From Thermoplasmata archaeon (lineage in GTDB: Archaea; Thermoplasmatota; Thermoplasmata; Lutacidiplasmatales; UBA184): DNA of 64,000 nt. Below are positions 1-64,000 of this stretch, in pieces. Made by a program: the position numbers and the translations under genes. Numbering within the stretch: position 1 is the first letter of the stretch; each line of letters begins with the position of its first letter. The DNA lies in assembly GCA_021806135.1 (NCBI GenBank), contig JAJZYB010000001.1:62001-126000 (forward strand), in the 5' to 3' direction. The notes beneath the pieces are model-generated. The model had not been told where the DNA came from. It saw only the letters and a program-made list of their open reading frames with translations, and did no database searches.

Positions 1-355
1 ACTCCATGACCCCGGCCGCTTGGAGCGCCCGGGAGAGCTCCTGCTGCATCGTCTCGTAGCGCTCCTTCAGATGGTTCACCTGTCGCTCGAGGGCCTTCAC
101 CCGGACCTCGAGGGTCTCCTTCTCCTCGGTGAGGATCCCCTCCACCTCGCTGCGCCCCTTGGACTTCACCAAGAGGTTCCCCACGGACCGGTAGATGACG
201 GCATCCTCGGGGAGGGCCTTTAGCTCCTCCAGGGTGTGATTCGTCTCCCGGAGCTTCAGGTCCATCTGCCCGCGCTGCTGGTCGAGCACGTTCAGGTCCT
301 GCTGGAGGCGCTGGAACTGCCTGAGATCGTTCTGGAGCTTCGCGGGAAGAGCCAT
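1..355 (-). CDS. pfdB: Prefoldin subunit beta (C-terminus beyond window)
   Basis: The first 118 residues are read from ATG at 355 and the frame is still open at base 1. The protein starts MALPAKLQNDLRQFQRLQQD, is strongly heptad-like, and has the typical central prefoldin-beta stretch VYRSVGNLLVK before a second helix. Prefoldin is a cytosolic ATP-independent chaperone (alpha2-beta4 hexamer) that holds unfolded proteins for the thermosome; each beta subunit is a coiled-coil hairpin, normally about 120 residues, so only a few residues should be missing. A TATA-like box lies about 25 nt upstream. Its position next to pcc1 is a usual archaeal neighbourhood. Confidence 0.93.
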   Translation of the reverse strand, partial: MALPAKLQNDLRQFQRLQQDLNVLDQQRGQMDLKLRETNHTLEELKALPEDAVIYRSVGNLLVKSKGRSEVEGILTEEKETLEVRVKALERQVNHLKERYETMQQELSRALQAAGVME

Positions 356-378
356 GGGAGGCGGTCCATCAAGGGCCG

Positions 379-386
379 CTACATAG
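379..386 (-). promoter_or_regulatory. TATA-like box for prefoldin beta
   Basis: GCTATGTA on the minus strand is centred about 27 nt before the ATG at 355, which predicts a leaderless or nearly leaderless transcript. Confidence 0.45.
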
Positions 387-473
387 CGTTTGGCTTCCGC
401 TGGCGCCGGGTCCCCCACGGCCGAGACCAGCGGAACCGGGTAAGGCCCGGTCCGCTCGCCCCACCGGGAGGTC

Positions 474-719
474 TCAGTGCGAACCGGGGGGAGCGAACCT
501 CTTCGACCCCGGGCTCGGGAAGAGGTCGTCCACCGACACGCGCTTCTGCTCCGCGTCGTAGGCGTAGACCACGCCAGGGGACTCGTCCTTCGTCGCGCGG
601 TGGCTCCCGTCGCAGAAGGGCTTGTTCCGGCTCAGGCCGCACTGGCAGACCGCCACCACCTTGTCGCCGATCTCGATGAGGGCAGGCCCGGTGGCGTCAT
701 GACGAATGATCCGACTCAT
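474..719 (-). CDS. CDGSH-type iron-sulfur protein
   Basis: An 81-residue protein with the motif [16 protein letters not shown] (about residues 25-40), i.e. the C-X-C-X2-(S/T)-X3-P-X-C-D-G-(S/T)-H signature whose three Cys and one His bind a 2Fe-2S cluster in mitoNEET-like proteins. It has no membrane anchor, so it should be a soluble cytosolic redox or cluster-transfer protein; the partner is unknown. Its ATG overlaps the stop of pcc1 by 4 nt (ATGA), so it is the third gene of a purB-pcc1-CDGSH operon. The last 20 residues after the motif are low in conservation features. Confidence 0.9.
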
Positions 720-1066
720 GGTTCCTCGCGGGGGGACGAAGCCCTTGGGTTATTTGAACCGATACCGGGGTCGCCTGCCGGCGTTGACCCCGCGCGCTCC
801 CGGCTCCACCGGCCGACCTCCGCCCCCAGGGCGATCCACCGGAGGTGCGCGTTGAGGGTGGCCCGAAGGGCGGATGTGCTCGGGGCCACGATGTGGAGCC
901 GCAGGCCGCCATCCCCGTCGAGGGAGAGGCGGACCTCGCTGCGAGGCACGTCCCGCCCCTCCTCAGGGGCCAGGGAGGCGAAGAGCCGCCGGGAATCCTC
1001 AGGGGGGAGACCGGAGAGCGAGAGTTCGGCCCGCCACGGGCCGCTCCCCTCGGGGACCTCAGTCAA
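716..1066 (-). CDS. pcc1: KEOPS complex subunit Pcc1
   Basis: A 116-residue protein of the CTAG/Pcc1 family: an N-terminal beta strand (AELSLSG), then [17 protein letters not shown] and the helix [16 protein letters not shown]. Pcc1 dimerises the KEOPS complex (Kae1, Bud32, Cgi121) that makes N6-threonylcarbamoyl-adenosine at position 37 of ANN-decoding tRNAs. The start is TTG at 1066, which overlaps the end of purB by 8 nt. The family domain ends near residue 85; the last 30 residues are Pro/Arg/Ser-rich and probably disordered. Confidence 0.85.
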
Positions 1067-2429
1067 AGCGTCCCCGCAGGCCGGTGAGGATCCGCTCGGT
1101 CTTCACCCGGGAGGCCTCCACGTACCGGGCCGGGTCCAACAGGCTCTTCACCGCGTCCGGGGGAAGGAACCGGCGGACCTGGGCGTCCCGGGCCGCCCGA
1201 CGGGCCAGCGGGACCACCGCGGCGGGCCCCAGTCCCCGGGTCAGGCCCCGGAGCAATTCGTGGGCAGAGGCCCGGGGAAGTCCCCGCTCGGTCAGGGCCA
1301 GCATGAGCGCCTCGGCCATGGTGCTCCCCTGCCCCCGGGCGAGGTTCTCCTGCATCCGGTCCCGGTCCACCTTGAGGCCGCCGATGATCCGGGTCAACCG
1401 GGCGAGCATGTCGTCCAGGAGCAGGACTGCGTGGGGGAGCAGGAAACGCTCATTGGCGGAGTTGGCCAGGTCCCGCTCGTGCCACTGGACCATGTTCTCC
1501 AGGGCCACCCCCGGCAGGCTCCGCAGGTAGCGGGCCAGGGAACTGACGTTCTCGGCGTTGATGGGGTTCCGCTTCTGGGCCATGGTGGAGGAGCCCACCT
1601 GGGCGGACTCGTCGAAGGGCTCCTGAACCTCGGCGAGCTCCGTCCTCTGCAGGTTCCGGACCTCCGTGGCCAGACGGTCACAACTGGAGGCGGCCAGGGC
1701 CGCCCATCCCAGGAACTCCGCCAGACGGTCCCGGCCCACCAGTTGGGTGGGGGCCTCCTCCCGCCCCAGGCCCAAACGGGTGAGGGTGCCGGACTCGATG
1801 GCCTCCGCCCGCTCCCCGAAGCCGGCTCCGGTCCCCACCGCCCCGGAGATCTTCCCCACCGCGAGCCGAGGGGCCATCTCGTCGAGCCGCTCCCGGTGGC
1901 GCAGGAACTCCAACAGGAAGCCGGTGAGCTTGTACCCGAAGGTGAAGGGGACCGCCTGCTGGCCATGCGTCCGGGCGACCATGGCGGTGGCCCGGTGCTC
2001 CCAGGCCTGACGATACAGGGCGGAGAGCAGGCTGTTCAGGTTCGAACGCAACAGTTCGACCGACCCCTTGAGCTCCAGCCCCAGTGCCGTGTCCAAGATG
2101 TCGTTGGAGGTGGCCCCGAAATGGACCCATCGCCCCGCCGGACCGCATCGCTCGGCCAGCGCCCGGGTCAGGGCCATGATGTCGTGCCGGGTCTCCCGCT
2201 CGAGAGCGTCGACCCGGGCCACGGAGACCCGCCGGCTATCGGCTGCCTTGCGGATGGCCCGCGCCTCGGATCCGGGGAAGAGCCCCGCTGCGGCGCTCGC
2301 CTCGGCCAGCGCCGCCTCCACCGAGAGCCACCGGTCCAGTCGGGCCCGGCGGGTGAACAGCCGGCGCGCCTCTGGCCGCCCGTACCGGAAGTCGAGCGGA
2401 CAGACCAGGTCCTCCCCCGGGGCCGGCAC
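1059..2429 (-). CDS. purB: Adenylosuccinate lyase
   Basis: A 456-residue member of the fumarase/aspartase superfamily that splits adenylosuccinate to AMP and SAICAR to AICAR in purine synthesis. The signature loop GSSTMAQKRNPINAE, the THGQQAVPFTFG region and LDTALGLELK are all present. The ORF track runs to 3785, but the upstream part is antisense to carbamate kinase. I chose GTG at 2429 because a TTATAA box lies 23-28 nt upstream and the protein then begins just before the conserved CPLDFRYG. It heads the operon with pcc1 and the CDGSH gene. Confidence 0.94.
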   Translation of the reverse strand: MPAPGEDLVCPLDFRYGRPEARRLFTRRARLDRWLSVEAALAEASAAAGLFPGSEARAIRKAADSRRVSVARVDALERETRHDIMALTRALAERCGPAGRWVHFGATSNDILDTALGLELKGSVELLRSNLNSLLSALYRQAWEHRATAMVARTHGQQAVPFTFGYKLTGFLLEFLRHRERLDEMAPRLAVGKISGAVGTGAGFGERAEAIESGTLTRLGLGREEAPTQLVGRDRLAEFLGWAALAASSCDRLATEVRNLQRTELAEVQEPFDESAQVGSSTMAQKRNPINAENVSSLARYLRSLPGVALENMVQWHERDLANSANERFLLPHAVLLLDDMLARLTRIIGGLKVDRDRMQENLARGQGSTMAEALMLALTERGLPRASAHELLRGLTRGLGPAAVVPLARRAARDAQVRRFLPPDAVKSLLDPARYVEASRVKTERILTGLRGRFD

Positions 2430-2451
2430 AGGGAAGGAGACCCCCGTCGGG

Positions 2452-2457
2452 TTATAA
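2452..2457 (-). promoter_or_regulatory. TATA box for purB
   Basis: TTATAA, centred about 26 nt before the GTG at 2429; it decides the start and implies a leaderless mRNA. Confidence 0.6.
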
Positions 2458-2495
2458 GAGACGCTCCCGCTGGCGCCCGGGAAGAGGCTTCCCCG

Positions 2496-3569
2496 ATGGG
2501 TCGCGTGGTCGTCGCGCTGGGGGGAAACGCGTTGAACCGCGCGGGGGAGGCCGGGACCTACGAGGGGACCCGCGCCCACGTCCGGGAGACGGTTCGGCCA
2601 CTGCTCTCCCTCCTTCAGGCCGGGCATCAACTCGTGCTGACGCACGGGAACGGCCCCCAGGTGGGCGCCCTGCTGCTCCAGCAGGATGCCACCCGACGCG
2701 AGGTCCCTCCGCTCCCGCTGGACGTGCTGGGGGCCATGAGCCAGGGATGGATCGGCTATCTGATCCAGCAGGAGCTCGCTTCCGGCATCCGTGCCCTGAG
2801 GCTCCCCCACCGGGTGATCGTGCTCTTGACCCGGACCGAGGTCTCCGCCGACGATCCATCCTTCCACCACCCGAGTAAGCCGGTCGGCCACTTCTATCCC
2901 GAGAACGAGGCCCGTCTCCTGGGAAAGCAGAAGGGATGGACCTTCGTGGACGACACGGCGCGGGGGGGATGGCGGCGGGTGGTGGCCTCCCCTCTGCCCC
3001 GGAACGTGCTCGAGGCTCCCTGGCTGAAGGCCCTCCTCGCGGCCCGGGCGGTCCCGCCCTTCGTGGCCATCCTTGCCGGGGGGGGAGGGGTCCCGGTGGT
3101 GCGGGCGGACAAGGGCCAGTGGGCCGGGGTCGAGGCCGTCATCGACAAGGACCGGACCGCGGCACTTCTGGCCCATCTCCTCAAGGCCGAGACGTTGGCG
3201 ATCGTCACGGATGTCCCGGCGGTCCTGGTGGGATTCCGGACCCCCCATCCTCGCCCCCTGGGCAACGTGGGACCCCGGGAACTCCGGCACCACCTGGAGG
3301 ACGGAGAGTTCGGCGAGGGGAGCATGCGCCCGAAGGTGGAGGCCGCGCTGGACTTCATCTCCCGGGGAGGGGCGCGCGCGGTCATCACCGACATCCTCTC
3401 CTTGCCGGAAGCGCTGAAGGGGAGGGCCGGGACGATCCTGACGTCCGGGGGGGGCCGGGGGGGCCTCTCCTCCGCCCGACCGGTCAACCCGGCGCCAGAC
3501 GCCCGTCGGAGAGCTCGAACTCGGCCCCGCAGTCCAGGCACCGCCGGAAGCAGTGGACGTCTCCGCTGA
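2496..3569 (+). CDS. arcC: Carbamate kinase
   Basis: A 357-residue amino-acid-kinase-fold enzyme. It has VALGGNALNR at the N-terminus, LTHGNGPQVG, MSQGWIGYLIQQ, a nucleotide site around AVIDKDRTAALLA and the closing KVEAALDFI region. It interconverts carbamoyl phosphate plus ADP with carbamate plus ATP. ATG 2496 gives the family N-terminus; the longer ORF upstream is antisense to purB. The family core ends near residue 320, and an Arg/Pro-rich tail of about 35 residues follows that overlaps a convergent zinc-ribbon ORF, so the tail may be read-through past a lost stop. No arginine deiminase or catabolic ornithine carbamoyltransferase is nearby. Confidence 0.93.
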   Translation: MGRVVVALGGNALNRAGEAGTYEGTRAHVRETVRPLLSLLQAGHQLVLTHGNGPQVGALLLQQDATRREVPPLPLDVLGAMSQGWIGYLIQQELASGIRALRLPHRVIVLLTRTEVSADDPSFHHPSKPVGHFYPENEARLLGKQKGWTFVDDTARGGWRRVVASPLPRNVLEAPWLKALLAARAVPPFVAILAGGGGVPVVRADKGQWAGVEAVIDKDRTAALLAHLLKAETLAIVTDVPAVLVGFRTPHPRPLGNVGPRELRHHLEDGEFGEGSMRPKVEAALDFISRGGARAVITDILSLPEALKGRAGTILTSGGGRGGLSSARPVNPAPDARRRARTRPRSPGTAGSSGRLR

Positions 3570-3645
3570 TCGGTCCGGTGAGCGGTCCCCCGCACTCCGG
3601 ACAGCTCCGCCCGCCAGGGGAATCCTGCTCCACCAAGCCCCCCAC
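3484..3645 (-). CDS. Small zinc-ribbon protein (hypothetical)
   Basis: A 53-residue frame too short for the ORF track. It carries CPECGGPL followed about 20 residues later by CLDCGAEFEL, a classic two-knuckle zinc ribbon. Start candidates are GTG 3645 and GTG 3633; neither has a clear TATA box or Shine-Dalgarno sequence. It follows the PP-loop gene on the same strand by about 80 nt and overlaps the 3' end of arcC in antisense. The function is unknown; such ribbons often bind nucleic acid or a partner protein. Confidence 0.55.
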   Translation of the reverse strand: MGGLVEQDSPGGRSCPECGGPLTGPISGDVHCFRRCLDCGAEFELSDGRLAPG

Positions 3646-3726
3646 CTGTGGTGGAGGAGGGCGAGAGGACCTTTGGAGCTTCCGCTCACTACGGAGGGTT
3701 GGGGTCCCCGTTCCGCCGCAATGGTC

Positions 3727-4518
3727 TTACCAAGGACCTCCGAGAGGTCTGTCCGTTCGAAGGAGCCGTTGGATGCCGGACCCATACTGAAAGGCCTTCT
3801 TGGGTCTCCCGGCGAGCGAGGACGGAAGCCCCAGGGCCACCGCCACCTTCCTCAGCAGCGCTTTCGGTTCCCCGGGTCCACGCCGGGCCTCCCAGGGCAC
3901 ATTGGCCAGAGCCTCGATGACCCCGCGGGAAAGATACGGCGCCGAGAGGAGCTTGCCGAGCCGCCGCGCCATGGAGCCGGTGAAAGGGAAGTCCACGTGG
4001 AACAGCTGGAGGAGATCCTCCTGCGCCCGTTTCGCCAGGGCAGCCCCGGTGAGCAGCCGGTAATGGGCGTACCCCAGGAAGAGCTCGTCCGCGCCTTGTC
4101 CGCAGAGGACCCGCTCCCATCGGGAATGGCGGAGGGCGAGCGAGAGCGCGGTCTGGACCGCCAGGGACGTGGGGGTGAGCGCCGGTGCGGTCCGCCCCAG
4201 GTCTCCGGCGGTCTCCCGTACCTCGGAAGGGGATAGGACCGCGGTCGATAGGGGCAGGCCCAGGATGGAGGCTCCCTCAGAGGCGGAGGCAAGGTCCTGG
4301 GACCCCGGAAGTCCGACCACCAAGAGCTCCAACGGGATCCCGGCCTTGGCGAGAAGGTGGGCGAGGAGAGAGGAGTCCAACCCCCCCGAGAAGAGCAAGG
4401 AGACCGGCCCGCCCCTCGCGGCGTCAAGCACGGCATCCTGGAGCGCCTCCCCCAGCGTGCTCACCCAGGCCTCCTCGGCCGCGGCTCCGGAAGGGACGGG
4501 CGGGGACGGAGGCTCCAT
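3727..4518 (-). CDS. Asparagine synthase-like PP-loop protein without glutaminase domain
   Basis: About 263 residues from ATG 4518 (the frame also permits ATG 4554). The PP-loop LLFSGGLDSSLLAHLL binds ATP, and VLCGQGADELFLGY is the asparagine-synthetase C-domain motif. The N-terminal Cys-dependent glutaminase domain of AsnB (about 200 residues) is absent, so it must use ammonia, a separate glutaminase, or a different amine; family members also make lactams and amidated metabolites. The longer start would share bases with the divergent Nudix start, which is why I prefer 4518. The exact substrate cannot be told. Confidence 0.75.
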   Translation of the reverse strand: MEPPSPPVPSGAAAEEAWVSTLGEALQDAVLDAARGGPVSLLFSGGLDSSLLAHLLAKAGIPLELLVVGLPGSQDLASASEGASILGLPLSTAVLSPSEVRETAGDLGRTAPALTPTSLAVQTALSLALRHSRWERVLCGQGADELFLGYAHYRLLTGAALAKRAQEDLLQLFHVDFPFTGSMARRLGKLLSAPYLSRGVIEALANVPWEARRGPGEPKALLRKVAVALGLPSSLAGRPKKAFQYGSGIQRLLRTDRPLGGPW

Positions 4519-4553
4519 GTGGCCGTGCCGGTATCCTCCTCGGGGTTTGACCA

Positions 4554-5138
4554 TTGCCGGAACCGTCGCGATCGGGCCGGTCCCCCCGGGGAGAGGTCTG
4601 GACCAGCCGACGCTATGCCACCCCCATCGTCACTCCGGCGGTGGCCGTGGATGGGGCGGTCTTCTCGGGAAAGAGCGTGCTCCTGGTCCGCCGACGCCAT
4701 GCCCCATTCGCCGGCCGCTGGGTGCTGCCCGGAGGCTTCGTTATGCCCGGGGAGACGCTCGAGCACGCCGTGGTCCGGGAGGTCCGGGAGGAGACCGGGA
4801 TCGCCTTCGTCCCCCGGGGCCTCGTGGGGGCCTACTCGGACCCCCGGCGGGACCCCCGCGGCTGTGTGCTCTCGGTCTCGTACTGGGGGACGGTCCCCTC
4901 CGGGCGGCCCCGGGGGGGAGACGATGCCCGGGAGGCCCGGTTCTGGCCGGTATCCAAGCTCCCGGCGCTCGGTTTTGACCACCGGAAGATCCTAACCGAT
5001 GCGTTGTACTGTGTCCGACGCGCCGCAGGAAACGGACCGGAGGCCCACAGGCCACCGCGGAGGGAGGGGGCTCGCCAGGAGACTCGTTCGACCGGCATCC
5101 GCGCTGGGGGCGAAGCATTTAAGCGCACCCGACAATAG
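4554..5138 (+). CDS. Nudix hydrolase
   Basis: A 194-residue frame with a full Nudix box, GGFVMPGETLEHAVVREVREETGI (residues about 60-83; the Glu-rich REVREETG helix binds Mg). The fold begins at PIVTPAVAVDG. The sequence between box and C-terminus resembles ADP-ribose/NDP-sugar pyrophosphatases, but substrate specificity is not readable. No ATG fits; TTG 4554 is the only upstream start in frame. The Nudix domain ends near residue 150 and the last 40 residues, Arg/Gly-rich, run over the promoter of the next gene, so the real C-terminus is odd. Confidence 0.8.
   Translation: MPEPSRSGRSPRGEVWTSRRYATPIVTPAVAVDGAVFSGKSVLLVRRRHAPFAGRWVLPGGFVMPGETLEHAVVREVREETGIAFVPRGLVGAYSDPRRDPRGCVLSVSYWGTVPSGRPRGGDDAREARFWPVSKLPALGFDHRKILTDALYCVRRAAGNGPEAHRPPRREGARQETRSTGIRAGGEAFKRTRQ
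5116..5124 (+). promoter_or_regulatory. TATA-like box for the KaiC-like gene
   Basis: CATTTAAGC lies 24-28 nt before a TTG at 5144 and about 60 nt before the preferred ATG at 5183; it sits inside the tail of the Nudix frame. Confidence 0.5.
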
Positions 5139-5182
5139 TTCCCTTGGTCGAGACCTCCCTCGTGGGAGGGAGACCCTTGTCC

Positions 5183-5911
5183 ATGGCTTCTACCTCCACA
5201 GGTGGGAAGGTTCCCCGGATCCGGACCTATGTGGACGGCCTCGACGAGAAGATCGAGGGGGGCATCCCCCAGGGACAGGTGGTCATGGTGGCCGGGGAAC
5301 CGGGGACCCTCAAGAGCAGCTTCGCCTTCCACGTGGCCTACCACAACGCCCTGAAGGAGGGGCGCAAGGCCCTCTACATCACCATGGAGCAGTCCCGGGA
5401 GAGCCTGCTCCAGAACATGGCCGGCCTCGGGATGGACATCGCGCCGGTGGCCGGGAAGCTTTCCATCGTGGACATCGGGCTCATCCGCAAGAACCTGGAC
5501 GTGCTGGACCGCCGCTCCTGGATCGAGGTCCTGAAGATGTACGCCCGCAACATGCGGGAGAGCCAGGGGTACGAGCTCCTGGTGCTGGATTCCCTGCAGG
5601 TGCTGGAGACCCTCTCCGAGTTCCAGCACCCCCGGGCCGACCTCTTCCAGTTCTTCGAATGGATCCGGGGCCTGGGGGTCACCGGGCTCATCATCCTGGA
5701 GGTCCGCCCTGAGGCCCGGGACTTCGGGAGCTACGGGGAGGACTACCTCTCGGACGGCATCGTCCACCTGATGATGTCCCGGATCAACGAGGAGACGATC
5801 CAGCGCCGGCTCCGGGTGGTGAAGATGCGCTCCACGAACCACTCCACCAACCTGTACAGCCTTCTCCTCGAAAAGGGGAAGTTCCGCATTGCCCGCGTCA
5901 TCTCCACCTGA
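5183..5911 (+). CDS. KaiC-like RecA-superfamily ATPase
   Basis: A single-domain KaiC-type protein of 242 residues. The Walker A GEPGTLKSS is near residues 38-46, YITMEQSRE follows the second strand, and the Walker B LLVLDS is near 131-137. Archaeal single-domain KaiC-like ATPases (COG0467) are linked to signalling and motility control; none is assigned here. ATG 5183 follows GGAGG by 12 nt; TTG 5144 (13 residues longer) sits at the leaderless distance from the TATA box and is the alternative. The next gene starts inside its last codons. Confidence 0.85.
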   Translation: MASTSTGGKVPRIRTYVDGLDEKIEGGIPQGQVVMVAGEPGTLKSSFAFHVAYHNALKEGRKALYITMEQSRESLLQNMAGLGMDIAPVAGKLSIVDIGLIRKNLDVLDRRSWIEVLKMYARNMRESQGYELLVLDSLQVLETLSEFQHPRADLFQFFEWIRGLGVTGLIILEVRPEARDFGSYGEDYLSDGIVHLMMSRINEETIQRRLRVVKMRSTNHSTNLYSLLLEKGKFRIARVIST

Positions 5912-6584
5912 CCGTGCCTCCCCCACGCCCCGGCGGGCGGTCTTCCTGGACCGCGACGGGACTCTCAACGTGGACCTCCATTACCTGAAGGATCCCGAAC
6001 GGCTCGAGCTCCACCGGGGCGTGGGGGAGGGACTGCGCCGTCTGAAGGGGGCCGGGTACCTCCTCCTCGTGGTGACCAACCAGTCCGGGGTGGCCCGCGG
6101 GCTCTACACCGTGAAGGATGTTGAGGCCATCCATGCGCGGCTGCTCCAGAGGCTCACCGCCGAGGGGGCAAGCGTCGATGGCTTCTACTACTGCCCCCAC
6201 GCTCCCGAGGAGGGATGCGCCTGCCGCAAGCCGGGGGTGGCGCTCTTCCAACAGGCGGCCCGGGAGTGGAACCTCGACCTTGCCCGGTGCGTCGTGCTGG
6301 GAGACCGCTACCTGGACGTGGAGGCCGGCCGGCGCCTGGGCATGCTCACCGCCTACGTGCCGGAGCCCGGCTCGGAGGGGGAGTATGCGGAGGAACGGCC
6401 TCGGGCGCTGGCCGAGGCCGATCTGGTGGCCGCCTCCTTCCTGGAGGCGGTTGAGGGCATCCTTCAGCGGGTGGGGAAGGATTCGGACCTCCCCGGGGAC
6501 GTGTCGGTCCCCCACGCCGGAAGAGCCGGCTCGATGGACCAGCGGACCGCGGGAGGGACGCGCAAGGACAGCCTTGCCGGCTGA
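5889..6584 (+). CDS. gmhB: HAD-IIIA phosphatase, GmhB-like (D,D-heptose 1,7-bisphosphate phosphatase family)
   Basis: A 231-residue HAD phosphatase. The nucleophile motif VFLDRDGTLN, the motif II VVTNQSG, the zinc loop CPHAPEEGCACRKP and the motif IV region VLGDRYLDVEAG are all present, which is the GmhB/HisB-N layout. It would remove the C7 phosphate of heptose bisphosphate, or act on a histidinol-phosphate-like substrate; no other heptose or His genes are close. TTG 5889 overlaps the KaiC-like gene by 23 nt. The last 45 residues after the HAD fold overlap the convergent HTH gene. Confidence 0.85.
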   Translation: MPASSPPDRASPTPRRAVFLDRDGTLNVDLHYLKDPERLELHRGVGEGLRRLKGAGYLLLVVTNQSGVARGLYTVKDVEAIHARLLQRLTAEGASVDGFYYCPHAPEEGCACRKPGVALFQQAAREWNLDLARCVVLGDRYLDVEAGRRLGMLTAYVPEPGSEGEYAEERPRALAEADLVAASFLEAVEGILQRVGKDSDLPGDVSVPHAGRAGSMDQRTAGGTRKDSLAG

Positions 6585-6892
6585 TGGACGCCCTCCACGA
6601 TCTCGTGGAGCCCGTGCCCCGGAGCGGTAAGCCCGTAGCCCGAGCGCCGCGGTTCTCCCGGGAGGACCACCCGGGTGATGAGCCCGGCCCGGACGAACCC
6701 CGTGAGAAGGCTCTGGAGGCTCTTCGGCGATATCTTCAGTCCACGCTGAAGCTCCGTGAACCGTAGCCGGCCACCACGATGGAGGACGTGGAGCAGTTCC
6801 AAGGCGTGTCGCCGCCCTAAGAGCGCCAGGATGGGACGGAGGTCCGCCCGGTTCCCTGCCGGTTCGGCCTCCTCACCCCCTGCACGGACCAT
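6464..6892 (-). CDS. Winged-helix HxlR/ArsR-like transcriptional regulator
   Basis: A 142-residue protein with a winged helix at about residues 18-90: LLGRRHALELLHVLHRGGRLRF, then ELQRGLKISPKSLQSLLTGFVRAGLI as the recognition helix and SGYGLTAPGHGL as wing. This is the HxlR/ArsR pattern. No metal-binding Cys pair is seen. It overlaps the end of gmhB by 121 nt in antisense, the 3' part being Pro/Ser-rich. It is downstream of the LigB dioxygenase gene with a 43-nt gap and might be co-transcribed with it. Confidence 0.75.
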   Translation of the reverse strand: MVRAGGEEAEPAGNRADLRPILALLGRRHALELLHVLHRGGRLRFTELQRGLKISPKSLQSLLTGFVRAGLITRVVLPGEPRRSGYGLTAPGHGLHEIVEGVHQPARLSLRVPPAVRWSIEPALPAWGTDTSPGRSESFPTR

Positions 6893-6935
6893 GGGAGCGG
6901 AAAGCCCCTGCGGGCTATCCCTACCGGGACCGGGG

Positions 6936-7775
6936 CTATCCGGTCACGGGGGGGGACGGAGCGGGCGTGGCCCCAGGGATCCCCGCGAACTCCATCACCG
7001 TCATGCCGGCCGCCTCCCAGACCTGTCCCTCCGAGACCACCTTCCCTTTCGGCCGCTCCCCGAGGGCCCCCAAGAGGGTGAACAGGGGTAGGAGGTCGCC
7101 CTCCGGCGCCGCGATCCGCCACCGGTCCCGGGGGAAGGCGAGGAGCTCCTGCACCCGGCCCCCAACCGCCAGTTCCGCGATCTCCGATTCGATCCGGGCC
7201 CCCTCCACCCAGCTCCCGGTGGATCCCATCCGGATCCGGTCCAGCCGGTGGGTGATGGAGCCGGTCGCCACCAAGATCATCCGACGGGGGTCGCCACTGA
7301 GCTCGGTGCCGAGGACCCGGCCCAGTCTCAGGTGGTCCTCGGGCGAGCGCCGGGCGATGGAGAGCGGGAGCACGGGCACACGAGCCCCGGGGAGAAGATT
7401 CATCAACGGTGCCCAGGCGCCATGGTCCAGCCCCCAATCCTCTGTGACCAATACCGGTAGGGCGGCCCTTTCCGCCGACTCGGCCAGCCGCCGGGCCAGT
7501 ACCGGGTCGCCGGGGGGTCGGTACGCCACCTGATGGAGCGCGGGGGGGAACCCGGAGAAGTCGTAGACCTGACGGGGGCGCTCGCTTCCGTCCACCTGCC
7601 AGCCGGGGCCCGTCATCCAGTGAGGGGAGACGACCACCACCCCCTCCGGGCGCGTCCTCTCCTCCAGATGAAGGCCTCGGAGGGTCCGCACCGCCTCCTC
7701 CCCGGCCCCTCCGAACAGCCCGGGATCGATGAGGTTCGGGGCGTTCGGGACGTAAAGGGCGAGGACCAGGGGCAT
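6936..7775 (-). CDS. Class III extradiol dioxygenase (LigB/DODA family)
   Basis: A 279-residue protein of the LigB/4,5-DOPA-dioxygenase fold. Conserved pieces are VVVSPHWM (a His ligand), EDWGLDHGAWAPLMNLLPGA with the second His and the DHGAW signature, and IVATGSITHRL. The family uses Fe(II) or Zn to open catechol rings or, in archaea, acts on unknown phenolics; MEMO proteins share the fold but lack DHGAW. Overlapping upstream sequence belongs to the divergent DUF92 region. No aromatic-ring pathway genes are near, so the substrate is open. Confidence 0.82.
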   Translation of the reverse strand: MPLVLALYVPNAPNLIDPGLFGGAGEEAVRTLRGLHLEERTRPEGVVVVSPHWMTGPGWQVDGSERPRQVYDFSGFPPALHQVAYRPPGDPVLARRLAESAERAALPVLVTEDWGLDHGAWAPLMNLLPGARVPVLPLSIARRSPEDHLRLGRVLGTELSGDPRRMILVATGSITHRLDRIRMGSTGSWVEGARIESEIAELAVGGRVQELLAFPRDRWRIAAPEGDLLPLFTLLGALGERPKGKVVSEGQVWEAAGMTVMEFAGIPGATPAPSPPVTG

Positions 7776-7921
7776 GGGACGGACCAGGCCCCGGGCCGAG
7801 AAAACCCTTCAGAACCCGGCGGGGATGCGGGCCACCTTCCGGAGAGCGACCGGCAGGCAGCGGGGGCCTCGTTCCGGCCGGGAGCGCCACCCGACTCGGC
7901 CCGGGGAGGGTTTCCCCCGGG

Positions 7922-7929
7922 TTTTTATA
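7922..7929 (+). promoter_or_regulatory. TATA box for DUF92-queC operon
   Basis: TTTTTATA, a strong TATA box in very GC-rich surroundings, about 37 nt before the TTG at 7963; it lies inside the longer ORF and rules out the upstream starts. Confidence 0.65.
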
Positions 7930-7962
7930 CCCGGAGAGAGGCCCACGCCAGGGGCCGCCGCG

Positions 7963-8742
7963 TTGTCCACCCTGGCCTATACGCTGCCCGCCGCGCCGGG
8001 CGGGCTGGAAGGCCTCATCGTCGCGGGAGTGGTCACCACCCTCCTCGCCGGGCTCTCGGTCCGGGCGCGGGCCCTGACCCTTCCCGCAGCCGCGGTGGCC
8101 ATGGCCTTCGGCTGGGCCATCCTCTTCCTGGGGGGGATACCGTATCTCGCCCTGCTCATCCTCTTCGTGCTCGCCGGCACCCTGGCCACCCGCTACGGCT
8201 GGGCGGAGAAGCAGGCCCGGAAGCTCGCCGAAGGGCGGGATGGTCAACGGGGGGTCTCCAACGTGCTGGCCCACATCCTCGTCCCGCTGGGGATCACGGC
8301 CCTTCTACCCTTCAACCCCATCCTCGCCACCAGCGGGCTGGCGCCATTCGTCTACGTGTCCGCCCTCGCCTGCGGCACGGCCGACACCTTCGCATCGGAG
8401 TTCGGGGTGCTATCGGGAAGGGCCTACAGCATCCTCACCCTCCGGCCAGTCCTGGCCGGCACCAACGGAGGCGTCAGCCCGGGGGGGGAGCTCTGGGCCT
8501 TCCTCGGGGCCTTGGTCACCCTGACGGTGGGGTCGGGCTTCTTCTTCCTGTTGGGCTCGGGGCTCGCCACCTCCGCCGCTGTCTGGTTCGTGGGGGGCAC
8601 CCTCCTGGGCTTCCTGGGCTGCCAGATCGACAGCGTCCTGGGCCTCACGCTCGAGAACCGGGGCTATCTCGGGAAGGGATCGGTGAACTTCCTGGCCATG
8701 CTCATCACCGCCCTGGTGGCGGTCGGATGGCTCAAGGCATGA
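7963..8742 (+). CDS. DUF92/TIGR00297 membrane protein (VTE6-like)
   Basis: A 259-residue integral membrane protein with about six to seven hydrophobic segments and the family signature CGTADTFASEFGVL followed by AGTNGGVS and GCQIDSVLG. The plant member VTE6 is a phytyl-phosphate kinase; an isoprenoid-phosphate kinase role in an archaeon that lives on isoprenoid lipids is plausible but inferred. TTG 7963 is chosen because the TATA box at 7922-7929 excludes all earlier starts. The stop overlaps the queC start as ATGA. Confidence 0.85.
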   Translation: MSTLAYTLPAAPGGLEGLIVAGVVTTLLAGLSVRARALTLPAAAVAMAFGWAILFLGGIPYLALLILFVLAGTLATRYGWAEKQARKLAEGRDGQRGVSNVLAHILVPLGITALLPFNPILATSGLAPFVYVSALACGTADTFASEFGVLSGRAYSILTLRPVLAGTNGGVSPGGELWAFLGALVTLTVGSGFFFLLGSGLATSAAVWFVGGTLLGFLGCQIDSVLGLTLENRGYLGKGSVNFLAMLITALVAVGWLKA

Positions 8743-9443
8743 AGGCCCGACGCGTGGACGGCGGGGCGGTGGTCCTCCTTTCGGGAGGGATGGACTCCGC
8801 CACCAGCCTCGCGGTGGCGCGACGGGACGAATCCGGGCCGCTGCGGACCCTCAGCCTCTCTTACGGACAGCGACACCATCGGGAACTGAGGGCGGCGCGG
8901 GCACTGGCCCGATACTTCGCGGTCGACGAACCCATCGAGCTCACGGTCCCCTTCGCCCCCCTCGCGCCTTCGGCCATCACCAGGAGGGGGCTTCTTCCCC
9001 GGGACCGGTCGCTCCAGGAGATCGGGAAGGGCATCCCTGCCACGTACGTCCCTGGGCGGAACACCGTCTTCCTCGCCCTGGCCCTCTCCCTGGCGGAAAG
9101 CCGGCGGGCGGACGCGATCTACCTGGGGATCAACGCCGTGGACTACTCCGGATATCCAGACTGCCGCCCCGAGTACCTGGACGCCTTCCGCCGGCTGGCG
9201 GCCCTGGCCACGGCCCGGGGGGTGGAGGAGCACTGGACCCCCCGGCTGGTCGCCCCTTTGCTCCGTCTCTCGAAGGCCGGGATCGTCCGCCTGGGGGAGC
9301 GCCTGGGCGTCCCCTGGGACCGGACCTGGAGCTGCTACGCCGGCGGGGCCCGCCCCTGCGGACGATGCGACTCCTGCCTGCTCCGGGCCCGGGGGTTCCG
9401 CGAGGCGAGAGTGACGGACCCCCTCCTCAAGGACCCCGCCTGA
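8739..9443 (+). CDS. queC: 7-cyano-7-deazaguanine synthase
   Basis: A 234-residue PP-loop enzyme: LLSGGMDSA at residues 13-21, SYGQRHHREL, VPGRNTVFLALALS, and a C-terminal zinc site CYAGGARPCGRCDSC. QueC turns 7-carboxy-7-deazaguanine into preQ0 with ATP and ammonia, which archaea insert into tRNA for archaeosine. The ATG at 8739 overlaps the DUF92 stop; an operon with a membrane protein is unexplained. No other queuosine/archaeosine gene is in the window. Confidence 0.95.
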   Translation: MKARRVDGGAVVLLSGGMDSATSLAVARRDESGPLRTLSLSYGQRHHRELRAARALARYFAVDEPIELTVPFAPLAPSAITRRGLLPRDRSLQEIGKGIPATYVPGRNTVFLALALSLAESRRADAIYLGINAVDYSGYPDCRPEYLDAFRRLAALATARGVEEHWTPRLVAPLLRLSKAGIVRLGERLGVPWDRTWSCYAGGARPCGRCDSCLLRARGFREARVTDPLLKDPA

Positions 9444-9455
9444 GGACGAACCCCC

Positions 9456-10673
9456 TCACGGGGGCTTCGGCCAGGGCCCGTACGGCGAACTGGCACGTCC
9501 AAGGTACTCCCGGGCGGCGACCAACCGGAGGATCTCCTGCGAACCGTGGGCGACGCGGCCGGACCGGACGTCCCGCCAGCGTTGCTCGTGGGGAAGCCGA
9601 TGCGAATACCCTTCCCCCCCCGTGAGCTGCATCGCATGGTCCAGGATGGCGAGGGCGGTCTCGTTGGAGAGCCACTTCGCCAGGGCGGCGCGGCCATCCA
9701 CCGGTCCTTCCGCGCGCTGCAGGTGCCTCAAGGTCTCCCCCACGTACAGGTGGGCGGCCTCCCAGCGGGCCAGGTCCTCGACCAGGGGGAACGAGACCGC
9801 CTCGAAGCTGCCCAGAGGGCGGCCGAAGGCCAGGCGTTGCATCACCCCTTCGGCCACCTCGTCGAGGGAGGCCCGGGAAAGGGCCAGGTAGATGACGGCC
9901 AGGAGGGCCCGCTCCTGGGTGAGCTCGGTGCGCAGGTAAGTGAAGCCCCTGCCCGGCTCGCCGACCAAGTTCTCCTTCGGGACCCGGACCCGGTCGTAGT
10001 GGACGTCGCCGCGGCGCATCCAGCGTTCTCCCAGGTCCTCGTAGGGTTCCACCCCGATCCCCCGGAGGTCCTGAGGGACCAGGAAGGCGGAGATCCCCCG
10101 CGCTCCCTCACCCTCTCCGGTCCGGGCGTAGACCACCGCCGCCTGCGCATCGGAGGCAAAGGCGATCTGGCTCTTCGTGCCGCTGAGGACGAATCCCCCT
10201 TCCGGTCCGGAGAGGGGCTCGGCGGTGAGCCGGAGGTGGGAGGCATCCGAGCCGGCCCCCGGCTCGGTCACCTGGTTCCCCACGAGGACGGCCCCGGTGA
10301 AGAGGGGACGGAACCAGCGTTCCCGGATCGCAGGGGAGGCGTGGACCAGCACCGAACAGAAGTCCGGCTGCAAGGCGAGCTTCGCCATCACGCTCCCGCC
10401 CCGGTAGGCGAGTTCCTCCAGGAGCGCCGCCTCGCGGAGGAGGGGCCATCCCCCACCCCCCTCCACCGCGGACTGCCGGGGGCCCAGCCAGCCCCGGGCG
10501 CCGAGCGCCCGGTACACGTCCCAGGGGAAGCTGGGGTGCTCGTCGAGCTCCCGTGCCCGCCGGGCGAGGTCCTGCTGCCGGGCGAACTGGCCGAGCTCGG
10601 CCCGGAGCTCCGTCTCGTCCGTGGGAGCAAAGCGGGGCCAGGGGCCGGTTCCGGGCTGGGTCGGAGCGCTCAT
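9456..10673 (-). CDS. Acyl-CoA dehydrogenase
   Basis: A 405-residue flavoprotein of the ACAD family: helical N-domain, NQVTEPGAGSDASHLRLTA for FAD/substrate contact, LSGTKSQIAFASDA, and a helical C-domain ending TGGEGYSHRLPHEQ and VAHGSQEILRLV. Residue E of the medium-chain EGT.QIQR motif is replaced (HGSQEILR), whereas LTQERALLAV has a Glu where long-chain and isovaleryl enzymes place their base. It is coupled by ATGA to the CoA-transferase gene upstream, so acid activation followed by alpha-beta dehydrogenation is likely; chain length is unknown. Confidence 0.9.
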   Translation of the reverse strand: MSAPTQPGTGPWPRFAPTDETELRAELGQFARQQDLARRARELDEHPSFPWDVYRALGARGWLGPRQSAVEGGGGWPLLREAALLEELAYRGGSVMAKLALQPDFCSVLVHASPAIRERWFRPLFTGAVLVGNQVTEPGAGSDASHLRLTAEPLSGPEGGFVLSGTKSQIAFASDAQAAVVYARTGEGEGARGISAFLVPQDLRGIGVEPYEDLGERWMRRGDVHYDRVRVPKENLVGEPGRGFTYLRTELTQERALLAVIYLALSRASLDEVAEGVMQRLAFGRPLGSFEAVSFPLVEDLARWEAAHLYVGETLRHLQRAEGPVDGRAALAKWLSNETALAILDHAMQLTGGEGYSHRLPHEQRWRDVRSGRVAHGSQEILRLVAAREYLGRASSPYGPWPKPP

Positions 10674-11974
10674 CGGCGCGACCCCCGGATCCTGCGCGGA
10701 GGTGCGGCTCCCACCACGCCGGCCCCCACCAGGGTGTTCACCCGCGCCCGGGAATAGCCGAGGAGACCGGACAGGACGGTGACGTTGTCCTGCCCCAGCC
10801 AGGGAGCGCCCCGCCAGACCCGCCCGGGGGTGCCCAGGAACTTGGGGGCGACTCCGGCCCCCCTGACCGGCCCCAGGACCGGGTCCCTCCAGGAGAGGAG
10901 CATCTCCCGTTGCCGGTAGTGCGGGTTGCGGGCGATCTCCCTCATGGAGGGGATGGGAGCGAAGGCCACGTCATGCCGGAGCCCCAGCCGTTCGAGCTCC
11001 CGGGTGGTACGCCGGGCGATGAACCGCTCGATCGGGGCATTCGCCTGCTTCCGGTGGGCCACCCGCCAGGCCATGTCGTCGAACCTCTTTCCCCGAGGCA
11101 TCGGGATCAAGGTGCGCAACTTCTCCCAGGCTCCCCTGGTCGGCGCGGCCAGGACCACCCAACCGTCCTTCGCCCGGAAGACCTCGTAAGGATGGAGCCG
11201 GGGATGCGCCGAGCCCTGGCGGCGACGCACCACCCCCCGCAGGAAGTAGTCCAGGGCCATGTTCTCCATCATGAGGAAGAACATCTCGTACTGGGCCACA
11301 TCCACCACCTGGCCCCGGCCGCTGCGCCGGGCGGCGGTGACCCCGGCGAGGGAGGCAAAGGCCGCGGCGAGCCCCGTGACCAGGTCATTGATGGCCACGC
11401 TCACCCGCATGGGGGGGGCCGGGTCCGGTTCGCCCTGGACGCCGAGGAAACCGCTGAAGGCTTGGGCCACCAGGTCGTAGGAGGCGCGCTGGACGTACTC
11501 CGGGTGGCCGTCGAGGCCAAAGCCGGTCACATGGGTCACCACCAGTCGTCGATTGAGCCGTAGCACCCGACGGTCCGGGAAGCCGCGGCGGGCGAAGGTA
11601 CCGGGCCGGGAGGCATCCAACCAGACCTCCGCCCATCGCAGCAGGTCCGCGAAGACCCGCCGGCCGGCCTCGGAACCGATGTCCAGCCCAAGGGAGAGCT
11701 TGTTCCGCCCGTACTGCACCCAGGACTCCGAGACCCGTTCGGCCACCGGGACCCCTTCGGGCAGGGTGGGATTGAGCGTCCGTGTCGGATCGGCGTAGGG
11801 GTAGGCGAAGGGAGGGGCCTCCACGTGGACCACTTCGGCCCCGAGGTCCGCGAGGAGCGTGGCCCCCCAGGGTCCCGCGACCACCCGGCCGGTGTCCAGG
11901 ACCTTCAGCCCGGCGAGGGGTCCGAACCGGGGGGGACGGCCTCGCTTCCCGGCCCTGGGGTCGGCCCGTCGCAT
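10670..11974 (-). CDS. Class III (CaiB/BaiF-type) CoA transferase
   Basis: A 434-residue member of the formyl-CoA transferase family: GLKVLDTGRVVAGPWGATLLADLGAEVVHVE at the N-terminus, NKLSLGLDIGSEAG, then a fitting catalytic-region sequence TGFGLDG and QVVDVAQYEMF. It moves CoA between a thioester and a free acid. The longer ORF to 12247 has random-looking N-terminus; ATG 11974 gives the family start, with a T-rich stretch (CTTTTTG) near 12000 as a weak promoter. Its stop overlaps the acyl-CoA dehydrogenase start. Confidence 0.9.
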   Translation of the reverse strand: MRRADPRAGKRGRPPRFGPLAGLKVLDTGRVVAGPWGATLLADLGAEVVHVEAPPFAYPYADPTRTLNPTLPEGVPVAERVSESWVQYGRNKLSLGLDIGSEAGRRVFADLLRWAEVWLDASRPGTFARRGFPDRRVLRLNRRLVVTHVTGFGLDGHPEYVQRASYDLVAQAFSGFLGVQGEPDPAPPMRVSVAINDLVTGLAAAFASLAGVTAARRSGRGQVVDVAQYEMFFLMMENMALDYFLRGVVRRRQGSAHPRLHPYEVFRAKDGWVVLAAPTRGAWEKLRTLIPMPRGKRFDDMAWRVAHRKQANAPIERFIARRTTRELERLGLRHDVAFAPIPSMREIARNPHYRQREMLLSWRDPVLGPVRGAGVAPKFLGTPGRVWRGAPWLGQDNVTVLSGLLGYSRARVNTLVGAGVVGAAPPRRIRGSRR

Positions 11975-12325
11975 GCGTCCGCGGGGGAGAGGGGTCGCAA
12001 AAAGACCGACATTCACCGGTGAACCATGAGCATGAACGTGCCTCCCCGCTGGGGGTCCGGCCGATGGGGCTCCCCAAGGTGCACCCGAGCGTTCCACCAT
12101 GACCCCGTGGACGGGGCGGCCAAGGACCGCCGCGAATGACCACCCCGCCACGCTCCGCCGAGCACCAAGGTCTGACCTCGGCGGCCCCAGGGCGGCCCCG
12201 CCCCCATGGTCCGGGAGCCCCGGGAGATCCCATCGGGACCCGGGCATTAGGCCGGTGCCGGATCCCTGCGCGGAACCGACGGGCCGGACCGGTCCGGTGT
12301 CTTCCCGGACGGGGGGGCCGGCAGC
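11975..12325. other. Intergenic region between CoA transferase and trp leader
   Basis: About 350 bases with divergent genes on each side. Frames on both strands are short and Pro/Arg/Gly-rich without a recognised domain, and I see no RNA gene. It should hold the promoter of the CoA-transferase operon near 11997-12009. Confidence 0.4.
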
Positions 12326-12333
12326 TAGATATA
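12326..12333 (+). promoter_or_regulatory. TATA box of the aro-asd-lysC-trp operon
   Basis: TAGATATA, the only AT-rich octamer in the region, ends 24 nt before the ATG of the leader peptide at 12358. That spacing is the same as for leaderless genes elsewhere in the window, so transcription should begin at or next to this ATG. Confidence 0.7.
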
Positions 12334-12357
12334 GGGCCCCCCCTCCTTGCCTTTCCC

Positions 12358-12423
12358 ATGATGAGCGCTCTCCGGCCCGCCGACCCTGGCCGCCGGGACG
12401 CTCCTCGAACTTGGGCCTGGTGA
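12358..12423 (+). CDS. trpL: Putative tryptophan leader peptide (MMSALRPADPGRRDAPRTWAW)
   Basis: A 21-codon frame with two adjacent ATGs (12358, 12361) that ends ACT TGG GCC TGG TGA, so two of its last three codons are Trp. It starts 24 nt after a TATA box and about 100 nt before the first gene of a 15-gene operon whose end product is tryptophan. The layout matches bacterial trp leader peptides, where stalling at Trp codons selects between RNA folds. That it is translated, and that it regulates, is inferred. Confidence 0.55.
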   Translation: MMSALRPADPGRRDAPRTWAW

Positions 12424-12489
12424 GGGGGAGGTGCCGGGACGGCGCCTTCCCCCGATCCTCTGACCGGGGCCGTCCAGGCCACCTCCCCC
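12424..12489 (+). promoter_or_regulatory. Candidate attenuator: mutually exclusive stems after the trp leader
   Basis: GGGGGAGGTG (12424-12433), directly after the leader stop, is a perfect 10-nt complement of CACCTCCCCC (12480-12489); inside that, GGACGG (12437-12442) pairs with CCGTCC (12470-12475), giving a long imperfect hairpin. The same 5' arm can instead pair with CCTTCCCCC (12445-12453). A ribosome held on the Trp codons at 12412-12420 would cover the shared 5' arm and stop both folds. The output (termination or access to the downstream site) cannot be read. Confidence 0.5.
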
Positions 12490-12522
12490 TCCCCTTCCCC
12501 AGATGTGGAAAGAGAGGAAAAC

Positions 12523-13284
12523 ATGAACGGAAAGGACCTGCGGCTCCGGCGGCTGCTCCCCCGAGACGATTCCCGGCTCTTCGCGGTCCCCCTGGACCAT
12601 AGCCTCTCCCTGGGGCCCATCCCCGGGCTCGAGGACCTGGCGCGCCAGGCCGTCGCCCTGCAGGAGGCCGGCGCAGAGTTGCTCATCGTCCACAAAGGAG
12701 CGAGCCGGCAGGTCCTCCCCACGCTTCGTCCCGGGACATTCCTGGGGATCCATCTCTCCGCCTCTACCTCCATGGCGGCGCCGGGGGAAAGGAAGCGGCT
12801 GACCGGTTCGGTCCGGGAGGCCGTCCGCCTGGGGGCCGACCTCGTGAGCGCCCAGGTGAACTTCGGTGAGCCGGGGGAAGGGACGATGCTCGAGGACCTC
12901 GCGCGCCTCACGGGCGAGGCGGAGGAGCTGGGCATCCCGCTGCTGTGCATGGCGTACGTGCGGGAGCGCGGACACGAGAACGACCCGGCCTACCTCGCCC
13001 ATGCCTGCCGGGCTGTCTCCGACCTGGGGGCGGACCTGGTGAAGACGAACTTTCCCGGTCCGGAGGGGTTCCGCCAGATGGTGCGGACCACACCGGTACC
13101 TCTCCTGGTGGGAGGGGGCCCCCGGGCGGACGACCCGGCCCAATTCCTCACCGTGGTCCGCCAGGCCCTCGACGCCGGTGCCCGGGGGATCTGCGTGGGT
13201 CGGAACCTCTTCCAGAGCGGCGACCTGGCCACCCTGGGAGGCGACCTCCGCCGCCTCCTTCGTTCCCCGGGGAGGGAACCCTGA
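12523..13284 (+). CDS. aroA': 2-amino-3,7-dideoxy-D-threo-hept-6-ulosonate (ADH) synthase
   Basis: A 253-residue TIM-barrel protein of the DeoC/LacD aldolase family: FAVPLDHSLSLGPIPGLED at the N-terminus, the Schiff-base strand DLVKTNF near residue 180, and a phosphate-binding GGGPRADD and GICVGRNLFQ. ADH synthase joins aspartate semialdehyde to a deoxyketo-hexose phosphate in the archaeal entry to the shikimate pathway, replacing DAHP synthase. ATG 12523 has the Shine-Dalgarno AGAGGA 6-8 nt upstream; GTG 12505 is an in-frame alternative. It is the first structural gene of the operon, and asd (its substrate supplier) is further on. Confidence 0.9.
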   Translation: MNGKDLRLRRLLPRDDSRLFAVPLDHSLSLGPIPGLEDLARQAVALQEAGAELLIVHKGASRQVLPTLRPGTFLGIHLSASTSMAAPGERKRLTGSVREAVRLGADLVSAQVNFGEPGEGTMLEDLARLTGEAEELGIPLLCMAYVRERGHENDPAYLAHACRAVSDLGADLVKTNFPGPEGFRQMVRTTPVPLLVGGGPRADDPAQFLTVVRQALDAGARGICVGRNLFQSGDLATLGGDLRRLLRSPGREP

Positions 13285-13290
13285 CGGACC

Positions 13291-14310
13291 ATGGGACCAG
13301 ATCGGATCATCCTTGAACTCCCTCCCGGCGAGCCGGGAAGGGCCTTGCGCTCCCACGCGCGGCAGCGGGGTTTCCAACGCTTCCTCCTTCCCGAGGAGGA
13401 CCGGTCGGCCGACCGGGGCGAGCCGGGCGTTCACTATCTGGCCGGTGAGCGCCTCCTGGACCCGCAGGGACGCCCGGTGGGCGAGGTCGTGCCCGTGGGC
13501 TCGCCGGAAGAGCTGGAACGCTTCCTGGTGCGGATGCCCCACGACCGCCTCGAGCTCGTCGAGTTCCAGGGGGAGAGGTTGATCCCCCTGGAGAACCTGC
13601 TGAGCCGGCGGAAGGGCACCGGCGAACTGTGGGTACGGGCCCCCACCCCCTCCTCCATCCCTGGGTTGCTCGGCGCCCTCGAGCGTGGCTCGGATGCCGT
13701 GGTCCTCGCCCTCTCGCGCACGGAGGAGCTCATGGACTTGGAGCATCTCCTCGAGCAGGCGGTGAGGGCCCTGATGTGGACCGAGGTGGTCGTCCGGGAG
13801 AGCCGACCCGCCGGGATGGGGGAACGGGTCCTGGTGGACACCACCTCCCGGCTCCGGCCCGACGAGGGACTCCTGGTGGGCAGTCAGGCGGGGCTCCTCC
13901 TGCTCGCCCTCAGCGAGTCGGAGGGGTCGCGGTACACGCGACCCCGGGCATTCCGGGTCAACGCCGGGGCCCTCCATTCGTACACCCTGCTGGCGGAGGG
14001 GGAGACCCGATACCTGGACGAGCTGGCGGCCGGGGACCGGGTGGTCATCTCGCGACCGGACGGGCCAGCCCGGACGGCCCGGGTCGGTCGCCTCAAGGTG
14101 GAGCGCCGCCCGCTTCGGCTGGTGGCGGTGGAGCACGAGCAGCGGACGTACACCCTCTTCGCTCAGGAGGCGGAGACGGTCCGGCTCCGGGGAACCGACG
14201 GCCCGGTCGCCGTCCCGGATCTGGTCGTGGGTCAACGGCTGTGGGCCGTCACCCTTCCGTCAGCCCGCCACTTCGGACATGTGGTGGACGAGTCCGTGGA
14301 GGAGCGTTGA
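13291..14310 (+). CDS. aroB': 3-dehydroquinate synthase II (archaeal type)
   Basis: A 339-residue protein of the AroB' family (PF01959 type). Recognisable pieces are ELWVRAPTPSS, DAVVLALSRTEELMDLE, VDTTSRLRPDEGLLVGSQAGLLLLALSES and NAGALHSYTLLAEGETRYLDEL. It uses NAD to convert ADH to 3-dehydroquinate with oxidative deamination, the second step of the modified archaeal route. ATG 13291 is 7 nt after the previous stop. The last codons overlap the start of the aroD-aroE fusion (TTGA). Confidence 0.9.
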   Translation: MGPDRIILELPPGEPGRALRSHARQRGFQRFLLPEEDRSADRGEPGVHYLAGERLLDPQGRPVGEVVPVGSPEELERFLVRMPHDRLELVEFQGERLIPLENLLSRRKGTGELWVRAPTPSSIPGLLGALERGSDAVVLALSRTEELMDLEHLLEQAVRALMWTEVVVRESRPAGMGERVLVDTTSRLRPDEGLLVGSQAGLLLLALSESEGSRYTRPRAFRVNAGALHSYTLLAEGETRYLDELAAGDRVVISRPDGPARTARVGRLKVERRPLRLVAVEHEQRTYTLFAQEAETVRLRGTDGPVAVPDLVVGQRLWAVTLPSARHFGHVVDESVEER

Positions 14311-15857
14311 CCGAGTCCGTACCCCTGCCCCCTTTGCTGGTGGTCACCCTGCCGGGCCGGACGGCGGAGGAGCTCAGGGCCGACCTCGGGGAGGCCGCTC
14401 GGGCCGGGGCCGACCTGGTGGAGATCCGGCTCGACCGCCTGTCCCCCGGGGAGTTCACCCGGCTGGAGCGGGTCCACGACCTCCCGCTGCTTCACCCCTG
14501 GATCCCCGCCATCGGCACCCTTCGTTCCCGGGCGGAAGGGGGAGAGGGGCCCGATGACCCCGCCACGCGCGCCCGGATCCTCCAGCGTGCCCTGGAGCTC
14601 TTCCCCTTCAGCTTCCTCGACCTGGAGTTCTCCCGGGATGGGGAGCTTAAGGACAACTTCCGGCAGGATGGTGGCCGGCCGCTCTCCTTGATCGGATCGA
14701 CCCACTTCCCCGGGCCGGTACCCGTCGGGTCGGTGCTCTCCCGGCTCGAAGAGACGCTCGGGTCGTTCGATGTGGCGAAGGTGGTCCTACCGGCGGACGG
14801 ACGCTACCTGGTCGAGGAGCTGCTCCCCGCCCTCCAGCCGTTCAAGGACCGGCCGTACGTGGTCCACACGGTGGGAGGACTGGGGTCGGTCCTGCGCGTG
14901 CTGGCCCGGCGCCTGGGCATGGAATGGGTCTTCGGGACATTGCCGGAAGGTCCCCCGGGCCGGGCGACGCACCGAGCTGTGGAACCCGCTCAGATCCCGT
15001 CGGATCGCCTCCGGCGCTACCTGGATGCCCCCGGGGATTGCCCCTGGTACGGCGTGGTCGGCCGCCCGCTCGGGCACACCCTTTCGCCATACTACCAGAA
15101 CCTGTTCTTCGAGGCCACCGAGCTCTGCGGCCTCTACGTCCCCCTCGAACCCTCCGCCTCGGACGACCTGCCTGGACTGCTCCGGGCCCTTCGGCCCTAC
15201 GGGCTCGCGGGGGTCAACGTGACCCGTCCGTTCAAGACCCAGGCCGCCGCACTGGCCGAGAGCGCCGACGAGGACGTGGAGCTCTCCGGGGCGGCCAACA
15301 CGCTCCTGTTGCCCCCGACCGGGCCCATCGAAGGGCTCAACACCGACGTCCAGGCCCTCCGCCGGCGGCTGGAGGAGGGGGAGCAGGAGGGGCTCTGGGA
15401 CGGGGGCCGGATGCTGGTGGTCGGGACCGGAGGCGCCGCCCGGGCGGCCATCCTCGCCGGCCTGGGAGCCAGCGCCCGGGTGCTGGTCCTGAGCCGGAGC
15501 CCGGAGCGGGCCAGCGCCCTCGCGGCGGAGTTCCCGTCCGAAGCGGTCCGTCCGGCAGCTCCGGAGACCCTGACCCCCTTCCCCCTGGTGGTCCATGCCA
15601 CCCCTGCCGGCCAGACCGCCGAACCGGGCACCTTTCCCCCTCTCGCAGCCGCGTTGGGGAAGGGGAGCTGGCTGCTCGACCTCGTGTACCGACCGCTCCG
15701 TACCCAGCTGAAGGACTGGGCCAATGCCGTGGGGGCATGCTACGAGGACGGGACCCGGATCCTCCTCTACCAGGCCCGGGCGAGCTTTGAACGCTTCACC
15801 GGCAGGCCCCTCTCCGACGCGACCTTTGGGGCGCTCCTTCCGGAGGCCTCCCGATGA
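14307..15857 (+). CDS. aroDE: Fused 3-dehydroquinate dehydratase (AroD) - shikimate dehydrogenase (AroE)
   Basis: A 516-residue two-domain protein. Residues 1-240 are a type I dehydroquinase: ADLVEIRLDRLSP, LIGSTHFPG and AKVVLPA with the expected Schiff-base Lys. Residues 245-516 are shikimate dehydrogenase: GVVGRPLGHTLSPYYQN, GVNVTRPFKTQA with catalytic Lys, GAANTLLL, GLNTDV, and the nucleotide motif GTGGAARA. It does the third and fourth steps of the common pathway. TTG 14307 overlaps the aroB' stop; the longer ORF is out of frame with aroB'. The fused order is the one known from plants and some bacteria. Confidence 0.92.
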   Translation: MTESVPLPPLLVVTLPGRTAEELRADLGEAARAGADLVEIRLDRLSPGEFTRLERVHDLPLLHPWIPAIGTLRSRAEGGEGPDDPATRARILQRALELFPFSFLDLEFSRDGELKDNFRQDGGRPLSLIGSTHFPGPVPVGSVLSRLEETLGSFDVAKVVLPADGRYLVEELLPALQPFKDRPYVVHTVGGLGSVLRVLARRLGMEWVFGTLPEGPPGRATHRAVEPAQIPSDRLRRYLDAPGDCPWYGVVGRPLGHTLSPYYQNLFFEATELCGLYVPLEPSASDDLPGLLRALRPYGLAGVNVTRPFKTQAAALAESADEDVELSGAANTLLLPPTGPIEGLNTDVQALRRRLEEGEQEGLWDGGRMLVVGTGGAARAAILAGLGASARVLVLSRSPERASALAAEFPSEAVRPAAPETLTPFPLVVHATPAGQTAEPGTFPPLAAALGKGSWLLDLVYRPLRTQLKDWANAVGACYEDGTRILLYQARASFERFTGRPLSDATFGALLPEASR

Positions 15858-16705
15858 CCCGGGCGGGGCGGGGAACCGCCTGGGGAGGGATCTCCTTCCT
15901 CAACGGCATCCCCACGGGAGTCGGGTCCACGGCCGCCGTCCGGCTACCGGTAGAGGTGACCGTGGAGCCGGGGGTCTCGGAGGAGGCGTTGCCGGAGGGT
16001 CTGGACGGGGTGCTCCGGGAGAGCCTACGAGCCCTGGGCGATGGGCCGGACGGCGAGCGGGACCGCCCCCTGCGGGTGCGGGTGCGATCCGCCGTTCCCC
16101 CGGGTCAAGGTTTGAAAAGCTCCTCCGCGGTCTCGATCGCCCTCCTCCGCGCGCTCCGGGACCGGTGGGGCAGCCCTCCCCTTCCTCCCGAGGACCTGGC
16201 CCGGCTCAGCGCCCGGGTCTGTAGGGCGGCCGGTCTCAGCATCACGGGAGCCTACGACGACGCGCTCGCCTCGGCCGGCGGCGGGATCGTGCTGGGGGAT
16301 GTCCGGGGGGAACAGACCCTCCGCAAGGACGACCCGCCCCCGGGAGTCGCGGTACTCCTGTGGCTGCCGGGAGGCACCCATCCGGAGGTTGCCCTCCTCC
16401 GCCAGCACTGGAACCGGGTGCACTCGCCCGAGGCGAAGGCCGCCGAGGCCGAGGCCCGGGCCGGCCGGTACTTCGAGGCCATGGAGCTGAACACCCTGCT
16501 GGTGGAACGGGTCCTGGGATACCCCTGGGGAGAGCTCCGCCGTCGACTGAAGGCGGCGGGGGCGCTTGCCTCGGGGGTCTCCGGAAACGGTCCGGCCCTG
16601 GCCGTGGTGATCCCCAGCGGAACCGAGCGGCGCTTCGATGGCATCTTCCTCACCGGAGAGCTCCTCCAGACCACGCTAGTCCCGGCCGGCGAGGCGCCCC
16701 CATGA
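15854..16705 (+). CDS. aroK: Shikimate kinase, archaeal GHMP type
   Basis: A 283-residue GHMP-family kinase, non-homologous to bacterial AroK. The ATP motif PPGQGLKSSSAVSIALL is near residue 85, SITGAYDDALASAGGG follows, and the C-terminal SGVSGNGPALAVV is motif 3. It phosphorylates shikimate at O3. The ATG overlaps the aroDE stop (ATGA). Confidence 0.92.
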   Translation: MTRAGRGTAWGGISFLNGIPTGVGSTAAVRLPVEVTVEPGVSEEALPEGLDGVLRESLRALGDGPDGERDRPLRVRVRSAVPPGQGLKSSSAVSIALLRALRDRWGSPPLPPEDLARLSARVCRAAGLSITGAYDDALASAGGGIVLGDVRGEQTLRKDDPPPGVAVLLWLPGGTHPEVALLRQHWNRVHSPEAKAAEAEARAGRYFEAMELNTLLVERVLGYPWGELRRRLKAAGALASGVSGNGPALAVVIPSGTERRFDGIFLTGELLQTTLVPAGEAPP

Positions 16706-18060
16706 CCCCCCCGAGGGCTCTCGCCCCCGGGAGCGAGGCGGGGGAGGTCTGGCGGATCGTGCCGGGGCCCCTTTCCGGCAGGCTCGTCGGGTCGGGGTCC
16801 AAGAGCTACACCCACCGCGCCCTCCTGGCGGGGCTGCTCGGCCGGGGACGGATGACCATCCATCACCCCCTGGTCTCCGACGACACCGCGGCGAGCCTGG
16901 GGGTCTCCAGGGCGCTAGGTGCGACGGTGCACGAGCGCACGGACGGCCCCGGGCTTTCCTGGGACCTGGATGCGAGCGAGGCCCTCCACCCGACCCGCCA
17001 GACCCGGCGGCTCTGGGCCGGGGAGTCCGGGACCACCCTACGCCTCTTCACCCCGGCGAGCACCCTTCCCGGGACACCGGTCCGGTGGGACGGGGAAGCC
17101 TCCCTCGCCCGTCGGCCCATGGATCCGCTCCTTCGAGCCCTATCGGAGCTGGGGGCACGGGTCCGTCCCGCGGCCCCGGGCCGGAGCCTCCCGTTCCGGA
17201 TCGAGGGGCCTCTTTCCGCGGGGACCGTGACGCTCCCGGGCTCCGTGAGCAGCCAGTTCCTGTCCGGACTGCTCTTCGCGCTCGCGGGGCTGCCTTCGCC
17301 CAGCCGGGTCCGGGTTCAGGGCCCCCAGGTCTCCCAGCCGTACGTGGAGGCGAGCCTGCGGGTGCTCGGTGCCTTCGGGGTGCGGATCCAGCGGGGTCGA
17401 GGCTGGTACGGGGTCCCCGGGAACGGCCCGTTCCGGCCCGTCCCGCTGGAGATCCCCGCGGACGCGAGCTCAGCCGCCTACCTCTTCGCCGGAGCAGCGC
17501 TGTCGGGCGGGACGGTCCGTGTCGGGCCCTTTCCGGTCGGATGGCCGCAAGCCGACCTCGCCGTGCTGCCGGTCCTGCGGGCCGTGGGCGCCCGCGTCGT
17601 CCGGCGAGGGACCGACTGGGAGGTCTCCGGCGGCCCGCTCCCTCTCCGTCCGTTCCGGGCGGACCTCGATGCGTCTCCGGACCTCGCCCCCCTGCTCGCG
17701 GTCCTCGCCAGCTTCGGACGGGGGGTGAGCCGACTGACCGGGGGCGCCCAGTTGGTGCACAAGGAGAGCGACCGTCGTCGCGGGACCGAAGCGCTCGTGC
17801 GGTCCTTGGGGGCGAGGCTCCGACGTTCCAGGGAGGAGTGGGCGATCCAGGGACCCCCGTCGGTCCGCAGGCTGAGACGGCTTACGCTCTCGGACCATCG
17901 GCTCCTCTTCTCGGCGGCGGTGGCCGCCCTCGCCTTGCCCGAGCCGTCGACGCTCGGACCGGGGTCCGCCGCCGCCAAGTCCTATCCCCGGTTCTTCCAG
18001 GACCTGGCCGGCCTCGGGGTCGCCGTCCGTCCCACCGGGCGGAAGGGGGTGGGCGGATGA
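16702..18060 (+). CDS. aroA: EPSP synthase (3-phosphoshikimate 1-carboxyvinyltransferase)
   Basis: A 452-residue enolpyruvyl transferase: GSGSKSYTHRALLAGLL (shikimate-phosphate site), LWAGESGTTLRLF, GSVSSQFLSGLLFAL, EIPADASSAAYLFAGAAL, and HKESDRRRG near the C-terminus. It makes 5-enolpyruvylshikimate 3-phosphate. The extra 20-residue N-terminus before RIVPGPLSG is unremarkable. The ATG 16702 overlaps the aroK stop. Confidence 0.94.
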   Translation: MTPPRALAPGSEAGEVWRIVPGPLSGRLVGSGSKSYTHRALLAGLLGRGRMTIHHPLVSDDTAASLGVSRALGATVHERTDGPGLSWDLDASEALHPTRQTRRLWAGESGTTLRLFTPASTLPGTPVRWDGEASLARRPMDPLLRALSELGARVRPAAPGRSLPFRIEGPLSAGTVTLPGSVSSQFLSGLLFALAGLPSPSRVRVQGPQVSQPYVEASLRVLGAFGVRIQRGRGWYGVPGNGPFRPVPLEIPADASSAAYLFAGAALSGGTVRVGPFPVGWPQADLAVLPVLRAVGARVVRRGTDWEVSGGPLPLRPFRADLDASPDLAPLLAVLASFGRGVSRLTGGAQLVHKESDRRRGTEALVRSLGARLRRSREEWAIQGPPSVRRLRRLTLSDHRLLFSAAVAALALPEPSTLGPGSAAAKSYPRFFQDLAGLGVAVRPTGRKGVGG

Positions 18061-19145
18061 GGATGCGCTTCGGCGAGGCGCTCCAGGTCACGGTCTTTGG
18101 ATCGAGCCATGGGCCGGATGTCGGTTCGGTGGTGGAGGGCCTTCCCGCCGGGCTCCCGGTCGACCTGACGGGGATCCAGGCGGAGCTCGACCGACGTAGC
18201 CCCGTCGGGAGGAAGCTCGCCACCCGCCGGGCGGAGCGGGACCAGCTCATCCTCACCCATGGGGTCTCCGGGGGGAGGACCACGGGGGGACCGGTGGTCG
18301 GGTACGTGAGGAACGAGGACGTTCGCCGGGGACCGTACCGCCCCCTGGAGGACGTTCCCCGCCCGGGACACGCCGATTACCCGGCGCGCGAGCGCTACGG
18401 CGGGTCTTTGGACCTCTCTGGAGGAGGGATCTTCTCCGGCAGAATGACGGTGGGTCTGGTGTTGGCCGGCGCCCTCGTCCGCCCCTTCCTCACGGCCCAA
18501 GGGGTCTCTGTCGTCGCCTTCACACGGTCGATCCACGGGATCTCCGTCCCCGAGACGGCCCTGTCCCTTCCGCTCACGGGACTGGAGGCGGCCTCCCGGG
18601 AGAACGAGCTGGGCGCGCCGGACCCGGACGCCGCCGAGGCCATGACCCGGTCCATCGAGGAGGCCCGCCGCTCCGGCGACAGCGTCGGGGGGATCATCGA
18701 GGCCCGGGCCGAAGGGCTACCTGTGGGCCTCGGAGAACCCTTCTTCGATTCGCTAGAGGGCTCCCTCGCCCACGCGCTCTTCGCGATCCCCGCCGTCAAG
18801 GGCGTGGAGTTCGGCTCCGGCTTTGCCTCGGCCGATCGGCTCGGGAGCGAGAACAACGACCCGTACGAAATGGTCCAGGGAACCGTCCGGACCCGGACCA
18901 ACCACGCCGGCGGGATCCTGGGAGGGCTCTCGACCGGCATGCCTCTCCTCCTCAGGGTGGTGGTGAAGCCCACGAGCTCCATCGCCCGGGAGCAGGAGTC
19001 CATCTCCCTCTCCCGGAGGACCGCGCAACGGTTGGTGGTCACCGGAAGGCACGACCCGTGCATCGTTCCCCGTGCGGTCCCAGTGGTGGAGCACGTCACC
19101 GCCTTCGTCCTCGCCGACTTCCTGCTCCGCCGGGGGCGTTCATGA
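18057..19145 (+). CDS. aroC: Chorismate synthase
   Basis: A 362-residue protein with FGSSHGPDVGSVVEGLP, RRSPVGRKLATRRAE, RPGHADYP, the GENND-like SGFASADRLGSENNDPY and GGILGGLSTGMPLLLRV, all diagnostic of chorismate synthase, an FMNH2-requiring 1,4-eliminase. The ATG at 18057 overlaps the aroA stop; a second ATG two codons on is possible. Confidence 0.95.
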   Translation: MRMRFGEALQVTVFGSSHGPDVGSVVEGLPAGLPVDLTGIQAELDRRSPVGRKLATRRAERDQLILTHGVSGGRTTGGPVVGYVRNEDVRRGPYRPLEDVPRPGHADYPARERYGGSLDLSGGGIFSGRMTVGLVLAGALVRPFLTAQGVSVVAFTRSIHGISVPETALSLPLTGLEAASRENELGAPDPDAAEAMTRSIEEARRSGDSVGGIIEARAEGLPVGLGEPFFDSLEGSLAHALFAIPAVKGVEFGSGFASADRLGSENNDPYEMVQGTVRTRTNHAGGILGGLSTGMPLLLRVVVKPTSSIAREQESISLSRRTAQRLVVTGRHDPCIVPRAVPVVEHVTAFVLADFLLRRGRS

Positions 19146-20200
19146 GCCGGATCCCCTGCGCCATCCTGGGGGCCGGCGGCTGGATCGGACAACACTTCGC
19201 CCGTCTCCTGAACGACCACCCGGAGTTCCAGGTGGAGGCGCTCACCGGGGGGAAGAGCGCAGGACGGACGCTGGGGGAGCTCTGGCAGCTCGCGGACGTC
19301 CCCGTCCCCAGCGAGCTCGGCCCCCGGCGCCTGGTCCAGCTCGCTCCGCGGGAGCTGGCGGCCCGGGGGGTCCGGGTCGTCTTCTCCGCCCTCCCCGGGT
19401 CGGAGGCCGGGCCTCTCGAGACCGAGCTTGCCCGCCGGGGGATCGCCGTCTTCTCGAACGCCTCCTCGCACCGGATGGACCCCGGGGTCCCGCTCCTGGT
19501 CCCCGAGGTCAATGGTCCTGCCCTTACGTCCCGTCGCTCGGGCCCACTCCTGGTCACCAACCCGAACTGTTCCACGGCCGGGCTGGTCCTTCCCCTGGCC
19601 CCGCTCTGGGACCGGCTCCGGCCGACGGAGGTCTTCGTGGCCACCTACCAGGCGCTCTCAGGAGCAGGTTATCCAGGGGTCCCGGCCCTTTCGGTGGTGG
19701 ACAACGTCCTGCCGTTCATCCCGGAGGAGGAGGAGAAGATGGCGGCGGAAGCGTCCAAGATCCTCGGCTTCCGTCCCGGCAACGGACCGGGACAGAGCCG
19801 GGTCCTCGCCCACTGCGTGCGCGTTCCCTCCCGGGAGGGACACCTCGAGGCGGTGACCTTGAAGGTCCGCCGCCCTCTCCCCGCCCGGGAGATCGTTCAG
19901 GCGTGGGAATCCTTCCACCCCCTCGAGGACGGACGCGCCTCCGGTGGCCTACCCACCGCCCCGGAACAGCCGGTGCTCTACCTTCCTGAAGAGGACCGGC
20001 CGCAGCCGCTCCGGGACCGGTGGGCGGGAGACCCGACGAGGGCCCGCGGGATGACGGTCTGCGTCGGTCGCCTCCGGATCGATGGGCCGTACGTCCGCTT
20101 CATCCTTCTCGCGCACAACGCCGTCCGCGGCGGAGCCGGAGGGTCTGTGCTCAACGCCGAATACGCCCGATACAGGGGGGCCCTTGGACCCGGACGCTGA
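19142..20200 (+). CDS. asd: Aspartate-semialdehyde dehydrogenase
   Basis: A 352-residue enzyme: Rossmann motif AILGAGGWIGQHFARLL, catalytic LVTNPNCST with Cys143, and the archaeal/fungal-type C-terminus ending MTVCVGRLR and HNAVRGGAGGSVLNAEY. It reduces aspartyl phosphate to aspartate semialdehyde, which is both the lysine/threonine precursor and the substrate of the ADH synthase at the head of this operon, so its presence here makes biochemical sense. It overlaps aroC by 4 nt. Confidence 0.94.
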   Translation: MSRIPCAILGAGGWIGQHFARLLNDHPEFQVEALTGGKSAGRTLGELWQLADVPVPSELGPRRLVQLAPRELAARGVRVVFSALPGSEAGPLETELARRGIAVFSNASSHRMDPGVPLLVPEVNGPALTSRRSGPLLVTNPNCSTAGLVLPLAPLWDRLRPTEVFVATYQALSGAGYPGVPALSVVDNVLPFIPEEEEKMAAEASKILGFRPGNGPGQSRVLAHCVRVPSREGHLEAVTLKVRRPLPAREIVQAWESFHPLEDGRASGGLPTAPEQPVLYLPEEDRPQPLRDRWAGDPTRARGMTVCVGRLRIDGPYVRFILLAHNAVRGGAGGSVLNAEYARYRGALGPGR

Positions 20201-21515
20201 GCCCCTCCCTACGGTGGTGAAGTACGGCGGGGCCGCCCTTAGCCCCGCGATGGCCCAGCGGGCCGCCGAGGATCTGCTCGGCCGGACGGGGCCGATCGTG
20301 GTGGTGGTCTCCGCCCGGGCCGGGGTGACCGACCAGTTGCTCTCCTGCCTGGAGCCCCCCTTCCGCACCGTGCGGCACGTGGAGACGGTGCAACAGATGC
20401 GGTTAGAGCACCCGGGGCTTACCCCCGCCGGGGAGACCCAGTTCCAGGCCCTGGAGCGGGACCTCAAGCGTCTGCGGTCCGAGGGCCGAGCGACCCCGGA
20501 GCTCTCCGACCGGATCCTGACCTACGGAGAACGGCTGGCCGCCTCCTGGTTCGCCGGTGAGATCCAGCGACGGGGCCGGCCGGCCCAGGCGGTTGAGGCG
20601 GACCGGCTCGGGCTCAAGACCGATGGCTCCCCCGGCGATGCCCGGGTCCTGCTCGCCGCGTCCGCCGCCCGGGTACGTCGTGGGCTGACCGGGCTCCTCG
20701 GGCGGGGGGTCCTTCCCGTGGTCACAGGCTTCCTCGGCGTCTCGAGCGGGGGCCGAGTGACCACCCTTGGCCGGGGGGGCTCCGACTATTCCGCCACCGC
20801 GCTCGCGTACTGCCTCGGCTGGTCCCGGGTCGAACTGGTCAAGCAGAGCGTGAGCCTGCGCTCTGCCGATCCCCGGCTGGTCCCGGGGACCCGGCCGGTC
20901 GAACGCTTGTCCTTCGACGAGGCAGAGGAGCTCGCCCAGTTCGGGGCGAAGGTGCTCCACCCCCGGACCATGGAGCCGGCCCGGGCCCGGGGGATGGAGG
21001 TGACCATCCGCTCCCTGGAGGACCCAACGCAGAGGACGCTGGTGGGCCCGCGTCCCGGCCCGGAGCCCCTACGCGCCATCACCCTGCTGGGCCCGGTGAG
21101 CCTCCTGCTGCTCCGGGTCCCGGGAGGGCGCCAGCGGCGAGGGGTCCTCGCCGAGGTGAGCCTCGCCCTCTCCACCGGGGGGGTCACGGTGGCCACCCTG
21201 TACACCTCCTCTGCCCTCCTGTGCATCGTGGTGGAGTCGGCCCAGGCCTCCCGGGCCCAGAAGCTTCTGAAGCGGTTCTCCCGGGTGGAGGGCGCAACGC
21301 TGGAGGGTCCCCTGCCCGCGGCGCTGGTCACCGCCATCGGGGAGGGGTTGCTCTCCGACCTGGGTCGGTTGCCCGGAGGGCTTCCTCCCCTCGTGCTCGG
21401 CGCCAGCGCCACCAATCGGACCCTTTCCCTGGCCGTCCCGGCGGACCGGGGGTTGGAGGTCCTTCGCGCGCTGCACCGGAACCTGGTGGAACGTCGGGAG
21501 GCGCCGGGCGGATGA
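20184..21515 (+). CDS. lysC: Aspartate kinase
   Basis: About 443 residues. The kinase core begins VVKYGGAALS (family consensus KFGGTS), has GRGGSDYSATALAYCLG and AQFGAKVLHPRTMEPARARGMEV, and a C-terminal ACT pair after residue 290 (SLLLLRVPGGRQRRGVLAEV). It phosphorylates aspartate, the step before asd. TTG 20184 overlaps asd by 17 nt and follows AGGGGGG; GTG 20214 or 20217 would start the protein right at the kinase core, so the start is open. The ACT domains suggest allosteric control; the effector is unknown. Confidence 0.9.
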   Translation: MDPDAEPLPTVVKYGGAALSPAMAQRAAEDLLGRTGPIVVVVSARAGVTDQLLSCLEPPFRTVRHVETVQQMRLEHPGLTPAGETQFQALERDLKRLRSEGRATPELSDRILTYGERLAASWFAGEIQRRGRPAQAVEADRLGLKTDGSPGDARVLLAASAARVRRGLTGLLGRGVLPVVTGFLGVSSGGRVTTLGRGGSDYSATALAYCLGWSRVELVKQSVSLRSADPRLVPGTRPVERLSFDEAEELAQFGAKVLHPRTMEPARARGMEVTIRSLEDPTQRTLVGPRPGPEPLRAITLLGPVSLLLLRVPGGRQRRGVLAEVSLALSTGGVTVATLYTSSALLCIVVESAQASRAQKLLKRFSRVEGATLEGPLPAALVTAIGEGLLSDLGRLPGGLPPLVLGASATNRTLSLAVPADRGLEVLRALHRNLVERREAPGG

Positions 21516-22786
21516 GGACGGCAGGGGCGGAGGTACGGGGCGACCCTCTCGAAGGCTTCCTTTCGGAGGCCCGGGAGGTCTCCGGACCGGCCTTCTACTT
21601 CGAACGCGGCCCCTCTCTGGCGGGGGACCGACGCTGGGCGATCTACGGCAGCGCGGGCGAGGAACCCTGCACCCTGCGGTCCCCCCGGGACGTCGGGACT
21701 CTCGCCGAGAAGCTGGGGGGACTCCGGACGAGCGCGGAGAGTCGCTGGTTCGGGTACCTCGGCTTCGATGCCTGCGGGCTTTTCGAACCCCTCCTCCGGG
21801 CGTCGGTCCCCTCCGGCTCCCCGTTCCCCCTTGGCCAGTTCTACCGCTTCTCCCGGATACGCTCCGGCCGACCCCGGCTTCCGGGCGCGGGCGGGCGGAG
21901 GGATCCTGGGGCCTTGACCGTGGGGCCCGTCCGGGACCAGACCAGCGCTGCCCGCTTCGAGGAGTCGGTCCGGAAGCTCCAGAGGTCGATCCTGGACGGG
22001 GAGGCCTTCCAGGTGGTCCTGGCCCACCGGCGCGAACGCTACCGTTCCGGGTCGCTGCTCCGGCTCCTCTGCCGGCTCCGGGACCGGGAACGCTACGCGT
22101 ACCTGTTCTACCTGCGCTTCGGCCCGGGGGACCGGGGCGAGGTCGTGGGGGCGTCCCCGGAGAGCGTGCTCGAGGTCCGGGACGGGCGGGCGACCATCGA
22201 TCCGATCGCCGGCACGCTGCCTCACCCGGGGCCACGACGGGGCCGGAGGGCCCGACTCCCCCTGCGCTCGGACCCCAAGGAGCTCGCCGAGCACCGGATG
22301 CTCGTGGACCTGGCCCGGAACGACCTCGGGAAGGTCTGCCAGCCAGGCTCCGTGAGGGTGCTCCGCCAGGAAGTACGGGTCCGGTATGCGCATCTGGAGC
22401 ACCTGGTGAGCCGGGTGGGGGGGGACCTCCGGCCCGAAGAGACCGCGGTCTCCGCCCTCGCGTCGGCCTTCCCGGCCGGGACCGTCAGCGGGGCGCCGAA
22501 GATCCGGGCCATCCAACTGCTTCGGCGCGAGGAGCAGACCTGGAGAGGCCCCTACGCCGGGGCCGTGGGGCTCTTCGGCCCGGGCCGGCAGGCGGATTTC
22601 GCCCTGGCGATCCGCACCGCCTTTGCGTTCGGTCCCCGGCTCTTCACCGCGGCCGGCGCGGGGATCGTCCAGGCCTCCCGCCCGAAGCAGGAATGGGAGG
22701 AGACCCACCACAAGCTCTCCACGCTGGAGGCGATCCTCGCCGAGAGCTCCCACGGCGGCGCCGACGCCGGGGAGGGGCGGTCATGA
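21512..22786 (+). CDS. trpE: Anthranilate synthase component I
   Basis: A 424-residue chorismate-binding enzyme: DPIAGTLPH, the catalytic EHRMLVDLARNDLGKV, GTVSGAPKIRAIQLL, and AGIVQASRPKQEWEETHHK. With TrpG it makes anthranilate. It is somewhat short because the N-terminal subdomain is trimmed. The Trp feedback motif LLES of the bacterial enzymes corresponds to FYFERG here, so the Ser that holds inhibitor Trp seems absent. It overlaps lysC by 4 nt. Confidence 0.93.
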   Translation: MRTAGAEVRGDPLEGFLSEAREVSGPAFYFERGPSLAGDRRWAIYGSAGEEPCTLRSPRDVGTLAEKLGGLRTSAESRWFGYLGFDACGLFEPLLRASVPSGSPFPLGQFYRFSRIRSGRPRLPGAGGRRDPGALTVGPVRDQTSAARFEESVRKLQRSILDGEAFQVVLAHRRERYRSGSLLRLLCRLRDRERYAYLFYLRFGPGDRGEVVGASPESVLEVRDGRATIDPIAGTLPHPGPRRGRRARLPLRSDPKELAEHRMLVDLARNDLGKVCQPGSVRVLRQEVRVRYAHLEHLVSRVGGDLRPEETAVSALASAFPAGTVSGAPKIRAIQLLRREEQTWRGPYAGAVGLFGPGRQADFALAIRTAFAFGPRLFTAAGAGIVQASRPKQEWEETHHKLSTLEAILAESSHGGADAGEGRS

Positions 22787-23373
22787 AGGTCCTCCTGGTG
22801 GACCATCAGGACTCCTTCGTCCACAACCTCGCCCAGGCCCTGGCCACCCTCGGGGCGGAGGTCTACACCCGGCGGTCCTCCTTCCCGTTCTCCCAGGTGA
22901 AGCGGCTGGACCCGGACGCCGTGGTCCTCTCCCCCGGCCCCGGGCACCCCTCCGACCGCGCCACGCTGGGGGTCACCTTCCGTATCCTCGAGGAGCTCTC
23001 ACCCGCCCTCCCCACGTTGGGGGTCTGCCTCGGGCATCAGGCCATCGGCTACCACTTCGGGGCGCGGGTGATCCGGGCCCCTCGTCCCTGCCACGGCGAG
23101 ACCTCGCGGGTCGAGCACGACCGGGACCCGATCTACGAAGGGCTCCCGGACCCGTTGGTGGCGGCGCGTTATCATTCGCTCGTCGTCTCGCCCCGCGGCC
23201 TTCCCGCGGACCTTAGGGTGAACGCCTGGGAACGGGAAGGGAAGACCCGGGTGATCATGGGCCTACGTCACCGTCACTTTCCCGTGGTCTCCGTGCAATT
23301 CCACCCGGAGTCCTACCTGACCCCCCAAGGACCCCGTATCCTCAAGAACTTCCTCGGGGAGGCCCGGCGGTGA
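22783..23373 (+). CDS. trpG: Anthranilate synthase component II (glutamine amidotransferase)
   Basis: A 196-residue class I glutaminase: VDHQDSFVHNLAQAL, VLSPGPGHPSD, nucleophile Cys82 in GVCLGHQAIGYHFG and the HPES of VQFHPESYLTPQG. It supplies ammonia to TrpE; it may also serve aminodeoxychorismate synthesis, though its neighbours favour Trp. It overlaps trpE (ATGA). Confidence 0.94.
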   Translation: MKVLLVDHQDSFVHNLAQALATLGAEVYTRRSSFPFSQVKRLDPDAVVLSPGPGHPSDRATLGVTFRILEELSPALPTLGVCLGHQAIGYHFGARVIRAPRPCHGETSRVEHDRDPIYEGLPDPLVAARYHSLVVSPRGLPADLRVNAWEREGKTRVIMGLRHRHFPVVSVQFHPESYLTPQGPRILKNFLGEARR

Positions 23374-24419
23374 CCGCGAAGGATCCGGTGCGGGAGGGCC
23401 GGGAATGGCTCCTTAGCCTGCAGCACCACGAGGACCTTTCCCGATCGGAGGCCTACCGCCTGGCGGAGCGGCTCGCCTCCGGCACGTTTCCCGAGGCGTT
23501 GGCGGGAGCTCTCCTGGTGGCATTGGCCGCGAAGGGGGAGAGCCCGGAGGAGATCTTCGCCTTCGCCACCTTCCTGCGTCGCCACGCCCGTGCTTTCCTC
23601 CCGGGAGAGGTCGACGGCGCGGTGGACCTCTGCGGAACCGGGGGAGCCGCTCACCCCACCTTCAACGTCTCCACGGTGAGCGCCTTCGTGGTCGCGGCCG
23701 GGGGACTGCCGGTCGTGAAGCACGGGAACTCCTCCGCCCGAGGACCCTGTGGGTCGAGCGATCTCCTGGAGGCTCTGGGCCTCCCCGTGAAGGTCTCCCC
23801 GGGCTACGCCGAGGCCTCCTTCCGGCGCGAACGGCTCGCCTTCCTCCACGCCCCCCTCTACCACCCGGCCACCGCCTCCATCGCCGGGATCCGTCGAGCC
23901 CTCGGGACGAGGACCGTCTTCAACCTGCTCGGCCCGCTGAGCAACCCCGCTCCGGTGCGGATCCAGCTCCTCGGCTGCTTCGACCGGGCCTACGCCAGGA
24001 CCGCGAGCGGACTGCTCCCGCGTCTAGGGGTCCCCCGGAGCCTCACCTTCACCGGGGAAGAGGGGACGGACGAGTTCGTCCCCGGGGGGAGGACTTTCGG
24101 CTTCGTCCGGCAGGGGGAGCGCAGCGCGAGATGCCGGTTCGAGGGACGGCGGTATCTGACTCCCCGGGAACGGAGAGGGTCCATCGGTCCCCTTCCCCCG
24201 ACCGGGGCGGCCAGGGAAGCGGAACGGCTGCTCGCCGGGGGATCGGGAGCGCGACGGGGCTCGGTCCTCCTGACTGCGGGGGCCGCGTTCTGGGTCTCCG
24301 GCCAGGACCGGACGATGAACGAGGGGATCGAGCGGGCTCGCCGGCTCCTGGACGAGGGCAAGGCACTCGAGAAGCTGCGGGCTCTCCAGGAGTTGGCGGA
24401 GGGACGGACGTGGTCGTGA
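23370..24419 (+). CDS. trpD: Anthranilate phosphoribosyltransferase
   Basis: A 349-residue type IV phosphoribosyltransferase with the PRPP motif DLCGTGGAAHPTFNVST, VKHGNSSARGPCGSSDLLEALG and FNLLGPLSNPA. It transfers phosphoribose to anthranilate. The GTG start overlaps trpG (GTGA). The usual KHGNR is KHGNS here. Confidence 0.94.
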   Translation: MTAKDPVREGREWLLSLQHHEDLSRSEAYRLAERLASGTFPEALAGALLVALAAKGESPEEIFAFATFLRRHARAFLPGEVDGAVDLCGTGGAAHPTFNVSTVSAFVVAAGGLPVVKHGNSSARGPCGSSDLLEALGLPVKVSPGYAEASFRRERLAFLHAPLYHPATASIAGIRRALGTRTVFNLLGPLSNPAPVRIQLLGCFDRAYARTASGLLPRLGVPRSLTFTGEEGTDEFVPGGRTFGFVRQGERSARCRFEGRRYLTPRERRGSIGPLPPTGAAREAERLLAGGSGARRGSVLLTAGAAFWVSGQDRTMNEGIERARRLLDEGKALEKLRALQELAEGRTWS

Positions 24420-25225
24420 ACCCCGTCGAGCCCGGGTTCCTGCGGCGGATGGTCCAGGAGGTCCGTCGCCAGCTGGAGGAAGGCGTCTACGACCAGGTCG
24501 GCGAGCCGGGGGAGCCACCGCCCGCCTCGGAGCGCTTCTCCTCGGCGATCGCCTCTGGCCAACGCCCGGGCCTCATCGCGGAGCTCAAGCACGCCTCCCC
24601 CGGATACCAGGAGGGGGAACTCCGGGCGCCTGGCCCCGAACGGTTCCTCCAGTGGGCCCGGGCCGGGGGGGCCCAGGCCATCTCGGTGGTTCCCCAGGCC
24701 TTCCGCTTCGGTGGCTCGCTGGAGGAGTTCGGGAGGGTCGCCGGGAAGAGCTCCCTCCCCGTCCTCTTCAAGGACTTCGTCCTCGACCCCCGTCAGATCC
24801 GGGCCGCTCGCCGTTGCGGGGCCCGTGCGGTGCTCCTGCTCGCGCGCCTGGAGTACGAGGGAGGGCTTTCCGGCCCGCTCGCGAGCCTGGTGGAAGAGGC
24901 GCACCGGGCCGGCCTGGAGGCGGTGGTGGAGGTCCACCGGGAAGAGGACCTCCCCAGGGCCCTGGCCTCCCGGCCGGATCTCCTCGGGGTGAACGCCCGG
25001 GACCTGGAGACCCTTGAACTGGACCGGGCCCGGGCCCTTCGCACGCTCGCCAGCGCCCGGGGACACGGGATCCCGTTGGTGGGAATGAGCGGCATCGCCG
25101 GTCCGGAAGAGGTCCGAGCCTACCAGAGGGCCGGCGCCGACGCGGTCCTGGTGGGAACCCGATTCATCGAGGCGGAGGACCCCGGGGCCTTCCTCCGTTC
25201 CTTGCGACCCGGGGAACACCGGTGA
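24416..25225 (+). CDS. trpC: Indole-3-glycerol phosphate synthase
   Basis: A 269-residue TIM barrel: PGLIAELKHASPGYQEGEL carries the first substrate Lys, LPVLFKDFVLDPRQIRAAR the catalytic Lys, GVNARDLETLELD and VGMSGIAGPEEV the phosphate site. It closes the indole ring from CdRP. The preferred GTG 24416 overlaps trpD (GTGA); another GTG lies two codons earlier. Confidence 0.93.
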   Translation: MNPVEPGFLRRMVQEVRRQLEEGVYDQVGEPGEPPPASERFSSAIASGQRPGLIAELKHASPGYQEGELRAPGPERFLQWARAGGAQAISVVPQAFRFGGSLEEFGRVAGKSSLPVLFKDFVLDPRQIRAARRCGARAVLLLARLEYEGGLSGPLASLVEEAHRAGLEAVVEVHREEDLPRALASRPDLLGVNARDLETLELDRARALRTLASARGHGIPLVGMSGIAGPEEVRAYQRAGADAVLVGTRFIEAEDPGAFLRSLRPGEHR

Positions 25226-25238
25226 GGCGGAAGGGACC

Positions 25239-25880
25239 TTGAAGGTGAAGATCTGCGGGCTGACCCGCCGGGAGGACCTCGAAGCCTGCCAAGGCGCGGA
25301 CCTCGTGGGGGTGGTGGTGGGAGTTCCCCGTTCCCCCCGCAACCTCACCTGGACGGAGGCCGAGGGCCTCCTGGCCGCGGCCCGGGGCCGGTTCCTTCGG
25401 GTGGTGGTCCTGGCCTCCCCGGCCCCCTCGGAGGTGGCCCGGGCATTCCGGGCCGGGGCGGACCGGGTCCAGCTCCACGGCCCGGTCCCCTCCGGGCTAC
25501 CCTTCGGGAGCGAAACCACGCTCATCCCTTCGCTGGCCCTGCCCAAGAGCCCCGGCGAACAGCTTCCGCCCTCCCTGGAGCGGATCTGGCACGGCCCCTA
25601 TCCGTTGGTCCACCTGGATACGGGGGGGGAGGACCGGCCGGGGGGAACCGGCAGGGCCTGGGACTGGGCCGGCTGGTCGGGGCTGATCCGTCGTGACCGC
25701 CGGCCTTTCCTCCTGGCAGGGGGGCTGACCTCGGAAAACGTCACCCGGGCCATGACGGAGCTCACCCCGTGGGGGGTGGACGTGTCCAGCGGGGTGGAGT
25801 CCCGTCCCGGACAGAAGGACCCCGTCCGCATCCAAGAGTTCATTCGGACGATCCGTGCTTGGGAGGACGCCCATGCCTGA
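25239..25880 (+). CDS. trpF: Phosphoribosylanthranilate isomerase
   Basis: A 213-residue barrel: [11 protein letters not shown] with catalytic Cys6, [17 protein letters not shown] and [16 protein letters not shown] near the C-terminus with the catalytic Asp. TTG 25239 follows GGAAGGGA by a few nt; GTG 25245 is the alternative. Its last 8 nt overlap trpB. The Trp pathway order here is E-G-D-C-F-B-A with no fusions. Confidence 0.92.
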
Positions 25881-27042
25881 GTGGTACGGCCCCTACGGAG
25901 GTTCCTACGTCCCCGAGACCTTGGTCCCGGCGTTGAAGGAGCTCGAACTGGTCTGGAAGAGTGCCCGCAGGGACCCGGAATTCCGCTCCCGGTTCCAGGA
26001 TCTGGCTCGGGACTGGGGAGGGAGGCCCACTCCCCTCTACTTCGCCGAACGGCTCACCCGGGAGGTGGGCGGGGCCGAGATCTACCTCAAGCGGGAGGAC
26101 CTGGTGCACGGGGGCGCCCACAAGCTGAACAATGCGCTCGGGCAGGGACTGTTGGCCCTGCGGCTCGGGAAGCGTCGGCTCATCGCCGAGACCGGGGCCG
26201 GACAGCACGGCGTGGCCACCGCGATGATCGGGGCGAAGCTCGGGCTGTCCACCGAGGTGTACATGGGAGCGGCGGACATGGAACGCCAGAAGCCCAACGT
26301 GCTGCGGATGCGGCTTCTCGGCGCCACCGTCCGGCCCGTGACCCAGGGGCAGCAGACCCTGAAGGAGGCGATCAACGAGGCGCTCCGGGACTGGATCGCC
26401 AACGTACAGGACACCCACTACCTCCTGGGCAGCGCCGTGGGGCCCCACCCCTTCCCTTCTCTGGTGGCGGACTTCCAATCGGTGATCGGACGGGAACTAC
26501 GAAGGCAGAGCCGGGCCCGGTGGGGACGGGACCCGGACCTGGTCCTCGCCTGCGTGGGTGGGGGATCGAACGCCATCGGGACGTTCCACCCTCTTCTCCG
26601 GGGGCCGGCCCGGCTGGTCGGGGTGGAGGCCCGGGGCTCGGGAGAGCCCTCGGGCTGGGGGGCCGCCTCCCTGGTCCGCGGTTCGGTAGGGGTACTGCAC
26701 GGGATGCGCACGTATCTCCTGCAGGACGAGGAAGGGCAGATCCTTCCCACCCAATCCGTCTCAGCGGGCCTGGACTACGCGGGGGTGGGACCGGAGCACG
26801 CCTGGTTGAAGGACTCCGGGAGGGTGGAGTACACCTCGGCCACCGACCGGGAGGCCCTCGAGGCCTTCCACCGGTTGGCGCGGACGGAGGGGATCCTGCC
26901 GGCGCTGGAGCCCTCGCACGCGCTGGCCGTGGCCCTTCAACGGGCGACGACGTTGCCCCGGGACCAGCACGTGGTGGTGACCCTATCCGGACGGGGGGAC
27001 AAGGACCTCGCGGAGGTGGAGCGGTTTGGGCCGCCTCGGTGA
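25873..27042 (+). CDS. trpB: Tryptophan synthase beta chain
   Basis: A 389-residue PLP enzyme of the TrpB1 type: [31 protein letters not shown] with PLP-Lys84, [13 protein letters not shown], the GGGSNAIG phosphate cup, and the C-terminal serine-site LSGRGDKD. It joins indole and serine. The start is ATG 25873; the seven codons upstream in the ORF track lie within trpF. Confidence 0.95.
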
Positions 27043-27847
27043 GGTCCTCCGCCAGCGCCGCGAGCGCGGAGAGGGAAGCCTTCTCACCTACCTGATGGCC
27101 GGTTCGGTCCCCCCCGAGAAGTTCCTGTCGTGTGTCCGGGCCTTCCGCGCCGCCGGGGTGACCGGGCTGGAGGTGGGCTTTCCCTTCAGTGACCCCATGG
27201 CCGAGGGCCCGGTGATCCAGCGCGCGGCGACCCTGGCCCTGGCCCGGGGCACCCGGTGGTCGGACCTCCTGGAGTTGTTGCCCCAGGTGGCCGAGGAGCT
27301 TCCCGTGGCGGTGATGACCTACCTCAACGTCATTCTGCGTCACGGCGGGGGAAAGGCGCTCGAGGAGCTCCGGTCCCACGGGGCCGACGCGGTGATCTTG
27401 CCGGACCTTCCCCTGGAGGGCCTCCGGGACCTGGGAGCTCACCGGGCCGTGAAGGGCCTGGACATCGTGCTGCTCGCTTCCCCGGCGACCGGCGCCGAGC
27501 GGCTCCGTCGGCTCGCCCGCCACACCGAGGGCTTCCTCTATCTGGTCTCCCGCTACGGAACGACCGGGCTGGGGGGAGGCACGACGCCTTCCACCAAGAC
27601 CCACGCACTGGACCTGACCGAGGAGATCCGGCAGGTCCATGCCGAACGGCCGAAGTTGCCCATCCTGGCCGGCTTCGGAGTGCGTCACGCGCAGGACATC
27701 CGTTCCTTCCTTCAACAAGGGGCGGACGGGGCCATCGTGGGCAGCCTGCTGCAGGATCGGCTCAACGAGGAAGCGCAAGTCTCTGAACTGGACGCACTGG
27801 TCCGGGCGCTCGTTCAGGGTCTGGCGAAAACGAGCACCGGGCCTTGA
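27026..27847 (+). CDS. trpA: Tryptophan synthase alpha chain
   Basis: A 273-residue TIM barrel: [54 protein letters not shown], and [11 protein letters not shown]. It releases indole to TrpB. The two catalytic acids of the Salmonella enzyme are Glu49 and Asp60; here Glu49 is kept at the same number, but position 60 is Glu (AEGP for ADGP). TTG 27026 overlaps trpB by 17 nt. It is the last gene of the operon. Confidence 0.94.
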
Positions 27848-27961
27848 CCCGGGAAGGCTCAACTGCGGGCCGTCCCGGGGACCGGGAGTCCCTACCCCAC
27901 CGTGGGGCGGGGGGGCTCGCGCGACGACGGGCCCCCCAACGGGCGAACGGCCGGGGAAGGC

Positions 27962-28132
27962 TCAGTGGATGGCGGCCGAGACCTTTGCCGCCACGTCGGG
28001 CGGGATCGTCGACATTCCATGCGCCAAACGCGCGTGGACCTGGGCTTCCTGGAGGACCTCCTCCTGGGACAGGGCGTTGTTGATCGCGAAGCCACATTTC
28101 ATCCCGATGTCCGCGCACTTGAAGTTCGGCAT
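27962..28132 (-). CDS. Small DUF1059 family protein
   Basis: A 56-residue protein absent from the ORF track: MPNFKCADIGMKCGF, then SQEEVLQEAQVHARLAHGM and IPPDVAAKVSAAI. This is the DUF1059 layout (Cys-X-D-X-G-X2-C and an Ala/Glu-rich helix with HA..HGM). The function is unknown. The gene has its own TATTTCTA box at about 28166-28173 and faces the trp operon convergently. Confidence 0.85.
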   Translation of the reverse strand: MPNFKCADIGMKCGFAINNALSQEEVLQEAQVHARLAHGMSTIPPDVAAKVSAAIH

Positions 28133-28294
28133 GTTCTAGGACCTCAGGGACGCGAATCCCACCCGTGTAGAAATACCTTCGGCCTCGTCTCAAGAAAGGA
28201 CGCGTTTCGGACGGGCGGTTTCCGGGCCAGGTCCTTTTCTGGCGCCGGGACTTCCAGACCCGAGCGACCGTACCCCACCGCCGAGGACGAGCCC

Positions 28295-29527
28295 TCAGGC
28301 CGAACAGCCCGAGACGGCGTAATCGTCGCCGTTGAACTCGGCGTACCCGAAGTCCTCGTACAGGTCGACCTCGGTGACGGTGATCTGATGGACAGGGTCG
28401 TAAAAGACCACGGTCCCCGTGGAGGAATCGTACGACAGGATCACCGATGGGCCAAGCCGCTGGTGGAGGGAGGAGACCACCGAAGGGGAGATCGCCGGGT
28501 TGTCCACCTGGCAGTTGGTGTAGCTCGACCCGCCACCACCGGTGGGGTTGGAGACCAGGGGGGAGGCGCCCAGCCCCCCATTGCTCGTGCCCAGCGCGGA
28601 AGTTCCCACGGCGAGGAGCAGCAGTACGAAGAGGCCTGCAGCGACCCGTTGCGAGACCGGCCAGCGGCGCGGTGCACGCCCACGGACCCGCTCCCGCCGG
28701 GGAGGGGGAAGGTAGGCGCGTTCAGTGGCCCGGCTTTCCAGGGGGGCGCCGGTCCTCCGGGCGAGGAACAGGGTCAGTGTGTTGCCCAACAGCAGGGCCA
28801 CGATCACCCCCAGGGTGGGGAGCACCGCGGAGAGGAGAACGCTCCCCAGCGCGACCACCGTGGCGTAGAGCGGCTGCAGGTGGGGGTCCCGGGGGGCGGT
28901 CCTCGGCTCGGGGACCATGAACAGGCCGAAGAAGACCAGGGCCGGGTCCACCGCGCCGAGGAGGAGGAGCACCGGGCTCGACGCCTCTCCCAGGAGGAAG
29001 TGGGGAAGGAGGCTCAAGAGCGCGAAACTGCCCAGGAAGTAGGCCGGAAGTCGCCAGCCGTTACGGGTACGGAGGGCGACCAGGACACCTCCCACGACCA
29101 CCGCCAGCTCCTCCAAGGGGGTGACGGCCATCCACCAGGCGGGGGCGAGACCGAAGAGGAGAGCCCCCAGCAGGACGCCGAGGGCGGCGGGGTTGAGCCA
29201 GGGGTGGCCGGCGAGCCGGAGGATGTGGCGAAGGGAGATCGCCGCCAGGACCACCAGGACCCCGGCGGCCACCGGAACGGTGGGCGGCAGCAGCAGGACC
29301 AGGAAGAGGGAGGTGGCGACGGCGGCGTCCGGGAAGCGGACGGACGGGAAGCGCACCCGCTGGAAGACGAGGTCCAGGGCCACCCCGAGCACCGGGAAGG
29401 CGACCAGGGAGGAGAGTCCCAGCCCGTTGAGGGTGGCCACTCCGTAGAGCGCGAGCCCGAGCAGGACCAACCAGACCAGCCGGACCGCGGGAAGGGCACG
29501 GAGGAGACGGGAAAACTTCGCCAACAA
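28295..29527 (-). CDS. RnfD/NqrB-like membrane protein with extracytoplasmic C-domain
   Basis: A 410-residue protein with about nine hydrophobic segments in residues 15-245 (e.g. LVWLVLLGLALYGVATLNG, SPVLLLLGAVDPALVFFGL) and a MVPEPRTAP loop reminiscent of the D-X2-T-A-P loop of NQR2/RnfD subunits. A further hydrophobic segment at about residue 295-315 is followed by a polar domain of about 95 residues (two Cys) likely outside the cell. The flavin-linking SGAT/STAT motif is not seen. No other rnf/nqr gene is present. TTG 29527 or 29524 starts it. Confidence 0.7.
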   Translation of the reverse strand: MLAKFSRLLRALPAVRLVWLVLLGLALYGVATLNGLGLSSLVAFPVLGVALDLVFQRVRFPSVRFPDAAVATSLFLVLLLPPTVPVAAGVLVVLAAISLRHILRLAGHPWLNPAALGVLLGALLFGLAPAWWMAVTPLEELAVVVGGVLVALRTRNGWRLPAYFLGSFALLSLLPHFLLGEASSPVLLLLGAVDPALVFFGLFMVPEPRTAPRDPHLQPLYATVVALGSVLLSAVLPTLGVIVALLLGNTLTLFLARRTGAPLESRATERAYLPPPRRERVRGRAPRRWPVSQRVAAGLFVLLLLAVGTSALGTSNGGLGASPLVSNPTGGGGSSYTNCQVDNPAISPSVVSSLHQRLGPSVILSYDSSTGTVVFYDPVHQITVTEVDLYEDFGYAEFNGDDYAVSGCSA

Positions 29528-29596
29528 GGTCCTTGGAGGGAAGGGGCCAGGGACGCCCCCCCTTGAAGCTTTGCCGCCGGCGAACCCTGGCCGGAT

Positions 29597-29613
29597 GATT
29601 CACAGTGCGAATC
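29597..29613. repeat. Inverted repeat upstream of ZIP-like gene
   Basis: GATTC-N7-GAATC, followed 27 nt later by an imperfect inverted copy of GAATCGT (ACGATTA, 29639-29645). Such dyads upstream of a TATA-like GATTAAGA (29641-29648) look like a regulator site. Confidence 0.4.
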
Positions 29614-29745
29614 GTCCTGTCGCCGGTTCACATACAGAACGATTAAGAGGGCCTCCCCGTGGACCCTTCCCATGGTCGAAGAGCCGGGACCCCGGGGCCC
29701 CTCCCCCCTCCCGGTACGCCCATGAACGGGTAAGGTTGGGACCTC

Positions 29746-30531
29746 ATGGCCGACCTTCCCACCCTGGTGGTGCTCTCGGCGGTGATGGGGCTGTCCATCT
29801 TCCTCTCCCTCCCCCTCGTCTTCAACGACCGACTGGGCCGTAGCAGCCTCGTGTTCCTCAACGCCGGGGCCATCGGGCTCCTCGTCTTCCTGGTGGCGGA
29901 CATCTTCTCCAACGTTTCCCCCCTTCTGTTCAACCCCGCCTCCCCCGGAGGCTACCTGACCTACCCGCTGTACGATGCCATCTTCCTCGCCGGTCTCCTC
30001 GTCGCCTTCCTTCTGCTCTTCTCCTGGGAGCACCGTCCCGGCCAGGTGGGGACCTCCGCCCCCGCGAGGATGGGCCTCATCCTCGCCGCCGCCATCGGTT
30101 TCCAGAACCTGACCGAGGGACTGGTCTTCGGCTCCCTCTGGGCGACCTCGGCGCACGTGGGACTCCTCGCGGTGATCTTCGCCGGGTTCCTCCTCCAGAA
30201 CATCACCGAGGGATTCCCCATCGCCTCCCCCTTCCTGCGCACCCGGGGCAGCACCCCCACCATCAGCCTGCGGGCGATGAGCCTCCTCTTCCTGGTGGGG
30301 GGACTCCCCACCCTGGCCGGCGGCGTGCTCGGGTACTTCTTCAACTCCCCTTCGCTGGACATCCTCTTCGACGCCGTGGCCGTGGGGGCGATCCTCTACA
30401 GCCTCCTCCCCATGCTCCGGGCGGCCTTCCGCAGCGCCCAGGGGCCCGAGGGTTCCGCGCGCCGGGTCCGTCTCCTCTATCTGGGTTACCTGGTGGGGTT
30501 CGCGGTCGGCTTCCTGGTCAACGCGTTCTGA
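29746..30531 (+). CDS. ZIP-family metal permease (divergent)
   Basis: A 261-residue protein with seven to eight hydrophobic segments. It carries two copies of the ZIP metal-path motif in variant form, FQNLTEGL in one helix and LQNITEGF in the next (canonical HN..EG and HE...G). The His residues are replaced by Gln-Asn, so the metal preference may be unusual. ZIP proteins import Zn, Fe or Mn into the cytosol. The next gene, an HTH protein with a ferritin-like C-domain, follows by 7 nt and is likely its regulator. Confidence 0.78.
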   Translation: MADLPTLVVLSAVMGLSIFLSLPLVFNDRLGRSSLVFLNAGAIGLLVFLVADIFSNVSPLLFNPASPGGYLTYPLYDAIFLAGLLVAFLLLFSWEHRPGQVGTSAPARMGLILAAAIGFQNLTEGLVFGSLWATSAHVGLLAVIFAGFLLQNITEGFPIASPFLRTRGSTPTISLRAMSLLFLVGGLPTLAGGVLGYFFNSPSLDILFDAVAVGAILYSLLPMLRAAFRSAQGPEGSARRVRLLYLGYLVGFAVGFLVNAF

Positions 30532-30538
30532 GGAATCG

Positions 30539-31372
30539 GTGGCGAGAAGGACCATCAACGGAGCTGGAGAGCCATCACCCCCGGGAACACCCCGGGCGGT
30601 CCCCTCGGGCGTCTGGCTGCAAAGGTTGCTCGCCCTCACGGTCCGGGAGCTTGTGGAGGACCTGGGCATGCCCGGCCGGGAGGCGGCCCGGCGTCTGGGG
30701 ATCTCTCCGGCAGCGGTCTCCCAATACCTGTCCGGCAAGCGCCTCACCCGGGCCCTGGAGGGCTACACTCCTTCGTCCGGAGCGCTCCGGCTCGCCCATG
30801 CCCTCGCCCGGGAGGCCTTAGGGACACCGGCTCCCGGGGCCCTGGCGGCGGAACGGCTCCTGCGGGCCGCCTCAACCCTTGCCGCCGGGAGCCTTCCCGC
30901 TGATGCGTCGGTCCTCCCCGTCGAGGCCGTCGTCCCCGGCGCCGGCCAGGCCGACCGGCGCCGGCTCCGTGAGCTCCACCGCCGCATCGCCGCGGAGCAG
31001 TCGGCCGTGGCCGACTGCATGAGGCTGGCCCAGAGGGCGCGCGACGAGCTCACCCGGGCCATTTTCCGCCAGATCGCCTCGGACTCCCTCCGGCACGCCG
31101 AGATCGTGGCCTCCCTCGCCTCCTACCTGGAACGGGGGGTCCGGGAGGCCCTGCCCTCCGGTGTCACCCGGGCCGACGTGGAGCGCCTGCGGGCCCGGGA
31201 AGCCAAGGCGGAGGCCGGATCCTCCCGGCAACTGAGCCAGGAGCTCGGCGGGGTCCTGAGCCTTCTCGCCGCCAGCATGGAGGCGGACGAGCGCAAGCAC
31301 GAGGCTCTCCTCGAGGGGCTCCTGCGGGGCGAGCTCTCGCCCGGGTCCCGCCGGAGCCAGCGCTCGCGCTAG
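30539..31372 (+). CDS. HTH regulator with ferritin-like C-terminal domain
   Basis: A 277-residue protein. Residues 25-85 hold an XRE-type HTH of the archaeal COG2522 kind (REAARRLGISPAAVSQYLSGKRL). Residues 125-270 form a Glu/His-rich helical bundle: AAEQSAVADCM, DSLRHAEIVASL, and ADERKHEALLEGL, the last with the ExxH step typical of ferritin-like diiron proteins. This suggests a metal- or oxygen-sensing regulator; ligands are inferred. GTG 30539 has GAGGA at 5 nt. It is in an operon with the ZIP-like permease. Confidence 0.7.
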   Translation: MARRTINGAGEPSPPGTPRAVPSGVWLQRLLALTVRELVEDLGMPGREAARRLGISPAAVSQYLSGKRLTRALEGYTPSSGALRLAHALAREALGTPAPGALAAERLLRAASTLAAGSLPADASVLPVEAVVPGAGQADRRRLRELHRRIAAEQSAVADCMRLAQRARDELTRAIFRQIASDSLRHAEIVASLASYLERGVREALPSGVTRADVERLRAREAKAEAGSSRQLSQELGGVLSLLAASMEADERKHEALLEGLLRGELSPGSRRSQRSR

Positions 31373-32490
31373 GGACGGGTCCGCTCGAGGTGGACATACC
31401 GGGGGGCCCCCGGCCCCGGGCAGTCCGCCAGCAGGAACTGCTTGCGCACGCCCTGGGCCAACCGGATCGCCCGGGCCACCTCCGGCCACGGCGCGGTCCA
31501 GTCCGGCGGGACCACGTGGACCAGGAAGCGGGCGTGGGAGCTCTCCGGTTCCCGTTCGTAGGCCCGGAAGTGCGCCCCGTACTTGAACCCCGTCTTCGGG
31601 AGCAGCCCCACGTAGCGGAGGTGCCGGTAGACAGGGAGCCGCAGCGGGAGGTCCGGCTCGATGGCCAGCGCCCGTCGCTGGAACCCCGAGAGCGTCAGCG
31701 GCGCCCCGTCGGGGTCCCGGAACATCAGGCGGCCCTCCTCGGCCAGGTACCAGGCCTCCAGCAGGGAGAGTTCCAACCGTTGCCCCACCCGGCTGCCGTA
31801 GCCCTCCCCGGCCGGGAGTCCCGGAGGCTCCGACGGGGACAGGAGGCTGACCCGGTCCCCGAAGAGCCAGGCCTCGACCGGGGAGGAGAGCAGAGCGGCC
31901 ACGTGGCTTCCCCGGGGCTCCACCTCGCGCGCCCGGTAGAAGGTCAGGTCGCTCTCCTCGTCGACCACCCCGAGGAGCAGCCCTCGCTTCGCTCCCCGGC
32001 AGGCGTCGAGCCTATCCCGAAGGCCCGGCAGGGAGAACGGCGTCCGCTCCGAGAACGCGGAGACCCAGAAACGCGAGGGGGTCTTCCCCAGGGTCCCTCC
32101 CCGGGGAAGCAAGGCGAAGGGGAAGGGGGGGGGACCCGACCGGACCACGTAGCCCCGCTGTCTCAGGTCCCGGTAGACCAGGTAGAGGATATCGAAACCG
32201 GGGTCCAGCTGTTGTGCCCGCTTCACCAGGTCCGGGAATCCCAGGTCGAGCCCATCCTGCCCCCCGAGCGAGATCCGATCCATCTCCCGGAGGTAGGCCG
32301 TCTCCCGGGGGTCGAGCTTGAGCATGCCGCCTTCCCCGATCTCACCGTAATACCCCCGCCCGTAGAGCAGGGAGGCCTCGGTGGGGTCCCGGACCCAGGC
32401 CGACAGGTCGGGGTTGAGCTCCGCGTGAGGCATGCGGCCCGACCCCGGACGGGGGGCCTCGGGACCAAGGGCGGGGGCCGGACCGCTCAC
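31369..32490 (-). CDS. endA: tRNA-splicing endonuclease
   Basis: A 373-residue double-repeat EndA as in alpha2-type euryarchaeal enzymes. The C-terminal catalytic triad is visible: Tyr in FKYGAHFRAYE, His in SSHARFLVHVV, and Lys in GVRKQFLLAD. The N-terminal half is the degenerate structural repeat. It cuts bulge-helix-bulge introns. The GTG overlaps the pyrE stop (GTGA). The first 20 residues are Pro/Gly-rich and MPHAELNPDL could be the actual start. Confidence 0.92.
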   Translation of the reverse strand: MSGPAPALGPEAPRPGSGRMPHAELNPDLSAWVRDPTEASLLYGRGYYGEIGEGGMLKLDPRETAYLREMDRISLGGQDGLDLGFPDLVKRAQQLDPGFDILYLVYRDLRQRGYVVRSGPPPFPFALLPRGGTLGKTPSRFWVSAFSERTPFSLPGLRDRLDACRGAKRGLLLGVVDEESDLTFYRAREVEPRGSHVAALLSSPVEAWLFGDRVSLLSPSEPPGLPAGEGYGSRVGQRLELSLLEAWYLAEEGRLMFRDPDGAPLTLSGFQRRALAIEPDLPLRLPVYRHLRYVGLLPKTGFKYGAHFRAYEREPESSHARFLVHVVPPDWTAPWPEVARAIRLAQGVRKQFLLADCPGPGAPRYVHLERTRP

Positions 32491-33137
32491 GGGGTTCCCC
32501 GCTCGGAGGCCTCGAGCTGGGCGTTCACGGACACGATCCCCCGCTCCACCAGCGCGAGTTCCTCCTCCGAGAGAGCTCCCAGCGCCCGGGCCCCTTCCTT
32601 GACCGCGGCCAGGTTGGTCAGGGTGAACGAGGGGAGTTCCGCATCCTCGAACCGCTTCCTCTGGACCGGAAGGTCGTAGGTCATGATGGCGGTGGCCGCC
32701 AGGACCCGGGCCTTCGCTTTGCGGAGCTCCTCCGCCGCGGCCAGGGCACTTCCCCCGGTGGAGAAGAGGTCCTCCACCACCACCACGGCGGCGCCTGGGG
32801 TCAGCATCCCCTCCACCGCCCGGCCGAGGCCATGGTCCTTCGCGGACGAGCGGACGTAGACCAGCGGTAGGGCCAAGCGTTCTGCGAGGAGGGCAGCGTG
32901 GGGGACCCCGGCCGTGGCCACTCCGGCCACGGCCTCCGCGCCGGGGTACTGGGTGAGGAGGAGCTGGGCCCAGAGGTCTTCCACCCGGCTCCGGAGGGCC
33001 GGGAAGCTCAGCAGCCGGCGATTGTCGCAGTAAATGGGGGACCGCACTCCGGAGGCCCAGGTGTAGAGCTCCCGGGGAGAGAGCGTCACGGCCCCGATCT
33101 GGAGGAGGATCTGGGCTACCTCGAGGGCGGGGGCCAT
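32487..33137 (-). CDS. pyrE: Orotate phosphoribosyltransferase
   Basis: A 216-residue PRPP enzyme: SGVRSPIYCDNRRL, VAGVATAGVPHAALLAERL, YVRSSAKDHG flexible loop and the PRPP motif VVVVEDLFSTGGSA. It makes OMP in pyrimidine synthesis. ATG 33137 matches the family N-terminus; GTG 33170, which overlaps the carS stop as GTGA, would add 11 residues and fits the coupling habit of this genome. Confidence 0.93.
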   Translation of the reverse strand: MAPALEVAQILLQIGAVTLSPRELYTWASGVRSPIYCDNRRLLSFPALRSRVEDLWAQLLLTQYPGAEAVAGVATAGVPHAALLAERLALPLVYVRSSAKDHGLGRAVEGMLTPGAAVVVVEDLFSTGGSALAAAEELRKAKARVLAATAIMTYDLPVQRKRFEDAELPSFTLTNLAAVKEGARALGALSEEELALVERGIVSVNAQLEASERGTP

Positions 33138-33166
33138 GGGCTCGCGGGGGGAGGGCGTCAACGGTC

Positions 33167-33754
33167 TCACCACGGTACGTCCTTCAGCCGCATAAGATAC
33201 CCCAGCCAGTTGAAGGCCGTATGCAGGAAGAGGGTCACCACCAGCACCCACCCGAGGGTGAGCAGGCCTGGGGCGAGGGCCGGCCAGAAAGCGGAGTAGA
33301 ACAGCCCGGGGAAGAGGACCGCGAGCAGTGCGATGGGAACGAGGAGGAGCGGCCATTGGTCGAGCAGGGGGGCGGGAGCGCTGCTGCTAAGACCCTGTCT
33401 CCGCTTGAGGAACGAGCCGACGGCATCCCCGACCATGGCTCCGAAGGTGAGCGTCAGGACCGGGGCCACGGACGCGAGGAGCGTGGGGCCGAAGCGGGGC
33501 ACCACCTGGAGGTCCGGGGGGGCAAGAAGGATGAGCCAGGCCTGCAGGAGCCCCACGCAGCCCCCCAGGGCCCCCCCCAGGAGGAACCCCAGCCAGGTCT
33601 TCGACCTCCCCAAAATAGCTCGCCCATCCCAGGGCCAGGTGCGGCCGAGATCCATCCGGGGGCCTTTGCGCCGGGAGAAAGTGGCCAGCGCGTTGGCGGC
33701 GAAGGCCGGGATGAGGACCCAGAGGGCGGCCGCGAAGAGCAGGAAGAGCCGCAC
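33167..33754 (-). CDS. carS: CDP-archaeol synthase
   Basis: A 195-residue polytopic membrane enzyme. It has the DUF46/CarS signature FAANALATFSRRKGPRMDLGRTWPWDGRAILG, then TWLGFLLGGALGG, LTFGAMVGDAVGSFLKRR and a C-terminal LLVPIALLAVL helix. It activates unsaturated archaetidic acid with CTP in ether lipid synthesis. The ORF track starts at 33856, but a CTTAAGAG box at 33777-33784 is 26 nt before GTG 33754, which gives the family start. Confidence 0.9.
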   Translation of the reverse strand: MRLFLLFAAALWVLIPAFAANALATFSRRKGPRMDLGRTWPWDGRAILGRSKTWLGFLLGGALGGCVGLLQAWLILLAPPDLQVVPRFGPTLLASVAPVLTLTFGAMVGDAVGSFLKRRQGLSSSAPAPLLDQWPLLLVPIALLAVLFPGLFYSAFWPALAPGLLTLGWVLVVTLFLHTAFNWLGYLMRLKDVPW

Positions 33755-33776
33755 CCTGGCCGGTGGGGCCCATGGT

Positions 33777-33784
33777 CTCTTAAG
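33777..33784 (-). promoter_or_regulatory. TATA box for carS-pyrE-endA operon
   Basis: CTTAAGAG, centred 26 nt before GTG 33754; it shortens the gene by 34 codons from the longest ORF. Confidence 0.6.
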
Positions 33785-33820
33785 CTTCCCGCTGAGCGCC
33801 CGGTCAGCTCCCCGAAAGGG

Positions 33821-33828
33821 CTTAGAGC
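33821..33828 (+). promoter_or_regulatory. TATA-like box for Cys-rich peptide gene
   Basis: CTTAGAGC, centred about 26 nt before ATG 33850 on the opposite strand to carS. Confidence 0.5.
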
Positions 33829-33849
33829 CTGGCGGGGTCCAGAATCCCC

Positions 33850-34059
33850 ATGGCATCCGGCGGGGTGGAGAACTTCCGGGACCTTCAGTACTACCAGTTG
33901 CTGAAGGAGATGTACGGGCGCCAGCACAAGGCCTCGGCCACGGCCTACGCCTCCTACTGCAGCTGCAAGGAGTGCGCCCACACCTTCCGGGGCGATTGCC
34001 TCAAGGACCGCTGCGAGTGCTGCACCTCACAGGCGGCGGCCCTTGGTGTCAAGAGTTGA
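33850..34059 (+). CDS. Small Cys-rich protein (hypothetical)
   Basis: A 69-residue protein: N-terminal NFRDLQYYQLLKEMYGRQ helix, then CSCKEC, a GDCLKDRCECCTS run; eight Cys in about 30 residues suggests zinc or Fe-S binding. There is no signal peptide. It has its own TATA-like box at leaderless distance. I do not recognise the family. Confidence 0.7.
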   Translation: MASGGVENFRDLQYYQLLKEMYGRQHKASATAYASYCSCKECAHTFRGDCLKDRCECCTSQAAALGVKS

Positions 34060-34102
34060 TCGGGCAGGCGCGGACCCGGGGACCCACCACGTGGGGAGGA
34101 CC

Positions 34103-35740
34103 CTACCCTTCAGGCCTCGCTCCGGGTCGCTGGGAAGGCCATTCGGAGACCAGCCGGAAGAGTAACTCCTCCACTTCGGCCAAGCGGCGAGGGTCCACGC
34201 TCTCCTCGGCGTCGTGGATGTGGGCCTCCTCGTCCATGGAGCCGAAGACCACGGCGGGGAGAGGCTCGCCCGAGGGAGTCTTCAAACGCCTCAGCGCGCT
34301 GGCATCCGTGCCGCCGTACTCCCCGAAGATCCCCACGGGATGCCCGGTGACGGCCTCGTACGTCCTCTGGACCCGGACCACGACCGGGTGATCCGGGGAG
34401 AGGGAGTATCCCGCCCGCTGCCGGTCCGCGGGGGCCACAAACCGGGCTCCCGGGCAGGCCGAGCGCAGCGGCTCGAAGAAGCTGCGGAACCTCTCTAACG
34501 AGGGCCCCACTTCCATCTCCGGCGGGGAGCGCAGGTCCACCGTGAACGTCCCCTCGGCCACCGAGGACCCATCCACGAGCCCGTCCACCAATGCCGACTC
34601 CAGCAGACGAAGCGCCTCGCTCACCGGGTTCGCCGCCCGGTGCGGGTATCCCCCGTGTCCAGCCCGCCCGACTATCTGAGTCCACAGTTCCCCCTCCTTC
34701 CCGCCGGTAAGCTCCCGGACCGAGAACGGCTCCCTCGCCCCCTCCTTCAGGGACCGCCCCAGCGCCTCCAGGGCCTCGGGGGATCCCGCGAACTGCAGCG
34801 TCACCGCCCCCGCGATCTGGTTCGCGGCCTCGGACTCGGCCCGGGCCGTCACCAGGCTGGGAAGGGGTCCCGGGCGCCTCGCGCCCGCCAATTCCATCCG
34901 GGTCACCGTGGCCCGACCGGGAATGGTCGGATTCCTCCCGCCCCCGCCAGGGAAGTCCGGAGTCGGCAAGGAGGACCTCCACTCCTGCGCCACCTGGTGG
35001 AAGGTCTCCACCCGGCGGGCCAGAGCGACGAACTGCGCGAAGGGACCGGGCCGGTCCCGGTCCACGTCGAGGAAGCAGACCCCGCTGGAACCGGCGGCCA
35101 CATACGGCGAGCCGTCGGGCAGGAAGGCCGCCTCCCCCAGGAGGAACCGCTCGGGGCTCCCCACGGGAAGGGCCTGGTCATGGGCCACCAGGGCCTCGAT
35201 GCCTCCGGCTCCCCCGGTCTCCTCGTCGGGAGAGAGGAGAAGACGCACCCCCACCGGCAGCGAACCCCGTTGGGACAGGTGGTGAAGCGCACGGAGGGAG
35301 GCGACCACGCCGCTTCCCAGGTCGTCGTTGCTCCCCCGCCCGTACCACCGGCCGTTCTCGCGCGCGGTCAGGGTGTGCGGGGGAGAAAGCCATCGTTCCC
35401 GCTGTTCCTCCGGTACGGGGACCACATCAAAGTGGGCCAGGACCAGAAGGGTCCGGGGGGCCGACAGGTTCAGCTCCACGATCACATTGGGACGGGCGGA
35501 GGAGAACCGGTCCCGGCCCCCCTCCAATCCCTCCCGTGCATCCCAGAGCCGGGCCGGAAGACCCAGACGCCGGGCGGTGGCCAAGAGGAAGTCCGCGGTC
35601 TCCTGGTAGTGGTGCTTCTCCTCGCGCCGGTGGGCAGGGTCCTCCAGGTTCGTCGGCGCAAGCGCCACCAGGTCCGCCAGGAGCGGGAAGGGCCCGAAGG
35701 GGTCCGCCCCTGCGCGTCCTTCGTGGGACATGGCGGACAT
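34103..35740 (-). CDS. M20-family metallopeptidase/deacylase
   Basis: A 545-residue M20 protein, longer than DapE/ArgE (about 380-400) and near the PepV/carboxypeptidase-S size. The metal motifs are LLVLAHFDVVPVP, GRGSNDDLGSGV and LLLSPDEETGG; the dimerisation insert lies around residues 260-390 and the final His is in DEEAHIHDAEE. It should cut a peptide or N-acyl bond in the cytosol. ATG 35740 is 26-30 nt from a TATA-like AGTTATCT. Confidence 0.86.
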   Translation of the reverse strand: MSAMSHEGRAGADPFGPFPLLADLVALAPTNLEDPAHRREEKHHYQETADFLLATARRLGLPARLWDAREGLEGGRDRFSSARPNVIVELNLSAPRTLLVLAHFDVVPVPEEQRERWLSPPHTLTARENGRWYGRGSNDDLGSGVVASLRALHHLSQRGSLPVGVRLLLSPDEETGGAGGIEALVAHDQALPVGSPERFLLGEAAFLPDGSPYVAAGSSGVCFLDVDRDRPGPFAQFVALARRVETFHQVAQEWRSSLPTPDFPGGGGRNPTIPGRATVTRMELAGARRPGPLPSLVTARAESEAANQIAGAVTLQFAGSPEALEALGRSLKEGAREPFSVRELTGGKEGELWTQIVGRAGHGGYPHRAANPVSEALRLLESALVDGLVDGSSVAEGTFTVDLRSPPEMEVGPSLERFRSFFEPLRSACPGARFVAPADRQRAGYSLSPDHPVVVRVQRTYEAVTGHPVGIFGEYGGTDASALRRLKTPSGEPLPAVVFGSMDEEAHIHDAEESVDPRRLAEVEELLFRLVSEWPSQRPGARPEG

Positions 35741-35765
35741 GTCAGCCTCCCTGACCCATCACCGC

Positions 35766-35773
35766 AGATAACT
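35766..35773 (-). promoter_or_regulatory. TATA-like box for M20 peptidase
   Basis: AGTTATCT on the minus strand, centred about 29 nt before ATG 35740. Confidence 0.5.
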
Positions 35774-36439
35774 TGAGGGGGCCAGACTCCGGGCCGGGAA
35801 TCGAAGGGAAGTAGTCGGGTGGGTCTTCCAGGCCGTTGGCGAAGAGCGCTCCAGGCGCCAGCGCTCTCCCCAGCGTGGTCCCTGGAAGAGCACGGGAGGA
35901 CAGGCTGCCGGGGACCCCCTGGGCATTTCACCAGGCGCCGCGACCGGAAAGGGAGAAGGAGGGATCAAATCGCGCCGGGCGCGGCCATGTTCAGCGCCAC
36001 CTTCCGCCCGGCATAAGCCAGGAGGGTGCTGCTGAACGACACGACGATTTCGCCGGTCCCGTTCACGGTCAAGAGCCTCCAGAGCCCGGCTGTCCGTAGA
36101 GGGTGGCGGACTCACTCCGCGCAGGATCGGTCCGTCGGTGGTGGAACCCTTGGGCCAACCTTGCGCCGGGCAAGGCGGGCGAGGTCACCAGCCGGCGAAG
36201 GATCCCGGGACTCCCCCGGTCGTGCATGCCGTTGGCCAAGGTCCCGCCACGCACGTCCGTTCCCACGAAGGGGGGTCGGGCAAGGGTCACGAAGAACCCA
36301 TGCCGCCCGCAGAGGGTGGGAGGGATGGCCTAGCGCACGGTGGACCGTTCCCGGGAAGGGGGACGGGGTGACGACAGCCCGCCACGCTGGTGGGAGCCCA
36401 AGGTCGGCCAGGACCACGTCACCGAGCTTCCGCCAATCC
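35774..36439. other. Gene-poor 0.67-kb stretch
   Basis: Frames of 60-210 codons here on both strands are Arg/Pro-rich and look spurious. A 35-codon frame at 35965-36072 (minus, TTG start; GEIVVSFSSTLLAYAGRKV) is protein-like and could be a small gene or a remnant. No RNA gene or repeat is evident. Confidence 0.4.
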
Positions 36440-36447
36440 ATAAATAT
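36440..36447 (+). promoter_or_regulatory. TATA box for ABC exporter operon
   Basis: ATAAATAT, the best TATA match in the window, centred 26 nt before ATG 36470, which it fixes as the start. Confidence 0.75.
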
Positions 36448-36469
36448 CCCCTGGACGGACCGGACGGCC

Positions 36470-37429
36470 ATGCCCACGGAGAACGTGGTCGAGGTACGGG
36501 GACTCGTCAAGTCGTACGGCCCCCTCCGGGCCGTGGACGGGATCGACCTGACGGTACGACGGGGAGAGGTCTTCTCGTTCTTGGGCCCCAACGGGGCGGG
36601 GAAGACCACGACCGTGGAGATCCTCGAGGGGCTCCGCGAGCCCACCGAGGGCTCGGCCCGGGTCCTGGGCCTCGACCCCCGCGCGGACAGTGCGCGGCTC
36701 ATCCGTCGCACCGGGGTGATCCCCCAGGATTTCCGGTTCTTCGAGAAGATCACCCCCCGGGAGGCGATCGCGTTCTATGCCGGGCTCTTCGGACATCCCA
36801 AGGACCCGGACGTGCTCCTCCGGCAGGTCGGCCTCGAAGAGAAGGCCAACGACCGCTTCGAGAACCTCTCTGGCGGGCAGAAGCAGAAGCTCGGGCTGGC
36901 CCTGGCCCTGGTGAACGACCCGGAGGTGATCTTCCTGGACGAGCCCACCACCGGGCTCGACCCCCAGGCTCGGCGGGCCATCTGGGAGGTCATCCGCACG
37001 CTCCGTGCCCGGGGCACCACGGTCTTCCTCACGACCCACTACTTGGAGGAGGCCCAGGTGCTCTCCGACCGGGTGGCCATCATCCAGCACGGCCGCATCA
37101 TCGCGCTGGGCACCCCCGAAGAGATCATCCACCGGTACGGCCGCCCCGAGGTCCTCCAGCTCGAGGCCCCCCCGGCGTTGGCCACCCTCCTGCGCAAGTC
37201 CCTCGCGCTACCGGTCCGGGTGGAAGGAGACCAGGTGGAGGTGGAGATCTCCCGGAAGGAGGACGTACTGACGGTGCTCACCGCCGTCCAGGCCAGTGGG
37301 GTCCCCTGGCAACGGGTGACCACCACCCGGGACACGCTGGAAGACGTCTTCATCCGGCTGGTGGGGAAGATGGATGAGGCAGGAGCGAGGGCAGAGGCGG
37401 GGACGGCCCCTGAAGGGAGGGACCCATGA
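36470..37429 (+). CDS. ABC transporter ATP-binding protein (ABC-2 exporter)
   Basis: A 319-residue ATPase: Walker A GPNGAGKTTT, Q-loop IPQDFRF, signature LSGGQKQKLGLALALV, Walker B VIFLDEPTTGLDP, switch His in TTHYLEEA, and a C-terminal extension of about 90 residues typical of DrrA/NatA-like exporters. The ATG lies 23 nt from a strong TATA box, and the ORF's upstream 148 codons are not coding. It overlaps the permease gene by 4 nt. The cargo (drug, lipid, other) is unknown. Confidence 0.93.
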   Translation: MPTENVVEVRGLVKSYGPLRAVDGIDLTVRRGEVFSFLGPNGAGKTTTVEILEGLREPTEGSARVLGLDPRADSARLIRRTGVIPQDFRFFEKITPREAIAFYAGLFGHPKDPDVLLRQVGLEEKANDRFENLSGGQKQKLGLALALVNDPEVIFLDEPTTGLDPQARRAIWEVIRTLRARGTTVFLTTHYLEEAQVLSDRVAIIQHGRIIALGTPEEIIHRYGRPEVLQLEAPPALATLLRKSLALPVRVEGDQVEVEISRKEDVLTVLTAVQASGVPWQRVTTTRDTLEDVFIRLVGKMDEAGARAEAGTAPEGRDP

Positions 37430-38526
37430 ACCTACGGCGGGTCTATCTGAGCTTCCAGACGCTGGCCCGGACCTATCTCCGCAACCGGGTGGGGCTCTTC
37501 TTCGCCCTGGTCTTCCCGGTGATCCTCATCCTGCTCTTCGGAGCCATCTTCTCGAACAGCGGCCCCACGACCACCGCCTTGGACGTCCAGAACCTGGACC
37601 ATCAGTCGCCCGACAGCCGGAACTTCACCGCCCTGTTGAACCAGACCGGGGTCCTCTCCCTGACCTTCGTCAGCCCGGGGGTGGGGAACCTCTCCGCCTA
37701 CCTGGCCGGTCAAGGGGGCACGCCGGGGATCGTCATCCCGGCTGGATTCCAGGCGAACCTGAGCCGGGACCAGCCCGTCCGCGTCCTGGTCTACACCAAC
37801 CCCACCGACGGCTCCCAGAGCGGGATCGTGGAAGGAGCGGTCCAGGGCGCCATCAACGGGATGAACCTGGAGAAGGCGGGCGGGAGGCCTTACGTCTTCC
37901 TGGTGGGGTTGAACGTGGGAAGCACCGTCTACACCTACATCGATTATCTGATCCCGGGGCTCATCGGGTTCTCCATCCTCACCAGCCCGATGTTCTCGGT
38001 GGTGAACATCGCCTCCGAGTACAAGAAGGAAAAGATCTTCCGGCAGCTCTCCCTCACCCCGTTGACCCGCGGGGAATGGCTGGTCTCCGCCATCCTCTGG
38101 TTCATCGTCCTCACGGCCATCTCCGCCTTCCTCATGATCGGCATCGGTCAGGGGCTCTTCCACGCCCACGTGGGGTTCACCCTGCTCCTCCTCCCCTTCC
38201 TGGTCATCGGTCCCGCGCTCTTCGTTTCCCTGGGGCTCCTCGCCGGTTCCAGCGCGAAGGACCCGGAGAGTGCCGCCGTGGTCGGGAACCTCATCACCTT
38301 CCCGATGATGTTCCTCGCCGGGACCTTCTTCCCGGTCTCCGAGTTCCCCCCGTGGCTCGCAGCGGTGGCGCACGTCCTCCCGCTCTACTACGTCATCGAG
38401 GGAATGAACAACGCCCTCCTCTACGGGAACGTCGTCGCCTCCCTGGAAGACCTCCTGGTGGTGACCGTGCTCACCGCCATCTTCTTCACGGCCGCCATCC
38501 GGGCGTTCCGCTGGCGCGAGAAATGA
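37426..38526 (+). CDS. ABC-2 type permease
   Basis: A 366-residue membrane protein: one N-terminal helix (VGLFFALVFPVILILLFGAIF), an extracellular loop of about 150 residues, and five helices at the C-terminus including LIGFSILTSPMFSV and the ABC-2 motif FPMMFLAGTFFPVSEFP. It pairs with the ATPase just upstream to form the exporter. Confidence 0.9.
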   Translation: MNLRRVYLSFQTLARTYLRNRVGLFFALVFPVILILLFGAIFSNSGPTTTALDVQNLDHQSPDSRNFTALLNQTGVLSLTFVSPGVGNLSAYLAGQGGTPGIVIPAGFQANLSRDQPVRVLVYTNPTDGSQSGIVEGAVQGAINGMNLEKAGGRPYVFLVGLNVGSTVYTYIDYLIPGLIGFSILTSPMFSVVNIASEYKKEKIFRQLSLTPLTRGEWLVSAILWFIVLTAISAFLMIGIGQGLFHAHVGFTLLLLPFLVIGPALFVSLGLLAGSSAKDPESAAVVGNLITFPMMFLAGTFFPVSEFPPWLAAVAHVLPLYYVIEGMNNALLYGNVVASLEDLLVVTVLTAIFFTAAIRAFRWREK

Positions 38527-38530
38527 CCGT

Positions 38531-40381
38531 TCAGCGGACCCCGGCAAGAACGAGGGTCCCCGCCAGCAGGAGCAGCAACAGGCTCGTGGGGAAGTAGACC
38601 CCGAAGAGGAGGAAGCTGTCGGCGAGCGAGGTCATGATCCGTTCGGTGGTCCCGGGCCCGAGGACCTTCACATGGGGGACCCGGGCCCCCCCCGTGGCCG
38701 CCCGGGCGGGCATGAGGTCGCCGATGGCCCGGGGGACCGTCTCGGCCAGGTCCCCGAGCAGAGCGGCGAGACCCCGACGCTCCCCCAGGGTGTTGAGCCC
38801 TCCCCGGACCTCGTGTACCACGTGGTTGTCCGTGGTGAGGACCTCCGCCTCGTCCACCAGGCCCTTCAACGAGGCGAGGAGCGGCGCCCGGAGGCCTTTC
38901 AACAGGTTGTTCGCGTCGAACAGGCAATACGCGGTCCGTTGCCCGGCGGCCTCCACCACCAACACCTGGAGCCCCGCTCCGGCGATCCCATCCTCCTCCG
39001 GGGTGAAGTTCCCCTTCCGGGCGTACCCGATACGGAGGAGACCCTCCCGGGTCTCCGCCCGGGCCCGGCGCAGGCTCTCCCGTGCATCCTCCAGCAGTTG
39101 GAACCCCCGGGGAGACCCGAAGGGGATGTCCCCCTGGCGTTCCACGAAGGAGTTGTGAGCGTCCAGGACCAGGGCATCCCTGAACCCCGCCCGAACGGCC
39201 TCCTCCCTAAGCATCTCGGCGAGCGCGTAGTCGATGTCGTCGGTGGGCTCGGGAGCCTGGGTGATCAGCAGGACGACCCCTTCGCCCAGACACTGAGCAC
39301 GGACGAGGGAGCCCGTACGGCCGGAGACGAGAGGGGAGGCCCGATCCGCTCCGGCGCTCAGGCGGGAAAGGAGCTCTGCGCTGGCGCGGAACACCTTCCC
39401 CAACTCCGCCGAGCTGGGCACATCCTGGTCGTGGTTGGAGGGAGAGTGGGGGACCATGAGGTCAAGCTCGGCCGGGGCGTGGAGGGCCACCGCGAGCTTC
39501 GAGGGCAGGTCGCTGGAGCCCAAGGCCGCGAACGGACCGGGGTGGACCGAGGGAGCGAGCACCACCAGGGGGGTTCGTGACTCCCGGAAGAAGGCCAGCA
39601 TCCCGAGGGTGAGGCTCTCCTCCGTGGAGATGTTCTCGAAGAACCGCTCCAGGGTCTCCTGTCCCTCCGCCTCCCGGCGGTTCATGTGCGCCATCAACGG
39701 CCGGAGGAGGCTCACGCCCCCCTGCCCGAATTCCCGGGCCATGGGTCGGTTGGTGACCCACAGTACGCTCTGGGCGGCAGCAAGGGCAAGGAGGAGGAGG
39801 AGGAGTGCCACCAGGAGCTCCTTAAGGGAGGTCCCCAGGAGGGCAAAGGTCCCCAGGAAGCCGAGCAACGGGGTCACGAGAGCGACCCCCAGCGCGTAGC
39901 TCTCCCGTCGGTCCAGGAGGGGATCCAGGACGATCAGGCGGAACCAGAAACCCACCGAAAACGTCAGGAGCAAGGTCCCCTCGAGGGGTAGCGCGGTGGT
40001 GAGGAGGGATCCCAGCCTCCAGAGCAGGAGGACCCCCACCAGAAGGGCCGCGCTGGTCAGCGAGAGGAAGAGCGAACGGCGGAGGGTGACCCCAGCTCTG
40101 GCCCCTCTCGAGAGCCCGACCGAGAGCAGAGCTCCCACCCCGAGCGGGACCAGGAAAAGGGACCAGCCGGCCAGGAACCCCTCCACCCAGCCACCGGGGA
40201 GCGTGGGCCAGTGCTGGGGAGGAGCGAAGGCGAGCCCGGCCAGGAGCGCGGAGAGCCCGGCCACGGCCAGGGCACTGAGCGGAGCGGAAGGAGCATGGAA
40301 CCGGATCCGGCTGGTGCGCCGGTGCGGATTGTACACCTTCCGTCCGGGATCCGCGGGACGGTCACCGGGAGGGCCGGACAC
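38531..40381 (-). CDS. DUF2070 family membrane protein
   Basis: A 616-residue protein. Residues 30-210 hold about six hydrophobic helices, then a soluble domain containing LAPSVHPGPFAALGSSDLP, VPHSPSNHDQDVP, VLDAHNSF and TTDNHVVH, and a final helix pair. These His/Asp motifs fit the archaeal DUF2070 family of unknown function. The GTG start overlaps the GGGP synthase end by 20 nt, so it follows two lipid genes in one transcript. A role in the membrane or envelope is likely but unproven. Confidence 0.85.
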   Translation of the reverse strand: MSGPPGDRPADPGRKVYNPHRRTSRIRFHAPSAPLSALAVAGLSALLAGLAFAPPQHWPTLPGGWVEGFLAGWSLFLVPLGVGALLSVGLSRGARAGVTLRRSLFLSLTSAALLVGVLLLWRLGSLLTTALPLEGTLLLTFSVGFWFRLIVLDPLLDRRESYALGVALVTPLLGFLGTFALLGTSLKELLVALLLLLLALAAAQSVLWVTNRPMAREFGQGGVSLLRPLMAHMNRREAEGQETLERFFENISTEESLTLGMLAFFRESRTPLVVLAPSVHPGPFAALGSSDLPSKLAVALHAPAELDLMVPHSPSNHDQDVPSSAELGKVFRASAELLSRLSAGADRASPLVSGRTGSLVRAQCLGEGVVLLITQAPEPTDDIDYALAEMLREEAVRAGFRDALVLDAHNSFVERQGDIPFGSPRGFQLLEDARESLRRARAETREGLLRIGYARKGNFTPEEDGIAGAGLQVLVVEAAGQRTAYCLFDANNLLKGLRAPLLASLKGLVDEAEVLTTDNHVVHEVRGGLNTLGERRGLAALLGDLAETVPRAIGDLMPARAATGGARVPHVKVLGPGTTERIMTSLADSFLLFGVYFPTSLLLLLLAGTLVLAGVR

Positions 40382-41159
40382 GGTGGCGGTTCACCTCCTC
40401 GATGATGGGCCTGAGCGCATCCTCGCCCCCTTCCTCCACCACGGTCCCCGTCACCAGGACCTGGGCCCCGGCCCCCAAGAGCGCGCGGGCCTGATCGGCC
40501 CGACGGATCCCTCCTCCCACCAGGAGGGGGACCTGAAGGACCTGGTGGACGGCCTGGACGAGGGATGGGGGCACCGGCTCGGCGGCTCCTGAACCGGCCT
40601 CCAGGTAGACCAACTGCATCCCCAGGTACTCCGCGGCGAGCGCCCATCCCGCCGCCACCTCCGGCGCCTCGCGGGACAGCACGTCCGCCTCGCCCACCTC
40701 CCCCACCTTCATCCCGGGGGCCACCACGAGGTAGCCAAGGGAGATGGGCTCGAGGGCAAGACGCCGGATGGCCAGCGAGGTCGCCGCATGGGTCCGTACG
40801 ACCCAGCGCAGGTTACGGGAATTCAGCAGGCTCATCCAGAGGATGGCGTCCGCTTCCGGGGTCACTGACTCTGCCCCCTGGGGGAAGATCACCACCGGGA
40901 CCCGCGTGGACGCATGGATGGAGCGGGCCGCCTCCGACATCCCTTCCGGCCGGATCCCCGTCGAACCCCCGAGCAGGATGAGGTGGGTCCCCAACTCCTC
41001 GGCGCGCCGGGCCAGCTCTCCCGCTCGGCTCCCGGGGGTCTTGTCGGGGTCGAGGAGGGTGAAATGGAGCGGGCCCCCCTCCAGCTGGCGTTTGAGCCAG
41101 GGCAGGAGAGGCCGGAAGGGAGAGGGCCTCGCGCTCCTCTGGGGCCGGGGCTCGCTCAT
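40362..41159 (-). CDS. Geranylgeranylglyceryl phosphate synthase
   Basis: A 265-residue TIM-barrel prenyltransferase: LHFTLLDPDKTP, ILLGGSTGI, LVYLEAGSGA and LLVGGGIRRADQARALLGAGAQVLVTGT. It forms the first ether bond of archaeal lipids from G1P and GGPP. ATG 41159 overlaps the UbiA stop (ATGA). The N-terminal 25 residues are a Pro/Arg-rich leader. Confidence 0.93.
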   Translation of the reverse strand: MSEPRPQRSARPSPFRPLLPWLKRQLEGGPLHFTLLDPDKTPGSRAGELARRAEELGTHLILLGGSTGIRPEGMSEAARSIHASTRVPVVIFPQGAESVTPEADAILWMSLLNSRNLRWVVRTHAATSLAIRRLALEPISLGYLVVAPGMKVGEVGEADVLSREAPEVAAGWALAAEYLGMQLVYLEAGSGAAEPVPPSLVQAVHQVLQVPLLVGGGIRRADQARALLGAGAQVLVTGTVVEEGGEDALRPIIEEVNRHRVRPSR

Positions 41160-42031
41160 CGAAGCGCGGCCCCCAGGAAGGCGGCCAGGGCCAGGACCAT
41201 GGCGAGCTTGGAGCGGGTCTGCCCTGCATGGAGCTTTTGAGGGAGGTCGAGAACGGACCAGACGAACACGGCGTCGCTGGCCGCCACGAAGAGCAGATAG
41301 ATAACAAAGGCGGGCGTTCCCCGCGGTAGGAAGGTCACGAGGGGGAGCGGGCTCAGCAGCAAGGCGATGCCCACCGCCGCCCGGGCGGCGGCGCTCGCCG
41401 CGGCCATGCCCCTGCGCTGGGGGAGGGTTCGCCGGCTGAGGTCGCCTCCGGCGTCCTCCATGTCCTTGATGATCTCCCGCGAGAGCGTCGCGAACATGGC
41501 CATGCCCAGGAGAGGAAGGGCCAGGATCGGACGACCCACGACCGCCCCCCCGAAGAGGAAGACCAACCCGGTGAGAAAAGCCACGGTGAGGTTCCCCGAC
41601 AGGCCCCGTGCCTTGGTGAGACCCTCGTAGGAGAGCAGGAGCCCAACGGCGAGCGCCCAAAGACCCAGGGGAAGGAAACCTCCCACCAGGAGAGGGGTCC
41701 CGGGGGAGAAGACCCCGGCGCTGAGCAAGGGGAGGGGGGAGAGCACGAAGAGGAAAAGGAGCGTCCGGAGCCCTCCCGCCGGGGAGATCGCGCCCGAGGC
41801 CAGCGGACGGTCGGGGTGGTTGATCCGGTCCTCTTCCCGGTCACGGTAGTCGTTCAGCACGTTGCCGGCGGAGGTGACCAGGAACGTGGTCAGCCCGGCC
41901 AGGACCAGGACGAGCAGGGGCCCCGGTCCGGCCAGCCCGCTCACCCCGGTGACGGCGTACCCCCCGATCACCGTCCCCACCCACCCGATTAGGGCGTTGC
42001 CCGGCCGCAGCAGGCGGAGGTAGGGGTTCAC
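41156..42031 (-). CDS. UbiA prenyltransferase (digeranylgeranylglyceryl phosphate synthase)
   Basis: A 291-residue polytopic enzyme with the two Asp-rich motifs NDYRDREED and DMEDAGGD and about eight helices. It adds the second geranylgeranyl chain. The neighbour GGGP synthase supports the DGGGP assignment over quinone synthesis. GTG 42031 lies about 30 nt from a GGATTATGCC box. Confidence 0.92.
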   Translation of the reverse strand: MNPYLRLLRPGNALIGWVGTVIGGYAVTGVSGLAGPGPLLVLVLAGLTTFLVTSAGNVLNDYRDREEDRINHPDRPLASGAISPAGGLRTLLFLFVLSPLPLLSAGVFSPGTPLLVGGFLPLGLWALAVGLLLSYEGLTKARGLSGNLTVAFLTGLVFLFGGAVVGRPILALPLLGMAMFATLSREIIKDMEDAGGDLSRRTLPQRRGMAAASAAARAAVGIALLLSPLPLVTFLPRGTPAFVIYLLFVAASDAVFVWSVLDLPQKLHAGQTRSKLAMVLALAAFLGAALR

Positions 42032-42056
42032 GGTGGGTTCCGGACCTTAGGCCCGG

Positions 42057-42066
42057 GGCATAATCC
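42057..42066 (-). promoter_or_regulatory. TATA-like box for UbiA-GGGPS-DUF2070 operon
   Basis: GGATTATGCC on the minus strand, about 26-35 nt before GTG 42031. Confidence 0.5.
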
Positions 42067-42100
42067 TTTACCTGCTTAACCGACAAACAGCTTCCGGGGA

Positions 42101-42109
42101 GGCTTATCT
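42101..42109 (+). promoter_or_regulatory. TATA-like box for the M16 operon
   Basis: GGCTTATCT, centred about 26 nt before GTG 42131, back to back with the UbiA promoter within 100 bases. Confidence 0.55.
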
Positions 42110-42130
42110 GCCCGGCCCCGTCCGAGCGGC

Positions 42131-43459
42131 GTGGCGGCCCTCCCTCCCGTCTCCCGGCGACGGTTGGACAATGGGTTGACGGTCCTGCTCTACCCCCGTC
42201 CGGCCTCCCCGGTGGTCTCGGTCTGGATGTGGCACCGGGTCGGCTCCAAGAACGAGCCCCGGGGAAGCACCGGCGCGGCCCACTGGCTCGAGCACATGCT
42301 GTTCAAAGGGTCCACCCACTACCCGCGGGGGGCCGTGGACCGGGCCATCCTCGGCGTGGGAGGGATCCTCAACGCCTTCACGGATAGCGACTTCACCGCC
42401 TACTTCTCCACGGTCCCCCGCGAATACGTGGACCTTACCCTCGCCATCGAGGGCGACCGGTTCCTGGGGGCCACGCTGCCCGAACCGGAGATCGACCGCG
42501 AGCGTTCGGTGGTCCTCTCCGAGCGGGAGGGGAACGAGAACCACCCGGAGTTCCGCACCGAGGAGGAGCTCTACGCAGTGGCCTTCCGCCGTCATCCATA
42601 CCGATGGGACGCGTTGGGATACCTCGAGGACATCCAGGGGATGCACCGGGAGAACCTCCGGTCCTTCTACGAACGATTCTACGGGCCCCGGAACGCCTGC
42701 CTGGTCGTCAGCGGAGGGTTCGAGCCCCGCGCGCTCCTTCCGACCATCGCCCGACGCTTCGGTCGGCTCCGGCGCGAGGTCGAAGGTACGACGATCCTGG
42801 AACACGAGCCCCCGCAACGCGGGCGCCGCGAGTCCACGATCCAGGGGCCCGGTTCCACCCCCCTCGTCCGTCTTGGCTGGCGTGCTCCCGACGCCAGGGG
42901 CTCCGAAGTGCCGGCCCTCCTTCTGCTGGACCTCCTGCTCGGCGGGGAGACCGCCTTCTACCCGACCGGTGGTTCCCGGTTCGAGGAACGGGAGCATCCC
43001 ACCTCCCTCCTCTACCAGGGGCTCGTGGACGAGGGCCTCGCCACCCGGGCGGGATCGAGCTACAGTCCCCGGGTGGACCCTGGGCTGTTCACCATCTCCG
43101 CCCAGGCAGCGCCCGGGCGCAGTTCGGAGGAACTGGTGGCCGCCGTCGAGCGCATCACCCGTTCCCTCGGGACCACGCTCGTCTCCGCCGACGAGATCCG
43201 GCGTCTCCGCCGGCGGTTGCTTCGAGGAAAGACCCTCTCGTGGGAAGGCGCGACCGGAAGCGCCTTCCGGCTGGGCTTCTTCTGGGCCCTGGGAGACCTG
43301 ACCCTCGAACCCCGGCTCTTCTCGGAGGCCCTTCGGGTGACCCCCCAGCGCCTTAAGGAGGCGGCGTCCGGGCTCTTCCAGGACCGGGCGCTGAGCGTGG
43401 TCCGCTTCGAAGTGGACCCGGTGGACCGGCCCGGCCGGGGCGGACCGGAGGGACCATGA
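42131..43459 (+). CDS. M16 family zinc peptidase
   Basis: A 442-residue pitrilysin-family protein with the inverted zinc motif AHWLEHMLFKGS (His51, Glu54, His55) and a downstream Glu in VVLSEREGNENHPEF. The C-terminal half is the M16 partner-like domain. It degrades peptides or matures proteins; as in bacterial PqqF/PreP-like pairs, it should work with the next gene. GTG 42131 is at leaderless distance from its TATA box. Confidence 0.92.
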   Translation: MAALPPVSRRRLDNGLTVLLYPRPASPVVSVWMWHRVGSKNEPRGSTGAAHWLEHMLFKGSTHYPRGAVDRAILGVGGILNAFTDSDFTAYFSTVPREYVDLTLAIEGDRFLGATLPEPEIDRERSVVLSEREGNENHPEFRTEEELYAVAFRRHPYRWDALGYLEDIQGMHRENLRSFYERFYGPRNACLVVSGGFEPRALLPTIARRFGRLRREVEGTTILEHEPPQRGRRESTIQGPGSTPLVRLGWRAPDARGSEVPALLLLDLLLGGETAFYPTGGSRFEEREHPTSLLYQGLVDEGLATRAGSSYSPRVDPGLFTISAQAAPGRSSEELVAAVERITRSLGTTLVSADEIRRLRRRLLRGKTLSWEGATGSAFRLGFFWALGDLTLEPRLFSEALRVTPQRLKEAASGLFQDRALSVVRFEVDPVDRPGRGGPEGP

Positions 43460-44784
43460 GGAGGACCGTTCCCTCTCCCCCGCACGACCCGCGGACCTTG
43501 AGCCGGCGAACGCTCCGAAACGGGCTGCCCGTGGTCCTGCAGCCAGCTCCTCCTGGCTCCGTCACCATGGCCGCCACCTGGATCACGGAAGGAGGGACGG
43601 CCCGCGACCCTCCGGGGGGGGAGGGGATGTCGATGGCCCTCGCCCAGCTCCTCTTGGCCGGCACGCGGAGCTTGGACAAGCGTGCCTTCGCGCGCGCCCT
43701 GGACGAGTGCGCGGGCAGCCTGGGGTGCGAGCCGAGCTGGGAGGCCCTCGAGGTCCACGCGAGTGGGCCGGCGGGTTCTGAGGCCCGGCTGCTCGGACTC
43801 ATGGCCGAGGTGGTCTCCTCTCCCCGGTTGGACGCCGGGGAATTGGCCCGCGTGATCCGGCAGCAGGAGGAAGCGCTCCTGAGGCAACGCTCCCAACCGG
43901 AAGAGCGCGCCGAACGCGCCCTTCTGGAGGCCGTGTTCCCCCGGGGCCACCCCTACCGCCGGAACCCCCTGGGGAAGGCCCCTCTCCTCCCCACCCTGAC
44001 CCGCGACGCCCTCGAGCAGTTCCATCAGCACTACCTCCCCACCCGGGGCGGACGGCTGGTCATCACCTCTCCCCGTCCCCTCCGAGCGCTCTGGCCACTG
44101 CTGGAGAGGACCTTCGGGGGATTGGAGCTGCGCTCCGGGCCTTCCCCTCCCCCTTCCGTCCCCCCAGTCCCGGGAGCGACCACGGGACCGGTCTACGTCC
44201 CCTTGGCGGGGACCGTCCAGGTGGAGGTCCTGGTCGGGCGGGCGGTGCCCCCGCGCGACCATCCGGACTTCCCGGCTCTTTACCTCGCGAACGAGATCCT
44301 CGGGGCCCGGCCCACCATCTCCCGGCTCTTCCAGGTGGTCCGGGAGCGTCGGGGATTCACCTATGGGGTGGGAAGCGAGCTGGAGTGCCTGAGATGGGGC
44401 GGGCTCTTCACCGCCCAAGCAGGAACGGATCTCAAGCACCGCAAGGTGGTGGAGGATCTGCTTTGCCGTGAGCTGCGGAGGCTCGCGGAGGGCTCGCTCC
44501 GGACCCGGGAGCTCGATGCCATCCGGGAGAGCCTCCTCGGGAGCCTCCCCTTGCTCTGGGAGTCTGCGCGCCAGGCACATGGAATGGCCCTGACGGTGGC
44601 CTACTTCGACCTCCCGACCGACCACTACTGGCGCTGGCCGGAGACCCTGAGGGCCATCTCCCCGGAGGAGGTGACCCGGGTGGCGAGGCGGCGGCTGGTC
44701 GGCCCCGGGCCACCCTTCGTGGTGGCGAGCGGGCCGCCCCTCCCTCCTCCCCCCGGATCGGGGCGTGCCCCCCGGTCCGGGTGA
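43456..44784 (+). CDS. M16-like subunit lacking the zinc motif
   Basis: A 442-residue M16 homolog that starts RTLRNGLPVVLQPA and has EGMSMALAQLLLAGT where HxxEH should be, so it cannot bind zinc. The Arg-Tyr pair of the C-domain, VRERRGFTYGVGS, is kept, which in alpha/beta M16 heterodimers helps bind substrate. It overlaps its active partner by 4 nt, arguing for a heterodimeric peptidase. Confidence 0.88.
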   Translation: MRRTVPSPPHDPRTLSRRTLRNGLPVVLQPAPPGSVTMAATWITEGGTARDPPGGEGMSMALAQLLLAGTRSLDKRAFARALDECAGSLGCEPSWEALEVHASGPAGSEARLLGLMAEVVSSPRLDAGELARVIRQQEEALLRQRSQPEERAERALLEAVFPRGHPYRRNPLGKAPLLPTLTRDALEQFHQHYLPTRGGRLVITSPRPLRALWPLLERTFGGLELRSGPSPPPSVPPVPGATTGPVYVPLAGTVQVEVLVGRAVPPRDHPDFPALYLANEILGARPTISRLFQVVRERRGFTYGVGSELECLRWGGLFTAQAGTDLKHRKVVEDLLCRELRRLAEGSLRTRELDAIRESLLGSLPLLWESARQAHGMALTVAYFDLPTDHYWRWPETLRAISPEEVTRVARRRLVGPGPPFVVASGPPLPPPPGSGRAPRSG

Positions 44785-44883
44785 GCACCGGGGCGAGCCG
44801 ACCGGGGATTACCCCCCCTCGGGCCGGACGGTGGATCGGGGAAGATCCCAGGGTCTAGGCGGCGCCCCTCGGCGGGGCAACGC

Positions 44884-44890
44884 CTAAATA
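44884..44890 (+). promoter_or_regulatory. TATA-like box for RHH gene
   Basis: CTAAATA, about 23 nt before ATG 44913. Confidence 0.5.
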
Positions 44891-44951
44891 GCACACACCC
44901 ATGCGCATCCATATGCCGGGAAGGGGAAATCGTGGCCTGAGCGAGGAAGCG

Positions 44952-45179
44952 ATGCTGCGCAAGAACATCACCATCACACGGGAGGAGAACGAGTTTCTGG
45001 AACGGCACCCCGAGATCAATCAGAGCGCCCTGTTCCGGCAGGTGGTGGACACCCTCATGACCACGGAGAAGGCCCCGCGCTACTCCGCCGTCCGGGACCT
45101 CCGCCTGGGAAAGACGGTCTACAAGAGCGGCGCGTTCCTCTACCGTCCCAAGTCCGCGGAGCGGAAGGCCCGGGACTGA
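44952..45179 (+). CDS. Ribbon-helix-helix DNA-binding protein
   Basis: A 75-residue protein from ATG 44952: beta strand KNITITREE, then helix ENEFLERHP and helix NQSALFRQVVDTLM, the Arc/MetJ/CopG RHH fold; the basic tail ends RPKSAERKARD. GAGGA sits 4 nt before ATG 44952, and the protein then starts exactly at the strand. In-frame ATGs at 44901 and 44913 give longer forms, of which 44913 is at leaderless distance from the TATA box. Confidence 0.75.
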   Translation: MLRKNITITREENEFLERHPEINQSALFRQVVDTLMTTEKAPRYSAVRDLRLGKTVYKSGAFLYRPKSAERKARD

Positions 45180-45216
45180 AGGGACCGCGGCAGCCCTGGC
45201 CGGGCCCCCACCGGTC

Positions 45217-46044
45217 CTAGGACCGGGGGGGACGCGTCCCCAACCCCGGGTCGCGCCTCGATAAGGAAGCCTCCGACCACACAGGGACCGTCAACCGACC
45301 CGGGGGGGAGGAAGGGGAACGAGCATACAGGATCCCTTGGACCCCGGGGGTCTGTCGAAGGAGCTCCTCCCACATTCCGGCGTCCAGCCCGGCAACGTGA
45401 TGATCCGGGACCAGGTGGCCCACCGCGACCTTCCGGTGGCGTACCACCTCCCGGAAACGGGGCACGTAGTGTCCCCCTCCCACCCCCACCACGATCGGAC
45501 CCTCTCGTGCCGGTTCCCCGTCCAGCTCACGGAGCGTCGTCGCGAGGGCCCGGTGCACCCGGGGATCCTCCCAGACGGTCGGTGAGCTTCCCGCCTCCAG
45601 GAAGAAGGAAGGGACCGACAGGAGCGGGCCGTGGTGGGTGGACTCAAAGGTCCCCGGGATCCCGAGGTCGTGGCCGTGCTCGTGGAGCCGCAGGAACGCC
45701 TCGGTCAGCAGGCGGGCCGGCACCGGAGTGAGGTGCCGGGGCAGACCCCCCAACCGCGCCTCGGACCCCAGGTTGCCGATCGGATGGACGGTGAGCGCCG
45801 GAAGCCCGCGCTCACTGCGGTGCACGGACGGGAAGATCACGCCCTCGAGCCGCGGGCCCAACGTGCCGGTGAGGTCGGCGGACAAGGAGAGGTCCTCCAG
45901 ATGGAGTCCCGGCCGACGGAGAAGGTACAAGCCCTTCCCGAGGTCCCGGACCGTCGTGCCGGCCACATGGTCCCCGGAAGGTTCCCCGTGTCCAAGGCAC
46001 CCGGCCACTCCGCGGGCCACCGGATCGCTCTCGGATATGACCAC
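45217..46044 (-). CDS. dtdA: D-aminoacyl-tRNA deacylase (archaeal DtdA/DTD2)
   Basis: A 275-residue protein: VVISESDPVARGV at the N-terminus, FESTHHGPLLSVPSFFLEAGSS and VGVGGGHYVPRFREVV, all hallmarks of archaeal DTD2. It removes D-amino acids mischarged on tRNA, and acts on N-ethyl adducts in some reports. The longer ORF to 46296 has a random-looking N-terminus; GTG 46044 gives the family start. No promoter element is clear. Confidence 0.92.
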   Translation of the reverse strand: MVISESDPVARGVAGCLGHGEPSGDHVAGTTVRDLGKGLYLLRRPGLHLEDLSLSADLTGTLGPRLEGVIFPSVHRSERGLPALTVHPIGNLGSEARLGGLPRHLTPVPARLLTEAFLRLHEHGHDLGIPGTFESTHHGPLLSVPSFFLEAGSSPTVWEDPRVHRALATTLRELDGEPAREGPIVVGVGGGHYVPRFREVVRHRKVAVGHLVPDHHVAGLDAGMWEELLRQTPGVQGILYARSPSSPPGRLTVPVWSEASLSRRDPGLGTRPPRS

Positions 46045-46235
46045 CAGCTTCAGGTCCGCACCTTCCCTGGGGTCCCCGAAGCTCGCAGGGGAACGACGGG
46101 ACCTCCTTCCCGCTGGAGGTTTCCCGGCGGATGAGCCTTCGTCGCGAAAGGGAGGGAAGGGCCCGGGCCGGTTAGACGACAGGAGGATCCCCTTCCACGG
46201 TCCGGGTCCGTGAGAGAACCGGCAATCTGACTGGC

Positions 46236-46244
46236 CCATTATGT
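46236..46244 (+). promoter_or_regulatory. TATA-like box for 100-aa membrane protein
   Basis: CATTATGTA, about 47-55 nt before ATG 46291, leaving a short leader with a Shine-Dalgarno sequence. Confidence 0.45.
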
Positions 46245-46254
46245 AGCCAGTCGG

Positions 46255-46277
46255 CTCCCCGGGCCAGACCCGGGGAG
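46255..46277. repeat. Perfect 9-bp inverted repeat
   Basis: CTCCCCGGG-ccaga-CCCGGGGAG, between the TATA-like box and the start of the following gene, could be an operator or an RNA hairpin. Confidence 0.5.
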
Positions 46278-46290
46278 GAGGGGGAGGCGT

Positions 46291-46593
46291 ATGCAAAGCA
46301 AGGATGCCTATACTGCACTGGCGATCGCCGCCATGGCGGGCGCCCTCGTGTCAGGGATCCTACCCGATCCCTGGGGCACGGTGCTGCCTTTAGTGTTCGT
46401 AGGTGCGCTGATCCTTGCGCTCTACCTCAGGTTCCAGACCCAGACCCGAGCGGGGGGGAACCCTCTGCCCCGTTCGTCCCTCAGGGACGGACCGCCAGCC
46501 GTGGTCGCTGGGGCGAACGACCCCAGCCATCCGGCCGATCCCGCACGAGGGGCGGCCGGGGCCACTCAGTCCGCAGGCGACCGGGAAGTATAA
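46291..46593 (+). CDS. Hypothetical two-helix membrane protein
   Basis: A 100-residue protein with two hydrophobic segments (LAIAAMAGALVSGILP and LPLVFVGALILALYL) and an Ala/Pro/Gly-rich tail of about 50 residues. ATG 46291 has GGGAGG 5 nt upstream. The family is not recognised. It is followed after about 90 nt by a zinc-ribbon gene with its own TATA-like box, GTATAAGA at 46588-46595. Confidence 0.6.
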   Translation: MQSKDAYTALAIAAMAGALVSGILPDPWGTVLPLVFVGALILALYLRFQTQTRAGGNPLPRSSLRDGPPAVVAGANDPSHPADPARGAAGATQSAGDREV

Positions 46594-46680
46594 GACACGG
46601 GCTCGCCTCCCTCAGGACGGGTCTTCCGGCGTCGGCAGAGGGAGACGCTCTACGGCGTCTGGGGGCCCGAGAGGCGGACG

Positions 46681-46911
46681 ATGAAGTGTGACGGATGTGG
46701 AGCGGACCTGGCGGAAGGCTCGAAGCGGTGCCCCTCGTGTGGGCACGAGGTGGGGCTCGGTCACCGGGTCGGGGAGACCTCGGAGCGGGTCGCCAAGGAG
46801 ACCGGCGAGGTCATCGGAAAGGTGGGGAAAGGGGTCTGGTCCGGCGCCAAAGGCTTCGGGAAGGGCCTCAAGAAGGGATTCAGCGGCTCCGACGACGAAA
46901 AGAAGGATTAG
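46681..46911 (+). CDS. Small zinc-ribbon protein
   Basis: A 76-residue protein: MKCDGCGADLAEGSKRCPSCGHEV is a complete double zinc knuckle, followed by a Gly/Lys-rich low-complexity tail (GKGVWSGAKGFGKGLKK) that ends acidic. No enzyme domain. Upstream are GTATAAGA (46588-46595), a GAGAGG site, and a small hairpin AGACGC-TCTACG-GCGTCT near 46643-46660. The function is unknown. Confidence 0.75.
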   Translation: MKCDGCGADLAEGSKRCPSCGHEVGLGHRVGETSERVAKETGEVIGKVGKGVWSGAKGFGKGLKKGFSGSDDEKKD

Positions 46912-46975
46912 GGGAGGGTCAAGGGCCCGCACCCGGGGAAAGGGGCGAACCTGCCCGTCCACATGCGATCCTGGC

Positions 46976-47785
46976 CTAGGGGCACGCGCCCTCCGTTATC
47001 CGGTCGGCCACAAGGACGGGGATCTGCTTGGCCGTGGAGAAGAGCAGGCTTTGGATCGTCCACGGGTTGGGAGGACAGGGCAGGGCGCTCCCCGCCTGCT
47101 GGTTGTACCCCTGGCACTGTTCCGGTCGCCAGGCGTAGCAGAAGGTCTGGGGGAAGGGGCTCGAGACGTTCACGGGGACCAGCACCGGTGAGACTGGTCG
47201 GAGCCCGTTGGAGAAGCCGCCCTCCCGCATCGACCAGGTCTGGCCCGGACCCAGCGTGAAGATGAAGCAGATGGAACGGCCCGCGGGGGACGCCACGACG
47301 CCCATGGGGGCGGTGTTGTTGTCTGTTCCGCGCTCGGGAAGGGGCTCGGGGATCGAGCGGAGCAGGGCGGTCCCGAACTGGGCGGGATTGAACAGGTAGA
47401 CGGCGTTGAAGGACTGTCCGAAGACGTAGTCCTCGAACGGGGTGCCGTTCTTGGTGGCCCCCCTTTGCAGCACCCAAGAACCCACCCTAAGCGCCGGGTT
47501 CTTGAAGGTCCACGTCACCGTCCCGGAGGTGTCTGGCCCGCTCACCGTGACCTCTCCGGCGGGTTGGGCGTCGGCGAGGGGGCGCAGCAGGTCACCAAAG
47601 CGCGGCATGGCGGAGGGAGGAGGCGCTCCCCCAAAACCCTGCCGCTGCGACTCGGCGACCCGGGCCGGCGCCGCGGCCCCCAACCGGCCGAGGGCAGGAA
47701 ACGCATTGGGGCGGGTGACCGAGCGCTCCCAGCGCGTCTTGAACAAAGGCAGGTTCAAGTCCCACGCTTGCCGTCGTGCCTTCAC
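46976..47785 (-). CDS. Conserved-looking protein of unknown function
   Basis: A 269-residue frame from GTG 47785 (ATG 47608, 60 codons later, is an alternative). Residues 75-269 read as a beta-rich globular domain: GTVTWTFKNPALRVGSWVLQRG, EDYVFGQSFNAVYLFN, CFIFTLGPGQTWSM, FCYAWRPEQCQGY; several Cys. No signal peptide or membrane helix is visible. Base composition is like the neighbours. I do not recognise a family. Confidence 0.5.
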   Translation of the reverse strand: MKARRQAWDLNLPLFKTRWERSVTRPNAFPALGRLGAAAPARVAESQRQGFGGAPPPSAMPRFGDLLRPLADAQPAGEVTVSGPDTSGTVTWTFKNPALRVGSWVLQRGATKNGTPFEDYVFGQSFNAVYLFNPAQFGTALLRSIPEPLPERGTDNNTAPMGVVASPAGRSICFIFTLGPGQTWSMREGGFSNGLRPVSPVLVPVNVSSPFPQTFCYAWRPEQCQGYNQQAGSALPCPPNPWTIQSLLFSTAKQIPVLVADRITEGACP

Positions 47786-48162
47786 CGGTGGATCAGGCCG
47801 CGGTCCTGGTCACCAAGAGGTCTCGCCTCAGTTCGTGGAAGCACGCCACCACCGGGGCCCTGACAAGGTCGTAGCGGGCGGGTCCTGCCTTTCGCAGAAC
47901 CTGCAGCTTCACATCGCCCCGCCCATCGACGGGCGCCGAGTACCGAAGCGGTAAACCCGGGGACCTTTACCGGTACGCCCGAGAGCGATGGGCGGTTCAG
48001 CGTGAGTCCGGCCCCTCACCCCCGAGGAAGAGGAGGAGAGGGTCATCGTCTCGAAGAGGGAGCGGAAGGAGTTCCAGAGGGAACGCTATCAGGTCTGACA
48101 GAGGACCAAGAAGCAGGCGAAGGAGGTCGTGGTGGTCCGAAAGCGCACGCCGACTCTTGGGA
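47786..48162. other. Intergenic region with an interrupted frame
   Basis: Apart from the start of the unknown gene, this holds a basic, charged frame at about 48030-48150 on the plus strand (VIVSKRERKEFQRERYQV-stop-QRTKKQAKEVVVVRKR) broken by TGA at 48098-48100. It could be a decayed gene such as a transposase or a chance frame. No other feature is seen. Confidence 0.35.
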
Positions 48163-48235
48163 TGCTCCCGGCGGGATTTGAACCCGCGTCAGAGGCTCGA
48201 GAGGCCTCTATCCTTGACCACTAGACTACGGGAGC
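48163..48235 (-). tRNA. tRNA-Glu (anticodon CTC)
   Basis: A 73-nt cloverleaf: acceptor GCTCCCG/CGGGAGC with discriminator A, D-arm GTCT/GGAT, anticodon stem GAGGC/GCCTC with loop CTCTCGA (anticodon CTC, Glu), and T-arm GCGGG-TTCAAAT-CCCGC. No intron, and the CCA end is not encoded. A TATA box (TTAAATA) lies about 25-30 nt upstream. Confidence 0.97.
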
Positions 48236-48259
48236 CCGCCGGGTCCGGTACCCCGGGTC

Positions 48260-48268
48260 CTATTTAAC
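48260..48268 (-). promoter_or_regulatory. TATA box for tRNA-Glu
   Basis: GTTAAATAG on the minus strand, about 26-33 nt before the tRNA 5' end. Confidence 0.6.
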
Positions 48269-48344
48269 GCTCGGCGGACATCGCTCCCCGCCACCAAGCG
48301 ACGGACGCCCGCGCCGCGCCCGTGGTACGGGCTCTCGCGCCAAG

Positions 48345-48354
48345 GCCATATAGC
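48345..48354 (+). promoter_or_regulatory. TATA box for the 153-aa gene
   Basis: GCCATATAGC, centred 28 nt before ATG 48378; the ATG at 48366 lies too close to be transcribed. Confidence 0.55.
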
Positions 48355-48377
48355 CCAGGGGTCGTATGTACATCAGA

Positions 48378-48839
48378 ATGGTCGCACCCGTGAAGGCCAG
48401 GACGGGCCATTTGGTGATCGAGGGGCGGAAGGACTTCCGCGAGTTCGCTCGGGTCTACCCGGAGATCCACCGCCGCGTCCTCGAGGCGAACCGGCCCTTC
48501 GCCAAGGAGATGGACCCGATCCTCCCCGAGGTCCTCCTGGACGAGAACCTCCGGGACCTCAAAGGCGGCCGGAAACCCTCCGGGTTCAACCGCCAGGAGG
48601 TGGCCGGCCTACGGCTGGTCTTCCCCATCCGCGAGGACCACAAGTTGGAGTTCTACGTGAGCCGCTCCGGCCGGTGCAGCGAGGTGGTGAGCCTCACCGA
48701 GACCCTCTCCGGGGTCCTCGCCAAGGCCGGGTTCCGTCATCAGGTGGAGTACGACCGCACGCTCACCGTCCCGGCCCACCCGGGCATCTCCGGCGGATAC
48801 CGCCGAGAACCCGCTGCGACGGACGCGTCCGGGGCCTGA
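48378..48839 (+). CDS. Conserved-looking hypothetical protein
   Basis: A 153-residue soluble alpha/beta protein (HLVIEGRKDFREFARVYPEIHRR, then LRLVFPIREDHKLEFYVS and SLTETLSGVLAKAGF). I do not recognise the family. ATG 48378 is preferred because the TATA box at 48345-48354 places the transcript start there; the track's ATG 48366 would be upstream of it. The last 15 residues are low complexity. It is convergent with the giant helical protein. Confidence 0.6.
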   Translation: MVAPVKARTGHLVIEGRKDFREFARVYPEIHRRVLEANRPFAKEMDPILPEVLLDENLRDLKGGRKPSGFNRQEVAGLRLVFPIREDHKLEFYVSRSGRCSEVVSLTETLSGVLAKAGFRHQVEYDRTLTVPAHPGISGGYRREPAATDASGA

Positions 48840-48851
48840 CCCCCCTGCCGG

Positions 48852-51800
48852 TCAAGCTCCCGTCGACCCCTTGGACCGGGCCTCCTCCAAGACCTCCTGG
48901 GAGGCCTTCAGCGCACGCTCGTAGTCCTCGGAACGCAGGGCCATCGCCTCCTTCAAGCGCTCCCGGAGCGCCCCCACGTCCTGATGGCCCTCCTCCGCCT
49001 GCGCCAGGACCGCCTCCACCATGTACTGGAGGTTCGTGAGCCGGTGATGGAGGCCGCGTCTCCGGTTCAGCTCCCCCTCGGCCTCCACCAACCCAAGGGC
49101 GGCGGGATACACCTCCCCGGCGCTCTGCTGGGACTCCACCCGGCGGAGCAGCACCTCCACCGGGCCCACCTCCACCCCCAGGCCCTCCTTGGCGAAGGCG
49201 GTCTCGCTGTTCAGCGCCTGCGAGCGCTCCGGGAGACGTTGCCGGAGCAGCCCCAGCAAGGTCTCCTCGGTCCGGGCCCGCAGGGCAGCCGAAGTCTCCA
49301 GGTTCCCGGCGGTGAGTTCCATCTTCGCCTCGCTGAAGACCTCCATCACGGGGGTCATGTCCACCCCGAGACGTTCCCCAAGAAGGACACGCTCCTCGAG
49401 GGCGGAGATCTCCCCCTCCAAGGTCCGGCGACGCAGCGCGAGCGCCTCCTGCCGGCCCTTCTCAAGCGCCGGGCGCACCTCCGCATAGCGAAGCTCGGTC
49501 ACGGCCTCCCGGGCCGACCGGAGCGTCTCCTGCCGGATCCGGGTCTCCTCGGGGTCCCCCACCGGCTCCCGCTCCCACTGCGCCTCCAGGGCGTGGATCT
49601 CCTCCTCAGCCAGCGAAGTGGTCTTCGCCCTCGCCTGGGCCTCCGCCTCCTCCAGAGCCCTCAACACCCCGGCCCAGTCCTGCTGGGCCAGCGCCTCCTG
49701 GGCGGGGGTGAGCGGATCGGGCCCGGTCCCGAACTCATCCGGATAGAGGCTCCGGGCCTCCGCGTAGATCCCCTCCACCTCCCGCCTCCGGCGGTCCAAG
49801 AGCGCCTCCAGCGCCGTCCGGCCCTGCTCGTAGGCCGATTCGGCCGCCTCCTTCGCTTCCCGGTACCTGCCCTGGTCGAAGTGCCGCCTCCCCTCCTCCA
49901 CCAGGGCCCGGGAAACCTGGACCTCCTCACCCAGCACCTCCAGGGTACCGAGGTACTGGGCCGTCCGGTCCAGGGCGGAGAGCGACTCCCGCCTCCCCTG
50001 CTGCGCACCGAGGAGCCGGTCGCCCCCTTCCATGGTCCGTTCCAAGACCCCCGCGTAGTCCCCCCGGGCGAGCAGATCCTTCGCCTGCTCCAGGTCCTCC
50101 CGGCTCTGGGGGGACGAGACATGGTTGCGCTCGGCGTCGTCCAGCTTGGCCTCCAGCGTGATGAGGGCGTTCGAGGCCAGCGCGTGCTGGAGCTCCACCC
50201 GTTCGAGCTCCGCTTCGGAGCGGGTGGCCAGCTGGAGGGATTCCAGGGGCTTCCCGCTTCCCAAGAGGCTGCGGGCCTGGACCAGGAGGTTCTCGGCCAC
50301 CACCGTCAGCGCACCCTCCATCTTCGCCCGGTTGATCATCGTCTGGAAGTTGTTGAGCGTCTTCGCCACCTGGGACTGGGTGAGCTCCAGCGCCTCCTGG
50401 GTCAGCTGCCGGGCCTCCTCGAGCCGATCGGAGAGGTCCGTTCCCTCTGACGGGGTGTCCAGGGCCTCCAGACGCGCCTTGAGATTGCCCACGGGAGCCC
50501 GGACCATCTCCGCCTGGCTCACCGCCTCCCGCGCCTTCTTCAGGGTGGCCACGCCCTGCTCCCGGAACCCCCGGCTCTGGAAGAACTCCCGCCGGGAACG
50601 GTCGATGATCTCCGCCACCCCGAGGGGGAGCGGTTCGCTGAGCCGACGATGGGCCTCCCGCAACGCGGACTCCTCCCCGCGGGTGTCCATTCCCAGGGCC
50701 CGGGCGGAACGGAGATCGGCCTCGATCCCCTGAAGCTGCTCCTCCAGGGTGCCGCGGAGCGTCTCCCGCATCGCCTCCCGGAGCTCCTTGAGCCGGTCCA
50801 GGGCTTCCGGCGCCTGGGCCGTGGCCAGCATCTCCCGGATCTCCGTGAGGCTCCCCTCCCAGACCGGGTCGTCGACCCCCAGCAGACGTGCCCCCTCGAG
50901 CAGGCGCGTCAGGTCCTCGCCCTCATGGAGCCCCTCCTGGCGCGCGGAGATCCGCTCGAGCTCCCCCCGGACCTCATCGGAGATGGCCCGGGCCTGGTCG
51001 AAGTCCAGCCGCTGGTAGGCCGCCCGGGCCTGGTCCAGGCGGGGCGCGAACTCCCGGAAGGACTCCGGGTCCACCCCGGCCTTGCGGAGCGCCACCATGA
51101 GGTCCGCCACCCGGACCGTCGCGTCGAGCACATCCTGGGCGGTCCCCTTCAACCGGATGGCCTCCTCCCGCACCGTGAGCGCGTGGCGGAAGGCCTCCGG
51201 ATACTGCCCGGCCCGGATCCGGTCGGAGGCCTCCCCCAAGGCGGCCTTCAGCGCCGACGGCTCCAGGCCCATCTTGCCGAGCTCCACCAAGGCGAACTTG
51301 GCCCGGGAGATCGCCTCCTCCGCCCGGACCAACTGCTGCTGGAGGATCCGGCTGCGGACCTCCTGGCTCGCCTGCGAGCCCTTGAGGAAATCGCCCAGGC
51401 TGAAGATCTGCCGGACCAGGGCGATCTCGCGCTGGGCCTCCTCGGTCTCCACGCCCAGCGCCTCCAGGTCGCGACGCGCACTCTCGAGCTCCCCCACCAG
51501 GTGGTCGCTCTCCCGGGCGAAGGCCTCCCCGAGCCCCTTCTCGGCGGTTTCGAGGTTCTCCAGGGCCAACTCGAGGTCCTCCTTGATCTTCAACCCCAGA
51601 TCCGATTCCGCGAGGGAGCGGTGGAGTTCCATCCGGGCCGGGCCCTCCGGGAGCTTTTCCAGCGCCTGGCGCAGCTCCTCCAGACGGGAGGAGAGCAGGG
51701 GTGTGGCCGTGGAACGGACCTCCACGGAGAGCTGCGCGATCCCCTCGGCGGCCTCCGGGAAGAGCCCTTCCTCGAAGCTCCGCCGGATCTCCTCGAGCTT

Positions 51801-53303
51801 GAGGAAGAACGGCTGGACCGGCCAACCCCGGCGCTCCAGGCGGCTCAGGAGGGTCCCGGTCGACGAGAGACGGCCCCGTAGATAGGGCAGGGCTTCGCGT
51901 CCGACCATTCGGATCCCCTCGTCCAGGGCATCCCGGACCTTGTCGAGCAGGTTCTGGCTGAGCGCCTCCTCGGCCCGGCGGCCATACTCCTCCAGATCCG
52001 TGGTCCGCAGTCCGCTCCTCGAGAGCCTCGCCAGCAGCTCGCGGAAGGAGTCCAGCTCCTCCCGGGCGGCCTCCACGTCGGCCACGAGCTCGGTGGCGGA
52101 GTCGAGCACATGGCGGGCCGCCTTGATCGCGGGACGGAACTCCAATGTCCGCAGCCCCTCCCGGGCCCGGTTCATCTCCTGCACCAGCGGGATGGTGTTC
52201 CGACCCAGCCGTCGCGCCTCCGCCAAGAGCGGCCGGGCCTCGTCGAAGCAAGAGGCCACCAGGGTCACCACGGGGGCCTGGACCGACTGCAACCCTTCCA
52301 AGAGAAGGGCGCCCAGCTCCCGCCCGCGGGCGCTGGGGATACGGTCGATCACCGAGGAGAGGGCCTTCAGGTACTCCTCCTGCCCGTTCCCCTCGGTCTG
52401 GAGCTCCTCGAGCACGTGACGGTAATCCTCGAACTTCACCTCCAGGATCTGCCGGATGGAGGCCTCCACCCGGGCGCGCTCCTCGGCCAGGCGCTCTGCG
52501 TAGGTCTCCAGCCCCAGCGGCCGGGCATTGGCGGTCGCCTGCAACTGCTGCTCGAGGCCCCCGCTGGCCACCCCCTGGTCCCGGGCCAGCCTCACCAGTT
52601 CTTCGCATTCCGCGCGGAGCGCCTTCCAGCGTCCCAGCGCTTCGGGCAGCTTCTCTTCGAGCTGGACCTCCAGCGAGCTCTCCGCGCCGAGCAAGTCCCC
52701 CTCGGTGGCCCTGGCCAGGCTGCCCTGGACCGCCTCGAGGATCGCGGGGGTCCGCTCCTCCACCCCCGCCCATTGGATGAGCTGCCGGAGCCGACGTTCG
52801 AGGTCCCCCCGCTGGCGGACCTGGGTCTGGGTCATGAGGCGACCGAGCAGGTCGAGGTACTCCAGCGCCTCCCCGAAGGCCTTCCGGCCCATGGCGTCGT
52901 CAGCCTTTTCGTATAGTCCGATCCCTTCGGCGTCCAGGGGGAAGCCCGCCTGGAAGAGCTGGTCCCCTCGGGTGCCGAGCTCCGCTCGTCGGCTCTCGGC
53001 GGCCCGACCGATCGCCTCCTGGGACTCGCGTCCCAGGGTCTGGGCCCCCTGGATCGCCTCCTCCCAGTTCAGCCGCTTGACCGCCTCCTTGATCCGCTCG
53101 TCGAGCTCCGCTCCGGCGGGATAGTCGATCTGGTATTGGGCGAGGAGCGCGAGCTGGCTCCGAGCCTGCCCATAGACCTCCTCGAAGACGGCCTTTTTCC
53201 GCTTGACCTCCTCCGCCTTCTGGGCGATCTGCTTGAGGCGGGCCGCCCCGGAGCCCCCCCCGATGGCCGTGCTACGACCTCCCCGGCCGTGCCGTGTTGC
53301 GCA
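48852..53303 (-). CDS. Giant helical/coiled-coil protein (start unresolved)
   Basis: The frame is open from 53303 to the stop at 48852 (1483 codons). It is almost wholly Glu/Leu/Arg/Ala helix made of irregular repeats of 35-45 residues (e.g. EALDRLKELREAMRETL, DDLLARGDYAGVLERT-like units), like spectrin/tetratricopeptide-type helical stacks. No nucleotide site, signal or transmembrane segment. The only standard start is ATG 52892 (1346 residues), but the 120-137 codons before it (LKQIAQKAEEVKRKKAVFEE, RIKEAVKRLNWEEAIQ) have the same character and no start codon in frame. A frameshift near 53254-53290 is likely. Confidence 0.75.
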   Translation of the reverse strand, partial: CATRHGRGGRSTAIGGGSGAARLKQIAQKAEEVKRKKAVFEEVYGQARSQLALLAQYQIDYPAGAELDERIKEAVKRLNWEEAIQGAQTLGRESQEAIGRAAESRRAELGTRGDQLFQAGFPLDAEGIGLYEKADDAMGRKAFGEALEYLDLLGRLMTQTQVRQRGDLERRLRQLIQWAGVEERTPAILEAVQGSLARATEGDLLGAESSLEVQLEEKLPEALGRWKALRAECEELVRLARDQGVASGGLEQQLQATANARPLGLETYAERLAEERARVEASIRQILEVKFEDYRHVLEELQTEGNGQEEYLKALSSVIDRIPSARGRELGALLLEGLQSVQAPVVTLVASCFDEARPLLAEARRLGRNTIPLVQEMNRAREGLRTLEFRPAIKAARHVLDSATELVADVEAAREELDSFRELLARLSRSGLRTTDLEEYGRRAEEALSQNLLDKVRDALDEGIRMVGREALPYLRGRLSSTGTLLSRLERRGWPVQPFFLKLEEIRRSFEEGLFPEAAEGIAQLSVEVRSTATPLLSSRLEELRQALEKLPEGPARMELHRSLAESDLGLKIKEDLELALENLETAEKGLGEAFARESDHLVGELESARRDLEALGVETEEAQREIALVRQIFSLGDFLKGSQASQEVRSRILQQQLVRAEEAISRAKFALVELGKMGLEPSALKAALGEASDRIRAGQYPEAFRHALTVREEAIRLKGTAQDVLDATVRVADLMVALRKAGVDPESFREFAPRLDQARAAYQRLDFDQARAISDEVRGELERISARQEGLHEGEDLTRLLEGARLLGVDDPVWEGSLTEIREMLATAQAPEALDRLKELREAMRETLRGTLEEQLQGIEADLRSARALGMDTRGEESALREAHRRLSEPLPLGVAEIIDRSRREFFQSRGFREQGVATLKKAREAVSQAEMVRAPVGNLKARLEALDTPSEGTDLSDRLEEARQLTQEALELTQSQVAKTLNNFQTMINRAKMEGALTVVAENLLVQARSLLGSGKPLESLQLATRSEAELERVELQHALASNALITLEAKLDDAERNHVSSPQSREDLEQAKDLLARGDYAGVLERTMEGGDRLLGAQQGRRESLSALDRTAQYLGTLEVLGEEVQVSRALVEEGRRHFDQGRYREAKEAAESAYEQGRTALEALLDRRRREVEGIYAEARSLYPDEFGTGPDPLTPAQEALAQQDWAGVLRALEEAEAQARAKTTSLAEEEIHALEAQWEREPVGDPEETRIRQETLRSAREAVTELRYAEVRPALEKGRQEALALRRRTLEGEISALEERVLLGERLGVDMTPVMEVFSEAKMELTAGNLETSAALRARTEETLLGLLRQRLPERSQALNSETAFAKEGLGVEVGPVEVLLRRVESQQSAGEVYPAALGLVEAEGELNRRRGLHHRLTNLQYMVEAVLAQAEEGHQDVGALRERLKEAMALRSEDYERALKASQEVLEEARSKGSTGA
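53254..53261. other. C8/G8 tract at the apparent frameshift of the giant gene
   Basis: Eight C on the plus strand. Adding one base would join an open frame from ATG 53321 (MRRSPHDAQHGTAGEVV) to the long frame; a shift just upstream would join ATG 53307. It may be a sequencing/assembly indel, phase variation or a true break. Confidence 0.4.
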
Positions 53304-53398
53304 TCATGAGGTGAGCGTCTCATACCGTCCCCGGTAATAAACGGTGACGGCAACGGGAGGGTACCGGGTGCCGGGGGGGGAGCAGACGGAGCAGCGGC

Positions 53399-53782
53399 TC
53401 AGCCGCTGCCCTGCAGCTGGCGCTTCCCCATGGCCGAGAGGTACGGGACCTCCTGGCCGGGGGTGAGGGTCACCCCCTCCTGCCGGGGGAGGTTGAACGT
53501 CTCGTAAGTCTCCATGTCCATCAACTGGACCTCGTCCCCGGCCAGGGCCAACACCTGGGCGGTCCGCTTGCTGATGAGCGGGACCTGGACCTTGTGCTTG
53601 ACGGGGAAGACCACGGAGCGTTTGGCCCCGTCGAAGATCCCCATCACGTCCAGCCGGGCCTTCGCTTCCCCGTGCTTCCCGGGTTTGGAGGTCTGGATGG
53701 AGAGGATCCGACAGGGCTCGTCGTCCACGAGCATGTAGCGGCCCTCCTTGAGCTCCCGCACTTCCGCCTGGGTCCAGGCCAT
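53399..53782 (-). CDS. eif5a: Translation initiation factor 5A (hypusine-containing)
   Basis: A 127-residue two-barrel protein: the N-terminal SH3-like domain with hypusination loop SKPGKHGEAKAR (Lys36) and a C-terminal OB domain ending VPYLSAMGKRQ. It helps the ribosome pass difficult peptide bonds and terminates. ATG 53782; a TTTTTAAAC box at 53815-53823 leaves a leader of about 12 nt with GAGAGGA. Confidence 0.96.
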   Translation of the reverse strand: MAWTQAEVRELKEGRYMLVDDEPCRILSIQTSKPGKHGEAKARLDVMGIFDGAKRSVVFPVKHKVQVPLISKRTAQVLALAGDEVQLMDMETYETFNLPRQEGVTLTPGQEVPYLSAMGKRQLQGSG

Positions 53783-53916
53783 GATCGTAGGTCCTCTCGC
53801 GGGGCACCTCTACCGGTTTAAAAAGCCCTCCCTCCGGCGCAGGGGGCGCTGAGCGCACGCACCGAGCGGAGCGGCCCCGCAGGCCATTCCGCAGTGGAGG
53901 GGGCCTGTGTTTGACA

Positions 53917-53930
53917 AGTATTCAAATACT
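53917..53930. promoter_or_regulatory. Palindrome over the TATA box of the RHH regulator
   Basis: AGTATT-CA-AATACT is a perfect dyad whose centre is 26-27 nt before GTG 53951, where the TATA box must be; it is followed by GTAAAA repeated at 53932 and 53942. RHH dimers bind such short dyads, so autorepression is likely. Confidence 0.6.
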
Positions 53931-53950
53931 CGTAAAATTGTGTAAAACGC

Positions 53951-54364
53951 GTGCCTGCCCCCCCTCGCACCCCGGGATACCTCGGAGTCCGGCTCTCCGA
54001 CGAGGAGCTCCGGATCCTCGATGACCTCGTGTCCCGGCGGGGCTTCGCCCACCGGTCCGATGGCATCCGACGTCTCCTCCGCGAGGCGGCGGAGCTGCCC
54101 GCCCCCAGCCCCCTCCCCAGCCGCGGGACCTCCCTTCCCGTGCCGGTCTCCCTGGCCCGGGAGCTGGAGCGGGAGGTCGACGACGGCTGGGCGCTGAGCC
54201 CGGAAGAGGCGCTTGCCAAGGCGCTGGAGCTCGGGCTCGGAGAGCTCGCCCGGCAGCGGGACGAACGACGGACCCGGAGCCGCGAGAACGCCCGCAAGCT
54301 GCAGCGGGAGGAGACGGACCGCAAGGAAGCCACGCGGGCGGGCCGACGCTACACCGGGGCCTGA
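53951..54364 (+). CDS. Ribbon-helix-helix transcriptional regulator
   Basis: A 137-residue protein. Residues 8-48 (GYLGVRLSDEELRILDDL, then RRGFAHRSDGIRRLLREA) form an RHH domain; the rest is charged helix (Arg/Glu-rich), perhaps a second RHH-like or oligomerisation part starting PVPVSLARELEREVDDG. GTG 53951 is at leaderless distance from the palindromic TATA region. The next small gene starts 24 nt downstream. Confidence 0.78.
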   Translation: MPAPPRTPGYLGVRLSDEELRILDDLVSRRGFAHRSDGIRRLLREAAELPAPSPLPSRGTSLPVPVSLARELEREVDDGWALSPEEALAKALELGLGELARQRDERRTRSRENARKLQREETDRKEATRAGRRYTGA

Positions 54365-54388
54365 GCCCCCAAAGACGGAGAAAGAACC

Positions 54389-54634
54389 ATGCTGGAGAAA
54401 GCCACCTTGGAAGCCCTTGCCGCCAACCACGTGCCGACCATGGTCTGCCGCTGGTGCAGGCTCGATGCCGTTCACAACCCCCGCCTGAGGATCACCTACT
54501 GCCCCGTCCACGGGCTCGAGAGCCCGCTCGATGGCCGGAACGCCCCGAACTCCCGGTGGGTGCGCGACCACAACATCGTCCGCGGGGAGTCCCCTCTCCT
54601 CTCCGGAGGCTCCTGGGCCATCCCCGCCGGGTGA
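54389..54634 (+). CDS. Small Cys/His protein
   Basis: An 81-residue protein: CRWCRLDAV and YCPVHG form a likely zinc knuckle (C-X2-C ... C-X2-H). It sits 24 nt after the RHH gene with GGAGAAAGAA upstream of ATG 54389, so the two may form an operon and work together. I do not recognise the family. Confidence 0.65.
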   Translation: MLEKATLEALAANHVPTMVCRWCRLDAVHNPRLRITYCPVHGLESPLDGRNAPNSRWVRDHNIVRGESPLLSGGSWAIPAG

Positions 54635-54711
54635 GCCCGGGGACCCCCGAACCCTTTCCTGCCCACCCCGGGGACCTTAAAGCACCCGGCCAGGTGGCCC
54701 GCGGGACGGCC

Positions 54712-55266
54712 ATGGTCCGCTTCTACACCCGCCAGGGGGACCAGGGAGAGACCGGGCTCCTCGGCGGAGCACGGGTCGGGAAGGACGCCCTCCGGGTGGA
54801 GGTCTACGGGAACGTCGATGAGCTCGCCTCGCATCTCGGCCTCGTGGAATCCCGTCTGGACCGGTCGCTCAAGGACGTCACGGAGATCCTGGTGCGGCTC
54901 CAGGACGAGCTGTTCATGCTCGGCGCCGAGCTGGCCACGCCGAAGGGGGCCAAGCTCCCCGCCCGGCGGATCGAGGAACGCCATGTCCAGCGTCTGGAGG
55001 AGGAGCTCGACCGGCTCTCCGCCCCCATCGGAGCGCTCGGGAGCTTCGTCCTCCCCCGGGGGACCGAGGCCGCCGCCGAGCTCCACGTGGCGAGGACCGT
55101 GGCCCGTCGCGCCGAGCGTAGCCTCGTCCGACTGGCCCGGGAGGAGACCTTGCGGGAGGTGCTCCTCTGCTACCTGAACCGGCTCTCCGACCTGCTCTTC
55201 GCCCTCGCCCTGACCGTGAACCGAGCCGCCGGGTTCGTGGAACGCCCCCCGGACTACAGCCGCTGA
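54712..55266 (+). CDS. pduO: ATP:cob(I)alamin adenosyltransferase (PduO type)
   Basis: A 184-residue four-helix protein: YTRQGDQGETGLLGGARVGKD at the N-terminus, VEVYGNVDELASHLGL, RRAERSLVRLAREE and the C-terminal LNRLSDLLFALA, all PduO marks. It makes adenosylcobalamin. A CTTAAA box at 54676-54681 precedes ATG 54712 (GTG 54694 in frame is also possible). No B12-dependent enzyme is in the window. Confidence 0.94.
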   Translation: MVRFYTRQGDQGETGLLGGARVGKDALRVEVYGNVDELASHLGLVESRLDRSLKDVTEILVRLQDELFMLGAELATPKGAKLPARRIEERHVQRLEEELDRLSAPIGALGSFVLPRGTEAAAELHVARTVARRAERSLVRLAREETLREVLLCYLNRLSDLLFALALTVNRAAGFVERPPDYSR

Positions 55267-55279
55267 CCGGAGGACGCCG

Positions 55280-56476
55280 ATGGACGTGGGCCTGGTCGGA
55301 CAACCCAACGTGGGCAAATCCACCCTGTTCAACGCCCTCACCCTCCTTCACGTCCCCATGGCCCCGTACCCGTTCACCACCGTGGAACCCAACCGGGGGG
55401 TGAGCCATGTGCGCGTCCCCTGCCCCCACACGGAGCTCGGGCGCCCCTGCCAACCCGGGAACGCTCCGTGCGAGGAGGGGGTCCGATGGATCCCGGTCCA
55501 GCTCGTCGATGTGGCCGGCCTCGTTCCGGGGGCCCACCAGGGCCGGGGCCTCGGGAACCGCTTCCTGGACGACCTGCGCCAGGCCGAGGGGTTCCTCCAG
55601 GTGGTGGACCTGACCGGCGCCACCGGTCCGGAGGGGAACCGCTCGGCCCCCCACACGTTCGACCCCACGGAGGCCGTCCGCTTCCTGGAGGAGGAGCTCG
55701 TCCTCTGGCTCTCGGAGGTCCTTGGCCGCCAGTGGGACAAGCTCGCCCGCTCGGCCGAGCTCACGGGAGGGAAGCCGGACGAGCTCCTCGCCGGCCGGCT
55801 CGCCGGGCTGGGCTTCACCCTCCCCCAGGTCCAGGCCGCGCTCCGGCAGACCGCCTTGGACCAGGCCCACCCCTCCCGGTGGGAGGGGGATGCGCTGACC
55901 GGGTTGGCCCGTACGCTCATCACGACCCACCGGCCCCGTTGGGTGGTGGCCAACAAGGCGGACGAGTCCACCCCTCCGGCAGCGGAGCAGCTCCGGCAGG
56001 CCCTCGCCCCGTTGGCCTCCTCTCCGGCCTCTGCCGAGGTCGAGCTCACCCTCCGGCGGGCTGACCAGGCGGGGCTCATCCGCTACCGGCCGGGGGACAG
56101 CGGCTTCACCCGGGTCCGGCCGGACGCCCTCACGGCCGGGCAGGCCCGGGCCCTAGAAGGGATCGACCGGTTCCTTTCCCTCTGGCGGACCACCGGGGTC
56201 CAGGAGGCCCTGGAAGGGCTCGTCTTCACCGGCCTCCAACGCATGGTGGTCTTCCCGGTCGAGGACGAGAGCCGCTGGACCGATTCCAAGGGGCGGGTCC
56301 TCCCCGATGCCTTCCTGGTCCCCCGGGGGACCACGGCCCGGCAGCTCGCCTACCGGGTCCACACGGACCTCGGCGAAGGGTTCCTCAAGGCCGTGGACGC
56401 CCGACGGAAGCGTACCCTCGGCGCCGACCACCCGCTAGAACCCGGCGACGTGATCCGGGTGGTCTCCCACCGGTAG
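55280..56476 (+). CDS. Obg/YchF-family GTPase with TGS domain
   Basis: A 398-residue GTPase: G1 GQPNVGKS (residues 7-14), TTVEPN, G3 DVAGLVPGAHQGRGLGNRFLDDLRQ, G4 NKAD, a helical insert, and a C-terminal TGS domain (VLPDAFLVPRGTTARQLAYRVHTDLG). It is the archaeal form of the Obg-related YchF/OLA1 group that works on ribosomes. Its 3' end overlaps mvk by 42 nt in antisense. Confidence 0.92.
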   Translation: MDVGLVGQPNVGKSTLFNALTLLHVPMAPYPFTTVEPNRGVSHVRVPCPHTELGRPCQPGNAPCEEGVRWIPVQLVDVAGLVPGAHQGRGLGNRFLDDLRQAEGFLQVVDLTGATGPEGNRSAPHTFDPTEAVRFLEEELVLWLSEVLGRQWDKLARSAELTGGKPDELLAGRLAGLGFTLPQVQAALRQTALDQAHPSRWEGDALTGLARTLITTHRPRWVVANKADESTPPAAEQLRQALAPLASSPASAEVELTLRRADQAGLIRYRPGDSGFTRVRPDALTAGQARALEGIDRFLSLWRTTGVQEALEGLVFTGLQRMVVFPVEDESRWTDSKGRVLPDAFLVPRGTTARQLAYRVHTDLGEGFLKAVDARRKRTLGADHPLEPGDVIRVVSHR

Positions 56477-57463
56477 AGGCCCGTCCAGGGGTCGGGCGCC
56501 TCCGGGGGAGACCGCGAGGCGGTACGGGACCCCGCCGGCCCGGGCCCAGGCCTTCAGCAGGCCGGCCTCCTGGCCCTCGCGCGGCAAGGCGAGCACCGAG
56601 CCCCCCCCGCCCGCTCCCGTGAGCTTCGCGCCCTCCACAAAGGGCTCGGCTGCCCGCAGGAGCATCTCCAGCCGCGGATGGCTCGCCCCGAGCTCGGAGA
56701 GGAGACGATGGTTCTCCGCGAGGAGGTGCCCCACGTCGGCCCGGTCCTCCCTCCCGAGCGCCCGCTCTCCGTCCCGGGTCACCCGGGCGATACCGGCAAG
56801 GATCTCCTGGCCCCTGGCCGTATCGAAGACCTCCCCCACGCGTCGCACCACCGGGCCGGTGGCCTTGGCGACCCCGGAGTAGGAGGCGGCCCAGCTCCAG
56901 CCCGGATCCTTCACCCGGGAGACATGGAAGGCCGGGGAGCTTCCCTCCGAAGGGAGGTCCCAGAGCTCTCCTTCCCGGGGCTCCGCGCCCACGGCGAGGA
57001 TGCCCCCGGCGGCGGAGGCCGAGGTGTCCACGGGGCTTCCGACGCCCTGGGCCGCCCGCTCGATCCGGTAGCTCTCCTGCGCCAGCCGGGCCCGGTCGAG
57101 CCTACCCTCGGGCAGGAGGAAGCCGGCCACCAACCCCACGGTGAAGGCCGCTGAGGAACCCAGCCCCGACGCCCGGGGGAGCCCCGAGCGCACGGTCAGG
57201 GAGACGTCCTGCTCTCCCCACCCGGGGAAGCGCCGGATCGCCTCCGCGAGGTACGGGTTCCCCAGCTCCCGCCAGGGAAGCCCATTGACCTGAAGCCCTC
57301 CGTGAGACCGGCGGGGTTCGAAGCGCACCTCGGTGCCCCGGTCGAGGGCCATCACCAAGGCGGTCTTTCCCCGGACCACCGCGTGCTCTCCGAAGAGGAT
57401 CGCCTTTCCCGGGGCATGGAGGAGGAGGGGCCATCGCCGGGCCGGGAGCGGTTCCTCCGTCAC
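56435..57463 (-). CDS. mvk: Mevalonate kinase
   Basis: A 342-residue GHMP kinase: HAPGKAILFGEHAVVRGKTAL, GLPRASGLGSSAAF, SPVDTSASAAGG and KLTGAGGGGSVLAL. It phosphorylates mevalonate for isoprenoid lipids; the N-terminal motif is that of true mevalonate kinases more than of the mevalonate-3-kinases known in Thermoplasma. GTG 57463 overlaps trm56 (GTGA). Confidence 0.9.
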   Translation of the reverse strand: MTEEPLPARRWPLLLHAPGKAILFGEHAVVRGKTALVMALDRGTEVRFEPRRSHGGLQVNGLPWRELGNPYLAEAIRRFPGWGEQDVSLTVRSGLPRASGLGSSAAFTVGLVAGFLLPEGRLDRARLAQESYRIERAAQGVGSPVDTSASAAGGILAVGAEPREGELWDLPSEGSSPAFHVSRVKDPGWSWAASYSGVAKATGPVVRRVGEVFDTARGQEILAGIARVTRDGERALGREDRADVGHLLAENHRLLSELGASHPRLEMLLRAAEPFVEGAKLTGAGGGGSVLALPREGQEAGLLKAWARAGGVPYRLAVSPGGARPLDGPLPVGDHPDHVAGF

Positions 57464-58041
57464 CGGGCCGCTCCCGGGGCTGGGGGACCCGCCCCGGGAG
57501 GGGCGCGTTCCTCCACGCGCTTCCCCCGGGGGGAGGCGAGGATCCTCAGCCGGGCCCCGGAGCGCTCCTCCTCGGCGGGCGTCCCGAGCAGCCGGTCCAA
57601 CACCAACGCCAGGGCCGCCACCTCGCTATGGGGCTGGTGGGTGACGGCCACGTTGTGGTGGGCGAGGCTGTAGATCTCCGGGGGGACCTTGGCCCCCCCC
57701 ACCACCAGGAGGAATGGGCCCGGCCCCGTCCAGCGGTGCTTCACGCTGTCCAAGTCCTCCCCGTAGACCGTGAGATGGACGATGGTCCCCGGGTACTGGC
57801 GCAGGAAGGAGCGGGGGTTCGTGAGACCCTTGACCTCGAACGACCCCCCGAACCGGTCCCCCACCTCGGAGAGGCCCTTCGCCAACCGGGGGTCCGGAGG
57901 CTCCAGATAGAGCCTCCGGGCGCCCCAGGCCCGGGCGGTGAGCGCCACATGGGTGCTCAGCCGGGGGTCGCGGCCCGGCCGGTGCCCAAGCCGGAGGACC
58001 TCGACCACCCGGTCCCGGGGGCCGTCAGCTCCGGTGGCCAT
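57460..58041 (-). CDS. trm56: tRNA (cytidine-56-2'-O)-methyltransferase
   Basis: A 193-residue SPOUT enzyme: VLRLGHRPGRDPRLSTHVALTARAWGA, VHLTVYGED, LLVVGGAKVPPEIYSLAHHNVAVTHQPHSEVAALA. aTrm56 methylates C56 of archaeal tRNAs. ATG 58041 overlaps the regulator gene by 17 nt. The C-terminal 30 residues are Pro/Arg-rich. Confidence 0.93.
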   Translation of the reverse strand: MATGADGPRDRVVEVLRLGHRPGRDPRLSTHVALTARAWGARRLYLEPPDPRLAKGLSEVGDRFGGSFEVKGLTNPRSFLRQYPGTIVHLTVYGEDLDSVKHRWTGPGPFLLVVGGAKVPPEIYSLAHHNVAVTHQPHSEVAALALVLDRLLGTPAEEERSGARLRILASPRGKRVEERAPPGAGPPAPGAAR

Positions 58042-58537
58042 TGAGCCGCTCGACGCGGTGGCCCCGGAACTCGAGCTTCTCGGAGCGCTTGATGAGCCCC
58101 TTGAGCCGGGTGGTGCTCATCTTCAGCTCCTCGGCCACGTCGGAGAAGAAGCGGCCCTGCTCCCCCACCAGGTCGTAGATCTCCTTCTCGAACCGGGCAT
58201 AGTCCTTGTCCGCCAGGGAGGCCACCGAGAGGATCTCCGAGACCTCTGTCAAGGGGGCGGTGGTGTTGATGTTCACCGTGGAATAGTAGGTGTGGAAGCT
58301 CTTCTCGGGGGACCGCTTCCCCTCCCGGGAGACCCAGCGGCTGTCCACCAGCTTCAGCTTCTCGAAGAAGCCCAGGACCTTCTCCCCCTCCTTGCCGAAC
58401 TCCTGCTCCACGTCCTCGGCCGTGACCCAGGACTCGGAGAGCTTCTTGAAGAGCGCGAGCTTGAGCGGGGAATCCACGGCCCGGAGCACGGGAACGAGGT
58501 CGGAGACTTCGTTGACCACCTTGATTCGCTGTTGCAT
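58025..58537 (-). CDS. Winged-helix (ArsR-like) archaeal regulator
   Basis: A 170-residue protein: KVVNEVSDLVPVLRAVDSPLKLALFKKLSESWVTAEDVEQEFG is the first wing-helix, and a second HTH-like segment GEQGRFFSDVAEELKMSTTRLKGLIKRSEKLEF is at the C-terminus. It resembles the archaeal HTH-5-type double-domain regulators. ATG 58537 lies 24-33 nt from CGTTATCTTG. It leads the operon with trm56 and mvk, which it may control. Confidence 0.78.
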   Translation of the reverse strand: MQQRIKVVNEVSDLVPVLRAVDSPLKLALFKKLSESWVTAEDVEQEFGKEGEKVLGFFEKLKLVDSRWVSREGKRSPEKSFHTYYSTVNINTTAPLTEVSEILSVASLADKDYARFEKEIYDLVGEQGRFFSDVAEELKMSTTRLKGLIKRSEKLEFRGHRVERLNGHRS

Positions 58538-58560
58538 GGAGCTTCCTCGAGGGCCCCCGG

Positions 58561-58570
58561 CAAGATAACG
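58561..58570 (-). promoter_or_regulatory. TATA-like box for the regulator-trm56-mvk operon
   Basis: CGTTATCTTG on the minus strand, centred about 28 nt before ATG 58537. Confidence 0.5.
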
Positions 58571-58580
58571 GTACCACCCC

Positions 58581-58787
58581 TCAGGGAGGACCCGGCCGTG
58601 GCGGTGGGACCGCCGGGACGGGCTCCTCCAGCAGGGCCCGGCGGTACTTCTGGTAGCGGTCCTCAGGGGACCAGCGCACGGGGTGCGGGGAGCCCGCCGG
58701 GCCACCGCAGCGGGAGCAGACCTCCTTCAGGGTGTAGACGGCGCACCGGGAGCAGCGGTGGAGCAGGGCCGGCGGCATGGGTCTCAC
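58581..58787 (-). CDS. nop10: H/ACA ribonucleoprotein Nop10
   Basis: A 68-residue protein: HRCSRCAVYTLKEVCSRCGGP (zinc ribbon), then HPVRWSPEDRYQKYRRALLEE, the Nop10 signature. It supports Cbf5 in guide-directed pseudouridylation. GTG 58787 overlaps the aIF2-alpha stop (GTGA); ATG 58778 is also possible. The 3' extension is Pro-rich. Confidence 0.93.
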   Translation of the reverse strand: MRPMPPALLHRCSRCAVYTLKEVCSRCGGPAGSPHPVRWSPEDRYQKYRRALLEEPVPAVPPPRPGPP

Positions 58788-59563
58788 AGGTGGGTGAACG
58801 TGCCCTTACCGCCCAGGGCCTTGATCTTCCCCAGGGCGAGGTCCGAAGCGCGTTTGAGCAGCTCTTCGGTGGGCTTGTACTGGGAGCCGGTCACCACCAC
58901 CCGGTACCGGGGGGCGCCCACATACTGGATCTCGATGGCCTTCGGCGAGGCCCCCTCCGCCGCCAGGAGAGCCTCCCGGACGGCCTCCACCCCCGTCGGG
59001 CCGGGGTGGGAGACCTCGAGCACGCCGGAGATCTCCACGTGCGGAGGGGAGATGTTCTCCTGGGCGACCTTGAGGAAGGCCTCCACCCAGGGTCCCTTGA
59101 GCCCGTCCGCGGCGAAGCGTCCGGGGTCGGAGGAGGCGGTCTCGAAGGCGTTGAAGAGGCTCCCGTAGCGCTCCAGCAGGGGTCCGCCGAACGTGGCCAT
59201 GGCCTGGGGGACCTCCATCTTGAGGGCCTTGGCCACGACCCCCACGAGCTTCTGCGCCCGTTGCTCGTTCTTGAAGGCCTGGAGCTTTTCCCGACGCTGG
59301 TGCTCGTTGATCCGCTTTAAGGACAGGTCCACCTGGCCCTTGTCGTGGTCCAGATGGATCACCCGGCCGACGATCTTCTGCCCTTCCCGGATGTAGTCCC
59401 GGATGTACTTCACCCAGCCGGTCGCCACCTCGGAGAGGTGGATGAACGCCTCCCGGCCGCCGTACTCGTCCAGGGTCACCACGGCACCGAAGTTCCGGAT
59501 GGACCGGACGGTCGCCACCACGAACTCCCCCTCCTCGGGGAGCTTCTGCCGGAAATCCGCCAT
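58784..59563 (-). CDS. eif2a: Translation initiation factor 2 alpha subunit
   Basis: A 259-residue protein: S1 domain (GEFVVATVRSIRNFGAVVTLDEYGGREAFIHLSEV) in residues 10-85, helical middle, and C-terminal alpha/beta domain (QYVGAPRYRVVVTGSQYKP). It is part of aIF2, which brings Met-tRNAi to the small subunit. ATG 59563 gives the family start; the ORF track extends 96 bases too far upstream. Confidence 0.95.
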   Translation of the reverse strand: MADFRQKLPEEGEFVVATVRSIRNFGAVVTLDEYGGREAFIHLSEVATGWVKYIRDYIREGQKIVGRVIHLDHDKGQVDLSLKRINEHQRREKLQAFKNEQRAQKLVGVVAKALKMEVPQAMATFGGPLLERYGSLFNAFETASSDPGRFAADGLKGPWVEAFLKVAQENISPPHVEISGVLEVSHPGPTGVEAVREALLAAEGASPKAIEIQYVGAPRYRVVVTGSQYKPTEELLKRASDLALGKIKALGGKGTFTHL

Positions 59564-59585
59564 GCGCGCCTCCCTGGACGAGGGG

Positions 59586-59774
59586 TCAGGCCAGGGCCCG
59601 CAACACTTCGCCCCGGAAGTTGCCGAGGCCCCCCGTGGGGGTGGCCAGGAGGGCCCCACAGATGGTGCAGTTCACCGTCGTGGCGGGGCGGCGGAAGACC
59701 ACCTGCTCCTTGGAGCAGTCGCGGCAGCGTACCAGGACGAACCGGGAGGCGGCCGGGGCAGGCTCCTCGGTCAT
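59586..59774 (-). CDS. rps27e: Ribosomal protein S27e
   Basis: A 62-residue zinc-ribbon protein: LVRCRDCSKEQVVFRRPATTVNCTICGALLATP, exactly the C-X2-C...C-X2-C layout of archaeal S27e. It overlaps the L44e stop (ATGA) and sits in the usual archaeal rpl44e-rps27e-eif2a-nop10 set. Confidence 0.94.
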   Translation of the reverse strand: MTEEPAPAASRFVLVRCRDCSKEQVVFRRPATTVNCTICGALLATPTGGLGNFRGEVLRALA

Positions 59775-60058
59775 CCTTTGTGCTCCCGGAGCTCCAACTG
59801 GCTCGCCCGGAAGCTCTTCGGCTGGACGGTGTACTTGCAAGTCTTGCATCGGTAGCGAAGGTAGACCCTCCGGACGGCCTTGGCCCGTCCCTCGGGCTTG
59901 GGCCGGGGAAAGCCGCCGTATCCGCGCTGGGCCCGGCGGAACCGTCGTTGCCCCCACTTGAGCTCGCTCGCCGCCCGCTTGCGGCCCCGGTCCACGTCGT
60001 GGGCCGTGTGATGGTGGCATTTCGGACAGTAGGCCGAGATCTCCTTCGGGAAGTGCAT
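59771..60058 (-). CDS. rpl44e: Ribosomal protein L44e
   Basis: A 95-residue protein: ISAYCPKCHHHTAHDV and YLRYRCKTCKYTVQPK form its zinc site, and the middle is Arg/Lys-rich. It binds near the E site of the large subunit. ATG 60058 is the family start and lies about 27 nt from a TAAATAAC box. The ORF track start 60190 lies upstream of that promoter. Confidence 0.94.
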   Translation of the reverse strand: MHFPKEISAYCPKCHHHTAHDVDRGRKRAASELKWGQRRFRRAQRGYGGFPRPKPEGRAKAVRRVYLRYRCKTCKYTVQPKSFRASQLELREHKG

Positions 60059-60080
60059 AGGGAGGGCCCGCGAGGGAACC

Positions 60081-60090
60081 GTGTTATTTA
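60081..60090 (-). promoter_or_regulatory. TATA box for L44e operon
   Basis: TAAATAACAC on the minus strand, about 25-32 nt before ATG 60058. Confidence 0.65.
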
Positions 60091-61157
60091 GCCTTGCGGA
60101 CGGATCGAGAGGCCTTCTGCGGGGGGCTGGGCCCCTTCCGGCGCGCAGGCACGACGACCGAGCCGGAGAGGAAGGCGTCCACCTCCGCATCCGAGACCTC
60201 CTCCGGTGAGCCCGAGGCGGCCGGGGGACCCGGGAGCCTCTGGGGTGCCTTTAGGGGTGCCGTCCCCTTCCTGGCCGAGGAGGGGATGGGACGAGGAGGA
60301 GCGGGTCTCGCTGGCTCGGAAGAGGGAGAGACCACCGGCGGTGTCCTCAGCGGTCCGACCTCCCCCTGGAGGAAGTTCCGGATCTCCCGGAGGGCATGGG
60401 CAGCCAGATCCGGGCGGTGGGCGGAGACGTCGCCGGGGTTGAGGAAGCCGTGCTCGGCCTCCGCATAGACCACACTCTTGAACGAGAGGCCGCGCTTCCG
60501 CATCTCCGACTCCCAGGTCTTGAGCTGAGAGGTCAGACGAAGGTCCTTCCCGGCATAGATGCCCAGAACAGGGGCGGAAAGACGGGCAAGGTCCTCCCAG
60601 GGAAGGAGGGGGCGCCCGTAGCAGACCACCACGGCGCGGACCCGGGGGTCGAGGGTCCCGAGGGTCCAGGCGTACCCGCCTCCCATGCTGAGGCCCAGGC
60701 AAGCGAGGCGGTTCCCGTCGACGCCCGGGGTCCGGCGGAGCGCAGTCACGCACTCCTTCAAGGCCGCCACGGCCCGAGGGTCCGGCGCGTAGAGGGGGAT
60801 CCGTGCCCCCCGTCGAAGGCGCTCCTGGTCGGGCCGGGGGAGCTCCGCCACCACCGCCTCGAAGGGCGGGACGTAGCTCCCGTGGAAGGGGAGGTCCTTC
60901 AGGATCCGGAGCACCTCGCGGATGTCTTCGGGGGTGGGTGGGTCCGGGCCCAAGGAGTAGAGGTCCGGGGCCACCACTTCGAATCCCCAGGAGGCGAAGG
61001 TCCCCGCGAGATCGTGCTCCTGCGACGTGAGGCCCAGCGCGGTGTGGAGGAGCACCAGGCCCGGGTGGTTCGATGCCGGTCCCGCCGGCGAGGCCCGAAG
61101 GGCCTGGAACCGGGCATGGGCCGGGCCGAGTTCCACCATGGTCCCCTCGGTCTCCAC
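60084..61157 (-). CDS. Dienelactone hydrolase family protein with basic tail
   Basis: A 357-residue protein. Residues 10-265 are an alpha/beta hydrolase: LVLLHTALGLTSQEHDLA, ACLGLSMGGGYAWTLG (nucleophile Ser; Cys in classical DLH), GIYAGKDLRL (Asp) and EAEHGFLNPGD (His). The last 90 residues are Pro/Ser/Lys-rich and disordered, ending at the L44e promoter. Start GTG 61157 or ATG 61139. Substrate unknown. Confidence 0.82.
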   Translation of the reverse strand: METEGTMVELGPAHARFQALRASPAGPASNHPGLVLLHTALGLTSQEHDLAGTFASWGFEVVAPDLYSLGPDPPTPEDIREVLRILKDLPFHGSYVPPFEAVVAELPRPDQERLRRGARIPLYAPDPRAVAALKECVTALRRTPGVDGNRLACLGLSMGGGYAWTLGTLDPRVRAVVVCYGRPLLPWEDLARLSAPVLGIYAGKDLRLTSQLKTWESEMRKRGLSFKSVVYAEAEHGFLNPGDVSAHRPDLAAHALREIRNFLQGEVGPLRTPPVVSPSSEPARPAPPRPIPSSARKGTAPLKAPQRLPGPPAASGSPEEVSDAEVDAFLSGSVVVPARRKGPSPPQKASRSVRKAK

Positions 61158-61291
61158 GTTGGATCAGCTCCGTCCGCCCGGGAGGGGGCAGGGCATTCTA
61201 GCCCGCTTCCTCTACTTGAAGCTCGTTCGGGCCTCCCCGGAGGATCGCCTCCCTCCCTGGAAGGGCTTCCCCTGACGGAAGAGGGCCCAAC

Positions 61292-61299
61292 CTTTATAC
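61292..61299 (+). promoter_or_regulatory. TATA box for ribosomal L1-L10-L12 operon
   Basis: CTTTATAC, about 30-37 nt before ATG 61329. Confidence 0.65.
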
Positions 61300-61328
61300 G
61301 GAGAAACTCTCTCGGCCGCCGTCACCCC

Positions 61329-61967
61329 ATGCCCGAGCTGAGCCCTCTTGAGGCGATCCAGAAGGTCCTCGCGGACTCCCCTCCACGGAAGTTCAAGGAG
61401 TCCCTGGAGGTGGCGATCAACCTGAAGGAGCTCGACCTCACGCTCCCGAAGAACCGGATCGAGGAGGAGGTCGCGCTCCCCAAGGGCCGGGGGAAGCCGG
61501 TGAAGGTGGGCGTCTTCGCCACCGTGGAGATGGCCCCCAAGGTCCGCTCCACCGCCGACCTGGTGATCACCCCGGAGACGCTGGACGACCTGTTCAAGAC
61601 CAAGCGGCAGAGCCGCAAGCAGGTGAACCAGGTGGACTTCTTCCTTGCCGAGGCGCCCCTGATGCCCACCATCGGGAAGCGTCTGGGGACCGTCATGGGG
61701 CCTCGGGGGAAGGTGCCGCGTCCCATGGCTCCCGGGTCGGACCCCACGCCCGTCATCAACACGCTTCATCGGGCCGTCCGCCTCAGGAACCGGGGAAAGC
61801 GCACTTTCCACGCCCCGCTGGGGACCCGGGACATGCCCCCCGAGGACCTCGCCGAGAACCTCCAGGCGCTCCTCAACCGGGTGGTGGGCAAGCTTGAGCG
61901 GGGCCGCAACAACATCGAGAGCGTGTACGTGAAGACCAGCCAGGGACCTTCGGTCCGGGTCTGGTAG
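61329..61967 (+). CDS. rpl1: Ribosomal protein L1
   Basis: A 212-residue protein: KFKESLEVAINLKELDLTLPKNR, the second domain GKRLGTVMGPRGKVPRPM, and a C-terminal SVYVKTSQGPSVRV. L1 forms the E-site stalk and in several archaea represses its own operon at the mRNA level. ATG 61329 fits the family N-terminus. Confidence 0.96.
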   Translation: MPELSPLEAIQKVLADSPPRKFKESLEVAINLKELDLTLPKNRIEEEVALPKGRGKPVKVGVFATVEMAPKVRSTADLVITPETLDDLFKTKRQSRKQVNQVDFFLAEAPLMPTIGKRLGTVMGPRGKVPRPMAPGSDPTPVINTLHRAVRLRNRGKRTFHAPLGTRDMPPEDLAENLQALLNRVVGKLERGRNNIESVYVKTSQGPSVRVW

Positions 61968-61976
61968 GAGACGAGC

Positions 61977-62861
61977 ATGGCTACTGCGGCTACCGAACTC
62001 CCGATCGCCGAACCCTCCACCCTGGAGAGGAAGCGTGCCCGGGTCCGGTTGCTCTCCGAGGAGCTGCTCTCGCACCGGGTGGTGGGTGTGGTGGCGTTCC
62101 GGGGCGTCCCGGCCTCCGCCCTCCAGAGCATGCGCCGGGAGCTCCGGTCCCGGGGGAGCCGGCTACGGGTCGCCCCGAACACCCTGCTGACCCACGCGCT
62201 CACCGAAGCGGCGGCCGAGCGGCCCGCCCTCAAGGAGCTCATTCCGCTCATCCGGGACCAGAGCGGCATCCTCTTCTCCGGGCTCAACCCGTTCATGGTC
62301 TACCAGGAACTGGAACAGACCCGGCAACCCACCTACGCCCACGGTGGAGAGGTCGCCCCGGAGGACGTGAAGGTGCCGGCCGGCGAGACCTCCTTCAAGC
62401 CGGGCCCCATCGTCGGGGAACTCCAGCATGCCGGGCTCCCCGCGGCCATCGAGAAGGGAAAGGTGGTCCTGAAGAAGGACACGGTGCTCGTCGCCCAGGG
62501 CCAGGTCATCTCCCGGGAAGTGGCCCAGATCCTCACCCGGCTCGAAGTGAAACCGCTGGAGGTGGGCCTCATCCTCCAAGGAGCCACCGAGGAATCGTTC
62601 TTCTACCCGCGTGAGACGCTGGCCGTCGACCTGGTCTCCCGGCGGGACGACCTCGCCCGGGCCCATGTCCGGGCCCTGGCGTTGGCCGTCCGCGTGGGGT
62701 GGGCCACCCCCGAGACGGCTCCGCGCCTCGTGACCCGCGCCCACCGGGAGGCGCTCGCCCTGGCGGTAGCCGGGGCCTATCCCACCCCCGAGAGCGTCTC
62801 GCCGCTGCTGCGGAAGGCGTACCGGGAAGCCCTCGCCATCGAAGGACTCAAGAAGGATTGA
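61977..62861 (+). CDS. rpl10: Ribosomal protein L10 (P0 stalk base)
   Basis: A 294-residue archaeal P0: [24 protein letters not shown] at the rRNA-binding part, [27 protein letters not shown] (insertion), then helical C-terminus for P1 dimers. The final GFGLF-like acidic tail of longer P0 proteins is absent and the protein ends [15 protein letters not shown] lies 7 nt before ATG 61977. Confidence 0.95.
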
Positions 62862-62883
62862 GAACCCCAAGGAGGAGAAGACC

Positions 62884-63201
62884 ATGCAGTACGTCTACGG
62901 AGCCCTGTTGCTCCACACCGCCGGCAAGCCCATCGACGAAAAGGGGATCACCAGTGTGCTCACCGCCGCGGGCACCGCTCCCGACCCCGCCCAGGTGAAG
63001 GTCCTGCTGGCCTCCCTGGAAGGGGTGAACATCCCCGAGGTCCTCGCCAAGGCGGAGACCGTGAGCGTGGCGGCCGCCCCCGCCGCGCCGGCCTCCGGCG
63101 AGAAGAAGGACGACAAGACCGAAGGGAAGAAAGAGGAGAAGGAAGAGAAGGGGGTCACCGAGGAGGAGGCCGCCGAGGGACTCTCCGCCCTCTTCGGCTA
63201 G
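62884..63201 (+). CDS. rpl12: Ribosomal protein L12 (P1)
   Basis: A 105-residue acidic stalk protein: [42 protein letters not shown], an Ala/Pro hinge and Lys/Glu-rich linker, and the C-terminal factor-binding tail GLSALFG. AAGGAGGAG precedes ATG 62884 at normal spacing. The L11 gene is not next to L1 here. Confidence 0.95.
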
Positions 63202-63295
63202 ACCCGAGGTCCGTCCCCGAGCACCGGGGAGGCCTTTCGGCCACCCCGGAAAACCCCTTCCCTCCTTGAGGTCCCTACCCCCCGGGGGAGCGAAC

Positions 63296-63304
63296 ACCTA
63301 AAGA
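63296..63304 (+). promoter_or_regulatory. TATA-like box for purF
   Basis: ACCTAAAGA, centred about 28 nt before TTG 63328; it supports that non-ATG start. Confidence 0.55.
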
Positions 63305-63327
63305 CCCCGGGACTCTCAATCGCAGCG

Positions 63328-64000
63328 TTGCCGCTCAAGGAGGCCTGTGGCGTGGTGGGGATCTCCCTTCCGCACCGGGGCGTGGCCCCGTACCTCTACC
63401 TGGGGCTCCGGGCCCTTCAGCACCGCGGCCAGGAATCCGCGGGCATCTCCACGAGCTCCCACGGCCAGCTCTACCACCGGCGGGGGATGGGGCTCGTCCA
63501 CGAGGTCTTCGACCAGGACGCCCTCACCACCCTTCGAGGGAGCACCGGGATTGGACACGTCCGCTACTCCACCACGGGGACCTCGAGCCTGGAGAACGCG
63601 CAACCGGTCAGCGTGAACGTGGGAGAAGGGGAGCTCGCCCTGGGCCACAACGGGGACCTGGTGAACTTCTCCCGCCTGAAGCGGCGGCTCCTGGGCCTGG
63701 GAGTGGAGTTCCTCGGGAGCTCGGACACAGAGGCCATGGGGCAGCTCATCGCCGTGGAGTTCTCCCGGACCCGGGACATGTCCACGGCCATCCGGCGGGC
63801 CATGGGGGAGATGTCCGGAGGATATGCCGTGACCCTGGTGCACGGGAACCGGGTCTACGGGTTCCGGGACCCCCAGGGGATCCGGCCGCTCTCCCTGGGC
63901 ACGCTCAAGGACGGGCACGCGCTGGCGAGCGAGTCCGTGGCGCTCGAGCTCATGGGCGGCGAGATGATCCGGGACGTGAAGCCCGGGGAGGTGGTGACCT
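63328..64000 (+). CDS. purF: Amidophosphoribosyltransferase (3' end beyond window)
   Basis: The first 224 residues of PurF; the frame is open at the window edge and so is missing from the ORF track. TTG 63328 gives a short propeptide MPLKEA and then the N-terminal nucleophile Cys7 (CGVVGI). LQHRGQESAGIS, GIGHVRYSTTGTSSLENAQP, LALGHNGDLVNF and GFRDPQGIRPLSLG are the glutaminase-domain motifs. It makes phosphoribosylamine, the first purine step. Confidence 0.94.
   Translation, partial: MPLKEACGVVGISLPHRGVAPYLYLGLRALQHRGQESAGISTSSHGQLYHRRGMGLVHEVFDQDALTTLRGSTGIGHVRYSTTGTSSLENAQPVSVNVGEGELALGHNGDLVNFSRLKRRLLGLGVEFLGSSDTEAMGQLIAVEFSRTRDMSTAIRRAMGEMSGGYAVTLVHGNRVYGFRDPQGIRPLSLGTLKDGHALASESVALELMGGEMIRDVKPGEVVT

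Follow-up and report, generated by a model that had tools for sequence, protein, structure and literature searches.

Leader-peptide attenuation is the textbook form of amino-acid sensing in bacteria and requires that transcription, translation, and RNA folding be tightly coordinated. An archaeal tryptophan operon preceded by a short open reading frame (ORF) that ends Trp-Ala-Trp-stop, and by RNA segments able to pair in alternative ways, raises the question of whether an archaeal ribosome could likewise report the supply of tryptophan, and to which output. We studied such a locus in a window of 64,000 nucleotides (G000:C36:62001-126000), i.e., the whole stretch of DNA analyzed here, and in related genomes. 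The host of the window, with a genome size of 1.85 Mb, is a member of Ca. Lutacidiplasmatales (Thermoplasmatota). Its nearest named relative was the MAG YP4.bin26 (90% protein identity; labeled "Thermoplasmata archaeon"), and further matches in the same search included Candidatus Lutacidiplasma silvani and UBA184; Ca. Lutacidiplasma is assigned to the order Ca. Lutacidiplasmatales in the phylum Thermoplasmatota (NCBI taxonomy).

A leader ORF with terminal Trp codons ahead of an aspartate-to-tryptophan operon

The operon comprises 15 genes and ends at position 27847. Its first structural gene (12523 to 13284, plus strand) encodes a putative 2-amino-3,7-dideoxy-D-threo-hept-6-ulosonate (ADTH) synthase (NCBIfam NF005556, E = 2.7e-67, below the curated cut-off). 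Within 13291 to 27847 on the same strand, NCBIfam searches assigned the remaining genes to DHQ synthase II, an aroD-aroE fusion, shikimate kinase, aroA, aroC, asd, and aspartokinase, and to the trp part, trpE, trpG, trpD, trpC, trpF, trpB, and trpA, so that a complete shikimate pathway is joined to trpEGDCFBA. Since ADTH synthase uses aspartate semialdehyde, asd and aspartokinase fit this operon, and the cluster thus leads all the way from aspartate to tryptophan.

Upstream of the operon, a TATA box was read directly from the sequence (GATATA, 12328 to 12333, plus strand; TAAATA in most relatives). It is followed, 24 nt after the hexamer, by ATG 12358, the start of a 21-codon leader ORF (12358 to 12423, plus strand; read from the sequence and from relatives), which lies 99 nt ahead of the operon. 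The ORF encodes MMSALRPADPGRRDAPRTWAW-stop and ends Trp-Ala-Trp-TGA. Its first Trp codon (W1, 12412 to 12414, plus strand) is the proposed regulatory stall site, based on leader comparison and predicted Shine-Dalgarno (SD) opening costs; the second (W2, 12418 to 12420, plus strand) stands immediately 5' of the TGA (12421 to 12423), and the final codon was Trp in every leader found. The TATA box, the 24-nt spacing, and the 21-codon ORF had all been part of the original prediction, and each was in place when we read the sequence. Leader statistics were based on the 61 leaders with enough sequence. In 60 of them the ATG stood 22 to 25 nt after the TATA hexamer, so the transcript start is predicted at or next to the ATG, and the leader mRNA would be leaderless, as had been proposed.

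Upstream regions of first-gene homologues were collected from a family set of 103 genomes, and the layout recurred in 66 of them: TATA box, 22 to 25 nt, ATG, a free body of about 23 codons, Trp-x-Trp, TGA, and an RNA element, A. A comparison of relatives for clustered Trp codons and covarying stems, suggested along with the original prediction, therefore had a positive outcome. The leader was recognized directly in 62 genomes. A covariance model (R1), trained on genera g6 and g7 alone and with the window excluded, added G077, G099, and G100, where it lies before the same aro gene, and G003, where it lies before trpE. R1 matched the window with E = 1.7e-6 and G003 with E = 2.3e-5, and found one locus per genome (apart from two redundant contigs, in G072 and G082). 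Applied to 400 genomes of the class, R1 matched nothing outside the family, and among 40 regions upstream of trpE in the other families of this class there was no Trp leader with this layout. When, in search of leaders for other amino acids, a 0.8-Mb contig of G043 was scanned for a TATA box plus a leaderless mini-ORF, seven candidates were obtained, and only the known leader among them had a terminal Trp cluster before a gene. In G001 (90% protein identity), the 21-codon frame aligned without gaps to a diverged body, with RTWAW-stop unchanged and the 100 nt past the stop near-identical to the window.

The ORF was in frame in 60 of the 61 leaders and 21 to 24 codons long (exactly 23 codons in 50 of them). 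Apart from its fixed ends, the body was free in sequence, as it is in bacterial attenuator peptides. None of 1,134 body codons specified Trp, which was confined to the last codons, with the C-terminal ends WLW, WAW, WSW, WPW, WWW, PWW, and WSWW. Trp codons directly at the stop and a near-constant ORF length would also suit a TnaC-like arrest peptide, in which free tryptophan would be sensed at the stop by the nascent peptide with its C-terminal Trp-x-Trp. We consider such a peptide quite improbable: residues N-terminal of the Trp pair are not conserved, the body shows no conserved tunnel residues, and Trp number and spacing vary (WLW, WWW, PWW, WSWW). Such variation, together with free flanking residues, is what the reading of codons, and not the recognition of a peptide, would lead one to expect. 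The near-constant length despite a free body may have its reason in ribosome-polymerase timing or in a readout of peptide length. One leader (L075, from G044) has a single Trp (GSW-stop), and its sister G033 has WSW-stop; G044 either lost the first Trp codon or contains a sequence error.

At these same loci, Trp-x-Trp-stop motifs numbered 64 on the sense strand versus 2 on the antisense strand. This bears on the suspicion of a chance layout without function in GC-rich DNA, for which it can be said that GC-rich sequence folds strongly and that the Rfam matches were chance ones below threshold. With the strand bias and 66 genomes keeping the leader, with covariation, we regard that explanation as exceedingly improbable and in fact already refuted, and we are virtually certain that the leader is a real and conserved feature.

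Alternative pairings downstream of the stop codon

Adjoining the stop codon, GGGGGAGGTG (12424 to 12433) has its perfect complement in CACCTCCCCC (12480 to 12489), 46 nt downstream, with GGACGG (12437 to 12442) and CCGTCC (12470 to 12475) between the two arms and CCTTCCCCC (12445 to 12453) as an alternative partner of the post-stop arm. The exact inverted pair occurs at a single place in the 1.85-Mb genome, and the leader of the window folded with z = -3.2 versus dinucleotide shuffles. Four elements, all on the plus strand, were delimited. Element A (GGGGGAGGTGCC, 12424 to 12435), straight after the stop, is the shared 5' arm in the A:C and A:B comparisons. Element B (GGCGCCTTCCCCC, 12441 to 12453) is the local hairpin partner of A across a loop (12436 to 12440), as judged from pairing among leaders and from energies. 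Element C (CCGTCCAGGCCACCTCCCCC, 20 nt, 12470 to 12489), identified by a swap test and by double changes, is the partner of A together with its loop; its 3' part and the following pyrimidines can alternatively pair with the SD. Element D (GGAAAGAGAGG, 12507 to 12517) is the SD region of the first gene, with a predicted partner at 12488 to 12498 that rests on the C:D swap test and on energies.

For the post-stop arm, its complement, and the enclosed GGACGG/CCGTCC, the original prediction was borne out on reading the sequence. The predicted 3' partner was present at 12480 to 12489 but extends to the 20-nt element at 12470 to 12489, and the predicted SD before the first gene was present but weak in the window (GAGAGG, 12512 to 12517); the window's own C:D helix is weak as well. 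Element A of the window (12424 to 12433) also holds GGAGGTG, a good match to the 16S anti-SD, of which most relatives keep only GGAGG, and element C of the window resembles the anti-SD.

In relatives, the order after the stop was A (GGGAGGCGCC in most), loop, B (GGCGCC...CCC), a variable stem, C, and D, with C about 60 nt past the stop and its end 25 to 30 nt 5' of the start codon. Many g7 leaders (e.g., L033) have a further hairpin, CGTGC...GCACG, between B and C, which may bring C close to A.

The A:C helix of 16 bp showed compensatory changes. Its mean duplex energy of -31.4 kcal/mol beat within-genus partner swaps (0 of 5,000; z = -5.2), and 90.5% of cells were paired in the 46 aligned leaders, a value that fell to about 60% when the partner was slid along the alignment. 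Changes on both sides occurred in 5 pairs and 32 cells, a number of cells reached in 0 of 500 shuffles. Scored as ungapped pairs, A:C gained modestly (14.0 versus 13.6 for swapped partners; standard deviation, 0.14). A:B was paired in 89.7% of cells, mostly invariant. When the full alignment was folded with RNAalifold, A:B alone was recovered, and A:C was missed because C is shifted in that alignment. For C:D, the gain from joint folding exceeded that of within-genus swaps (z = -3.5; -2.4 to -3.8 depending on segment length); with fixed segments there was no covariation (z = -0.6), and the signal came from the joint fold test. The controls used for these pairings adjust for relatedness only in part. 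A:C is incompatible with both A:B and C:D. The A:C and A:B routes were predicted to be near equal in energy (A:C better by a mean of 4.1 kcal/mol), as those of a switch should be.

Ribosome position as a candidate switch of translation initiation

SD opening costs were calculated at 37°C and standard salt, with the RNA ahead of the ribosome free to fold. The predicted median cost was 2.9 kcal/mol without a ribosome and 3.0 kcal/mol with the A-site at W1, compared with about 6.5 kcal/mol at the last Trp codon and 6.3 to 6.7 kcal/mol at the stop. When the ribosome edge was scanned along the leader, the cost jumped as the edge advanced from +3 to +9 relative to the stop codon. Masking of A raised the cost in 56 of 61 leaders (Wilcoxon p = 1e-10), and shuffling of A raised it in 58 of 61. 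The edge of the bacterial ribosome lies 8 to 13 nt ahead of the A-site, and with an edge in this range the jump fits the move from W1 to the stop. The footprint of the archaeal elongating ribosome, about 27 nt, fits the assumed edge (PMC12482152).

As the best explanation we propose, with a fair degree of confidence, a translational attenuator that acts in cis through the ribosome, with charged tRNA-Trp as the sensed signal. The mRNA, being leaderless, would begin at the leader ATG, and the ribosome would therefore closely trail RNA polymerase. If Trp-tRNA runs short, the ribosome would stall at W1 with its front edge ending just 5' of A, so that A and its loop are free to capture C as the 16-bp A:C helix; C could then not pair with the SD, and the first gene would be translated (ON), a state that would spread along the operon by translational coupling and polarity. 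When Trp is plentiful, the ribosome would reach the TGA and cover A during the synthesis of C and D, the C:D pairing would close the SD (OFF), and after ribosome release the A:B fold would keep the OFF state. With no ribosome at all, the model predicts ON at equilibrium. Both the direction and the output of control, as modeled here, appear moderately likely.

The direction assumed in the original prediction is probably reversed. There, the ribosome masks A during its stall at the Trp codons and so blocks an inhibitory A:C hairpin, which run-through allows to form. At W2 the ribosome edge would indeed enter A if the footprint ends at A-site+12, but masking of A raises the predicted SD opening cost, A:C leaves about 25 to 30 nt 5' of the start codon free, and stalls should come first at W1, where A is free and the SD is predicted to be open; it is the ribosome at the stop codon that would mask the arm. 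We therefore judge stall-dependent masking to be rather improbable. For the attenuator that we favor, an edge at A-site+12 means that a ribosome at W2 would mask A, and an edge at A-site+8 leaves A free at both Trp codons. The conservation of W2 is accordingly less well explained, and would be accommodated if structure can form up to about 8 nt ahead of the A-site.

None of the 61 leaders had a T-run longer than 4 after the stems, and there is therefore no intrinsic terminator. Together with the predicted pairing of C with the SD, this makes translation initiation the more likely output. The same Trp-codon sensor might instead act on transcription, if a stall uncouples ribosome and polymerase or alters FttA-type factor-dependent termination before or early in the operon. 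The tight coupling favored by a leaderless leader and the strong A:C and A:B hairpins would agree with this, but the lack of T-runs and the covarying C:D pairing, which a transcriptional switch does not need, render it unlikely.

The archaeal leader resembles the E. coli type trp/his transcription attenuators in its short ORF with clustered end-product codons, its exclusive stems with a shared arm, and the biosynthetic operon downstream. It has no U-run terminator and is therefore not a classical bacterial trp attenuator, the design on which the original prediction was modeled. Nor was there a sign of a stem within the leader ORF that could act in pausing or protection, the native duplex energy of ORF body with A being no better than that of swapped pairs. 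It differs further in its predicted target, the SD, in a shared arm past the stop, in a leaderless ORF with the Trp codons last, and in its archaeal host. Hence, the initial interpretation holds in part: a Trp-codon leader peptide with a leaderless start, alternative stems sharing a 5' arm, and control of an archaeal Trp operon are supported, the terminator design is not, and the masking direction is probably the reverse.

The proposed working is attenuator-like, and translational attenuation is its nearest logic. As in ermC and other erm-type bacterial translational attenuators, a stalled leader ribosome would set an open or closed SD downstream, with C:D as the predicted SD-sequestering alternative structure; here, the signal would be a Trp codon instead of a drug and an arrest peptide, and run-through rather than stalling would cover the switching arm. 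Actinobacterial trp attenuators likewise have Trp leader peptides and conserved complementary triples before trp operons, but are bacterial and end in terminators (PMC1262725). Among archaea, TrpY of Methanothermobacter and Tar of Thermococcus control trp and aro operons, but as DNA-binding proteins at the promoter, without a leader peptide, and a 2019 paper described knowledge of archaeal Trp control other than by TrpY as scarce (PMC6737238). One tool paper lists archaea, in general terms, among the domains with regulatory uORFs, and the portion of its text concerned gives no archaeal example (PMC10219788). We found no archaeal attenuation or leader-peptide case in the open-access literature searched. 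No Rfam family matched above its gathering score, with only chance microRNA matches far below thresholds, and no curated model for a T-box, a riboswitch, or another RNA family matched at that level.

These comparisons suggest that the translating ribosome serves as a tryptophan sensor in archaea, a trick established until now in bacteria. We lean toward the view that archaea, in Ca. Lutacidiplasmatales, independently evolved codon-sensing leader-peptide attenuation, in which a ribosome at W1 or at the stop of the leaderless mini-ORF would switch the SD of the whole aspartate-to-tryptophan operon. If true, a conserved archaeal case with a leaderless ORF and an SD switch would extend the principle beyond bacteria; it would also offer a ready means of testing ribosome position in archaea and add a regulatory part to the tools of archaeal genetics.

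Co-occurrence of the leader with trp genes

Among genomes at least 85% complete, 32 had both leader and trpE, 0 had a leader without trpE, 4 had trpE but lacked a leader at the aro gene, and 17 had neither (Fisher p = 2e-10, not corrected for the tree). Sequence comparison thus shows the leader ORF with its Trp codons and their position, the covariation of A:C and C:D, and an association with trp genes, and we consider it very probable that the leader is a Trp-codon cis-regulator. In less complete genomes, 11 had a leader but no detected trpE. Genomes without trpE mostly lacked the leader and kept the aro gene. A retained aro gene with no detected trpE was seen in many members (G013-G018, G025, G027, G029, G047-G055, G059, G060, G062, and G063). 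HisG was missing in 57 of 61 genomes searched, and the missing trpE and HisG suggest amino-acid auxotrophies in Ca. Lutacidiplasmatales.

About 6 leader changes were needed on the first-gene tree. Tree contrasts between leader and trpE amounted to about 3 to 6 independent ones, too few for significance; about 2 of 3 independent pairs were concordant, with, on average, none opposite. Genomes G004 to G006 (g2) have trpE and no leader at either the aro gene or trpE. The aro gene of G003 lacks a leader, and a full one (MAAGPCHVSYDARPAMSSCAWGW, TATA box, A, and C) lies before trpE instead (L130, G003:C4:27000-36000, near contig position 28441). This aro gene groups with other genera in the tree, a placement possibly due to transfer or a binning error. 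G026, with both leader and trpE, and G027, with neither, are well-supported sisters.
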